Below are positions 1 through 42,335 of a stretch of 42,335 bases of DNA, in pieces. Origin of the DNA: Bacteroidetes bacterium GWF2_35_48 (GTDB lineage Bacteria; Bacteroidota; Bacteroidia; Bacteroidales; GWF2-35-48). The position numbers and the translations under genes are program-made. Every line of letters begins with the position of its first letter. The stretch's first letter is position 1. The stretch lies in assembly GCA_001769125.1 (NCBI GenBank), contig MEOG01000132.1, forward strand, positions 75,628 through 117,962, read 5' to 3'. The notes below the pieces were generated by a model. It made no database searches and was not told the origin of the DNA. It saw nothing but the letters and a program-made list of their open reading frames with translations.

Positions 1-3000
1 CTTTTATTTCATCATCAATTTTCTGCCCGAAAAGTACTTCAATACCAATATCAGACCCGGGTATTTTATTTGTATCAAGAACAATTTCAGTTTTAAAACT
101 ATCGCCCATAAGCATTGGACTTATTGTTGGATCGGGTATTTTAACAGACACAACTTCAATACTGTTCCAACCACGCATTATTTTTCCTTTCCATCCGGCA
201 ATTTCTTTTGCTATTTTGTAGTTATTTTCCAGCAATTTTTCAGAACGCGCAAACATTTTATAATAATATTTTTCGTAGTAGTCGTCAAGTTGCCTTTTCA
301 TGGTAAAGCGCGGACTTATCTCTGCAATATTATTTTTTATAAAATTAATCCATTTTACTGGAATTTCTTTTGAGCCAATTGTATAAAACAAAGGGCAAAT
401 TTCGTCTTCAAGCGTCGTGTAAATAATTTCTGCATCAAGCTGATCCTGAAAGTCCTGATTCAGATACGTTCTTTCTTCTTTAAGTGCCCAGCCTGCATTA
501 GGAACATAGCCTTCTGCCCACCATCCATCCAATACACTAAAGTTCAAAACGCCGTTCATAATAGCTTTTTCTCCGCTTGTACCTGAAGCTTCCAAAGGAC
601 GTGTAGGAGTGTTGAGCCATATATCTACCCCCTGTACTAATTTTTTTGCTAGCATGATATCATAATTTTCAATAAAAATTATTTTACCGATAAAATCCGG
701 CGTTTTGGAAATAGAAATTATTTTTTTTATAAGATCTTGTCCTGCTTTGTCGTGTGGATGCGCTTTCCCGGCAAAAATAAACTGTACCGGTTGTTTTTCA
801 TTATTTACGATATCCCTTAATCGTTCGAGATTACTGAATAACAGATGCGCTCTTTTATAGGTGGCAAATCTTCGTGCAAATCCAATTGTAAGCGCATTTT
901 CATTAAGGGAGTCAATAATTTTAAAAATGAGTTTCGGGTCTTCTTCCCGCTTTGTAAGATCATCCGTTAAGCGAACTTTTAGGTAGTCAATAAGCTCTTT
1001 GCGTAAGTGCTGGCGTATATTCCATATTTTTTCATCGGGCACTTTGTATATTTTATGCCACCAGTCGGGGTTCGATTGATCGTCGAAAAATCCCATACCG
1101 AATTCTTTTTTATACAATAATTGCCATGGCTTGGCTGCCCAGGTTGGAAGATGTACACCGTTGGTAACATATCCGATATGATTTTCTTCTGCAAAATAGC
1201 CTTTCCATAAATCTTTAAACATTTCGCGGGAAACTCTTCCATGAATACGGCTTACCCCATTCATTTCCTGTGAAAGTTTGGCTGCAAGCACACTCATTGA
1301 GAAATGTTCCCCGTGATTATTCTCATCCATTCTGCCAAGTCCCATAAAGGCTTCCCAGCTTATACCGAGACGTTCTGCATAATGAGGAATGTATATTCTC
1401 AGAATATGTTCATCAAATGTATCGTGCCCTGCTGGTACTGGTGTGTGTGTAGTGAACAAAGATGTAGCGCGCACTACTTCAATGGCTTCCTGAAAAGAAA
1501 GGTTTTCATCGTGAACAAGTTTGCGGAGTCGCTCAACACCAATAAACGCGGCATGACCTTCATTGCAGTGGTACAGGTCGGGTTTATAATTCAGCATATC
1601 AAGAAGACGTATACCTCCCACGCCTAACATCAATTCCTGCTTAAACCTATTTTCCCAATTACCTCCATAAAGTTGATGCGTAATGAATCTGTCTTCTTCA
1701 GAGTTTTCATCAATATCTGTATCCAGCAAATACAAAGGAATTCTGCCTACTTCCACCATCCATATTTTTGCATGCAGCACACGTCCGGGAAGCGCTAGTT
1801 TTATAATCATCCATTCGCCTTTTTCATCGCGAACAGGGTTGATGGGAGATAGAATAAAACGCTGCGGAATATAACTCGAAACCTGATCTCCCGTTATTGA
1901 AATCTGCTGACGAAAATATCCATATCTGTATAGCAGTCCGACTCCTACAATATTTTGATTTGAGTCGCTGGCTTCTTTAAGATAATCGCCTGCAAGCAGC
2001 CCGAGACCTCCGGAGAAAATCTGTAGTGAATCGTGCAAGCCATATTCCATGCTGAAATAAGCAACCTGTTTTTCCGGTTTACTGGCTGCCTTTGCCATAT
2101 ATTTTTCAAATCGTGCATATACTATTTCAAGGCGCGTGAGAAATTCTTCGTCCTGCTCCAGTTCTTTCAATTTGATAGAAGATAATTTTTGAATCAGGTG
2201 CAATGGATTTCTGTTACAGTTAATCCAGAGTTCATTGTCTATCATCTCGAAAAGCTCAATAGCCTCAAAGTTCCAGCACCACCAGAGGTTCTTGGCAATT
2301 TTCTGAAGGGGAACAAGCTTTTCCGGTATATTTTGTTTGATAAAAATTTTCTTCCATACAGATAATGTATCGGCTTTTGCTTCTGTTCTCCATTGCGCAT
2401 CTGCCTGTCTTTTTCCTCTGTACAAATGCAGACGTTCTTCAGATTTTTCAAGCGCAAGCGAAAATGCTTTCTTGTAGTTTGCAATAAAGTTTTGCCATAA
2501 AGCAAGGCGTGAAATATCAAAAGCATTTTGTTTTATTGCTTTAATTTCTTCTTCTGTTTTTGAAATAATGCTGAAAAGATAACCGGAGATATCACTTGCT
2601 ACTTGTGATGCATTATCATCGTTACGAGTTACAATGAAAACTGAGTCGTTTACACCTGAATAATTTTTCAAAAGCCATTGTCCAAAACCCGCGAGTGTGG
2701 TGGTAATGGTTGGTATCCTGAAAGCAATGCTTTCAAGAGGCGTGTATCCCCATGGCTCATAATATGAAGGAAAGGCAGAAATATCAAAACCCGGAAGCAG
2801 ATCGTAATACGTCATATCAAAAATACCATCTTTTCCATCGAGATAAGAAGGTACAAAAATAACTTTAACCTTATCTTCCGGAAGATTTTTCAGCCCATGG
2901 TTATAAATATTGCAAATTACCTGATCAAACTCCGCGTCATACAAACCGTGTGTGAGATAATCTCCGGAAATAGGATTGATAAAATCAGGACTACCGGCAA

Positions 3001-4075
3001 GGCGTTCTGCCACTTCTTTTCGGGGACCGTATTGATTTCCGGGAACGGTAATAAATGCAATTACATTGTGTTTCAGATTTTCTTTTTTATTGAGTTTTCC
3101 AAGAGCTTCAATAAAAACATCTATTCCTTTATTTCTAAATTCGTATTTGCCACTGTTAATGATAAGAAAAGAATCTTTGGGCTGTTGTTGATTTGTAACA
3201 GCCTCGGCAACTTTAAGAAGTTTTGTGCGCGCCAGAGTTTTTTTAGTTTCATATTGACCTACTTCAGGCAAAAAAGAATCGTCAATGCCATTTGGTAAGA
3301 TTGCGTCAATAGGCCTTTCCAGAAATTTATCACATTCCTTACTTGTTATTTCGCTTGTTGCTGCAAAAATATCTGCATTTTGCGCACATAATTTTTCAAG
3401 AGAATATTTTGATGTTAAGCCATTATTTTTGGCAATCTCATTATTATTGAACGTTTCAAGGTCGCGATATAAAGCAAGCCCTTTCTCAGCAATTTTTCTT
3501 CCGAGCAGTGTTGAATGAGACAAGAAAAGAGTTCCTATCTGCGGGCATTTTTCTTTCAAATACAAAACGCCGGTTCCTGTAACCCATTCGTGAAAATTTG
3601 CAACAAGTTTGTCGTGCGCTGTTATATTAAAATCATAAAAACTTTCAATTACTTTAGCCGTAGCATAACCGAATAAGGCGGGTTCAATATAATCCCATTG
3701 CCCACTTAAACTGTCAAGCTGGTATTTTTCCCAGAAATGCGCGAAAATTTTATCCTTCTCGCCGAAATACTGCGTGAAGTCAACCAGAATAACGACAGGG
3801 TTTCCCGGCACATTCCATCTTCCGATACGAAAGCGCAGACCTTCATTTTCTGCTTTCTCTCTCCATGAATGGTATAAAAATTTATCTTCTATAAAATTGG
3901 GATTATCTCTTGTTTCTTTCCACACATCAGGTCCGAAAAGAATGAGATTGTCTTTATACTCTTCTGAAAGTACATTGGCTTTTGTGGATATAACCGTGTA
4001 AATTCCTCCCACTTTGTTACAAACCTCCCAGCTTACTTCAAAAATATAATCGGGTTTTAACTTTAATTCTTCCAT
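1..4075 (-). CDS. glgP: Glycogen synthase (GT3)-alpha-glucan phosphorylase (GT35) fusion, 3' end outside window
   Basis: An open frame runs leftwards from ATG at 4075 to the window edge (about 1,358 codons, no stop), so the protein is C-terminally incomplete here. Residues 1 to about 555 look like the eukaryotic-type GT3 glycogen synthase. The start carries FEVSWEVCNKVGGIYTV and the acceptor end carries FPSYYEPWGYTPLE, which holds the catalytic Glu. From about residue 590 a second enzyme begins with LWWCWN and continues as a short-type alpha-glucan phosphorylase. It has YHCNEGHAAF and the PLP-lysine block SGTSGEKAIMNGV, with Lys at about 1170. The synthase builds alpha-1,4-glucan from nucleotide sugar and the phosphorylase releases glucose-1-phosphate, so one cytoplasmic polypeptide could both make and break glycogen. 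I know the two halves as separate neighbouring genes in Bacteroides and believe fused forms exist in related lineages. The symbol reflects the phosphorylase half. The leader has no clear promoter. Confidence 0.93.
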   Translation of the reverse strand, partial: MEELKLKPDYIFEVSWEVCNKVGGIYTVISTKANVLSEEYKDNLILFGPDVWKETRDNPNFIEDKFLYHSWREKAENEGLRFRIGRWNVPGNPVVILVDFTQYFGEKDKIFAHFWEKYQLDSLSGQWDYIEPALFGYATAKVIESFYDFNITAHDKLVANFHEWVTGTGVLYLKEKCPQIGTLFLSHSTLLGRKIAEKGLALYRDLETFNNNEIAKNNGLTSKYSLEKLCAQNADIFAATSEITSKECDKFLERPIDAILPNGIDDSFLPEVGQYETKKTLARTKLLKVAEAVTNQQQPKDSFLIINSGKYEFRNKGIDVFIEALGKLNKKENLKHNVIAFITVPGNQYGPRKEVAERLAGSPDFINPISGDYLTHGLYDAEFDQVICNIYNHGLKNLPEDKVKVIFVPSYLDGKDGIFDMTYYDLLPGFDISAFPSYYEPWGYTPLESIAFRIPTITTTLAGFGQWLLKNYSGVNDSVFIVTRNDDNASQVASDISGYLFSIISKTEEEIKAIKQNAFDISRLALWQNFIANYKKAFSLALEKSEERLHLYRGKRQADAQWRTEAKADTLSVWKKIFIKQNIPEKLVPLQKIAKNLWWCWNFEAIELFEMIDNELWINCNRNPLHLIQKLSSIKLKELEQDEEFLTRLEIVYARFEKYMAKAASKPEKQVAYFSMEYGLHDSLQIFSGGLGLLAGDYLKEASDSNQNIVGVGLLYRYGYFRQQISITGDQVSSYIPQRFILSPINPVRDEKGEWMIIKLALPGRVLHAKIWMVEVGRIPLYLLDTDIDENSEEDRFITHQLYGGNWENRFKQELMLGVGGIRLLDMLNYKPDLYHCNEGHAAFIGVERLRKLVHDENLSFQEAIEVVRATSLFTTHTPVPAGHDTFDEHILRIYIPHYAERLGISWEAFMGLGRMDENNHGEHFSMSVLAAKLSQEMNGVSRIHGRVSREMFKDLWKGYFAEENHIGYVTNGVHLPTWAAKPWQLLYKKEFGMGFFDDQSNPDWWHKIYKVPDEKIWNIRQHLRKELIDYLKVRLTDDLTKREEDPKLIFKIIDSLNENALTIGFARRFATYKRAHLLFSNLERLRDIVNNEKQPVQFIFAGKAHPHDKAGQDLIKKIISISKTPDFIGKIIFIENYDIMLAKKLVQGVDIWLNTPTRPLEASGTSGEKAIMNGVLNFSVLDGWWAEGYVPNAGWALKEERTYLNQDFQDQLDAEIIYTTLEDEICPLFYTIGSKEIPVKWINFIKNNIAEISPRFTMKRQLDDYYEKYYYKMFARSEKLLENNYKIAKEIAGWKGKIMRGWNSIEVVSVKIPDPTISPMLMGDSFKTEIVLDTNKIPGSDIGIEVLFGQKIDDEIK

Positions 4076-4180
4076 TTACAATACGATATTTTATATTAAT
4101 CTCTTTTTTCTTCAACGGCTAAAGTATATATAAAAATTCATTTTTGAAAGTTATGATTGTTGTAAAAAAATAAATGCAAC

Positions 4181-4255
4181 AGATTACACTGATTTACACT
4201 GATTTTTGATTTTTTATTAATCGGTGCATTTAATCTGAGATAATCTGTGTAATCT
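4181..4255. repeat. Imperfect inverted repeat between glgP and the esterase gene
   Basis: AGATTACACTGATT at 4181 is mirrored by AATCTGTGTAATCT ending at 4255, with a further direct echo (GATTTACACTGATTTTTGA) inside. The sequence can fold into a long AT-rich hairpin. It lies downstream of the esterase gene (stop at 4296) and upstream of the glgP start, so it may end or stabilise the esterase transcript. Such ATTACAC/GATTT blocks recur between genes in Bacteroidota genomes; a role is inferred. Confidence 0.6.
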
Positions 4256-4295
4256 ATGGCAAAAAAAGGAGGAGATTAAATAACTTGATTAATCG

Positions 4296-5537
4296 TTATT
4301 TAACAACAGAAAACCGTGCAGTACTAATTAAAACATTTCTCTCAAATAAAGCGCATACGTATATTCCGGGGCTTATAAAACACGTATTGAAAGAAATTTT
4401 TTCTTCAGGATTTATTTTTTCAAAAATTTTTTCTCCCAAGGAATTAAAAATACAGACGCTTACATTTTGTTTTTCTTTTGATGATGAAAAAACAGAAATT
4501 TCATTCTTTGAAAAATTCTGATAAACTTTAAGCTTTGAAGCATGTTCGGATAAAACTATTTCTCGTTCAGAAGACAATAGGTTGATTAATCCGAAGAATT
4601 TTGCAGCCCAATAGCTGGAATGAAAATTTTTATCAATCGCATAAGTTCCGGTTGTTCCTCCCTGCGTACTTCCAAAGCCCGGATCCACAGCAATGGCGTG
4701 ACCCATATTATTTATTTTATATACTAAAACAATTGTGTCGCTTGCCTGATTTTTGTAGACCGATTGTTCAATATCCGGATTTGAATTAAACGAAGTGGTA
4801 ATGCCAGATGCGGTTTGCGAAATATTATGTACAGCAGTCCATTGCTCTGTCAGTTCATTAATATTTGCCGGATAAACAACCATATCTTGTAATCCGTGAA
4901 AAACACAAACCCGTGGATAGTTTCCTGTAAATTGCGGATAAGCGTTTGTAACAAGACTTGCCCATTCCTGAGGTGTTTTGTTGATAAGTCCGTACATGGC
5001 ATTGGAGGCAGTCAGTGCATCGCTGGCAGCTTTGTAGGGAACGCCTGACATTATAGCACCGGCGTTGAAAATATCGGGATAACAGGCAAGCATCACAGTG
5101 CTCATTCCCGCTCCGGCAGATAATCCTGTAATAAAAATTTTGTCAGCATCAACATTGAAATTTTCCTGTACATAATCTGCCATTTGTTTTATTGAAAGCG
5201 CTTCTCCTACATCGCGTTCCTGATCGGAGGGTAAAAACCAGTTAAAACAATTGTATGAATTATTTATAGTTTTTTGTTCAGGATAAACAACAATAAATTT
5301 GTAGATGTCAGCAAGCTCATTCCAACCTGTATTGTCGCGGCATTGAACTGCATTTTGTGAACAACCGTGCAACGCAAAAACCATCGGCGTATTTGCAGAA
5401 AGATCGACAGGAACATACATATACATATTCAGATTTCCGGGATTAGTTCCGAATGATGAAACCTGCTGCCAGCCTGTTTGCGCAGAGATTTTTATGGAAA
5501 TAAAATATATTAAAAAAATGAAAAGAAATTTATTCAT
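4296..5537 (-). CDS. Secreted PHB depolymerase/feruloyl-esterase family hydrolase with T9SS tail
   Basis: 413 residues. A Sec signal peptide (1-20, ending in ISAQ) leads into an alpha/beta hydrolase of the LpqC/PHB-depolymerase type. The oxyanion block FALHGCSQNA is at about 54-63. The nucleophile is Ser140 in GLSAG, and Asp218 (HGLQDMV) and His280 (NMGHAIAVDPG) complete a likely triad. Residues from about 345 to 413 form a beta-rich tail (VCIFNSLGEKIFE ... GIYVCALF ... STARFSVVK) of the T9SS type A sorting kind. The enzyme is therefore probably exported through the outer membrane and surface-anchored or released. The substrate cannot be fixed from sequence: short-chain polyhydroxyalkanoate, or feruloyl/acetyl esters on plant polysaccharide. 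The gene stands alone, with a 220-bp gap to glgP and repeats upstream. Confidence 0.88.
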   Translation of the reverse strand: MNKFLFIFLIYFISIKISAQTGWQQVSSFGTNPGNLNMYMYVPVDLSANTPMVFALHGCSQNAVQCRDNTGWNELADIYKFIVVYPEQKTINNSYNCFNWFLPSDQERDVGEALSIKQMADYVQENFNVDADKIFITGLSAGAGMSTVMLACYPDIFNAGAIMSGVPYKAASDALTASNAMYGLINKTPQEWASLVTNAYPQFTGNYPRVCVFHGLQDMVVYPANINELTEQWTAVHNISQTASGITTSFNSNPDIEQSVYKNQASDTIVLVYKINNMGHAIAVDPGFGSTQGGTTGTYAIDKNFHSSYWAAKFFGLINLLSSEREIVLSEHASKLKVYQNFSKNEISVFSSSKEKQNVSVCIFNSLGEKIFEKINPEEKISFNTCFISPGIYVCALFERNVLISTARFSVVK

Positions 5538-5618
5538 AATACTTGAAATTGTTGAATGGTTATAAAATGGGACACTAATTATGTCATAAAAATACTACAT
5601 TTTTGTTGTTATCTTTTA

Positions 5619-5837
5619 CGCAAACCTGTGAGGATAGCTTCCCACGAGCTTGCGTGCGATACTTCACAGGATTGCTTGCTACGCTTTTTTCTCTATCACG
5701 CAAACCTGTGAGGATAGCTTCCCACGAGCTTGCGCGCAATACCTCACAGGATTGCTTGCTACGCCTTTTTCTCTATCACGCAAACCTGTGAGGATAGCTT
5801 CCCACGAGCCTGTACGCAATACCTCACAGGATTGCTT
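5619..5837. repeat. Three tandem copies of an 80-bp palindromic repeat
   Basis: Units start at 5619, 5699 and 5779, with an exact 80-bp period; the third is truncated at about 5837. Each begins CGCAAACCTGTGAGGATAGC and ends ACCTCACAGGATTGCTT. CCTGTGAGG and CCTCACAGG therefore pair as a 9-bp stem around about 30 nt. Copy 1 has CTTCACAGG, giving a G-T pair. The third copy runs into the stop codon of the lipoprotein gene (TTA at 5836-5838), so the hairpins probably act as 3' structure for that transcript. Small frames across this stretch are artefacts of the repeat. Confidence 0.9.
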
Positions 5838-7608
5838 AATCCATTTTTAACTCCCATTCCTGTTCCATATCCCAGTTAGATCGAACATTAATTTCTCCCG
5901 AAAAATATATGGTTTTTTCGGGTTGGCGTTTTTCAAAATATTTTCCTGTATCCCATTTGCCATTTTTATTTTCGTCGAAAATAATTTTCATTTTATATTT
6001 TAAAGGTTTCAGAAATTCATATTTTATATCCTGATCATTATCAAGAAATTTTTCATCAAGCACCGTTTCTTTGGAATCGAGCATCTGCAATATAACAGGG
6101 CTTGTAATATTTTTCATTTTCATTACGAGTGTTCCGTAATAATCTTTTTTTTGTAATTTAAAAATCAACGCAATTGTATCATTGGTGTGCCCATAAATAT
6201 CTGTAAAAGCGCCGGGATAGAGTTGCAGAAAATATTGTTCCCCTTCTTCCCATTTTGAGGATAGCTGATAATAGCGGTTATTTGTTTCCATTTTTTTAAA
6301 TGAACCTGTATCTTCTGATAAAACATAGTTGCAATAGGTACCCATGGAATCTTTCAAAGAATAAAGCACTATTTTGTTTGTATCAAAACGGGCTATGGGA
6401 GCCGAAAGTTCTATTTTTAAAGACTGATTAAAATCAAGAGATCCATTTTGTGCTACATTGATTTTGGTCTTTATTGAAGGTTTTACAGGAATCATTGTTT
6501 TCTGTAATACTTTTGGTTTGTATGTAAACTGTAGGGTGTCAATTACCAGACTTAAACAACCAGTACTGTCGGTACGCAAATGAGTTATTGCAATTTTCAA
6601 ACTGTCGGATGCTGTATTTACAGTGTCTGTAATCCAATATACAAGCGTATCAGAAGCTTTATTTTTTTCTATAACATACCAGTTTTCAGAAGGAGAAAAA
6701 TTTAAAGGTTTAAGCTCAGGAAGTTCAGGTACAGAGCGGCTGAACAAGATAATGCATTTATTTTTTTCAGGTCTTTCGGAATTCGCCAGATATAATTTTT
6801 TATGATCTTCTTCAAACAAAAGAAGACGTATGTTTGAAGGCTTGTATTCTGTGATGATTTTTGTAATTACCGAATCGGGTAAATCTTTACGTTTTAATGT
6901 ATCTGTTTTTTCTTTAATGAACACCTGTGGCTCTACAAGCGAATCATGAAAGGCTATTTTTTCATTCGCCAAATCGAATTTAAGATTGTTGTTTGCATCT
7001 TTCAAGGCAAAAATTTTATAGGCACCGGATTTTAAATTTTTTAAAGAAAATGCGCCGGATTTATCGGTTTTTGAAGTATAAAAAGGTATGTCTTTTACAG
7101 GTGCTGAATCTTCTGTTGATTCAAAAAGCATTACCTGAATGTTTTCAACAGGCGCATTGGTTAAAGCATCCATAAGGGTACCGGAAACCATAAGCGAATC
7201 AATTTTCGGACCTGTAGCAAACACGTAAGTGAAATTCTGCAAGGCATTTGCTTCGTTAAGGTCTGCAATGCCATTTCCAAAATTTAAAGTGTAGGTTGTG
7301 TTTTCGCGTAATGTATCTTTAAATTCGACAAGCAATGATTTTCCTTTTAATTTGAATTCCGGTTTTTCTTTCATGGGAGGTGAAACATGGAAAACAGAAG
7401 CAAGCGTGTTGATCTGAACAAATTCATCGAAAAAAAGAATAAATTTTTTCTCTGAAAAATTTGTAGAAAAATTTTTGGGTGTGCTTTCTGTCAACACAGG
7501 CGGTATGATATCTTTTGGACCTCCGGTAGGATGCCCAATTTTTGCGCAGTAGAGGGAGCTTATGGCAATAAGAAAAATAATAATACGAGAAAAATATCGG
7601 CATGACAT
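5836..7608 (-). CDS. Ig-like (Big_5/SbsA-like) domain lipoprotein
   Basis: 590 residues from ATG at 7608. The N-terminus MSCRYFSRIIIFLIAISSLYC is a short lipoprotein signal with Cys21 as the acylated residue, followed by PTGGPKDIIPPVL. That proline-glycine run opens a widespread Bacteroidota family whose first module is an SbsA-type Ig-like domain (LTESTPKN..., FFDEFVQI). A carboxypeptidase-regulatory-like beta-sandwich follows at about 150-220 (VSGTLMDALTNAPVENIQVML ... GAFSLKNLKSG), then a long beta-rich region and a C-terminal segment with a DENKNGKWDTG calcium-loop-like motif. Likely anchored to the outer membrane; function unknown. The frame stays open to ATG at 7671, but that start would place about 21 charged residues before the signal and read through a palindrome, so I prefer 7608. 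Confidence 0.8.
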   Translation of the reverse strand: MSCRYFSRIIIFLIAISSLYCAKIGHPTGGPKDIIPPVLTESTPKNFSTNFSEKKFILFFDEFVQINTLASVFHVSPPMKEKPEFKLKGKSLLVEFKDTLRENTTYTLNFGNGIADLNEANALQNFTYVFATGPKIDSLMVSGTLMDALTNAPVENIQVMLFESTEDSAPVKDIPFYTSKTDKSGAFSLKNLKSGAYKIFALKDANNNLKFDLANEKIAFHDSLVEPQVFIKEKTDTLKRKDLPDSVITKIITEYKPSNIRLLLFEEDHKKLYLANSERPEKNKCIILFSRSVPELPELKPLNFSPSENWYVIEKNKASDTLVYWITDTVNTASDSLKIAITHLRTDSTGCLSLVIDTLQFTYKPKVLQKTMIPVKPSIKTKINVAQNGSLDFNQSLKIELSAPIARFDTNKIVLYSLKDSMGTYCNYVLSEDTGSFKKMETNNRYYQLSSKWEEGEQYFLQLYPGAFTDIYGHTNDTIALIFKLQKKDYYGTLVMKMKNITSPVILQMLDSKETVLDEKFLDNDQDIKYEFLKPLKYKMKIIFDENKNGKWDTGKYFEKRQPEKTIYFSGEINVRSNWDMEQEWELKMD

Positions 7609-7628
7609 AAGCACCCTATAGGGTGCTT
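7609..7628. repeat. Perfect 20-bp palindrome touching the lipoprotein start codon
   Basis: AAGCACCCTATAGGGTGCTT is its own reverse complement. It ends exactly one base before the ATG at 7608 (minus strand) and lies 24 bp past the cysS stop. It may be the 3' hairpin of cysS, a regulatory hairpin occluding the lipoprotein start, or a dispersed palindromic repeat. Confidence 0.85.
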
Positions 7629-7652
7629 TTACATGCCTTATGAATTTTTTTT

Positions 7653-9125
7653 TTATACTTTTAATGTCCATTCAAAGCCGTCTTTTTTGTCTTTAATTTC
7701 AAAGCCGATTTTGGTAAGCTCGTTTCTGATTTTATCAGATGTTTCAAAATCTTTTCTGCTTTTAGCTTCCATTCTCAGGTTGAGCATCAGGTTGACCACT
7801 TCTTCGAGCGTTTTGCTGTTATCGGAAGAATTTGTTTCTGCCTGTAAACCGAGAATATCGAATAAAAACAGCGAGAAAACATTCCTTAACTCATCAATGT
7901 CTTCTTTAGAAAGAGAGCCTGATCCGGCTGCCACGCTGTTAATTGTTTTAACGCTGTCGAAAAGATGTGCGATAACAATGGGCGTATTCAAGTCGTCGCT
8001 CATAGCGTCAAAACATTTCTGACGAAGCCCTGCCATATCAACCGTTGTTTTATCAGCAGCAGTAATTTTATCAAGAGACGCATAAGCATTCAACAAACGT
8101 TGCATTCCTTTTTCAGCAGCCTGCAGTGCTTCGTTTGAGAAATCAAGCGTACTGCGGTAATGCGCCTGTAAAATAAAAAATCGAATAGTCATAGGGCTGT
8201 ATGCCTGCACCAGTAATTTATGCGTTCCATTGAACAATTCATCCAGCGTGATAAAATTGCCTAATGATTTTCCCATTTTCTGCCCGTTAATGGTAATCAT
8301 ATTATTGTGCATCCAGTAACGCACGGCTTCTTTACCCTGAGCTGCTACGGACTGCGCTATTTCACATTCATGATGCGGAAAAAGCAAATCCATTCCACCT
8401 CCATGAATATCGAAAACCTCGCCGAGATAGCGTGTACTCATCACAGAGCATTCAAGATGCCAGCCGGGAAAACCATCGCTCCATTTTGAAGGCCATCGCA
8501 TGATGTGTTCAGGACTTGCCTTTTTCCAAAGCGCAAAATCAAAAGGATTTCTTTTTTCGCCCTGCCCGTCGAGTTCGCGCGTATTTGCCATCAGGTCTTC
8601 AAGTATGCGCCCCGAGAGCTTTCCGTAACTATAACTTTTATTATATTTTTCAACATCAAAATATACCGAGCCATTCTTTTCATAAGCAAAGCCATTGTCT
8701 AATATCTGCTGTATCATTTGCTGCTGCTCTATAATATGACCCGAAGCGCGCGGCTCAATACTGGGGCTTAGTACATTCAGTTTATCCATTGCTTTATGAT
8801 AGCGTTCTGTATAATGCTGAACTATCTCCATTGGCTCTAATTGCTCGATTCGGGCTTTTTTAGCAATTTTATCTTCACCAGCATCGGCATCATTTTCGAG
8901 ATGACCAACGTCTGTAATATTGCGTACATAACGCACTTTGTATCCAAGATTTTTAAGATAGCGGAAAAGCAAATCGAATGTAATGGCAGGACGCGCATGA
9001 CCCAAATGCGGATCTCCGTAAACGGTAGGACCGCAAACATACAGACCAGTAAAAGGAGGATTCAGAGGAACGAAAAGTTCTTTTTTCCTTGTAAGTGTAT
9101 TAAAAATTGATAATATGTGTTCCAT
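7653..9125 (-). CDS. cysS: Cysteine-tRNA ligase
   Basis: 490 residues, full length for the family. It charges tRNA-Cys with cysteine in the cytoplasm. The class I signatures are present: [16 protein letters not shown] near the N-terminus contains the HLGH (HIGH) motif and the first zinc-binding Cys. LECSVMS and [11 protein letters not shown] supply the other zinc ligands, and KMGKSLGNF is the KMSKS loop. The C-terminal DALR-like helical part ends [29 protein letters not shown] chose ATG at 9125 ([20 protein letters not shown]) because it matches the usual start. The open frame extends 63 codons further upstream, but that part reads into a MITE-like element. A TATATTTG box (minus strand) lies 27 bp upstream. 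Confidence 0.98.
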
Positions 9126-9151
9126 GTGAAAATTATTTTGATTGAAATATA

Positions 9152-9159
9152 CAAATATA
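9152..9159 (-). promoter_or_regulatory. Possible -7 box for cysS
   Basis: Minus strand TATATTTG fits the Bacteroidota -7 consensus TAnnTTTG and would start transcription near 9145, leaving a leader of about 20 nt before cysS. The matching -33 TTTG is not clear, so this is weak. Confidence 0.35.
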
Positions 9160-9208
9160 CTTGAAGTTAATTTAATGAAAAGCGAGTATCCCTTTTCTTC
9201 TTTATTTA

Positions 9209-9454
9209 GGGTCTGCTGAAAATCACAAAACGTATTTGATATTAAATGATTAGAATATGTTATTCTTATAACAAGTGCAAGATAAAATAAATGATTCATT
9301 AAAAATCCTTGCACCTTCTTTTTATAATTTTATATTTTTGTTTTGTTAGTCTGTCGCATACCATCTTCTTTGTTGCCTGCGACTCGAAGTATTATTATAC
9401 ATCTTCGTCTTGTCGCCTCGAATCTGGCATACGACAGACTTTTTCAGCAGACCC
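9209..9454. mobile_element. MITE-like 246-bp element with 14-bp terminal inverted repeats
   Basis: The left end GGGTCTGCTGAAAA (9209-9222) is the exact reverse complement of the right end TTTTCAGCAGACCC (9441-9454). TATTTA occurs immediately outside both ends (9203-9208 and 9455-9460), a perfect 6-bp direct repeat as expected from target duplication. Inside are two further stems: GTGCAAG (9275) with CTTGCAC (9308), and a 15-bp imperfect stem AGTCTGTCGCATACC (9348) with its mirror ending at 9440. No transposase gene is inside, so this is a non-autonomous or internally deleted insertion sequence; the IS family is not assigned. Confidence 0.82.
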
Positions 9455-9493
9455 TATTTAATAACTCATGTTACACAAAAAAAAAAAGACACT

Positions 9494-9518
9494 AAACCTG
9501 CCTGCTGCAGGCAGGTTT
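9494..9518. repeat. GC-rich palindrome (12-bp stem, 1-nt loop)
   Basis: AAACCTGCCTGC and GCAGGCAGGTTT face each other around a single T. It sits in the gap of about 240 bp between the MITE-like element and the stop of the MORN-repeat gene. A further short inverted motif, AATTCGTGCAATTCGTGTC, is at 9636-9654. I see no gene in 9461-9690. Confidence 0.75.
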
Positions 9519-9690
9519 CACTAATTTTCACAAAAAAGTCATATTAGGCATTAGTTTTTTAAGAATTTTACCAATAATGCTATTTGCTATGGGTTGAACA
9601 GAATACTCATAAATGGGCATAATGCAGTATATGATAATTCGTGCAATTCGTGTCATAAATAAAACTTTACGTGACATCAGTTAATAATAT

Positions 9691-10632
9691 CTAATCCCGT
9701 GTTTCGAGCTGAAAAATAGAAACAGAAATGCTTTGTCCATTTTTTGAAAAAAAAGTCTGACCCCATGAAGTTTTCACTTTTTTATATTCATTGGCAGAGC
9801 TCTTTTTGACAACAATAACACGCGTTACATCATTGTTGCCTTCTTTATACGTTTCTGTTGTTACTCCTTCGGGATACTTCTGGGCGAGTTGAGAAAGGTA
9901 GGCTTTATAGTCATTTGGATTGGTAGGATTCGTAATTATTTTTACATCTGTATTTTCTTTTTTCTCTTCTTTCTTTTCCTCTTTTTTCTCTTCCTTTTTC
10001 TCCTCTGTTTTCACCTCTTTTTTCTCTTCTTTTTGCGTATTTTCGTTAAAAGCATAAATTTTCACAGATGACTCATCCAATTTCCCGTCTTCAAAATTTT
10101 TCTCTGAGATAAGCGTTCCGCTTGGACTATATTCTTTAATTACACCCGCCTCTTTTCCTTCTTTCCAATCACCCTCTATTTGAATTTTTCCATTTTCGTG
10201 ATAATACTTTTGTTTGCCCGTGCGCTTCCCGTCTTCACTATAAGCAAACTCGTATTTGGGCTTCCCGTTTTCGTGATAAAATTTGTAATTTCCAACCCAT
10301 TTTGTACCTTTCCAGATTCCTTCTTCCGATAAAGTTCCGCTTTCATAATAAAGTTTCGCATAACCGTCTGCTTTGCCGTTTGTGAAAGTAATTTCGCTTT
10401 TCGGATTTCCAGTTGAATAATATTCTTTCCAGACACCTTCCTTTTTATTATCCTTATAATTGCCTTCTTCTGTTATTTTTGTTTTATCGTTCGGGCTGAA
10501 TTTTATCCACAAGCCCTGCTTCATGTTATTTTCATCAACAACATTAATTGTTTTACCCTGATAGGTTTCCTGAGCAAACAAAGAAATACCCGCAGAAAAA
10601 ATAATGAATATAAAAAGATAAATAAATCTCAT
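9691..10632 (-). CDS. Secreted MORN-variant (YwqK-like) repeat protein
   Basis: 313 residues. A signal peptide (1-20, ending in SLFAQ) precedes about six imperfect repeats of 20-24 residues. They have the MORN_2/YwqK pattern, for example KEGVWKEYYSTGNPKSEITF, YYESGTLSEEGIWKG, FYHENGKPKYEF and YYHENGKIQIEGDWKEGK, at about 35-190. A highly charged Lys/Glu run follows (about 205-236). The C-terminal domain of about 75 residues ends QSISVSIFQLETRD. Proteins of this kind are often labelled antitoxins by homology to YwqK, but the signal peptide argues for a periplasmic or surface role. Function unknown. A minus-strand TATTTTTG box (10653-10660) lies about 20 bp upstream. Confidence 0.82.
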   Translation of the reverse strand: MRFIYLFIFIIFSAGISLFAQETYQGKTINVVDENNMKQGLWIKFSPNDKTKITEEGNYKDNKKEGVWKEYYSTGNPKSEITFTNGKADGYAKLYYESGTLSEEGIWKGTKWVGNYKFYHENGKPKYEFAYSEDGKRTGKQKYYHENGKIQIEGDWKEGKEAGVIKEYSPSGTLISEKNFEDGKLDESSVKIYAFNENTQKEEKKEVKTEEKKEEKKEEKKEEKKENTDVKIITNPTNPNDYKAYLSQLAQKYPEGVTTETYKEGNNDVTRVIVVKKSSANEYKKVKTSWGQTFFSKNGQSISVSIFQLETRD

Positions 10633-10793
10633 TTTTTTCTTTTAAAGATTGCCAAAAATAAACAAATAAAATTAATATTTTCTGTTCTTAAAAAGGGATT
10701 TATACACATTTGTTACCGCAACCATTACTAAATCAACGATAAAAGATATCATTAAATTTTATAAACAGCTTGTTTTTATGTGAGAATTTTATC

Positions 10794-10801
10794 TATTTTT
10801 G
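10794..10801 (+). promoter_or_regulatory. -7 box of tRNA-Arg promoter
   Basis: TATTTTTG fits TAnnTTTG and ends 8 bp before the first tRNA base, so transcription would start at or just before the mature 5' end. Upstream, CTTGTTTTT at about 10769 offers only a partial -33 match. Confidence 0.5.
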
Positions 10802-10809
10802 CAAGTTCT

Positions 10810-10881
10810 GGCTCTATAGTTCAAGGGATAGAACGGAAGTTTCCTAAACTTCAAATTCCAGTTCGAGTCTGGGTGGAGCTA
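10810..10881 (+). tRNA. tRNA-Arg (anticodon CCT)
   Basis: The cloverleaf folds by hand. The acceptor is GGCTCTA/TGGAGCT with two G-U pairs and the D stem is GTTC/GAAC. The anticodon stem GAAGT/ACTTC carries the loop TTCCTAA, giving anticodon CCT for AGG codons. The T arm is TCCAG-TTCGAGT-CTGGG and the discriminator is A. CCA is not fully encoded (ACA follows). The 3' end of this gene is the left junction of a genomic island. Confidence 0.93.
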
Positions 10882-10893
10882 CAAGAAGAAAAA
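10867..10893 (+). repeat. Left attachment site (attL) of the island, in the 3' end of tRNA-Arg
   Basis: The 27 bp beginning GTCTGGGTGGAGCTAC and ending AGAAGAAAAA recur at 21418-21444 in the same orientation with one mismatch (position 10883 A versus 21434 G). The left copy covers the T-arm and acceptor 3' strand of the intact tRNA gene, the usual target of tyrosine integrases. Confidence 0.85.
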
Positions 10894-10903
10894 ATTACAA
10901 CCT

Positions 10904-10940
10904 GAAAAACCTTGCTTTGGCGAGGTTTTTCTTTTATTTT
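10904..10940 (+). terminator. Intrinsic terminator after tRNA-Arg
   Basis: GAAAAACCTTGC and GCGAGGTTTTTC pair over 12 bp (one G-T) around TTTG, followed by TTTTATTTT. It lies just inside the island's left edge. Two TACTGTAAC direct repeats follow at about 10965-10982. The rest of the gap to 11331 holds an inverted repeat and no supported gene. Confidence 0.8.
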
Positions 10941-11069
10941 CAATCCATGCTAACAATATACTTTACTGTAACCCTACTGTAACTTAAAGTGTACTTTGCT
11001 GCACTTCCCTGCATCTTATTTCATAGTATTGCAAAAACAAATTTTGAGTCTCTTCTGAAAAGTATTTTT

Positions 11070-11142
11070 GACACGAATTTCACGAATTATTATTACTAGA
11101 TATACTTGATAATTAATTTTTTAAATTAGTGTAATTGGTGTC
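11070..11142. repeat. Imperfect inverted repeat of the GACACGAATTnCACGAATT type
   Basis: GACACGAATTTCACGAATT (11070-11088) is mirrored by AATTAGTGTAATTGGTGTC (11124-11142) with three mismatches. A third related copy, inverted, is at 9636-9654 outside the island. It looks like a dispersed intergenic hairpin. Confidence 0.6.
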
Positions 11143-11331
11143 ATATTTTAAAACGGGTTTTCGGAGTGGACTCAATTTTGATTCATATTTTGTCTATTGC
11201 AGAGCTTGTGCAGACATTTTGTAGAAGGGGATTATAGTATTCATAACCTTTTTTTGGGGGCATTAAAGCAAATACTTGAAGGAATTGCAGAAAGCAGAAA
11301 AGTATTAGACATATCAATAAATTTACATCTT

Positions 11332-12027
11332 TTAAGCCATTATTTTCTCTAATTTCATTTTCCATTTTTCCCAGTCCTTCATTTTTTTGGTTTGCAAGTC
11401 AAGAAATTTCTGTGTGTGATCGTGGTGGAGCAAATGGCAGAGTTCGTGAATGATTACATATTCAATACAGCCCTTGGGAGCCTTGATTAACTCAGGGTTT
11501 AAAGTTATTTTACCTTTGGGCGTACAACTCCCCCATCGTGTTGGCATTTCTCTTAAAATAATGGATGATGGCTTAACTTTGTGTTTCTTAAAGTCATCAA
11601 TCAACGGTTGTGCGATAGCATGTAGTTTTATCGTTGCATTTTTTAAATACCATCCATTTAAAAGGAGCTTTGCTCTTTCTTTATCTGAAGTTGCTACCTC
11701 AATGAATTTTCCTTTCAGCTTTACTGATTCAATATTACACATAACAATTTTCAATCTGTATTGTCTGCCGAGGTATAAATGGCTTTCGCCGCTAATAAAT
11801 TTTTTGGCAGGTGTTTTTGGTTGAAACGAAAGAAAAAAACTTTGCTGTTTTAAAATCCAGGGAGCTTTTTTTTTGATTTTATCTTTTATCTTTTCTATAG
11901 GCGTATTAACAGGAGCTTTTGCAACAACAATCATATCAGGGAATACGGTTATCCCTAATGATTTTCGAGCAGAATACTCTATCAGAAAATCTATTTGCTT
12001 TGAACCGAACTGAATGCTTGCAGTCAT
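11332..12027 (-). CDS. YgjP-like (DUF45) zinc metallopeptidase, M48-like
   Basis: 231 residues. The C-terminal half carries RWGSCTPKGKITLN (about 164-177), then HELCH at 194-198 and a third His at 204 (HHDHTQKF). This is the DUF45/YgjP signature, in which the two HExxH histidines and a downstream His bind zinc. It is cytoplasmic, with no signal peptide. The family often sits beside type I restriction genes, and here the start overlaps the hsdR stop by one base (TAATG), implying translational coupling. Its role in restriction is not established; regulated proteolysis of HsdR or chaperoning is only a guess. Confidence 0.9.
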   Translation of the reverse strand: MTASIQFGSKQIDFLIEYSARKSLGITVFPDMIVVAKAPVNTPIEKIKDKIKKKAPWILKQQSFFLSFQPKTPAKKFISGESHLYLGRQYRLKIVMCNIESVKLKGKFIEVATSDKERAKLLLNGWYLKNATIKLHAIAQPLIDDFKKHKVKPSSIILREMPTRWGSCTPKGKITLNPELIKAPKGCIEYVIIHELCHLLHHDHTQKFLDLQTKKMKDWEKWKMKLEKIMA

Positions 12028-15000
12028 TATTTATATTTGATTTTTGCAACAGCAATACATCTTTCTGCAATTGTATCCATATCGCTAAATGAAAGACTGA
12101 TATTATATTTATCCCTTACTTCGTCAATCAGATAATCACCAATTTCAATTAACAATATTCCGGTTATATTTGTTTTATACTGCCAGTCTATAATTGGTTT
12201 TTCATTATCTAAAACAGTGCTTTTAATCATTTTATCAATGCTTAAAGCAGCATGAGTTGAGATTTCTTTTTTTATTATATTATCTTGTATTTTATCGCTT
12301 ATTGCTTCCATGCTTAAACCATAAAATGCTTTGGCTTCGTCTTTGCCATTCAGTGCTTCCGGCATATCGCTATCCGTATGTGTCAGGACATTGCCCATGA
12401 TTTCCTGTACCTTGTTCAAATATTGTGTTTCGTTAATTCTTTTGGCTTCATAATCGGCAATGGTTTCTTTCAACATTTGTGAAAACTTTTTGTAAAATGC
12501 CGGGTCTTCTTCCATTTTTTCAGAAATGTGTTTTGAGGTTCTGCTTGCTATTTTATCTGCCTTTGCTGCTTTTCCTGTGGTGTTTTCTACTTCCTGCTGA
12601 AATTTATCTTTATCGAAAATATTCACCAATTCAGTGATTGTTTCCACTTTCTCGGTGGTAATATGCGTATCAATTAATTTCTGAATTTGCCCCTCGTATT
12701 GTTTATAATCAATAGCATCAGAATATCTCTCAACCACAGCCAGACGAAGTTTCACAAACATTGTCAGGTCTTCTTTGTAGTGATGGATTGTTTTTTCTTC
12801 AACAATTTTATAAAACTGAATCGATGAAAGTGCAAGTTTCAACCCTTTTGCGAAAGCTGCGAGTTTATCGTAAAACAAAGCCCTGACAGCCTCATCTTTC
12901 AGCAATAATTGATATGCTTCTGCATCACGTTTGTTTGAAACAGTTTTGAAAATATCCCATAATTCAGAATATTGTTGTGGTAGTTTGTTTATTTCATCAT
13001 TGATATTTGTGAGTGTTCCATCCAGATCGTCTTCGTCAAAATCTTCAAAGGAAGAATACATTTGTAAGGCATCATCCAAATTTTCAATCACACCATAATA
13101 GTCAATAATATACCCAAATTCTTTGTCCTGATAAATGCGGTTTACTCTGGCAATTGCCTGTAAAAGTTTATGTCCTCGCAAGTTTCTCGTGAGATATAAA
13201 ACAGTGTTCTTAGGTTCGTCAAAGCCAGTAAGAAGTTTATCTACCACAATAATAATTTCAGGGTCTTTCTGATTTTTAAAACGGCTGATGAGGTTTTTTT
13301 CATAGGTTTTTGAATTGCCATGTTCATCCATCATTTTTTTCCAGAAACGATTTTCTTTTTCATTGGATTTCTCATAGGCACTGTCTTCGCCCTCTCTCTC
13401 GTCTAAAGCAGAAATTAATACTTCACTGCTTACAATTCCTATTTCGTTTAAAAATTCTTTATATCGAATGGCATTTATTTTTTTATCGCAAACCAATTGT
13501 GCTTTAAATGGCGTTCCCTGCCAATTATCACGAAAGTGTAAACTAATATTCCACGCAATGGCATAAATTTTTTGTTCTGCACCGTTTAACTGGTCAGCCC
13601 TGCTGAATTTCTTTTTAAAATCTGCTTTTTGGTATTCTGTTAATGGTTCTGAAACCATGCCGAAAAATGTATCCAAAGGGCTTTCGTTCACGATCTGTCG
13701 GGCAAGTCTTCCTTCGTATAAAAGCGGAACAACTGCTTTGTCTTTCACTGCCTGATTCACAGTATAGGCATCAATAATTCCACCAAATTTTGCAGCAGTG
13801 CTTTTATCTTTCTTGAAAAGAGGTGTTCCTGTCATTGCTATAAAACAAGCATTGGGCAGGGTTTTCTGCATTTCAATATTAAAGGTTCCATGCTGAGTTC
13901 TGTGTCCTTCATCAACCAGAACAAAAATATCATGACTTTCCAATGGCTTACTGATTTTCTTCATTGCAGCCACAAATTTGTTGATGATGGTTGTAACCAC
14001 AGCATCGCTTTTGCTTTCCAGAAGTTCAACCAAACGCTGTCCGGTGGTAGCATTTTCAACAAATTTTCCACACTTGCGAAATGTTCCTGTTATCTGATTG
14101 TCTAAATCTGTACGGTCTGTTACCAACACAATTTTAGGGTTGCGAATTGTTTTTTCCAGAGCAATTGCCTGTGCAAGCATTACCATGGTCAGCGATTTTC
14201 CGCTGCCCTGTGTATGCCATATTACGCCACCTTTTCGTTTGCCTCCAACTACCGGAATAATTCGTTGCATTGATTTTTTTATAGCAAAAAACTGTTGGTA
14301 CCGGGCTACTTTTTTTTCTCCATTATCGAACAAAATGAAGTTAAAAATAATATCCATCAATCTTTCCGGTCTGCACAATCCAAACAGATATTCATCTTGT
14401 ACTGTGGGCAAAATATTTTCCTTTTCTAAATCTTCAAAATAGTCCCTTACATACTTAAATCGCTCACTAAATAATTTATCTTTTTGTTCTACTGTTAAAG
14501 GCTGATTTTTTAAGTTTTTCAATTCATTTTTGTATGCTTCTTCTTCCACATCTGTACTAAATTTTTCTTCCCATTTAGCCCAAAATTTTTCGGGTGTGGC
14601 ATTGGTAGCAAAGGCTGCTTCTTGGGTAGCAATACTTAAAATAATTTGTGAATACACGTATAAAGCACGAATACCATCTTCCTGCTGGCTGCGTAAATGC
14701 TGACTGATTGCTTGTGCTAATGGCTCTTTCATATCGGGTCGTTTGCACTCAATCACACATAAAGGAATACCGTTAACAAACAATATTATGTCTGGGCGGT
14801 AATGCTCTTTGCTTGTGCTACGCATTACACTGTATTCTTCTGTAACATGAAATACATTGTTCTCAATATTTTTCCAGTCAATGTATTGCAGTGTAATGCT
14901 TTTTTTATCGCCATCGAAACTTTGCTCAAAGGCTTTTCCAAGTGTGATAAGATTGTAAACAGTTTCACAGGCTGCTATGTACCCTTCGTTCATAGGTAAT

Positions 15001-15254
15001 TCTTTCAATGCACGGATACCGTTTTCAATATTTGCATCGCTTATGTAAGTGGTCTTTGAAGAACTAATTCTTTTTTCAGAATTGATTTCTTTCAATTGTT
15101 TACGCAAAATATCTTCGAGTAACACATTGCTTGTTTTACCTCCACGAAGTTTTTCTGCTTCTGCCTGACTCAGATATGTGTAACCTAACTTTTGCAGCAT
15201 TTGCAATGCAGGTATCTGGCTGATATGGTCTTCTTTGAAACTGGGTGTGTTCAT
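12027..15254 (-). CDS. hsdR: Type I restriction enzyme subunit R (HsdR)
   Basis: 1075 residues, usual length. HsdR is the translocase and nuclease of the restriction complex. The N-terminal nuclease has RPDIILFVNG...CVIECKRPD, giving Asp155 and Glu169-x-Lys171 of a PD-(D/E)xK site. The superfamily 2 motor shows TQGSGKSLTMVMLA (Walker A, about 345-358), VDEGHRTQ (motif II, about 447) and AMTGTPL (motif III). Further along are LLTGFDEPKN and LLQAIARVNR (motifs V and VI). A helical C-terminus (after about 800) would contact HsdM. All motifs are intact, so the enzyme looks functional. It follows the RAYT gene after 49 bp and is coupled to the peptidase gene. Confidence 0.97.
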   Translation of the reverse strand: MNTPSFKEDHISQIPALQMLQKLGYTYLSQAEAEKLRGGKTSNVLLEDILRKQLKEINSEKRISSSKTTYISDANIENGIRALKELPMNEGYIAACETVYNLITLGKAFEQSFDGDKKSITLQYIDWKNIENNVFHVTEEYSVMRSTSKEHYRPDIILFVNGIPLCVIECKRPDMKEPLAQAISQHLRSQQEDGIRALYVYSQIILSIATQEAAFATNATPEKFWAKWEEKFSTDVEEEAYKNELKNLKNQPLTVEQKDKLFSERFKYVRDYFEDLEKENILPTVQDEYLFGLCRPERLMDIIFNFILFDNGEKKVARYQQFFAIKKSMQRIIPVVGGKRKGGVIWHTQGSGKSLTMVMLAQAIALEKTIRNPKIVLVTDRTDLDNQITGTFRKCGKFVENATTGQRLVELLESKSDAVVTTIINKFVAAMKKISKPLESHDIFVLVDEGHRTQHGTFNIEMQKTLPNACFIAMTGTPLFKKDKSTAAKFGGIIDAYTVNQAVKDKAVVPLLYEGRLARQIVNESPLDTFFGMVSEPLTEYQKADFKKKFSRADQLNGAEQKIYAIAWNISLHFRDNWQGTPFKAQLVCDKKINAIRYKEFLNEIGIVSSEVLISALDEREGEDSAYEKSNEKENRFWKKMMDEHGNSKTYEKNLISRFKNQKDPEIIIVVDKLLTGFDEPKNTVLYLTRNLRGHKLLQAIARVNRIYQDKEFGYIIDYYGVIENLDDALQMYSSFEDFDEDDLDGTLTNINDEINKLPQQYSELWDIFKTVSNKRDAEAYQLLLKDEAVRALFYDKLAAFAKGLKLALSSIQFYKIVEEKTIHHYKEDLTMFVKLRLAVVERYSDAIDYKQYEGQIQKLIDTHITTEKVETITELVNIFDKDKFQQEVENTTGKAAKADKIASRTSKHISEKMEEDPAFYKKFSQMLKETIADYEAKRINETQYLNKVQEIMGNVLTHTDSDMPEALNGKDEAKAFYGLSMEAISDKIQDNIIKKEISTHAALSIDKMIKSTVLDNEKPIIDWQYKTNITGILLIEIGDYLIDEVRDKYNISLSFSDMDTIAERCIAVAKIKYK

Positions 15255-15272
15255 TGATATTTGTTTTCATAA

Positions 15273-15304
15273 AAACCAATTCGTTGAAATTAACGAATTG
15301 GTTT
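15273..15304. terminator. Hairpin between the RAYT gene and hsdR
   Basis: AAACCAATTCGTT (15273-15285) and AACGAATTGGTTT (15292-15304) pair perfectly over 13 bp around GAAATT. The hairpin begins at the RAYT stop codon (15304-15306) and ends 18 bp before the hsdR start. No U-tract follows on the minus strand, so it may be a REP-like element recognised by the adjacent transposase rather than a true terminator. hsdR would otherwise lack a clear upstream signal. Confidence 0.55.
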
Positions 15305-15942
15305 CATTCATTTTTAAATTTATCATTTTTCCAATTTGCAGGATTATTTACAATGTATTCCGAAATTTTCTGATAGGATTGTTCATCACGAATGATGTGT
15401 TCGTAATAATTGCGTTGCCAAACCGTGTGAATTTCCGAATTTGCATGAACCCATTTTGTTACACCAATTTTAAACCCACGAACAATGGAACCAATGGAAC
15501 GGGGAATTATTTTTTGAAATTCGTTTTTTGGTGGTTGTTGCGGGGATGGTTGCGGGGATGGTTGGGTTGGTTGCGGGGATGGGTGGGTTGGTTGCGGGGA
15601 TGGGTGGGTTGGTTGCGGGGATGGGTGCGGGAAAAGGGATTGATAATTATCAATCCCTACGGTATCGTTGTTTTTTAATAATTGTATGACCCCGTGAACA
15701 TGGTTTGGCATAACAATATGTTCATGCAATACCGCATTTGGAAAATGATTTGGAATTTCCAACCAACATTCATTTGCAATTTTCCCCGCATCATTCAATA
15801 TCATTTCACCATTTTCAATATTTCCAAACAAATGTTTTTTTTCGTGAACACAAATGGTAATAAAATACAATCCGGCCTGCGAATAATCGTATCCTTTCAG
15901 GCGAATAGACCTGCGATGATGGATTTGTGGATTGTATTTCAT
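15304..15942 (-). CDS. REP-associated tyrosine transposase (RAYT, Y1/IS200-like)
   Basis: 212 residues. The HUH motif is HVH at 81-83 in HIVMPNHVHGVI. The nucleophilic Tyr lies in WQRNYYEHIIRDE (Tyr179 or 180), and SEYIVNNPANW is the typical RAYT ending. RAYTs are single-copy domesticated relatives of IS200/IS605 transposases that process palindromic repeats. Residues about 92-138 interrupt the fold. A 22-bp palindrome (15636-15657) encodes GIDNYQSLF, and a 21-bp tandem repeat encodes PTHPSPQ copies. The reading frame survives both. The gene lies between hsdS and hsdR, unrelated to restriction, so it was probably inserted into or carried with the operon. Confidence 0.9.
   Translation of the reverse strand: MKYNPQIHHRRSIRLKGYDYSQAGLYFITICVHEKKHLFGNIENGEMILNDAGKIANECWLEIPNHFPNAVLHEHIVMPNHVHGVIQLLKNNDTVGIDNYQSLFPHPSPQPTHPSPQPTHPSPQPTQPSPQPSPQQPPKNEFQKIIPRSIGSIVRGFKIGVTKWVHANSEIHTVWQRNYYEHIIRDEQSYQKISEYIVNNPANWKNDKFKNE
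15538..15657. repeat. G-rich 21-bp minisatellite plus 22-bp palindrome inside the RAYT gene
   Basis: About four 21-bp units (plus strand TTGCGGGGATGGGTGGGTTGG with variants) span 15538-15630. The unit is a multiple of three, so copy changes keep frame. Runs of three or four G could form G-quadruplexes on the plus strand. Immediately next, 15636-15657 is a perfect palindrome (GGGATTGATAA plus its mirror). Confidence 0.85.
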
Positions 15943-15955
15943 TTTTTTTTAATCA

Positions 15956-16332
15956 TTAATCTCTTTTTCCCCATCAACAACACCTGTTTCGGGAGTTATA
16001 AATTATGAGTTATGAGATATGAGTTGTGCACGGTTTTCATTTCACTTTTAACTTATAACTTATAATTCATCACTCATAACTGTTAATCTCTTTTTCCCAT
16101 CAACAACACCTGTTTCGGGAGTTATAAATTATGAGTTATGAGATATGAGTTTTGCACGGTTTTCATTTCACTTTTAACTTTTAACTTATAATTCATCACT
16201 CATAACTGTTAATCTCTTTTCCCCATCAACAACACCTGTTTCGGGAGTTATAAATTATGAGTTATGAGATATGAGTTGTGCACGGTTTTTATTTCACTTT
16301 TAACTTATAACTTATAATTCATCACTCATAAC
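15956..16332. repeat. Three tandem ~126-bp copies of the hsdS 3' end
   Basis: Unit landmarks CACCTGTTTCGGG occur at 15981, 16107 and 16233, a 126-bp period. Each unit contains TTAATCTCTTTTTCCC, which on the minus strand encodes GKKRLTVMSDEL and a stop, as in the true HsdS tail at 16312-16350. The array therefore duplicates the last codons of hsdS plus following sequence. Units differ in homopolymers (T5C4, T5C3, T4C4) and single bases. Otherwise the stretch is AT-rich TTATGAG/TTATAAG repeats with no gene. Confidence 0.85.
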
Positions 16333-17610
16333 TGTTAATCTCTTTTTCCCTGTTAGTAGTTGTTGCATCAATCCCTTTTTCTGCTCCTTCAATTTTTCTG
16401 TTTTTGTTTTTAATAATTGTATTTCTTTATCTGCTGCTTGTAGTACTTTGGCAATAGCTGTTTGTTCTTTTAAAGAGTTAGGAATTATAAATGATAAGTT
16501 ATGAATTTGGGTTTTAGTCACGCTATAAACCGATGTACCAGTAGCAACCTTTCTTAAAGCATTTCTAACCGCTTCGCTTGAAAAAAAATAACCACAAAAT
16601 CTATTTGTAATAATTTCAGAATTACCTCTTAAAACAATTGTATGCAGCCCACCAACAGCAATTTTATTTTCGAGATTTACAACTTCAACTACTTCCCCAA
16701 CGCCCTCATAATCTTCTGAAGCATCAGCCATAATTATATCGCCTTCTTTCAAATAATCTTTTTCATCTATAAGTTGAGATTCATCTATAAGTTGTGGAAT
16801 TCTTTGTTGTGTGGAAAAATCTAAAAAATCATTTTCGTAAAAAGCATGTATATCTCCATAATGAATGCAATAAACCGAATTATTATTATTTAATTTTGTT
16901 AATCCTTCTCTGGAAATTGAATACGTTTTTATAAACTTAAATACATCGCCCAACTTTATAGTTTTCCACTCATCACTTATAATTCCTAACTCATCTCTCA
17001 AAAGCCTTTTCTTCCCTGTCAATAAATTTTGCATCAGCCATTTTTTTTTCAATTGACAATTGATAATTAACAATTGACAATTATTGATGGCTTTGTCCCA
17101 TGTGCTGAGTAAGCTTGTGATTAGCTTTTGCTCGGTTAGCGGTGGAAGGATACACGGCATTTTTGATAATGCATCTTTGGTTAATTTATATCTTCCAGCA
17201 CCCTGTCTTGTTAGAAAAGGGGTTAATTCTCTTTGATTAAAAAAATAAAAAAACCATTCTGTTAAATTTTCATTTCCTTTCAAAATATGAGCATGATTAT
17301 TCACATTAAATTTACCTTCCACAAGTAAAGTCATGGGTAAATCTTTCCATTTCAAAAAGTGGTCGCCATCTTCTCCTATTAAAGTGTATTTGCCATCAAC
17401 ACGATATTCGTTTATGTAGTCTTGAATTTTTGTTGGTCCATAATATGGATATTCTCCTTGTATTTTATTTCTCTCCTCTTCACTAATAGGAAATCTAAGA
17501 TTATTGCAGATATCAAAAGCTTCTCCTACCGATTTAATATTCCAATCAATGGGAATATTGCCGAGGGGAGATTTTTTATATCCCAATTTTATATTTTGTT
17601 CTTTAGTCAT
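16312..17610 (-). CDS. hsdS: Type I restriction enzyme specificity subunit (HsdS), full size
   Basis: 432 residues with the classic two-fold plan: target-recognition domain 1 (about 10-150), conserved helix 1, target-recognition domain 2 (about 210-370) and conserved helix 2. The two helices end in near-identical blocks, LMQNLLTGKKRL (about 190-201) and LMQQLLTGKKRL (about 415-426). Each is preceded by a typical LPPLTEQ or SLKEQ junction. The protein selects a bipartite DNA site for the HsdM/HsdR complex. Helix 1 contains a repeat-derived insert, NCQLLIINCQL (about 176-186). The gene follows the KilA-N gene by 141 bp of AT-rich repeats, and its 3' end is triplicated downstream. Confidence 0.95.
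   Translation of the reverse strand: MTKEQNIKLGYKKSPLGNIPIDWNIKSVGEAFDICNNLRFPISEEERNKIQGEYPYYGPTKIQDYINEYRVDGKYTLIGEDGDHFLKWKDLPMTLLVEGKFNVNNHAHILKGNENLTEWFFYFFNQRELTPFLTRQGAGRYKLTKDALSKMPCILPPLTEQKLITSLLSTWDKAINNCQLLIINCQLKKKWLMQNLLTGKKRLLRDELGIISDEWKTIKLGDVFKFIKTYSISREGLTKLNNNNSVYCIHYGDIHAFYENDFLDFSTQQRIPQLIDESQLIDEKDYLKEGDIIMADASEDYEGVGEVVEVVNLENKIAVGGLHTIVLRGNSEIITNRFCGYFFSSEAVRNALRKVATGTSVYSVTKTQIHNLSFIIPNSLKEQTAIAKVLQAADKEIQLLKTKTEKLKEQKKGLMQQLLTGKKRLTVMSDEL
17050..17086. repeat. CAATTGACAATT repeat inside hsdS
   Basis: CAATTGACAATT occurs twice, 20 bp apart, with GATAATTAA between. It is the same sequence style as intergenic repeats of this genome but is translated within HsdS conserved helix 1. 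Confidence 0.7.
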
Positions 17611-17751
17611 TATTTTTCTTTTTGGTTTATTTAGTTTTGTATCATATCGAGGATATTCTCTATATGATTTAAAGGCTCATTCTTACAATATTTACAAATT
17701 ATTTTCCCATAACTCATAACTTATAATTTATAACTCATAACTCATAATTCT

Positions 17752-18591
17752 TCACTTTTTCTTATTTAGTTTTCCAACATTTGCATTCGCTGCTAACGAT
17801 TTCAATTGAGTAATTGCAATTGCATTTAACTTTTGTAAACGAGTGGTCTGCGGTAATTCCATGCGAATAAATTCGGCATTCATACTTTCCATATTTGCCA
17901 GAACCAATAGCTGTTCAATACTGCTGTAATCACGTATGTTTCCCTCTTTTCCGGGGTTTTCCATTCGCCATTGCTGCGCTGTTTTTCCAAACATGGCTAC
18001 ATTCAGCACATCAGCTTCGCTGGCATAAATAATTTGTTGTTGTTCTTTAGTTAAATCGGGTGGAATAATATTTTCTTTTATTGCATCGGTATGAATGCGA
18101 TAGTTGATTTTTGCAAGTGTGCGGTTAAGATTCCATGCCAGAGACAGGCGTTGGTTTTCGTCATCTTTTAATCGTTGAAATTCTACTATCAAATACATCT
18201 TGAATTCAGCGCTGACCCAGGAAGCAAACTCAAAAGCAATATCACGGTGAGCAAAGGTTCCGCCATATCTTCCTGTTTTAGAAATGATACCAATAGCATT
18301 GGTAGCTTCAATCCATCTTTTGGGTGTTAATGAAAAACTATTTGAACCTGCCATATTTTTAATTCCATCGAATTCGATGGAATTAAAATGCGGGTTTTTC
18401 AACTGTTCCCAAAGTCCAATAAACTCAATAGTGCTACGGTTTCTAAGCCAGTTTTGCAGAATATAGTCGCTTCGTTCAGAATCTCTGTGCCTTGCAATAT
18501 CTGTGATAGAAATATAGTCATCTTGATTTTGACTGACAATGTTCACCGATAAGCCCTGAACATGTATTATAGATTTAATTTCTTTGATCAT
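17752..18591 (-). CDS. KilA-N domain DNA-binding protein
   Basis: 279 residues. The KilA-N core spans about 20-140: YISITDIARHRD, NWLRNRSTIEFIGLWEQL, LTPKRWIEATNAIGI, GGTFAHRDIAFEFASWVS and FKMYLIVEFQRLKDDE. This domain, known from phage and large DNA viruses, binds nucleic acid. The C-terminal part (about 150-270; EADVLNVAMFGKTAQQWR, NIRDYSSIEQLLVLANMES) is a conserved companion region seen in restriction-island versions. It lies between hsdM and hsdS, where such genes are frequently found, and may regulate the operon or modulate HsdS. No catalytic motif is visible. A 32-bp palindrome lies within the gene. Confidence 0.88.
   Translation of the reverse strand: MIKEIKSIIHVQGLSVNIVSQNQDDYISITDIARHRDSERSDYILQNWLRNRSTIEFIGLWEQLKNPHFNSIEFDGIKNMAGSNSFSLTPKRWIEATNAIGIISKTGRYGGTFAHRDIAFEFASWVSAEFKMYLIVEFQRLKDDENQRLSLAWNLNRTLAKINYRIHTDAIKENIIPPDLTKEQQQIIYASEADVLNVAMFGKTAQQWRMENPGKEGNIRDYSSIEQLLVLANMESMNAEFIRMELPQTTRLQKLNAIAITQLKSLAANANVGKLNKKK
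18357..18388. repeat. Perfect 32-bp palindrome within the KilA-N gene
   Basis: The left arm TTTTAATTCCATCGAA is followed directly by its exact reverse complement, with no loop. It is translated as FNSIEFDGIKN within an otherwise continuous domain. The centre carries CGAATTCG. Confidence 0.9.
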
Positions 18592-18783
18592 GGTTTTTGA
18601 TTTTTAGACATTGTTTTTCTTTTGGTTTTTGGATTAATTTGTTTTGTTTGTCTTTTATTTTTTATCTACTTTTGTGTCGCAGTCCTGGTAATTTCTCTCC
18701 CGAATGTATCTGTCGGTGATGAAGCTAGGTTTTTTTGTTTTATAGCATTTATGCTCAATTATAAATTTTAAAACATTCAAAGT

Positions 18784-20472
18784 TCAAGACATTAATTCTT
18801 TTAAATATTTGCCCATCTCAGCTTGCACTGTTACTAATTCTTTTTCAAGTTTATCAATTTCTTTCTGAACCGCAGCAATATCAACCTCAGCTTCTTCTTC
18901 AAAAGTATCAACATAGCGAGGAATGTTCAGGTTAAATTCATTTTCCTGTATCTCTTCAAAAGTTGCTACATAGCTGAATTTATCAATTGAAAATTGTGAA
19001 TTGAAAATTGATAATGAAAATTCGCCCTGTTCATCATTTGACCAAACTCCATCTTTTATTTTAATTTTTCCATCTTTCAATATTGTTTTCCCTTTTTCTA
19101 CTATCAATTGTCCATTTTCAACTGCCCATTGTCCATTAAAAAGTTTATACGTTGCAACAATATGTTTTATATCGTCTTCGCGCAGCCTGTTCTGATTTTT
19201 AGCAGATTCGTAATGCTTGCTTGCATCAATAAACAACACATTTTTGTTGTCAATTTTTCCTCTGTTAAAAATTAAAATTGCAGCAGGAATACCTGTACCA
19301 AAAAACAAATTAGCAGGCAATCCTATCACAGCTTCCAGAATATTTTCTTCAATGGTTTTCTGCCGGATTTTTCCTTCGCTTGCTCCACGGAACAAAACCC
19401 CATGAGGCACTACCACGCCAACTTTTCCTTTGCCTTCATAGGTGGTTTCTATCATGTGCGAAATAAAAGCCCAATCGCCTTTACTCTTAGGTGGTGTCCC
19501 TCTCCAAAAACGATTGTATTTATCGGTTTCCGGGTCAAAACTATCCGCAGCTTTATTCTCTTCCTTATCATCGCTCTTGCCCCATTTATCAAGGGAAAAC
19601 GGAGGATTGGCAACCACAGTATCAAACTTCATCAGCGCATCACCTTCTTTCAGTTTTGGATTTCTGATTGTATCACCCCAACGAATAGTGGCATTATCAA
19701 AACCATGTAAAAACATGTTCATCACAGCCAAAGCCCAAGTACTACCGTTGGCTTCCTGACCATATAAAGAGAAATTATCTGAGCCAACTTCTTCCCCTGC
19801 TTTAATTAAAAGCGAAGCTGAGCCACAGGTGGGATCACATATTCGTGAGCCGGGTTTCGATTTTGTTAGTTTGGCAATGAGTGTGGAAACTTCTTTGGGT
19901 GTGAAAAATTCACCGGCTTTTTTTCCGGCATCGCTGGCAAAATTTTCTATCAGAAACATATATGCACCGCCGATAATATCAGTACCTTCAAGGTGCGAGG
20001 GTCTAAGGTCTAGGGTTTCTTTATTAAAGTCAAGTAACAGGTTTTTCAAACGAGTATTTTTATCTTTTGTATCGCCCAGCACACTGCTGTTAAAATTGAT
20101 ATTCTGGAAAATCCCTGCACCATCTTCGCTGTAGAGCTTTTCACGATTAGCCTCTACCAAATCTTCTAAAGCAATATCAATCAGTTCTCCAATATTGAGT
20201 TCATTGCGGTGTTCATATAAATATTTGAAATGACTGTGTTCCGGAACAACAAATCGTTCGTGTTTCATAGCCCTGTCGGCTCTTTCCTTATCGTTATTAT
20301 ACTTTGCCAGATGCGTTTCATACTTATCATCATGCACATCGCTTAGGTATTTTACGAATAGCATAGTAAGCACATAGTCCTTATAAATACTTGGGTCTAT
20401 GCTTCCACGAAAAGTATCGCAGGCTTTCCAAACGGCATCGTTAATGTCTTTTTGAGTAATCTTTTTTATCAT
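18784..20472 (-). CDS. hsdM: Type I DNA methyltransferase subunit (HsdM)
   Basis: 562 residues. The N-terminal helical domain (DAVWKACDTFRGSIDPSIYKDYVLTMLF) precedes the N6-adenine methyltransferase core. EFFTPKEVSTLIAKL and DPTCGSASLLIKAG (about 214) bind S-adenosylmethionine, and VANPPFSLDKW (about 291) is the catalytic NPPF motif IV. It methylates the host site to protect it. Residues about 441-497 (LFNGQWAVENGQL ... SLSIFNSQFSIDK) look inserted between YKLF and FSYVATFEEIQENEFNLNIPRYVD, which is the conserved C-terminal block. Their DNA is built of ATTGTCCATT and AATTGAAAATTG repeats. The start lies 1 bp after the stop of the upstream half-HsdS gene (TAATATG). Confidence 0.97.
   Translation of the reverse strand: MIKKITQKDINDAVWKACDTFRGSIDPSIYKDYVLTMLFVKYLSDVHDDKYETHLAKYNNDKERADRAMKHERFVVPEHSHFKYLYEHRNELNIGELIDIALEDLVEANREKLYSEDGAGIFQNINFNSSVLGDTKDKNTRLKNLLLDFNKETLDLRPSHLEGTDIIGGAYMFLIENFASDAGKKAGEFFTPKEVSTLIAKLTKSKPGSRICDPTCGSASLLIKAGEEVGSDNFSLYGQEANGSTWALAVMNMFLHGFDNATIRWGDTIRNPKLKEGDALMKFDTVVANPPFSLDKWGKSDDKEENKAADSFDPETDKYNRFWRGTPPKSKGDWAFISHMIETTYEGKGKVGVVVPHGVLFRGASEGKIRQKTIEENILEAVIGLPANLFFGTGIPAAILIFNRGKIDNKNVLFIDASKHYESAKNQNRLREDDIKHIVATYKLFNGQWAVENGQLIVEKGKTILKDGKIKIKDGVWSNDEQGEFSLSIFNSQFSIDKFSYVATFEEIQENEFNLNIPRYVDTFEEEAEVDIAAVQKEIDKLEKELVTVQAEMGKYLKELMS
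18978..19142. repeat. In-frame repeat clusters within hsdM
   Basis: AATTGAAAATTG-type repeats at 18978-19022 and ATTGTCCATT-type repeats at 19106-19142 flank a short Lys/Asp-rich stretch. Both resemble intergenic simple repeats of Bacteroidota yet are translated, adding about 55 residues to HsdM. Confidence 0.65.
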
Positions 20473-20473
20473 A

Positions 20474-21046
20474 TTATATTTGATTTAACGCATTTAAAAG
20501 TTGTTGTTGGAGTATTTTATCTCTTAATAATATCAATTGGTCTTGAAGCTCCTTCTCCCTGTATTTTAGCTTATCAATTTTCAGAACATTTTTTTGAGTT
20601 TGAATATCTATGATTGGAATTTCTAAATATTTTAAAACTTCTTTTGATATGGAAACCATAGATGTTCCGATAGCATTAGCTTTGAGATAATTTTGTGAAA
20701 CAGGGTGATTGATGTACCATGTAAGGAATTCCGGTAAAATATCTTTAGCTTCTGTGTTTTTTATCCGGATAACAAAAAATGATGTTGATGCCACGAGAGG
20801 CAAATGATCGAATAAAATACAAGTTGCAAAATTTTTTGTGCCTTTTGCTGCAAACAAAACATCTCCTTGATGAAGCAAATGTTTTTCAATGGTACTGTTG
20901 TAAGTCAAATTCGGATGAAGACGTACATTCAACCTCCCATTTTCATCAAAATGTTTCGCCTGTAAATAAACAACATCCCCCTCGGAGATAGTATTTATAT
21001 AAAGCCCGGTTTGAATTTCTGCAATATTTTTTAAAAAGGTTCTCAA
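20474..21046 (-). CDS. Half-size HsdS-like specificity subunit (single target-recognition domain)
   Basis: 190 residues, about half an HsdS. There is one target-recognition domain (about 1-140; IAEIQTGLYI, LHQGDVLFAAKGTKN, LPEFLTWYINHP, GTSMVSISKEVLKYLEIPI) followed by one coiled-coil helix (KLKYREKELQDQLILLRDKILQQQLL). Half subunits can dimerise to recreate a symmetric HsdS. The start is TTG at 21046; an in-frame stop two codons upstream and no early ATG make this the only reasonable start. It is the first gene of the operon, 16 nt from the predicted transcription start, and is coupled to hsdM. Together with the full HsdS it gives the system two specificity proteins. Confidence 0.88.
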   Translation of the reverse strand: MRTFLKNIAEIQTGLYINTISEGDVVYLQAKHFDENGRLNVRLHPNLTYNSTIEKHLLHQGDVLFAAKGTKNFATCILFDHLPLVASTSFFVIRIKNTEAKDILPEFLTWYINHPVSQNYLKANAIGTSMVSISKEVLKYLEIPIIDIQTQKNVLKIDKLKYREKELQDQLILLRDKILQQQLLNALNQI

Positions 21047-21124
21047 AATTTTCTAAGTAATTTTTCTACAAAGACAATGCTTTTATTTTATTTGACAAAT
21101 TTTCTCAAGTAATTTTTCTACAAA
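21046..21124. repeat. 27-bp direct repeat flanking the operon promoter
   Basis: AAATTTTCTAAGTAATTTTT (21046 onward, through CTACAAA at 21072) recurs at 21097-21124 as the same sequence with one extra C. One copy covers the start codon, leader and part of the -7 box, and the other overlaps and extends upstream of the -33 box. Confidence 0.8.
21069..21099 (-). promoter_or_regulatory. Promoter of the restriction-modification operon
   Basis: On the minus strand TTTG (21099-21096), exactly 19 bp, then TGTCTTTG (21076-21069) matches TTTG-N19-TAnnTTTG with one change. Transcription would begin near 21062, giving a leader of about 16 nt to the TTG start of the half-HsdS gene. Confidence 0.6.
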
Positions 21125-21417
21125 TTTTTTAATTATTAATAAAAAACTACCTTTTACCAATTATTTTACTTTGTAAAATTATGGGTAAGATATTGAAAAT
21201 TATTGCACTAAATTGAATTTTCATTGCAGAAGCAATTCATTTTGCGTTGTTTAAGTCAAATTCATTATCTTATTATTATGAATAAACAGATTATTTCGTC
21301 AATACAATATGTGTTACGTTGCATCTTGATACAAGTAATTGCGCTTATATTATCTTTTTTTATAAATAAAAAATTGTATGGAAGTACAACTAAATGCAAT
21401 GGAATGCAGATTTTTTT

Positions 21418-21444
21418 GTCTGGGTGGAGCTACGAGAAGAAAAA
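21418..21444 (+). repeat. Right attachment site (attR) of the island
   Basis: A second copy of the tRNA-Arg 3' segment (GTCTGGGTGGAGCTAC..AGAAGAAAAA), 26/27 identical to 10867-10893. Nothing upstream of it folds as a tRNA, as expected for the displaced end. The 21125-21417 stretch has no supported gene. Confidence 0.85.
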
Positions 21445-21450
21445 TAAAAG

Positions 21451-21481
21451 TTTCCAGATTTTAAAATAAACTATATATTTG
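21451..21481 (+). promoter_or_regulatory. Promoter of tRNA-Ala
   Basis: TTTC, 19 bp, then TATATTTG: one mismatch to TTTG-N19-TAnnTTTG. The -7 box ends 12 bp before the tRNA. It lies entirely outside the island's right junction, so island excision would leave it intact. Confidence 0.6.
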
Positions 21482-21493
21482 GAAACTCAAACC

Positions 21494-21567
21494 GGGGGGT
21501 TAGCTCAGTTGGCTAGAGCGACAGGCTGGCAGTCTGTAGGTCATCGGTTCGATCCCGATACTCTCCA
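21494..21567 (+). tRNA. tRNA-Ala (anticodon GGC)
   Basis: The acceptor GGGGGGT/ACTCTCC contains the G3-U70 pair that identifies alanine tRNAs. The D stem is GCTC/GAGC. The anticodon stem ACAGG/TCTGT carries the loop CTGGCAG, giving anticodon GGC. The T arm is ATCGG-TTCGATC-CCGAT and the discriminator is A. CCA is not encoded (CTA follows). Confidence 0.93.
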
Positions 21568-21572
21568 CTAGG

Positions 21573-21610
21573 AAACGGATAGATTGAAAAGTCATTCCGT
21601 TTTTTATTTT
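21573..21610 (+). terminator. Terminator after tRNA-Ala, shared with the facing gene
   Basis: AAACGGA (21573-21579) pairs with TCCGTTT (21596-21602), followed by TTTTATTTT. It overlaps the stop codon of the convergent gene ending at 21604. Confidence 0.7.
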
Positions 21611-21882
21611 AGTTTTTCAATGTTTTTGAGAATTTGATGGAGTGCTTTATGAAATTCTTTCATTAGAGGCGACTCACCAAAAAACATGTCGTCAACATCA
21701 GCTTCATCATATTCAAACATTTCATTTATCAATTGTTTTGATTTTTTGATGAAGTCTTTTTCATCTTTACAATCGTAGGATAAAAGACCAAATTGTAAGG
21801 TCAGGTTGAGATCAAACTTTTCTGCCTCAATCATAATTGCTTTGTAGGTTTTGTCCGTTAAATCGTCTGTGTCCATTGGCAT
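21604..21882 (-). CDS. Small acidic conserved protein of unknown function
   Basis: 92 residues, acidic and helical, with no signal peptide. Recognisable blocks are DLTDKTYKAIMIEAEKFDLNLTLQFGLLSYDC, LINEMFEYDEADVDDMFFGE and FHKALHQILKNIEKL. I recall similar unnamed proteins in other Bacteroidota but know no function. The start is ATG at 21882 (MPMDTDD), or equally the second ATG at 21876. It lies just outside the island, convergent with tRNA-Ala and divergent from the fibre operon. Confidence 0.75.
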   Translation of the reverse strand: MPMDTDDLTDKTYKAIMIEAEKFDLNLTLQFGLLSYDCKDEKDFIKKSKQLINEMFEYDEADVDDMFFGESPLMKEFHKALHQILKNIEKLK

Positions 21883-22057
21883 AATTATAAAAAATTATAA
21901 AGAAAAAAATGAAAATGAAAGCGACCTCCATATTAGTTTCAGACCAGCCTTCGTTTGGGGGAATATACTGGCTGTAACTAGTATATTTATAAATACCAAA
22001 ATATTAACTTACAGATTTAAGGTTATACTTATTCTTTTTAAATTACTGTCTATTATT

Positions 22058-22088
22058 TTTGGTGGTATTATATGTTTTTTTATTTTTG
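22058..22088 (+). promoter_or_regulatory. Consensus promoter of the fibre operon
   Basis: TTTG (22058-22061), exactly 19 bp, then TATTTTTG (22081-22088) is a perfect match to the Bacteroidota vegetative promoter. Transcription would start near 22095, which supports ATG at 22114 and rules out the upstream in-frame ATG at 22072. Confidence 0.75.
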
Positions 22089-22113
22089 TGAAAACCCGTT
22101 ATTATTATTTTTC

Positions 22114-23496
22114 ATGAAACCCTTATTTTTGGTTTTATTTATAATTATGTTTCTATTTTCTTTGACGACTTTTTGTCAGAATGTAGGCATAGGTGTAACA
22201 ACTCCTTTGGAAAAACTTGAGATTAACGGAAACCTAAAAATAAGCGATGAGATTGTGCCATCAACCGCTATAACACTTAATGGGCTTTCAAATTCTTATC
22301 TGACACTCACAAATGCTGACGGGTATATCAGTCTGACCCCAATTAATTCAGGTTGGGCGCACATTTATTCTGACAAATCAAAGTTTTTTTTAGCAAAACC
22401 TTTTTGGTTACAAACAGGCATATTGAGTGCGTATAATATCTCTAATTTAATATTACAGACAAACGGGACTACCCGTATGACTGTTTTGGCAACAAATGGC
22501 TACACCGGTATTGGAGAAACAAATCCTTCTTACATGCTTGATGTCAGCGAAGATGTTTTATTTAGAGGGAATGATATTTTTGGTTCTGGCAGTTTGATTT
22601 TTCAGGGAGCCGGAGGAGGTTACGTTGAAACAAAATCGAACAGTTCTAGTTGGGGACTTGTAGTAAGAGAATACAACAGTTCCGATTATGGAAACATTGA
22701 AGTTGATGCTAATGGATTTAACCTAGGATATCTTACCAGTGATGCTCATATTACAATTAATTTTAGCGGAAATGTAGGAATAGGAACTGTTTCTCCTACC
22801 TCAAAACTCCATGTTTCTGGCGATATCCGTTTAACAAGCGATCTTCTTTTTGGTAATAGCAACAACAGAACGCAAACAAAAGAGGATGCAGGCGCTTTTG
22901 GCGGGCGAAGTGGGTTTTATGAAACTTCCTCTGCAACTGCTGGTGAAAACTGGCCTGTTGGTTCTTCAAACTATTGGCATCTCGTTGATTGCCGCCATAC
23001 AAACACTACGAATAATTATTCATTACAATTAGCAGGTTCTTTTAATGATCAAAAACTTTATTACAGAACAACACAAGACAATGCGGCTGCAGCATGGTAT
23101 CAGGTTTTGACTTCACCCAGAACAACTTTTAACAGAACCAGTACAACCGTATTTTATGTTGACGAATATATTCAATTCCGATGGGAGTCGGGTAGCAGTG
23201 ATTTACAGTTTTCACCCGTGAATACAGGAGTTTGGTGTGTATTGGGTTATTATGAGTCGTGCCAGTTGTCAGGCATTCAAAATGCGCCACATTCCGAAGC
23301 TGACGACTATTCAGGTACAGCTGGTAGCTGGACATCAATTTATGAAGACTCCTCATGGGGAAATAGTGGGTGGAATGCACTTAATGGAACATTTTATTTT
23401 TCAAAACAAAACGAGAGTTCTTTCCCCACTTATGAGATAAAGTTCATTATTCATAATTCTAAATTAACAAGTGTTGTTAGAAGATTTGATCCATGA
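22114..23496 (+). CDS. Secreted tail-fibre-like protein 1 (GIG repeats, knob-like domain)
   Basis: 460 residues from ATG 22114. A signal peptide (1-22, ending in TTFCQ) is followed by three NVGIG-type motifs: about 23-43 (NVGIGVTTPLEKLEINGNL), 131-150 (TGIGETNPSYMLDVSEDV) and 221-240 (VGIGTVSPTSKLHVSGDI). Such motifs recur in trimeric, beta-helical tail fibres and in Bacteroidota surface proteins. Residues about 265-332 (GRSGFYETSS ... WHLVDCRHTN ... KLYYRTTQDNAAAAWYQV) resemble the knob of pyocin and phage fibres. The last 125 residues form a unique tip with several Trp and Cys. No T9SS tail is visible. It is first in a four-gene operon, and its stop overlaps the next start (ATGA). Function is inferred: binding or adhesion. 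Confidence 0.72.
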   Translation: MKPLFLVLFIIMFLFSLTTFCQNVGIGVTTPLEKLEINGNLKISDEIVPSTAITLNGLSNSYLTLTNADGYISLTPINSGWAHIYSDKSKFFLAKPFWLQTGILSAYNISNLILQTNGTTRMTVLATNGYTGIGETNPSYMLDVSEDVLFRGNDIFGSGSLIFQGAGGGYVETKSNSSSWGLVVREYNSSDYGNIEVDANGFNLGYLTSDAHITINFSGNVGIGTVSPTSKLHVSGDIRLTSDLLFGNSNNRTQTKEDAGAFGGRSGFYETSSATAGENWPVGSSNYWHLVDCRHTNTTNNYSLQLAGSFNDQKLYYRTTQDNAAAAWYQVLTSPRTTFNRTSTTVFYVDEYIQFRWESGSSDLQFSPVNTGVWCVLGYYESCQLSGIQNAPHSEADDYSGTAGSWTSIYEDSSWGNSGWNALNGTFYFSKQNESSFPTYEIKFIIHNSKLTSVVRRFDP

Positions 23497-24914
23497 GTAA
23501 AGGAATTTTTAATAGCGTTTTATTAAAGTTTGCCTTTGTTAAGGGCTTAGTACTGCTTTATACGTTTTCCTTTAGTCAAAATATTGGTATTGGCACTAGT
23601 GCCCCTGCTGAAAAACTTGAAGTTGTTGGAAACATCAAAGTGGTTGATCAGCTTTTTACTCCTACAGGGCTGACATTTGGCGGAGCGACCAACACTGGTC
23701 TCAAGTTTTCGCACTCCAATGGCTTTTTGTCTTTAACTCCTTTAAGTTCCGACTGGCTTTATGTGAATACCGACAGAGGTCAGTATATTTTTAATAAACC
23801 GATTTGGCTTGATGATGGTTCAATTAATTCGTATGGAACAACAGATTTGATTTTGCAAACAAACGGAACAAACAGAATTGCTTTTCTTAATTCTAATGGT
23901 AATGTAGGAATAGGCACTTCCACTCCATCAAAAATTTTAGATATTAATGGAAATTTAAGAGTACAGGGAAACGATATCTGGGGATCGGGAAGCCTTGTGT
24001 TAAATGGAGCTGGTGGTGGTTATGTGGAAATGAAGTCGAATAGCTCAACTTATGGATTAATTGTAAGGGAATATAACAGTAGTAACTGGGGAAATGTTGA
24101 AGTTGATGCAAATGGACTGAATTTTGGTTTTCTGAACGATGCATCGCATTTACTGATAAAGTCTGACGGAAATGTTGGAATTGGAAATACAACAGCCACC
24201 TATAAACTTGAAGTTTCTGGCGATGTCTTGCTTACTGGCGATTTATTATTTGGAAATAGTGATACACGAACACAAACAAAGGAAGATGCAGGCGCTTATG
24301 GCGGAAGAAGCGGTTTTTATGAAACAAGCACTGCAACAGTGGCTGAAAACTGGCCTTTTACTGCAAATACTGACTGGTGGCATTTATTAGATTGTCGGCA
24401 TAGTAATTCTGGGAACAATTATTCGCTCCAATTGGTTGGTTCTTTTTTTGATCAAAAATTGTTTTACCGCAAAACAAATACATCTTCTGCAACAAATGCA
24501 ACTACTCCTTGGAGACAGGTTATGACAACAAACATCCCCTGGACATATACAAAAAACACTTTTGCTTACAACACAGATGCTGTTTTTTATGAAGATGAAT
24601 ATATTTATTTACGATATAATTATGATTGTGAGCTTGAGATACAGGCAAAATCAGGAGCAGAAGGTACGTGGCACTGGTCTGGTCTTGTTGAAGAATCGTA
24701 CGAAGGAACAAGCGCAAGTTCAATGACCTACGAGTTGTCTGTATCGGTTGGCAGTTGGACAACCATCTCTTCTGTTTGGTGTGGATCTGATTTTGGAATA
24801 GGAATAGAATTTATACTGACAAAAAAAGACAGTGATGCTTTTCCTTTATATATCGGGACATTTATTATGCATGGTGATTACAATACAGCTATTGTCGAAA
24901 GAATTAACCCTTAG
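23493..24914 (+). CDS. Secreted tail-fibre-like protein 2
   Basis: 473 residues, a paralogue of the preceding gene. The signal peptide is residues 1-28 (GLVLLYTFSFSQ). GIG motifs are NIGIGTSAPAEKLEVVGNI, NVGIGTSTPSKILDINGNL and NVGIGNTTATYKLEVSGDV. The block from GGGYVEMKSNSS to KLEVSGDV is almost the same as in protein 3 and close to protein 1. A knob-like part follows (GRSGFYETSTATVAENW, WWHLLDCRHSN, KLFYRKTN, PWRQVM). The C-terminal tip of about 130 residues (DEYIYLRYNYDCELEIQ ... IVERINP) differs strongly from its neighbours. The start overlaps the previous stop by ATGA, and the next gene starts directly after its TAG. Function inferred from fold only. Confidence 0.72.
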   Translation: MSKGIFNSVLLKFAFVKGLVLLYTFSFSQNIGIGTSAPAEKLEVVGNIKVVDQLFTPTGLTFGGATNTGLKFSHSNGFLSLTPLSSDWLYVNTDRGQYIFNKPIWLDDGSINSYGTTDLILQTNGTNRIAFLNSNGNVGIGTSTPSKILDINGNLRVQGNDIWGSGSLVLNGAGGGYVEMKSNSSTYGLIVREYNSSNWGNVEVDANGLNFGFLNDASHLLIKSDGNVGIGNTTATYKLEVSGDVLLTGDLLFGNSDTRTQTKEDAGAYGGRSGFYETSTATVAENWPFTANTDWWHLLDCRHSNSGNNYSLQLVGSFFDQKLFYRKTNTSSATNATTPWRQVMTTNIPWTYTKNTFAYNTDAVFYEDEYIYLRYNYDCELEIQAKSGAEGTWHWSGLVEESYEGTSASSMTYELSVSVGSWTTISSVWCGSDFGIGIEFILTKKDSDAFPLYIGTFIMHGDYNTAIVERINP

Positions 24915-26315
24915 ATGAAGTTTTATATTTATATAGTATTATTTTTTGTATTAGTTCAGTGGACTATGGCACAAAATGTTGGCTTTGGAACGCTTACTCC
25001 GGGGGAAAAACTCGAAGTAAGTGGCAAGGTTAAACTTAATGATAACGTTATGTCTGCTTTACAATTAACTTTCGACGGAGGTACCAGTAATGCCCTGAAA
25101 ATACAAAATTCTGCCGGTTTTGTAACATTTACACCTCTTAGCTCAGGATGGGCACATATAAGCACAAGTCTGGCAAAACTAATTTTTAATGTTCCTGTTT
25201 ATGAGGTTTCCGGAACCTTCAGTTCATGGAATTCTTCAAATTTATCTTTTACTACTAATGGCACTACCCGAATGACAATTCTTAACTCTAATGGTAATAC
25301 AGGTATTGGCGTTATAAATCCTACCTTTAAACTTGATGTTAACGAGGATGTTCTTGTTCAAGGGAATAATGTATATGGCACAGGGAGTCTTGTTTTGCAT
25401 GGTGATGGTGGTGGCTTCGTTGAAGCAAAATCAAACAGTTCAACATATGGTTTAATTATCCGTGAATACAACAGCTCTGATTGGGGCAATATTGAGGTTG
25501 ATGCCAATGGATTAAATTTCGGATATCTGAATGATGCTTCTCACCTCCTCATAAAATCAGATGGAAATGTTGGGATTGGCAATACGACTGCGAATTATAA
25601 ACTTGAAGTAACTGGCGATGTTAGAATGAGCGGAGATCTTGCTTTTGGGTACGATGCATCCTACAATTCTCACACACGTACACAAACCAGACAAAATGCA
25701 GGCGCAATGGGTGGGCGTAGCGGGTTTTATCAAACAAGCGACCCGACACCTTACTCTGCAAACTGGCCTGCAGGCGCTGGTAGCTGGTGGCATTTGATTG
25801 ATGTAAGACATAGCAATACAGGGAATAATTATGCAATGCAGTTTGCTGCTTCTTTCTGGGGTACAGATTTATATTTTAGAAAAACAAATAATTCTGCATC
25901 TCAAGCTTGGTCAAGGGTTAAAACTATCGCAGAGAACCCAAGACCATACTCCAGAACTACCTTTACCAGTACCTCAACAACAACTGTATATACAGACTCT
26001 TATATTTCGATTCGATACAATAATTCAAATGCTTATATCGAATTTCAGCCAAAATCAGGACATACGGGCTGGTGGGATTGTTTTTCAATAAGCGAAGGAA
26101 CTGAAAGCGGTACAAGCCCTGAATCTGTAGCGATAGATATTAATGCATCATCAACTTCATCGTGGTATACTTTAAACGATGTGGACGCATCAACACGAAA
26201 CGGCCCGGGTGCATCTATTTGGCTCGCTAAAGAAAGTTCAAATGCTTACTCTGTATATCATATAATATTACTTGAACATGGAACATATTCAACCGTAATA
26301 GTTGAAGTTAAATAA
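24915..26315 (+). CDS. Secreted tail-fibre-like protein 3
   Basis: 466 residues, third paralogue. The signal peptide is residues 1-20 (LVQWTMAQ). GIG motifs are NVGFGTLTPGEKLEVSGKV, TGIGVINPTFKLDVNEDV and NVGIGNTTANYKLEVTGDV. The knob-like region reads GRSGFYQTSDPTP, WWHLIDVRHSN, DLYFRKTNNSASQAWSRV. The final 130 residues (SYISIRYNNSNAYIEFQPKSGHTGWWD ... IVEVK) form another distinct tip. The ATG follows the TAG of gene 2 with no gap. The conserved shaft with changing tips suggests duplication followed by diversification of binding specificity. Confidence 0.72.
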   Translation: MKFYIYIVLFFVLVQWTMAQNVGFGTLTPGEKLEVSGKVKLNDNVMSALQLTFDGGTSNALKIQNSAGFVTFTPLSSGWAHISTSLAKLIFNVPVYEVSGTFSSWNSSNLSFTTNGTTRMTILNSNGNTGIGVINPTFKLDVNEDVLVQGNNVYGTGSLVLHGDGGGFVEAKSNSSTYGLIIREYNSSDWGNIEVDANGLNFGYLNDASHLLIKSDGNVGIGNTTANYKLEVTGDVRMSGDLAFGYDASYNSHTRTQTRQNAGAMGGRSGFYQTSDPTPYSANWPAGAGSWWHLIDVRHSNTGNNYAMQFAASFWGTDLYFRKTNNSASQAWSRVKTIAENPRPYSRTTFTSTSTTTVYTDSYISIRYNNSNAYIEFQPKSGHTGWWDCFSISEGTESGTSPESVAIDINASSTSSWYTLNDVDASTRNGPGASIWLAKESSNAYSVYHIILLEHGTYSTVIVEVK

Positions 26316-26322
26316 AAAAAAC

Positions 26323-28308
26323 GTGAGAAAAATAGTGACCATATTTTTAATTTTTTCTTTGCTGATTACAAAATACAGTACCGGACAGTTAGTAAATAAT
26401 GGAGGTGTAATTATGATCCAGTCAGGTGCAGATGTTTATATCACTGGTGGAGGAACTTCTTTTACAAATCAAAGCAATGGAGGAAGCTATGGCACCGTTC
26501 ATAGTTATGGCAATATTTTTTTAGACGGACACTGGGTTAATGAAACACAGACCTTAAACTCTGCGAATGCCACTTTTAATGCAGGATCAGGAACTGTAAA
26601 ATTTAACGGGACTTCTTCTTGTAATTTAAATTCAGGCGGCTATGCTTTTTTTAATTTAATTATTGACAACACCGCAGGAGTCACACTGACAACAAATAGT
26701 TGCCGCGTAGATAAAGCGGCTACATTAACAAATGGTATAATCAATACTGGGTCTAATGTCTTTTCGGTTGAAGACTATAGCACAACCTCCCTTTCTGGAT
26801 TTAATACATCAAATTATATAAATGGCAATCTAAGTCGAAGAGTTACTACAGGATATGCATCTGAGGAATTTGCATCTTTGTTATATACAACAAGCAGTAC
26901 AACCACAAATACAACAAAAGGGTCAATAATAAATGTTACTTCTACGAGTAATGATCCAATGATTAACATGCAAACAGTTTTAAGCGGTTTTCCATACAAT
27001 CCTGCTGTTTATAAATTTGTTGAAGTACGATACCGTGTGCTATCTGGAACAGCTGGCAGTATGGAGCTTTTTTGGTGTACCGCAGCAAGACCGTGGGCAG
27101 ACGGTGGTTACAGGGCTGTTGTGGGTTTAATAAGTGATGGAAACTGGCACAATACCATTGTTGACCTTCATAGTTTTTGGACGCTGACATCTGATGGATC
27201 TGGTAATGTTCCTGTTATTGGATTTAGATACGACTGGTGTACTACAGACGGAGTAACAATGGATATTGATTATTTAAAAATTACAGGTTCGCCTACTGAT
27301 GAGTATGATTTTCCTGTTGGCACATCTTCTCAATATGAATTAGCAAAAATTAAAATTAATTCATCTACAGGCATTACACACATTAACTCTAATTTTGTTG
27401 CTTTTAACCCTCCGACAATACCTTATGGCAATATACAATCTGGTCTGAGTGTTAATGGAACGCCAATTACAACAATACTTGATTATGGTTATTGGAATTT
27501 TTATCCAAATACAGGAGGCACAGCCACGAGCTACGACGAATCACTAACCTCCAGTGGGCAAACCAATGGAGGATCTTCTGCCGATCAGCATACGGTTGTG
27601 AAAAGGGCTGATGCGTCTTCTGACTGGATATGTTCAGGAACACACGATAATGCTACACAAAGTGGCACGAGCACAAATCCTATTACCGCAAAAAGATCCT
27701 CTGTGAATGGTTTTTCACATCATGCTATTGGACGTTCTGATCTTATTACTTTGCCAGTTTCTTTGGTCTCTTTTAAAGGGAAATGTGAGCAAAATTTTAT
27801 CCTTATTAATTGGATAACATCTTCTGAAACGAATAATGATTATTTTGAAATAGAAAAAAGTGAAGATTTATATTCCTGGCATCTTTTAACAGTGGTAAAT
27901 GGCGCTGGAAATTCAAATGAGTTAAACTATTATCAGATAACAGACGTTTTTTCTGAACAAACATTATACTACAGGCTAAAACAAGTGGATTATAATGGTC
28001 AATATTTTTATTCTGACATTATTGCTGTTATATGCAACAACACACCCTCAAGTCCTTTTTATCTGCAACAGACAAATTTTGGAATTAATGATAATGAAAC
28101 AGAACTTTTTTTAAACCTAACTAAAGAAACATATTTAATGATTGAATTATACAATTGTTTAGGACAAAAACTTTATCATAGCAATGTTCATGTGTTTTCA
28201 GGAAACCAAAATATTCTTATAAATTATAATCCTGTAGCAAAGGGTATGTACATATTGGTAATACATGATAAATATTATTCACAAACCTATAAAATTATTA
28301 GGCATTAG
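26323..28308 (+). CDS. T9SS-sorted surface protein with sugar-binding-like module
   Basis: 661 residues from GTG 26323. No ATG is available; the alternative TTG at 26302 would overlap the previous gene by 14 bp and add KLNKKN. The signal peptide ends near KYSTGQ. Residues about 30-185 are a beta-rich repeat region (NNGGVIMIQSGADVYITGGGTSF, FNAGSGTVKFNG). About 186-322 form a jelly-roll-like module with many aromatics (FVEVRYRVLSG, MELFWCTAARPW, GFRYDWCTTDGVTMDIDYLKI), resembling carbohydrate-binding domains. The region VSFKGKCEQNFILINWITSSETNNDYFEIEKS followed by YRLKQVDYNGQYFYSDI precedes the C-terminal sorting domain (MIELYNCLGQKLY ... KGMYILVIHDKYYSQTYKIIRH). It is the last gene of the fibre operon and the only one with a T9SS tail. 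Confidence 0.78.
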   Translation: MRKIVTIFLIFSLLITKYSTGQLVNNGGVIMIQSGADVYITGGGTSFTNQSNGGSYGTVHSYGNIFLDGHWVNETQTLNSANATFNAGSGTVKFNGTSSCNLNSGGYAFFNLIIDNTAGVTLTTNSCRVDKAATLTNGIINTGSNVFSVEDYSTTSLSGFNTSNYINGNLSRRVTTGYASEEFASLLYTTSSTTTNTTKGSIINVTSTSNDPMINMQTVLSGFPYNPAVYKFVEVRYRVLSGTAGSMELFWCTAARPWADGGYRAVVGLISDGNWHNTIVDLHSFWTLTSDGSGNVPVIGFRYDWCTTDGVTMDIDYLKITGSPTDEYDFPVGTSSQYELAKIKINSSTGITHINSNFVAFNPPTIPYGNIQSGLSVNGTPITTILDYGYWNFYPNTGGTATSYDESLTSSGQTNGGSSADQHTVVKRADASSDWICSGTHDNATQSGTSTNPITAKRSSVNGFSHHAIGRSDLITLPVSLVSFKGKCEQNFILINWITSSETNNDYFEIEKSEDLYSWHLLTVVNGAGNSNELNYYQITDVFSEQTLYYRLKQVDYNGQYFYSDIIAVICNNTPSSPFYLQQTNFGINDNETELFLNLTKETYLMIELYNCLGQKLYHSNVHVFSGNQNILINYNPVAKGMYILVIHDKYYSQTYKIIRH

Positions 28309-28454
28309 TAATTAAATATAGATAAATCATTATTCCTTTTTATTCATAAATAATACTATTGATTTCGGTTGAAATATCCGCAATCATATTTTTCTCCACC
28401 ATCGCCTCTCTCAATACCTGATAATTTCCTTAAAATAATTCCTTCCCTATAACC

Positions 28455-31070
28455 TTATTTCTCCTCCGATTTATCAATCTCTCCCTCACTTTCCTCGTCC
28501 CATTTTATTTTAACTTTGTTTTGTTTTTTCTTCTTTTCTTCTTCTTCTTTCTTTTTCTTAAAATTGATTAATGATGTATCATTTTTAAACAAGCCGAATT
28601 CTTCTTTTAATATAGACTTGATTGTTTTCTTTTCATCTTTTACAGCTTCTTTAATACTCTCTTTTACTTTTCGCGTATCATAGCGAATCGAGAAATTATC
28701 GGTGGTTCCGCTTATCACAAGATAAATATTTGTTTTGCCACGATCATCTTCTTCTATGGGTCCAAACTCTTCTTTCTCTTTTTTCTTTGATTTTATTTTT
28801 TTGGATAGAATATCTGAAAGTAAAATTTTTACCCTGTAATCAACACGTGAGTCGAAAGTTTGCTCACCCAATAAGCTTAGATTTAATGCAGAACTGTTAA
28901 TGTCCATCTGGGGAATAATAATTTTTTCATCCTTAATTAAAATATCATTTTTTAATTCAGAAAACCGGATGTTTTTTAATTCATTAATATCTACAAACTG
29001 CGCCATTTTTTCTAAAGGTTTAAAATCAATCAGCTCTCCGTTGTTTATCGTAACATTTGATGCAACAATTAATTTTTTTGTATTACAAACCAGAGCGTTT
29101 GTCCATTCAGAGGCAATAGTAATATCTGATGAAACAAAACCCCTTAAATGCTTATCTGTAATAAAGTCCTGACCAAAATTATTAAACGAAATAAACAGTT
29201 TCTGTATATTAATTTTTGATAGTTTTATTTTTGAATGAATGGAAAAATTTCCATCGTTTTCTTGCGTAATAACACCCGAAGATTCGATAGATCCTTCCAT
29301 CGTTTTAAAATGAATATCCTCTGCATTAAGCTTTCTGTTTTTGTACAATAATTTTCCTTTAACATCTGTTGCCTGAAAGTCTGAAAAAATAAAATTTTTA
29401 ATATCTGTACTTACATAAAATTCCATATTATCGGGCAATGCAATTATAAATTCTGATTTGTTCTGATCGCTTTTACCTGCTAACAATTCATTCATATTCA
29501 AATTAGCACATGTAACCTCGCCGTCAACTAAAAAATGCTGATCGGGTACCATAAAATAGGAGATAATATTTTTAAGAGCTCCTTTAATTGAAAAATCATT
29601 ATTCCCGGCATAAAAAGAAAGCGAATTAATATCAAGATCATTATTATTAAAAGCAAAAATACCATTGATGCCCGTGTATTTATTTCTCCCTTCTTTCAAA
29701 GAAAAAGAAGCATTTTCTAAAATCAGATTTCCACTTATTTTAGAATTCATAAAATCATTTTTTGTAAAATTTGAAGGATCTTTTATCCTGCCGGAAAAAT
29801 TAAAATTTGATTTAATTATGCCATCAATTTCACGAATCGTATCTACTTTAAAGAACTGCTGCAATTCTGATAACTGCGCATCAACTTCTGCATTAATTTC
29901 GACATGGGGAAATTCAGGATTTTTCATGAAAAAACTACCTGAAATATTGCTTTTACCCACAGTAAATTTTAAGCGATCAAGTAGCAATGTAGTTGTAGTA
30001 ATCGAATTATTTTCACCATTGGAATAAAGTCCTGTAAGGCTTACATTTTTAAGTTTAATCGAAGCATTTTTCTTTGAAATACTTGCATTTTTCATTCCGA
30101 ATTTGGTTTCGATATGAACAAAGCTGCTACTGTCAATTGCTCCTGACACATTTGCTTCAAAATATAATTCACCTTCGCTTTGATACTCTTTTTTATACGC
30201 ATCAAATTTCTCGGGCAACAGAGACAGGAAGGACTGTATGTCTATATCATTCCCTTTTATCTGTAAATTTATGATGTTCTTTTTTCCGGTTTGAATAGTC
30301 CCGGTAACATTCAACGATAAATCTTCAACATCAATACTTCCATTCTTTATTTCAAACAAATTATTTTTGACCTTCATAGTAAGATTTACAGCAAGACCCG
30401 ATGCATTGACATAATTTACATTATCAATTACAATGCAATCTGCAAAAAGTTCTCCGGCAGTTGACAGGGAGTAGTCATCAGAAGAAAAATCTCCGTTTAG
30501 CACAAAATTTCTTGAGTGAATCCTCAGGTCGGTATGCAGCGCATTATCTATATAAAAAACTTGTACATTATTTAATGTTATTTTTTTAAGACAAAGCTGA
30601 AATTTTGATGTATCTGTAGGATGCGAAGATTCCCAAAAATGATAATTTTCTTTTCCACGGCTGTTTGTAAGCAGATACATTCGTCCTTTTTCAATAATAA
30701 TTTTTTTGATTTTATATCTTTCATAATAAATATCAATAATGTTGAATTGCAGAAATAAACTTTGAGCAGAAAATAATGTATCTTTAAAAGAGCCCTTGAA
30801 TTCTGAACGATTAAAGCCCTTGGTTGGTTTTGCATAAACGTCCTGAAATTCTACAGAAGCATCGGGGAAATGCTTAAACACGGAAAAATTTACTTTACCG
30901 ACCTTTATTTCGGTCTTTAGATTTTTATTGATTTCCGAAATGATAAATTTTGAAATTTCGTTTCCATAAAAATTCGCAATGATAAATCCCGCTGCAAAAA
31001 AAAGAAGAATAAGCCCACCTGTTACAGATGAAGCAATAATAGCTATTTTTTTTATTTTCTTTTTTTGCAT
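28455..31070 (-). CDS. AsmA-family envelope protein
   Basis: 871 residues from ATG 31070. One N-terminal membrane helix (IAIIASSVTGGLILLFFAAGFIIANF) anchors it, followed by SEINKNLKTEIKVGKVNFSVFKHFPDASVEFQDVYA, the AsmA N-terminal signature. The long body is built of short beta strands, as in AsmA/TamB-like bridge proteins that shape outer-membrane lipid and protein content. The C-terminus is strongly charged (KKKKEEEEKKKKQ ... ESEGEIDKSEEK). An ATG nine codons earlier (31097) would lie at the predicted transcription start (TATTTTTG, minus strand, 31110-31103), so I prefer 31070. Convergent with the T9SS gene ending at 28308; the 146-bp gap between them shows no clear terminator. Confidence 0.87.
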   Translation of the reverse strand: MQKKKIKKIAIIASSVTGGLILLFFAAGFIIANFYGNEISKFIISEINKNLKTEIKVGKVNFSVFKHFPDASVEFQDVYAKPTKGFNRSEFKGSFKDTLFSAQSLFLQFNIIDIYYERYKIKKIIIEKGRMYLLTNSRGKENYHFWESSHPTDTSKFQLCLKKITLNNVQVFYIDNALHTDLRIHSRNFVLNGDFSSDDYSLSTAGELFADCIVIDNVNYVNASGLAVNLTMKVKNNLFEIKNGSIDVEDLSLNVTGTIQTGKKNIINLQIKGNDIDIQSFLSLLPEKFDAYKKEYQSEGELYFEANVSGAIDSSSFVHIETKFGMKNASISKKNASIKLKNVSLTGLYSNGENNSITTTTLLLDRLKFTVGKSNISGSFFMKNPEFPHVEINAEVDAQLSELQQFFKVDTIREIDGIIKSNFNFSGRIKDPSNFTKNDFMNSKISGNLILENASFSLKEGRNKYTGINGIFAFNNNDLDINSLSFYAGNNDFSIKGALKNIISYFMVPDQHFLVDGEVTCANLNMNELLAGKSDQNKSEFIIALPDNMEFYVSTDIKNFIFSDFQATDVKGKLLYKNRKLNAEDIHFKTMEGSIESSGVITQENDGNFSIHSKIKLSKINIQKLFISFNNFGQDFITDKHLRGFVSSDITIASEWTNALVCNTKKLIVASNVTINNGELIDFKPLEKMAQFVDINELKNIRFSELKNDILIKDEKIIIPQMDINSSALNLSLLGEQTFDSRVDYRVKILLSDILSKKIKSKKKEKEEFGPIEEDDRGKTNIYLVISGTTDNFSIRYDTRKVKESIKEAVKDEKKTIKSILKEEFGLFKNDTSLINFKKKKEEEEKKKKQNKVKIKWDEESEGEIDKSEEK

Positions 31071-31102
31071 AAAAATCCAAATTTTGAGCAATCTCAATTT
31101 TG

Positions 31103-31110
31103 CAAAAATA
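31103..31110 (-). promoter_or_regulatory. -7 box for the AsmA-family gene
   Basis: TATTTTTG on the minus strand fits TAnnTTTG, placing the start of transcription near 31097 and a leader of about 27 nt. The -33 match is poor. Confidence 0.4.
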
Positions 31111-31175
31111 CAAATTTGAATTTTGTATCAATAAATAAACTATTTTAGTATCAAAATATTTTAAACTATTGTATT

Positions 31176-31973
31176 ATGAAAAATAAATTAATTTCCAGTT
31201 TGTTTTTAAATGTTTTATTTTTAATGATTCCTGTATTTTTATATGCGCAGGAAGAAACAGAAGAAAGCTCCCCTATTGAATTTGGAGCTGATCTTATGAG
31301 TCGTTATATATGGAGAGGCTGTGACCTTGGAGGGAAAAGCCCGAGCCTTCAGCCAAGTCTCTCGTTAAATTGGAAAACAAAAGACACTACACATGCAATA
31401 AAAATCGGAGCGTGGGGCGCGTATACATTTTCCGCAACAGCAAATGAAGAAGCAGATTTGTTTCTTACCTATACATTTAAGGATATGATCACCCTTACAA
31501 TAAATGATTATTTTTTTTCGGGCCTTAATACGGGTAAAAAAGACAAATATTTTATTTACTCCAAAGACAGCACTGGTCATCTTTATGAAGGCACTTTAAG
31601 CTTTAATGGCACAGAAAAAATTCCTTTTACATTGCTTTTTGCAATTAACTTTTTTGGTAATGATGTGCGAAAAATAAAAGATGATGGTTCGGAGGGAACT
31701 ATTGTTATGAGTAAATATATTGAACTTGGCTATAAGAAAACAATAAAAGAAGTGGATTTTAATGCTTTTATAGGTGCGGCACTTGATGATCCTGATGAAG
31801 ACAAAGGAGAGTCCGGGTTTTATTATAACAACTCTGCCGGAATTATAAATTTAGGGATAAAAGCTTCAAAAGAAATAAAAATTACAGAGAACTATAAGCT
31901 GCCGGTACAGTGTTCTTTTATCGTGAACCCGGAGGCTGAAAAAGCATATATTGTTTTTGGAATTACATTCTGA
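31176..31973 (+). CDS. Outer-membrane porin-like protein (TorF/Gcw_chp type)
   Basis: 265 residues. The signal peptide (1-25, ending in FLYAQ) is followed by EFGADLMSRYIWRGCDLGGKSPSLQPSLSL, the opening of the Gcw_chp/TorF family. Amphipathic beta strands then alternate to the final YIVFGITF, with a terminal Phe as in outer-membrane barrels. It probably forms a small beta-barrel in the outer membrane; the substrate is unknown. It stands alone, with ATG 31176 the natural start and a strong terminator 36 bp after the stop. Confidence 0.78.
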   Translation: MKNKLISSLFLNVLFLMIPVFLYAQEETEESSPIEFGADLMSRYIWRGCDLGGKSPSLQPSLSLNWKTKDTTHAIKIGAWGAYTFSATANEEADLFLTYTFKDMITLTINDYFFSGLNTGKKDKYFIYSKDSTGHLYEGTLSFNGTEKIPFTLLFAINFFGNDVRKIKDDGSEGTIVMSKYIELGYKKTIKEVDFNAFIGAALDDPDEDKGESGFYYNNSAGIINLGIKASKEIKITENYKLPVQCSFIVNPEAEKAYIVFGITF

Positions 31974-32008
31974 TCTATGCTTGATTTTATATCCTAATTT
32001 GAAATATC

Positions 32009-32050
32009 ACGAATAAAAAAAGCGGTTTTTATACCGCTTTTTTTATTCGT
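32009..32050. terminator. Bidirectional intrinsic terminator
   Basis: A perfect 18-bp stem (ACGAATAAAAAAAGCGGT and its mirror) surrounds the 6-nt loop TTTTAT. The A/T runs make it work in both directions. It serves the porin gene (+) and the convergent zinc-ribbon gene, whose stop (32043-32045) is inside the stem. Confidence 0.93.
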
Positions 32051-32444
32051 AACAAGGAGCAGCACCCCAAAAATTGTATTTTGACGAATCGTCTCCATAC
32101 ATTTCGATTTTTTTATCGGTAATTTTATACGTACAATGTTCTCCGAAAACCTCAGAAAAGAAAACTTCTGATTCATTGCCATATTCATCTTTCATGATAA
32201 CCATTGCAAGGTTTTTATTGAATTTTTCTGTTTGAAGGCGTTTTTGGCATACCGGACAAATAATTTCAAGCTTTTCCCCTTTTTCTAATGTAAATAAAGG
32301 ATCCTTTGTAACGGAATAATCACCAATATGCGGACTTACCAAAATTAAGCCTAAAGCTTCCTTCTGATTTCTGATTGTAAAAATAATGTCATTTCCGACA
32401 TTTAGCTGGGCTTTGCAATGAGGACAGTAATATTTCTTTTTCAT
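32043..32444 (-). CDS. Zinc-ribbon protein of unknown function
   Basis: 133 residues, no signal peptide. CPHC near the N-terminus (residues 7-10) and CPVC at about 64-67 form two CxxC knuckles able to hold one zinc ion. The section between (IIFTIRNQKEALGLILVSPHIGDYSV) and the C-terminal part (FNKNLAMVIMKDEYGNESEVFFSEVFGEHCTYKI) are beta-rich. I do not recognise a named family. A TATCTTTG box (minus strand, 32476-32469) lies upstream. Confidence 0.75.
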   Translation of the reverse strand: MKKKYYCPHCKAQLNVGNDIIFTIRNQKEALGLILVSPHIGDYSVTKDPLFTLEKGEKLEIICPVCQKRLQTEKFNKNLAMVIMKDEYGNESEVFFSEVFGEHCTYKITDKKIEMYGDDSSKYNFWGAAPCYE

Positions 32445-32606
32445 GATAACACATTTTATTTAATGCAACAAAGATAAAAATAAAATTAAATCTGCTTATA
32501 GGCAGTATATACTTTCTAACATATCAGAGTTGAAAAAAATAATACAAAATTAGTTTATGCTTTCTTTTTGTTGACTATTTTGCAGAAATTTTTAAATAAA
32601 CTATAT

Positions 32607-33488
32607 ATGCAAAAAGGAATTTATACCTTAATGATAACGCCCCTTCTTGAGAATGGTTTTCTTGATGAAGCCGGATTGCAAAAACTTGTAGAACGTCAGG
32701 TTGAAGCGGGTGTTCACGGAATAGCCCCACTAGGTGTTACCGGAGAAAATACCCTACTGACAGATGAAGAAGAATTGAAAGTGCTTGAAATTATTCTGAA
32801 AACAGCAAAAGGAAAATGCAAAGTAGTACCCGACACTTGTGCTGCAAGCTTATGGAAAGCCAAAGAAAAAGTAAAAGCTTTTTCCGATTTAGGAGCAGAT
32901 TATATCTCTGTTTTTTGCCCTTTCTTTGTTTTACCAAAAACAGATGGATTGATTAAATTTTATGAAACGCTGGCCGATGCTTCTCCAGTGCCGATTTTAC
33001 TGCATAACTCAAAAGACAGGACAGGTGTTGAGCTTGATCCGCCTACATCGGCGCATCTTGCAAAACATCCTAATATTGTTGGAATTAAAGATGGCAACAA
33101 AGGGCTTGACCACCTCGCGAAGCTTATTTATCTTACGAAAAATGATGATTTCTGCGTGTTCACAGGAAAAGACACAACAGCCTATCCGCTTATTTGCTTC
33201 GGAGGCGCGGGAACTTTTTCTGTTGCCGGAAACATAATTCCTGATGTAATGAAACAAATAACAGACCTTGCTTTATCAGGAAAAACAAAGGAGGCTGAAA
33301 CAATACACTTTAAATATTATCCGCTTTTTGAAGCGCTGCGCTGGGAAACAAACCCTATGGCGGCAAAAGCTGCACTGAACCTGATGGGACTTCCCGGTGG
33401 TGGGTTACGCTTGCCACTGACACCTCTCAGTCAGGAAAAAACAATTAAAATGAAAGAGATGCTGATGAAAATGGATATTATTCGGTAG
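32607..33488 (+). CDS. DapA/N-acetylneuraminate-lyase superfamily aldolase, non-canonical
   Basis: 293 residues from ATG 32607 (MQKGIYTLMITPL); the in-frame ATG 13 codons upstream gives an atypical extension. It is a TIM barrel of the DHDPS/NAL family: GVTGENTLLTDEEE at 43-56 and the Schiff-base lysine at 161 in VGIKDGN. Aligned by eye with E. coli DapA, Thr44 is Val44, Tyr133 of PYY is Phe (CPFF), and Arg138 is replaced (VLPK). It is therefore unlikely to be the lysine-pathway enzyme and more probably acts on another 2-oxo acid. It lies 212 bp before homoserine kinase in the same direction. Confidence 0.85.
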   Translation: MQKGIYTLMITPLLENGFLDEAGLQKLVERQVEAGVHGIAPLGVTGENTLLTDEEELKVLEIILKTAKGKCKVVPDTCAASLWKAKEKVKAFSDLGADYISVFCPFFVLPKTDGLIKFYETLADASPVPILLHNSKDRTGVELDPPTSAHLAKHPNIVGIKDGNKGLDHLAKLIYLTKNDDFCVFTGKDTTAYPLICFGGAGTFSVAGNIIPDVMKQITDLALSGKTKEAETIHFKYYPLFEALRWETNPMAAKAALNLMGLPGGGLRLPLTPLSQEKTIKMKEMLMKMDIIR

Positions 33489-33490
33489 AA

Positions 33491-33614
33491 GAAGTCAGAA
33501 GTCAGAAGTCAGAAGTCAGAAGTTGGAAGTTGGAAGTTGGCAGTCAAAAAGTCAGCAGTCGAAAAAGTCGGCAGTCGGCAGTCAAACAGACTGAAGACTG
33601 TAGACTGTAGACTG
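33491..33614. repeat. Heptamer simple-sequence array before the homoserine kinase gene
   Basis: GAAGTCA is repeated about four times, then GAAGTTG three times. Degenerate CAGTC/AAGTCGG and GACTGTA units follow up to 33614. Copy number in such tracts is prone to change. It fills most of the gap between the aldolase and homoserine kinase genes. Confidence 0.85.
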
Positions 33615-33700
33615 AGAGCATAGCATCTTCCGGCTTCGAGCTTCTTCCTTCCGGCTAACGCAAAGAGCATTTTGTGCAACATAAGTTAAAATATAAAATA

Positions 33701-34618
33701 ATGAAATCAATAAAATTACATGCACCCGCAACAACTGCAAATGTAGGACCGGGTTATGACATTTTTGCAATGGCGCACCATGAGCCTTACGATGAAATTA
33801 CAATTTCGCTTACCAACAGCAAAGACATTAAAATTGAAATTTACGGAGACAGTCAAAATATTCCTGTGAATGTAACGGATAATACGGCAGGTCTGGCTAT
33901 TCTTGAATTATTTAAAAGAAAAAATATTCAGCAGGGTGTTTTATTTCAATTATATAAAAATATGCCGTCCGGTGGTGGGCTTGGAACAACAGGAGCTTCT
34001 GCTGCTGCGGCAATTGTAGGGTTGAATAAATTACTTGACTTATCTCTTAGCGATAACGAGATGGTTGATATAGCAAGGTATGGAGAAGTAGCCTCAGGAG
34101 GTTCTCCTCATGCGGACAATGTAGCTGCAGCTATTCTGGGTGGTTTTGTTCTAGTAAAAAATTATCATCCCATTGATGTGGTAAAACTTGATTTACCAGA
34201 ATTTCATATTGTGCTTGCCGCTATTCGGAAAAGTCAACGTTCTACTCGTGGTTTTATAACTTATGAAATTGGTCAGGAAAAACTAAAAGAACAAATGGCG
34301 CGCTGTGCAAGTGTTATTCATGCAATTCACACAAAAGATGTGAAAGAATTCGGCAGGGCTATTTCTGTTGATTATATCGCAGAACCTGTTCGAAGCGCAG
34401 TTATTCCTGAATATACAGAAGTAAAATTGAAAGTTCTTGAAGCAGGCGCACATGGCTTTAATATAAGCGGAGGAGGTTCTTCTGTTTTTTGTGTTTGTGA
34501 TGCGAATAATCAAAATCAGATTGCCGAAATTATGCATCAGGGCTTTCAGAACAATCCAAATTTTGTAAAAGTAATTCAAACCAAAACCAGCAATCAGGGA
34601 GTGAAAATTGTGGGTTGA
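33701..34618 (+). CDS. thrB: Homoserine kinase (GHMP family)
   Basis: 305 residues from ATG 33701. It converts homoserine to O-phosphohomoserine on the way to threonine. The N-terminal APATTANVGPGYDIF, the ATP loop PSGGGLGTTGASAAAAIVGLN (about 88-108) and the C-terminal FNISGGGSSVFCV match the GHMP plan of homoserine kinases. HADNVAAAILGGFVL is the family's central motif. The loop has GLGTT instead of the common GLGSS. The usual partners (aspartokinase/homoserine dehydrogenase and threonine synthase) are not in the window. The open frame extends nine codons upstream to 33674, but MKSIKLHAPAT is the typical start. Confidence 0.85.
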   Translation: MKSIKLHAPATTANVGPGYDIFAMAHHEPYDEITISLTNSKDIKIEIYGDSQNIPVNVTDNTAGLAILELFKRKNIQQGVLFQLYKNMPSGGGLGTTGASAAAAIVGLNKLLDLSLSDNEMVDIARYGEVASGGSPHADNVAAAILGGFVLVKNYHPIDVVKLDLPEFHIVLAAIRKSQRSTRGFITYEIGQEKLKEQMARCASVIHAIHTKDVKEFGRAISVDYIAEPVRSAVIPEYTEVKLKVLEAGAHGFNISGGGSSVFCVCDANNQNQIAEIMHQGFQNNPNFVKVIQTKTSNQGVKIVG

Positions 34619-34635
34619 TGAAAAATATTTGCAAT

Positions 34636-34681
34636 AAAAAAAGCCGGCACTTCGACTTCGCTCAGTGACCGGCTTTTTTTA
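34636..34681. terminator. Bidirectional terminator with the CACTTCGACTTCGCTCAGTG hairpin
   Basis: AAAAAAGCCGG pairs with CCGGCTTTTTT, extended by CACT/AGTG after a bulged A. It lies between thrB (+) and the large T9SS gene (-), so it can end both transcripts. The loop sequence is one I recall as a common dispersed hairpin in Bacteroidota. Confidence 0.88.
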
Positions 34682-34697
34682 TTGTGTCAAATTACTT

Positions 34698-37600
34698 TTA
34701 TTTTACGATAGTAATCTTTTTAGTAACAACAGCATTTCCTGTCTGAACTTTTACAAGGTACGTGCCATTTGCAACATTAAGCTCAAAAGGAACTAATGTT
34801 TCATTGCTTGAAGAAGCAGCAACAACTTCACCCTGTAAATTGTAAACAGTTACAATCCCATTTGCAGGTTTTGAAATGAAGAATTTACTGTTTGCAGGAT
34901 TTGGATAAACTGCAACATGAATATTCACTTCATTATTTGAATTAACACCTACTAATGAACTTGAAGGAATAGCAAAACCGCAAATTTCAGCATTTGCCTG
35001 GCAAAGTCCTATATCTGTAGCAGTAGCTCCAACAGCAGTATTAATGCTGAAAATATGACCTTCAACCGGACCGCTCATTGCCCACCATAACAAACTTGTA
35101 TTGTCATGATCAAATTCAGCATCCTGCGCATATTGTACCTGACCTGCATTTGTTGGACCAACAAGCGTAACAGCAGCAGTTACTTTATCTATTGAATAAA
35201 GATTTGCATCAGCAGCAAGTGCATACAGATTTCCGTTTGCGTCAGCAGAAAGAGTTAAGAGGGTTGTAGTTGTTGTAACTTGTGACCCAACTTGAGTTGC
35301 TGCGCCAGAACCATAGTTAATCGTATACAAATCAAGAGTTGTTGCAGTTGCAACGATTGCATACATCGTATAACTTGTCCAATCGAAAGTAATACCGGTC
35401 ATATTAAAACCAACTGGGCCAACAACTGTTCTTGCACCTGATGTAGTATCGAAATAAACTAAACTTCCTGTTCCGGTTGCAGGACTTGTACAAGCGTACC
35501 ATTTGCCATCTGCCCAGCATCCGCTGAATACATTGTCTTCTGCACTTTGATCTGCAATAGAATTAATGGTTGCAGGATCTTGTAAATAGAACCATGCGGG
35601 TCCGTTAACAACAGCAGCACCGTCTGTGTAAACAACATATCCATAAGCTTTAATGAGTTCCTGTATGCTGATAGTTTGCGTAAAGGTGTTATCGTTTGGA
35701 TTGGCATCTCCTGTAAGAGGAGCAGTAACATCAATTGTATAATTTCCATTAGCAGCCGTCCATGTGTTGAAAGAAACCTGCTGGCTTGCTCCGCTTGCTA
35801 ATGCAGTAACAGTTTTAGTATCAGTATAGCCACCGGTAATGGTCATTGTTACATCAAAAGTCTGAACATTTAATCCATTATTTTTAACCGTTACCATAGG
35901 AATAACAGCACCCGGAGGAAGCATTGCAGGCATATCAATTGATAATACAGCGATATCATCGGCAGGGGGAGTAAAACAGCTTATAGAAGCTTCCCAACCG
36001 TCACTCTGACCGCTTCCGTCTGAAGTAAAATGAAATGTAAGTGCTCCGGCAGGATTAGAAGCTGTTACTTGTTGTAATGCAGTGGGCAAAGTAGAACCAG
36101 AAAATGGGCTACCTGCAATCTGCGGAGCATTAACATCAATACCATCATGTACTGATAAAAAGTCATAGCCACTTTCAATATCAAATGCAGTGAAAGAAAT
36201 GCGAATCATATCGCCTGGATTTCCTGGGACTAAAGTAAGAACATTATCTTCACTGGCAGAATAACCAGCGGTTAAAAGTCCTGAATCAACAAATGTACCG
36301 GAACAGGTTGTATCCTGTGTATTTGTTCCCATAATATAAATATTTTGAACCGCAAGTTCCTGAGTTAAGGTATTGTCTGCTGTATTTCCATCTGTTGCAA
36401 GAACTGCTTCAACAGTAATAGTATAATTACCTTCAATGCTTGTCCATGTATTAAATGTAACCTGTTCGGTAGCTGCAGAAGCCAGTGCTGTAACAGTTTT
36501 TGTATCTGTATATACACCACCGATAGTCATGGTAACGTCAAATGTTTGTGTTGCTGTACCCATATTTTTTACAGTAGCCATTGGAGTCAGAACAGTACTG
36601 GGAAGTACGAGTGAACTAACATCAATAGAAATAACCGCTACATCGTCTGCTGCTGGCGTAAAACAGCTAACAGCTGCTTCCCAACCCGCATTCTGAACGC
36701 TACCGTCTGATTTAAATCGGAAAGTAATAGCACCTGCTGGATTCGTTGCAGTAACTTGCTGTAAAGCTGCCGGAAGAGTTGTTGAAGAGAAGGGGCTTCC
36801 TGTAATCTGGGGAGCAGTAGCATTTGCGCCATCATATACATATAAAGTATCATAGCCACTTTCAACATTGAATGCAGTAAATGCAACACGAATTCTGTCT
36901 CCGGCAGTTCCGGGAACTAAAGTTAAAACATTGTCTTCATTTGCAGCATAGGGTCCGGTAAGAGTACCAGAATCTACGAATGTACCAGAACATGTGGTAT
37001 CTGCAGTAACACTGCCCATTATTATAAGGTTACCCATATTCGTAATAGTAACTGTTTTCGTATTATTTGCAGCAAACTCATCACCGATAAGGGTTACTTC
37101 TGCAACAAGAACATGCGCTTGAACAGCAGAAAAATCTGCAGTAGCTGTAAAAGTATAATCAGCAGTAGCTCCAGCAGCAACAGGACCGGCAATAGCTTCT
37201 GTTATGGTTGTTCCACTGTTTAAAGTGAAAGAAACAGGAATATTGCTTGCATCTGCGGTACCATTGTTTTTAACACGGATAGTAACTGTTTCTGTCGCTG
37301 TCATATTAGGACCGGAAACAGGAGCAATTACGCTAAGAAGCTGCATATCGTTTGTATAAGTTGTTCCGGCGGTTCCATACATTAAAAAAGGAAGACCTTG
37401 TGCGTTTGTTCCATCCATAAGATTTGCCCAGGTACCACCATTACGTTGTTTTGCATTTCCTGTTGCAGGTTGTCCAGAAATAGTAACAGGAGGAGCCCAT
37501 GGTCCGGAAGCCATAGAGCCGGCGCATGTCCACTCAACCCAATAAGTTCCGGTTGTTAAAGTAAGACCTGTTGTAGCGCAAACGCTTCTCATAATGGGGC

Positions 37601-38177
37601 GGTCAGCACTGGCAACATCATCACCTCTATAGATACCAGAAAAATAAGTACTGGTCATAACATTAGTAGTAGAATCTCCCCAAACAACAGCACTACCTGC
37701 AATACCCGGTTCGCCGTTCCAAATTCTAACGGCATAGGTTGTCATAGTAGAAGTTGTTGTAGAACCTGTCTGGTATGCAAAAAACACAACAGAGTCAACA
37801 GCCCAATCTGAAACAGTAATGGTAAAATCTTCTGCAACGCCATAGCCTGCGCTCATTGCATGTCCGAAGCCATAATTTGTATTCGGAGCTTCAAGAAAAG
37901 AAAAATCGGCACCACCAGGTCCTCCGGCAGGGTGTGTAACCAATGGTCCATTGTCAATTAACAATTCGCCTGCCATAATTCCTTTAGGCGCAGAAATTAC
38001 TGAGGTCTGAGGAGTAGCATTTCTTGGAAATGTAGTACATACATCTGCATTCAGGTTAATTGTTTTTTGAACACTTGTGTTCTTTGTTTTTTGTTTTGCT
38101 TGTTTTACTCCGGTTTGAGCAAAAACAAACACTGATGATAAAAGCATCAGCATAAAAAAGTACGTCAATCTTCTCAT
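34698..38177 (-). CDS. Large T9SS-secreted protein with CARDB and CUB modules
   Basis: 1159 residues from ATG 38177 (MRRLTYFFMLMLLSSVFVFAQ signal); the frame stays open 54 codons further but those lack any signal. A beta-sandwich N-terminal region is followed by a CARDB-like domain (TETVTIRVKNNGTADASN). Two copies of a CUB plus CARDB pair come next. The CUB parts start at TCSGTFVDSG (about 396 and 622) and contain NEDNVLTL or SEDNVLTL and GYD; the CARDB parts contain FDVTMTI. A propeller-like stretch (about 850-1060; YFDTTSGARTVVGPVGF, LYSIDKVTAAVTLVGP) precedes the type A sorting domain (VYPNPANSKFFI ... GTYLVKVQTGNAVVTKKITIVK). It is exported and attached to the cell surface; binding partner unknown. 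Confidence 0.85.
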   Translation of the reverse strand: MRRLTYFFMLMLLSSVFVFAQTGVKQAKQKTKNTSVQKTINLNADVCTTFPRNATPQTSVISAPKGIMAGELLIDNGPLVTHPAGGPGGADFSFLEAPNTNYGFGHAMSAGYGVAEDFTITVSDWAVDSVVFFAYQTGSTTTSTMTTYAVRIWNGEPGIAGSAVVWGDSTTNVMTSTYFSGIYRGDDVASADRPIMRSVCATTGLTLTTGTYWVEWTCAGSMASGPWAPPVTISGQPATGNAKQRNGGTWANLMDGTNAQGLPFLMYGTAGTTYTNDMQLLSVIAPVSGPNMTATETVTIRVKNNGTADASNIPVSFTLNSGTTITEAIAGPVAAGATADYTFTATADFSAVQAHVLVAEVTLIGDEFAANNTKTVTITNMGNLIIMGSVTADTTCSGTFVDSGTLTGPYAANEDNVLTLVPGTAGDRIRVAFTAFNVESGYDTLYVYDGANATAPQITGSPFSSTTLPAALQQVTATNPAGAITFRFKSDGSVQNAGWEAAVSCFTPAADDVAVISIDVSSLVLPSTVLTPMATVKNMGTATQTFDVTMTIGGVYTDTKTVTALASAATEQVTFNTWTSIEGNYTITVEAVLATDGNTADNTLTQELAVQNIYIMGTNTQDTTCSGTFVDSGLLTAGYSASEDNVLTLVPGNPGDMIRISFTAFDIESGYDFLSVHDGIDVNAPQIAGSPFSGSTLPTALQQVTASNPAGALTFHFTSDGSGQSDGWEASISCFTPPADDIAVLSIDMPAMLPPGAVIPMVTVKNNGLNVQTFDVTMTITGGYTDTKTVTALASGASQQVSFNTWTAANGNYTIDVTAPLTGDANPNDNTFTQTISIQELIKAYGYVVYTDGAAVVNGPAWFYLQDPATINSIADQSAEDNVFSGCWADGKWYACTSPATGTGSLVYFDTTSGARTVVGPVGFNMTGITFDWTSYTMYAIVATATTLDLYTINYGSGAATQVGSQVTTTTTLLTLSADANGNLYALAADANLYSIDKVTAAVTLVGPTNAGQVQYAQDAEFDHDNTSLLWWAMSGPVEGHIFSINTAVGATATDIGLCQANAEICGFAIPSSSLVGVNSNNEVNIHVAVYPNPANSKFFISKPANGIVTVYNLQGEVVAASSSNETLVPFELNVANGTYLVKVQTGNAVVTKKITIVK

Positions 38178-38537
38178 AATATTTAATTTAATTAATAATT
38201 TGGGTAATGCGGCGCAAATGTAATAAATAGAAATATAAAACCCTAAAAAAAGAGCTTGAATAAACATGTTCGTTAAACAGTTATGGTAAAAATCACTAGC
38301 AAAGGATTTATATATATTATAAAAAAGGTAACCGTTCACAGGGTATAAAAAACAAATTACATATTTGTAATCATCATATTATGTGTTTTTATGCAAACCT
38401 CAATATTTCCCTTAAATATTTTATTGTATTAAATATAAGCGACTTACAGTCATAAGCGTTTTTGATAGCAAAAACAAATATTTAAAACACTTGGTTCTCA
38501 TTAAATTAATTCCCATAAACGGTTGCAAAAAAAGAAA
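38178..38537. other. 360-bp gap between the two large T9SS genes
   Basis: AT-rich, with no supported gene. It holds a TACATTTG box (minus strand, 38222-38215) that fits TAnnTTTG and would start transcription of the CUB/CARDB gene near 38209, giving a leader of about 32 nt. The -33 region is a poor match. No clear terminator for the downstream end of the upstream gene at 38538 is visible. Confidence 0.45.
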
Positions 38538-41500
38538 TTAAAGGACTACAATTTTTTCAATTTTAACCAAATCATTATTCCAATAGAATTTAACAATATA
38601 AATTCCTTTGGATATTGAGTTCAGTTCAATTGTCGAGTTCTTGTGTTCAATATAATTTTTAGCGACGCAATGGCCTGCAATATCATTCATTTCGTACATT
38701 AAACCTTTTAAATTTGAGACAACAGAAATTTCATTATGTGCCGGATTCGGATAAATTATTATTTCTGTATTCCATTCCACATTTTTAAATATAGAAGAAT
38801 TATAATTGAAGAACGAAGAAATAGAAGAACATCCGGCAGCGTTGAATACTTCCACCTGAAATAAACCATTTGATTGAGGGGTATATATTTGTGAAGTAGC
38901 TCCCGGAATGGTAGCTGTGTTAAGATACCATTGGTAAGTGGTAGCAGTGCTTGTCAATAATATATTCCCATTTTGAACGATGGAGGGAATCAGTGGGTTC
39001 GCATTTACAAGAATAGAAACATTATCGGTAGCTGTACAACCGTTTGAATCGGTAACAGTAACGGAATAAGTAGTTGTTGCTGTTGGAATGAACGGAATGT
39101 CATTAATAACGCCATTACTCCATAAAAAAGTTACACCACCGCTGGCAGAGAGGGTAACAGCATCTCCTTCGCATATATTTTGATTTGTTCCGGCATCAGC
39201 AACGGGAACAGGATAAACAGTAACAATAACCTGACTGGAGGCACTGCAATTGTCTTCTGTTACGGTAACGGTGTAGGTTGTAGTACTTGATGGAGAAACA
39301 ATATTAGCGGATGTATTTGGACCATTACTCCACGCATAGAGTGTGCCACCTGTTGCGTTGAGGAATGCAGTTCCTCCAAGGCAGATGGATGTATCAATAC
39401 CTACACTGACCTCCGGATTATTGTTAACAGTTATAGCTATATTATCGGTTGCAGAACAACCATTGCTGTCATATACAGTTACAAAGTATGTGGTTGTGGA
39501 AGCCGGGGTAACAGTGATTGTACTCTCGGAATCTCCATTATTCCATGAATAATTTAATCCGCCTGTTGCTGAAAGAGTAGCGGTTTGTCCCTGACAAATG
39601 GATTGATCGTTTCCTGCATTCGCTGTTGGCAGAGGGTTAACAGTTATCATAACATTATCGGTAGTTGAACAGCCATTGCTTCCATAAACAGTAACGTTGT
39701 ACGTTGAGGTTATTAAAGGTGTAACGGCAATAGTACTTCCAGTGCTTCCGTTGCTCCACGAATAATTTGCTCCACCTGTAGCAGTTAATGTGGCTGATTG
39801 CCCCTGACAAACCGTTTGGTCAGTGCCTGCATTAGCAGATGGAGCAGGGTTTACAGTAACAAGCACCTGATCGGTAGCAGAGCAGTTGGCTGTATTAGTA
39901 ACGGTTACTGTATAAGTGGTTGTAATAGCTGGTGAAACCGTAACACTCGCTGTGTTACCGACGCTGTTGCTCCATGAATAGTTTGTGCCTCCGGTGGCTG
40001 TGAGAGTTGTTGATAATCCTTGGCAAATAGTTGCATCATTGCCTGCGTTGGCAATAGGATTTGGGGAAACAGTTACATATACAGGATTGGAAATTATCTG
40101 ACCTCCGACTCCATCGTAAACGATAACAGAATAAGTTCCTGAGGCGGAAACTGCTATAGTTGGTGTATTTTCGTTCGTATTCCATAGATAAGAAACGCCA
40201 GCAGGAGCTGTCAGAGTAGCTGTCTGTCCTGAACAGATATTTGCAGATGGCGAAACCTGGATAGAATACTGAATTGGTGTGATAACAAAAGTATTATAGA
40301 AGTCTGCATCATTAAACTCAATACCTTTTAGCAAATAATGTTTCTGAGGTCCGTCTGTATTCAAATTACTTTGATAAATGTCTATGAAAGTAGCAGGAAT
40401 CTGATATTTAGTTCCGTCAAATAATGTTTTTGAAGATGTTTTCAGGTAATAAATATTTGCATTACCGGTTTCAAAAGATGTAACATCAGTATATGTATAA
40501 TTTTCAATATTAAATCCCCATGATTTTGGTTCCGGCATTAAATTATCGGAAATACCATAAAGTAATGTATCAGTGTCTGTCCATGAAACAAAAACTTTTT
40601 TACCATCAGGGCTTTTTGAAATATTAATCCAATGTCCCCATCCGGCACCACCACTTACCCCTGTAAATGGAGAAGCATCAGCGGCAACCATATTGGCGCG
40701 AAGTGTGTCAATGAAAATAGCGTTCCATCCACTACCTTGTTGGAAAACATCAAATAATAATTGAGGATGTGTAGCATAAGTGTAATCTAATGAATCAGGA
40801 TGATTAGAATACATACCTTCAATAACGCAGGCAATGTGTAAGTTCCCATAAGCATCAACAACTGCAGGGTAGCTACTTGGGTCAAAAGAAGAACCTGCGG
40901 GGAAGTTGGGGCGGTAAACCCATTGATCCGAGGGAAGATCTAAAGAAGCTCTTGTTGGCCAAATTTGGTCTTTTATAGCAGGAATAAGATGCCAGTCATG
41001 GAAAACAGGTTCTTTAACCCAGGTTGCGCCACCATCATTGGTTTCCCAAAGAACAGGAAGACCTGTATTATATGGGCTGCTTGCAGAATCGTTACCCACG
41101 CAATAGAAGTAACCATGAAGACCATTGTTGTTCATAGCAATTCCGTCATTGAATGTCCAAGGATAATTTCCGTTGGAAAGAGCTCTAACTTTCCAGAGAT
41201 TATGAATATACGACGGCGCCCAGTTTACCTGATTGGTATTAAAAACGCCATTCATAATTTTATAGTACTTTGTTCCAAGAGGCACACCACTTTCCATAGA
41301 AACAGTAGAAACGGCATTGTAATAACCATTTGCACCATCCATGCAGCTCATGAAAACAGTTGAGTCATTTGGATTTGCAATTTCCAACATATTAGGAGTT
41401 CCTCCTTTTTTATTAGAAGTATAATAGTTTGACACCCATCCTGAACCGTTTGTTTGAGGACCAGAAAGAACATAATACTGTTCATCAGGATTTGTGTTTC

Positions 41501-41933
41501 CTGAAGGGTTGTGGATTCTTCCGTTTGGATACCTTCCGGCTGTTGCAGGCTGGAAAGATAGGCTGTCCCATGTAGCGCCCCAGTTTGAAGTAACCTTGGA
41601 ATACAAATATCCTCCGTTGCCACCCCATGCACCACCCTGACGGTGAACAAAAAGAATAGAATTTGTTTCAGGGCAAGCGTCTAACCAATGGGGCCCTTCT
41701 GCAATAATTGTAAAAATATTTCCAGAAGTTCCAATTGCAACAGAACTCATAGCCTTGTTTGAATTAGACAACATGCGAGGTTTAATCGGAACATTAAAAG
41801 ATACATTTGCGTCAATTTTTGATTGCAAAGACAAAGCTGTCTGATCTGATAATTTCTTGTAAGCACTTTTGTTCTGGGCTTGTGCACCAACTATGACGCC
41901 GAGAGCCATAATCAATAGTAATACTTTTCTCAT
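38538..41933 (-). CDS. Large T9SS-secreted protein: BNR propeller plus tandem Ig/PKD-like repeats
   Basis: 1131 residues from ATG 41933 (signal MRKVLLLIMALGVIVGAQAQ). Residues about 60-560 form a sialidase-like propeller with Asp-box-type turns (SNWGATWDSLSF, NDGGATWVKEPVF, SPDGKKVFVSWTDTD). About 564-1044 hold seven tandem repeats of about 72 residues. Five are regular (ANAGNDxxICQGxxxTLxATGGxNYSWSNG ... TTTYTVTVTxxNGCSATDNVxITVNPxP) and one at each end is divergent. The last 80 residues are a type A sorting domain (IIIYPNPAHNEISVVSN ... KGIYIVKFYWNNDLVKIEKIVVL). No catalytic sialidase residues are evident, so a structural or adhesive role is more likely. ATG 42005 is in frame but lacks a signal. 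Confidence 0.85.
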   Translation of the reverse strand: MRKVLLLIMALGVIVGAQAQNKSAYKKLSDQTALSLQSKIDANVSFNVPIKPRMLSNSNKAMSSVAIGTSGNIFTIIAEGPHWLDACPETNSILFVHRQGGAWGGNGGYLYSKVTSNWGATWDSLSFQPATAGRYPNGRIHNPSGNTNPDEQYYVLSGPQTNGSGWVSNYYTSNKKGGTPNMLEIANPNDSTVFMSCMDGANGYYNAVSTVSMESGVPLGTKYYKIMNGVFNTNQVNWAPSYIHNLWKVRALSNGNYPWTFNDGIAMNNNGLHGYFYCVGNDSASSPYNTGLPVLWETNDGGATWVKEPVFHDWHLIPAIKDQIWPTRASLDLPSDQWVYRPNFPAGSSFDPSSYPAVVDAYGNLHIACVIEGMYSNHPDSLDYTYATHPQLLFDVFQQGSGWNAIFIDTLRANMVAADASPFTGVSGGAGWGHWINISKSPDGKKVFVSWTDTDTLLYGISDNLMPEPKSWGFNIENYTYTDVTSFETGNANIYYLKTSSKTLFDGTKYQIPATFIDIYQSNLNTDGPQKHYLLKGIEFNDADFYNTFVITPIQYSIQVSPSANICSGQTATLTAPAGVSYLWNTNENTPTIAVSASGTYSVIVYDGVGGQIISNPVYVTVSPNPIANAGNDATICQGLSTTLTATGGTNYSWSNSVGNTASVTVSPAITTTYTVTVTNTANCSATDQVLVTVNPAPSANAGTDQTVCQGQSATLTATGGANYSWSNGSTGSTIAVTPLITSTYNVTVYGSNGCSTTDNVMITVNPLPTANAGNDQSICQGQTATLSATGGLNYSWNNGDSESTITVTPASTTTYFVTVYDSNGCSATDNIAITVNNNPEVSVGIDTSICLGGTAFLNATGGTLYAWSNGPNTSANIVSPSSTTTYTVTVTEDNCSASSQVIVTVYPVPVADAGTNQNICEGDAVTLSASGGVTFLWSNGVINDIPFIPTATTTYSVTVTDSNGCTATDNVSILVNANPLIPSIVQNGNILLTSTATTYQWYLNTATIPGATSQIYTPQSNGLFQVEVFNAAGCSSISSFFNYNSSIFKNVEWNTEIIIYPNPAHNEISVVSNLKGLMYEMNDIAGHCVAKNYIEHKNSTIELNSISKGIYIVKFYWNNDLVKIEKIVVL

Positions 41934-42335
41934 TTTTAATAAAATTGTTTGGGTGGGTTTTATAAATTCATTTCCGACAAGCTCAAATGCATAGCATTTT
42001 TCCAATTTTAATTAAAAAAAACGGAGAACTCTTTACCTTTTTTTTTATCATTTCAAATATACAATATTTTTTTAAATTTACAGCGAAAAATTTATTTTTA
42101 ATCGTTTGTCTATCTGTTTGCCTCTCTATCTTCCTATTATTCTGAAAATAATTTGTTACGATACCCTTTCACATAATATAACCTGCATTATTTGCAAAGT
42201 TTATCATCAAATAATTCTGATTTTGTATTTTGACAATTGCATTTATATCGGATTTTACTTTAAGGTTTGTAGATTTAATGATAATTTTCTAAGATTTTTT
42301 TTCAAAATATTTGCTACGCTACTAAAGAGTCTTTG
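41934..42335. other. Upstream region of the BNR/Ig-repeat gene, to window end
   Basis: AT-rich, with no supported gene. TATATTTG (minus strand, 42061-42054) fits the -7 consensus and would give an unusually long leader of about 115 nt; the -33 element is poor. The rest to 42335 shows nothing I can name. Confidence 0.4.

Follow-up and report, generated by a model that had tools for sequence, protein, structure and literature searches.

Phage-like fibre paralogues encoded with a type IX-sorted partner: a possible surface-recognition operon in Bacteroidota

Phage fibres are generally symmetric trimers of one chain. The mosaic adhesive trimer (MAT) fibres that Bdellovibrio bacteriovorus carries at its surface have already been published, and the fibres solved so far are likewise symmetric, single-chain trimers, while an N-terminal domain of ~130 aa is stated for all 21 Bdellovibrio MATs (PMC10769870). 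MAT-type fibres are known as the means by which a predator recognises its prey. Here we describe a four-gene operon from a Bacteroidota genome, found in a window of 42,335 nucleotides (the whole stretch analysed), whose products we compare with these systems. Its features are as follows.

22058..22088, + strand: match to the Bacteroidota-type promoter pattern TTTG-N19-TATTTTTG, from a pattern scan
22114..23496, + strand: gene for fibre 1 (460 aa, mature protein from Q22), with shaft at residues 22-247, knob at about 250-334 and tip at about 335-460
23493..24914, + strand: gene for fibre 2 (473 aa, mature protein from Q29), with shaft at residues 29-254, knob at 257-346 and tip at 347-473
24261..24530, + strand: knob domain of gene 2, with sequence likeness to cyanophage
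24531..24911, + strand: tip domain of gene 2, a predicted Ig-like beta-sandwich
24915..26315, + strand: gene for fibre 3 (466 aa, mature protein from Q20), with shaft at residues 20-245, knob at about 253-339 and tip at about 340-466
26302..28308, + strand: gene 4, encoding a T9SS type A cargo protein of 668 aa from a TTG start
26863..27306, + strand: gene 4 module, about residues 188-335, which recurs in two other proteins
28105..28302, + strand: T9SS sorting domain (TIGR04183) at residues 602-667 of the gene 4 product

The three fibre ORFs and the fourth ORF are confirmed, all on the + strand, and the three in tandem are indeed paralogues, as an earlier note on this DNA had proposed, with window copies 45-51% identical to one another. 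Direct repeats within the operon only reflect this paralogy. The same note described ATGA or zero-gap packing, which is correct for junction 1/2 (ATGA) and junction 2/3 (zero gap) but not for junction 3/4, where gene 4 overlaps gene 3 by 14 bases and begins with TTG. Its 'perfect promoter' fares less well. A match to TTTG-N19-TATTTTTG, which we take to be the Bacteroidota promoter consensus, ends 25 bases 5' of the gene 1 start codon, but when the 231-base spacer is resampled with a first-order Markov model, 1.35% of the resulting sequences contain such a match, and none was seen upstream of the orthologous operon described below, even in the looser TTG form. The whole window contains four matches on the + strand and none on the - strand. 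E. coli-type promoter matches between 21000 and 29500 are at chance level (32 found, 35.0 expected).

Signal peptides of the window proteins, judged by eye, end before a Gln at +1, and this residue is found at +1 in all six fibre proteins of the window genome and a second genome, G027 (N-termini likewise by eye). A crude hydrophobicity filter, for which gene 1 was read from an upstream start at 22072, passes genes 1, 3 and 4 and fails gene 2. Only 2 residues separate the mature N-terminus from the first loop, and the shaft comprises exactly 226 residues, gap-free, in all six fibres. With 2, 3 and 2 GIG loops in genes 1, 2 and 3, 'repeat shaft' is a fair description, albeit of a short shaft; the capping-loop motif V-G-..-P-X-X-X-L occurs 2, 3 and 2 times in its loose form and 2, 1 and 1 times in its strict form. 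Paralogue shafts are 52-61% identical and show no gap openings, compared to 2-4 in the knob and 2-8 in the tips. We also see that identity between paralogues drops to 23-33% in the tip, from 51-63% in shaft and knob, and that the tips are conserved by position, as orthologous tips are 67-78% identical. The predicted model of gene 2 has low confidence overall (mean pLDDT 47.6, and below 50 in the shaft), so the shaft fold is read from sequence. In fibres 1-3, searches of Pfam and NCBIfam at E 1 and with a home-made CTD model gave no C-terminal sorting domain, setting them apart from T9SS type A cargo.

When a profile of the six fibres was compared with all PDB sequences, there were four distinct matches at E values up to 1, and all are Bdellovibrio MATs: 8OND/Bd2133 (1.3e-8), 8OJN/Bd3182 (5.7e-5), 8OL4/Bd2439 (1.1e-4) and 8OML/Bd1334 (1.3e-3), identified as MAT fibres in the source cited above. 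The top PDB match in Foldseek was also 8OND (E 1.7e-4). Like MATs, the operon fibres have a signal peptide, a phage-like beta-shaft with V-G-..-P-X-X-X-L loops and a diversified C-terminal tip, with several paralogues per genome. They differ in that they comprise 460-473 aa, where MATs typically have ~1,000, and place a knob between shaft and tip; further differences are the three co-translated genes, the gene for a T9SS-sorted partner and the Bacteroidota host. The ~130-aa N-terminal domain of MATs is absent from the operon fibres, which counts against the reading we favour below, and because of this we suggest by analogy that the fibres probably work like MATs, rather than that they are MATs.

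The knob of gene 2 is 43-47% identical over 74-75 aa to five cyanophage S-TIM records, and its low-confidence model aligns with phage K gp144 (5m9f; Z 5.5, rmsd 3.1, 72 aligned). Searching PDB sequences with the knob gave no match at E 10, and no knob family appears among the Pfam, PHROG and NCBIfam matches of the fibres. A named pyocin-knob structure is missing from the VIA-align list, which excludes nothing. In the gene 2 tip, block-mean pLDDT lies at 78-92 across residues 351-400 and at 49-85 from residue 401 to 473. The best VIA-align match of the tip is CsgC (Z 7.5, rmsd 2.8, 85 aligned), and many Ig/FnIII-like folds follow at Z 5-7, indicating a common arrangement.

The T9SS tail previously noted on gene 4 holds: it scores 28.4 bits against TIGR04183, above the cut-off of 23, although only 19.5 bits against PF18962, below the cut-off of 27. 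Gene 4 resembles T9SS type A cargo in its sorting domain, as it does in its signal peptide. Its model, built from two sequences, has a mean pLDDT of only 39.8, with block means of 75-80 in residues 601-640. The module once called sugar-binding-like has no match in Pfam, NCBIfam or PDB; by blastp it recurs in the proteins of loci L256 (43%) and L257 (35%), which look secreted and do not adjoin fibres. When 11 further loci were chosen by likeness to gene 4, just one of them (L258) adjoined a fibre, and this counts against our preferred reading. SprA_N exceeds its cut-off in both the window genome and G027, indicating that both have T9SS machinery.

In three sets of loci from Bacteroidota taken together, 25/66 fibre loci have a T9SS-CTD gene, distinct from the fibre, in the same co-directional run, compared to 24/400 background genes. 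By locus set, the counts are 14/31, 6/16 and 5/19, against backgrounds of 4/176, 14/105 and 6/119; the third set leaves out L237, whose CTD gene is the fibre itself (6/20 with L237 included). The excess among immediate neighbours in the second set is not significant (4/19 compared to 7/105, p 0.06). Both the window genome and G027 are very rich in T9SS genes, each with at least 150 sorting-domain matches, and this richness makes a T9SS neighbour more likely. Of the seven loci whose fibres have an early first loop, three have a CTD partner, so lack of the N-terminal domain does not track the partner.

G027, a genome from another family of the same order, carries the same four genes in the same order, also tightly packed (JAHJDW010000163.1). 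Orthologous fibres are 71-76% identical and the gene 4 products 62%, while four-fold synonymous sites are saturated and dN is 0.18-0.34; by this pattern of substitution, the operon is old and under purifying selection. We detected no gene conversion among the paralogues of either genome. A full-length trio was found in 2 of 393 genomes of the order, and a search of the phylum gave five more genomes with partial matches and no trio; in both searches at most three or four candidates per genome were scored. Thus the trio itself is rare, but the co-occurrence of the four genes is upheld, as gene 4 is present and adjacent in 2/2 of the genomes with a full-length trio.

We favour, with moderate confidence, the reading that the operon makes a small surface-recognition fibre set, with three specificities and a T9SS partner. 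Genes 1-3 would encode exported phage-tail-like beta-fibres, presumably trimeric, that share a 226-residue shaft and a knob but each have a tip of their own, and the three tips would give three binding specificities, as the Bdellovibrio MAT fibres do for prey. The type IX system would take the gene 4 product across the outer membrane, to be displayed there as the fibre partner, which most likely helps to expose or hold the fibres at the surface. By analogy with the predator's prey-recognition fibres, the set probably serves the cell in recognising its surroundings or adhering to them. A cell-surface array for adhesion or recognition, as first suggested for this locus, is in keeping with the MAT homology, the conservation of four genes in a second family and the lack of phage and contractile-particle genes where these were sought; the suggestion that the system was undescribed is overtaken by published work on MAT fibres (PMC10769870). 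What appears to be new is that Bacteroidota carry three such genes as a compact, conserved set together with a T9SS-sorted partner. A search of the open-licence literature yielded neither the three-plus-one layout nor T9SS-linked MAT-like fibres; MATs of other strains are listed in the supplements of PMC10769870. Counted against our reading is that, as fibres 1-3 have no sorting domain, it leaves their outer-membrane route unexplained. How such proteins reach the surface, and whether the sorted partner carries them, is a testable question, and the conserved trio, together with the recurrent if partial association of such fibres with T9SS-sorted products, points to another lineage that uses phage-like fibres as cell-surface receptors.

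The fibres could also be independent homotrimers that reach the surface or medium by a route of their own, with gene 4 merely co-transcribed. MAT fibres stand at the surface of Bdellovibrio, which is not known to have a T9SS; moreover, 41/66 Bacteroidota fibre loci have no separate T9SS-CTD gene in their run. We nevertheless regard this as somewhat doubtful, since both genomes retain gene 4 although synonymous sites have diverged to saturation and the flanks differ, and T9SS neighbours are enriched near fibre loci. In complement C1q, three paralogous chains share a common shaft and bear different heads. A similar heterotrimer of fibres 1-3, made in equal amounts by translational coupling, would account for the gap-free shaft beside gapped knobs and tips, for the ATGA and zero-gap junctions and for the gene order common to both genomes; in 39 control homologous shafts, each taken over its best stretch of at least 120 columns at no less than 35% identity, gap openings occur at 3.9 per 100 columns. 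These controls are mostly of lower identity, and of the only two above 50%, one has no gaps in 124 columns and the other three in 141. Window gene 3 has a 5-residue insertion directly after the shaft that is absent from the other five proteins. Shaft identity within and across genomes differs by -0.004 (95% CI -0.016 to 0.008), and with no within-genome excess of likeness no co-evolution is seen, in a comparison of two genomes only. As the MAT fibres solved so far are symmetric and of one chain, we consider the heterotrimer unlikely; C1q resembles the operon fibres solely under this three-chain reading and is unrelated in sequence. Less probable still is a two-part display, in which the anchor-less MAT-like chains form one three-headed heterotrimer carried or anchored by the T9SS-sorted partner encoded last; if true, this would be a type IX route for proteins that lack a sorting domain.

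Where our preferred fibre set came from can be approached through its likeness to phage. All three fibres match the tail-fibre family phrog_9942 in PHROG (E 4.1e-11, 5.7e-17 and 4e-10 for genes 1, 2 and 3) and resemble phage fibres in five cyanophage records and in two from Thermus phage, with likeness to phage tail fibres such as that of cyanophage S-TIM5 in shaft and knob sequence; viral contigs gave 120 confirmed relatives (best E 5e-13). On this reading the fibres would be left over from a prophage or tailocin, or would serve an extracellular contractile injection system. Such an origin was rejected as highly improbable, given the signal peptides (by eye) and the following results. The best 80 of the 120 viral relatives extend no further than residue 335 of gene 1, covering shaft and knob and not the tip, and with the gene 2 tip as query no phage match came up at E 0.1. 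A scan of 20 further window ORFs gave no capsid, tail, lysis or integrase family, and the window genome has no contractile-sheath (PF04984) match, where the control was positive in 3/14 genomes; the earlier view that this is not a prophage remnant is therefore supported. One of the 20 ORFs holds a KilA-N domain. We put at about even the chance that the unit was transferred horizontally into both lineages, as a mobile accessory cell-surface trait. The full-length trio is absent from G001, the other genome of the genus (90% complete), and from 391/393 genomes of the order; the flanks differ between the window genome and G027; and the fibres of these two are at least as similar to each other as their CysS (69% identical) and best AsmA match (33%) are. 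Loss in many lineages would give the same pattern. Recent transfer was rejected, as four-fold sites are saturated and base composition and GC3 are not unusual. Plasmid matches comprise one record, in the knob region only.

The four-gene operon at 22114-28308 is real, conserved and rare. Its genes are tightly packed on the + strand, and the first three encode fibre paralogues of 460, 473 and 466 residues with a mutual identity of 45-51%. A Bacteroidota-type promoter match lies 25 bases upstream of gene 1. Genes 1 and 2 meet at an ATGA, genes 2 and 3 abut with zero gap, and gene 4, which starts with TTG, overlaps gene 3 by 14 bases. The operon is flanked on the left by a tRNA-Ala gene, a possible insertion point, with a type I restriction system beyond it, and on the right by an AsmA-like gene, named by eye and without a Pfam match.

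12027-21046, type I restriction system
21494-21568, tRNA-Ala gene, with the restriction system on one side and the fibre operon on the other
22114-23496, + strand, gene 1, fibre
23493-24914, + strand, gene 2, fibre
24915-26315, + strand, gene 3, fibre
26302-28308, + strand, gene 4, protein with a T9SS sorting domain

Identical gene order is seen in G027, a Bacteroidetes MAG from another family of the same order (contig JAHJDW010000163.1), where the junctions are a 4-base overlap, a zero gap and one base in common. The flanks there are unlike those in the window: by eye, the operon is bordered by a sigma factor gene at one end and by genes of metallopeptidase type at the other. Over aligned residues, the orthologues of genes 1-4 are 71, 76, 73 and 62% identical, and for comparison CysS is 69% identical and the best AsmA match 33%. 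Because four-fold synonymous sites are saturated (just 26-37% identical) while dN is 0.18-0.34, the unit is judged old and under purifying selection. Within the order, the full-length trio occurs in 2 of 393 genomes, with partial relatives in three more, and full-length gene 4 is found in the same two; the fibre search of these genomes gave no match in G001, the other genome of the genus. Matches were obtained in 21/395 class-sample and 6/395 phylum-sample genomes, both including the home genome (G000), the only one in either sample with the trio. At most 3 or 4 candidates were scored per genome in these searches.

A fibre profile built from the six trio proteins of both genomes was run against all PDB sequences and matched four distinct ones, all mosaic adhesive trimer (MAT) fibres of Bdellovibrio bacteriovorus, namely Bd2133, Bd3182, Bd2439 and Bd1334 according to the data section of PMC10769870. 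Foldseek ranked the MAT entry 8OND first, with TM-scores that are without meaning since the model is of low quality in the shaft. According to PMC10769870, MATs are exported and trimeric, built of a beta-shaft that bears a loop motif and of a tip that has diversified; they are shown on the predator surface, and one binds glycans of prey. The MAT-type loop motif is present 2, 3 and 2 times in genes 1, 2 and 3. An earlier note had proposed surface fibres of an undescribed kind; the match to MATs bears out the fibres, with a surface location that we infer, but the kind had already been published in that paper. Neither the three-plus-one layout nor the recurring T9SS pairing was found in the searchable literature.

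The data presented for MATs give all 21 a domain of ~130 aa after the signal peptide (PMC10769870). The trio lacks this domain, and so we regard these proteins as working like MATs without filing them as members. Of the Bacteroidota fibre ORFs, 46 have both a complete start and a loop, and in nine of them the first loop falls at residue 113-150. By eye, several of the nine begin alike, with a sequence resembling AQNVxINxTGxxPDAS (motif seen in loci L221, L222, L223 and L226), which may correspond to the MAT N-terminal domain missing from the trio.

Each of the six proteins has a shaft of exactly 226 residues, counted from the mature Q to a motif ending FG or YG, and the knob that follows is similar in sequence to cyanophage tail fibres. 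Shaft and knob are 51-63% identical between paralogues. The tips are 67-78% identical between orthologues compared to 23-33% between paralogues, and there are therefore three different tips, each preserved at its own position. For the gene 2 tip, no phage matches were found at E 0.1. It is modelled as a beta-sandwich (block-mean pLDDT 78-92 for residues 351-400 and 49-85 for 401-473), and the best structural matches of this predicted fold, common Ig-like folds with Z up to 7.5, carry no functional information.

Judging from their signal peptides, all four proteins would be exported by Sec, and the sorting domain suggests that gene 4 would be brought to the surface by the T9SS. The fibres, having neither a sorting domain nor the MAT N-terminal domain, would most likely be displayed with gene 4's help, and the three tips would each recognise a separate target, probably a glycan or surface protein of another cell or of a particle. 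Conservation this strong across so long a divergence favours targets or partners that do not change, as opposed to an arms race. We think it unlikely that the chains of genes 1-3 instead form one mixed fibre with three heads. Coupled translation and strict gene order fit such a heterotrimer, as do the equal shaft lengths, which hold with zero gaps at 52-61% identity between paralogues when other homologous shafts, though mostly less alike, have 3.9 gap openings per 100 columns. However, two control shafts above 50% identity show 0 gaps in 124 columns and 3 in 141, and the paralogues show no greater likeness within either genome than between the two, so co-evolution of the chains is not seen in this pair.

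The link between fibres and the T9SS is genuine, though incomplete. The C-terminus of the gene 4 protein carries a T9SS type A sorting domain that scores above the NCBIfam cut-off and below that of the Pfam sorting-domain model, and G000 has SprA and at least 150 sorting-domain matches. A model of the C-terminal sorting domain (CTD), seeded with four window proteins and then extended on the compared loci, matched 51/1182 tails and 0 reversed tails. Background genes were ORFs of the same loci, excluding fibre genes, CTD genes and fibre-run members. Set 1 comprised the 35 Bacteroidota-titled of 79 contig loci, 31 with a fibre ORF by our criterion; a CTD gene lay in the same co-directional run at 14/31 fibre loci compared to 4/176 background genes, in a set not wholly independent (L092/L093 and L043/L057 look closely related). 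Two more loci where a fibre has a CTD neighbour, L045 and L067, fell outside it, as their titles are not Bacteroidota. Set 2, made up of the window and 15 loci from genome searches, gave 6/16 and 14/105 (p 0.026). Set 3, 20 further loci from the class and phylum samples with three class-sample places left out, was scored with the model frozen and gave 6/20; the CTD gene of L237 is itself a fibre, and without this locus the figures are 5/19 against 6/119 (p 0.008 for loci, 0.02 for fibres). Some genomes contributed two loci.

Immediate CTD neighbours were found for 11/35, 4/19 and 4/26 fibres in sets 1-3 (3/24 in the last without L237), compared to 3/176, 7/105 and 2/119 background genes, an excess that was not significant in set 2 alone (p 0.06). 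Among those background genes that pass a crude signal-peptide filter, a CTD gene was in the run in 1/73, 5/46 and 3/57 cases. The NCBIfam type A model TIGR04183 placed four of six partner candidates above its cut-off and those of L226 and L228 below; L228 was excluded from pairing counts. Fibres bearing their own CTD numbered 0/54 and 1/26. Viewed from the gene 4 side, 1/11 other loci selected from the gene 4 search adjoins a fibre (L258), and gene 4-like proteins sit mostly away from fibres. G000 has a second cluster (L269, G000:C120, 742-14918) in which two fibre-like ORFs (528 and 690 aa) stand in tandem and three T9SS-CTD genes share their strand.

Further observations concern other loci and the window's left side. 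Small proteins of 152-178 aa that look secreted lie near fibres at L226:4971-5429, L230:11620-12156 and L235:3768-4256, with a similar tail by eye (G.ALE....KIR..I.Y); that of L226 weakly matches the phage cement protein PF09956 (E 0.005, below cut-off). G027:C307:16344-16580 gave a weak phage-sheath match (24.4 bits, below the cut-off of 31.4). The fibre shaft sequence also recurs in blocks, at 46-54% identity, in L035, L036 and L037; the MAG contigs concerned carry the labels Paceibacterota, Planctomycetota and Fibrobacter, reflecting either module exchange across phyla or misbinning. The window's restriction system comprises hsdR, hsdS and hsdM, with a KilA-N gene between the latter two and, adjoining hsdM, a further hsdS-like fragment of just 190 aa. 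The CysS ORF begins with 59 codons (9138-9314, - strand) without counterpart in relatives; 27-49 residues of this extension are repeated at 12 other places in G000 at 76-97% identity, and a dispersed repeat therefore lies directly upstream of cysS.
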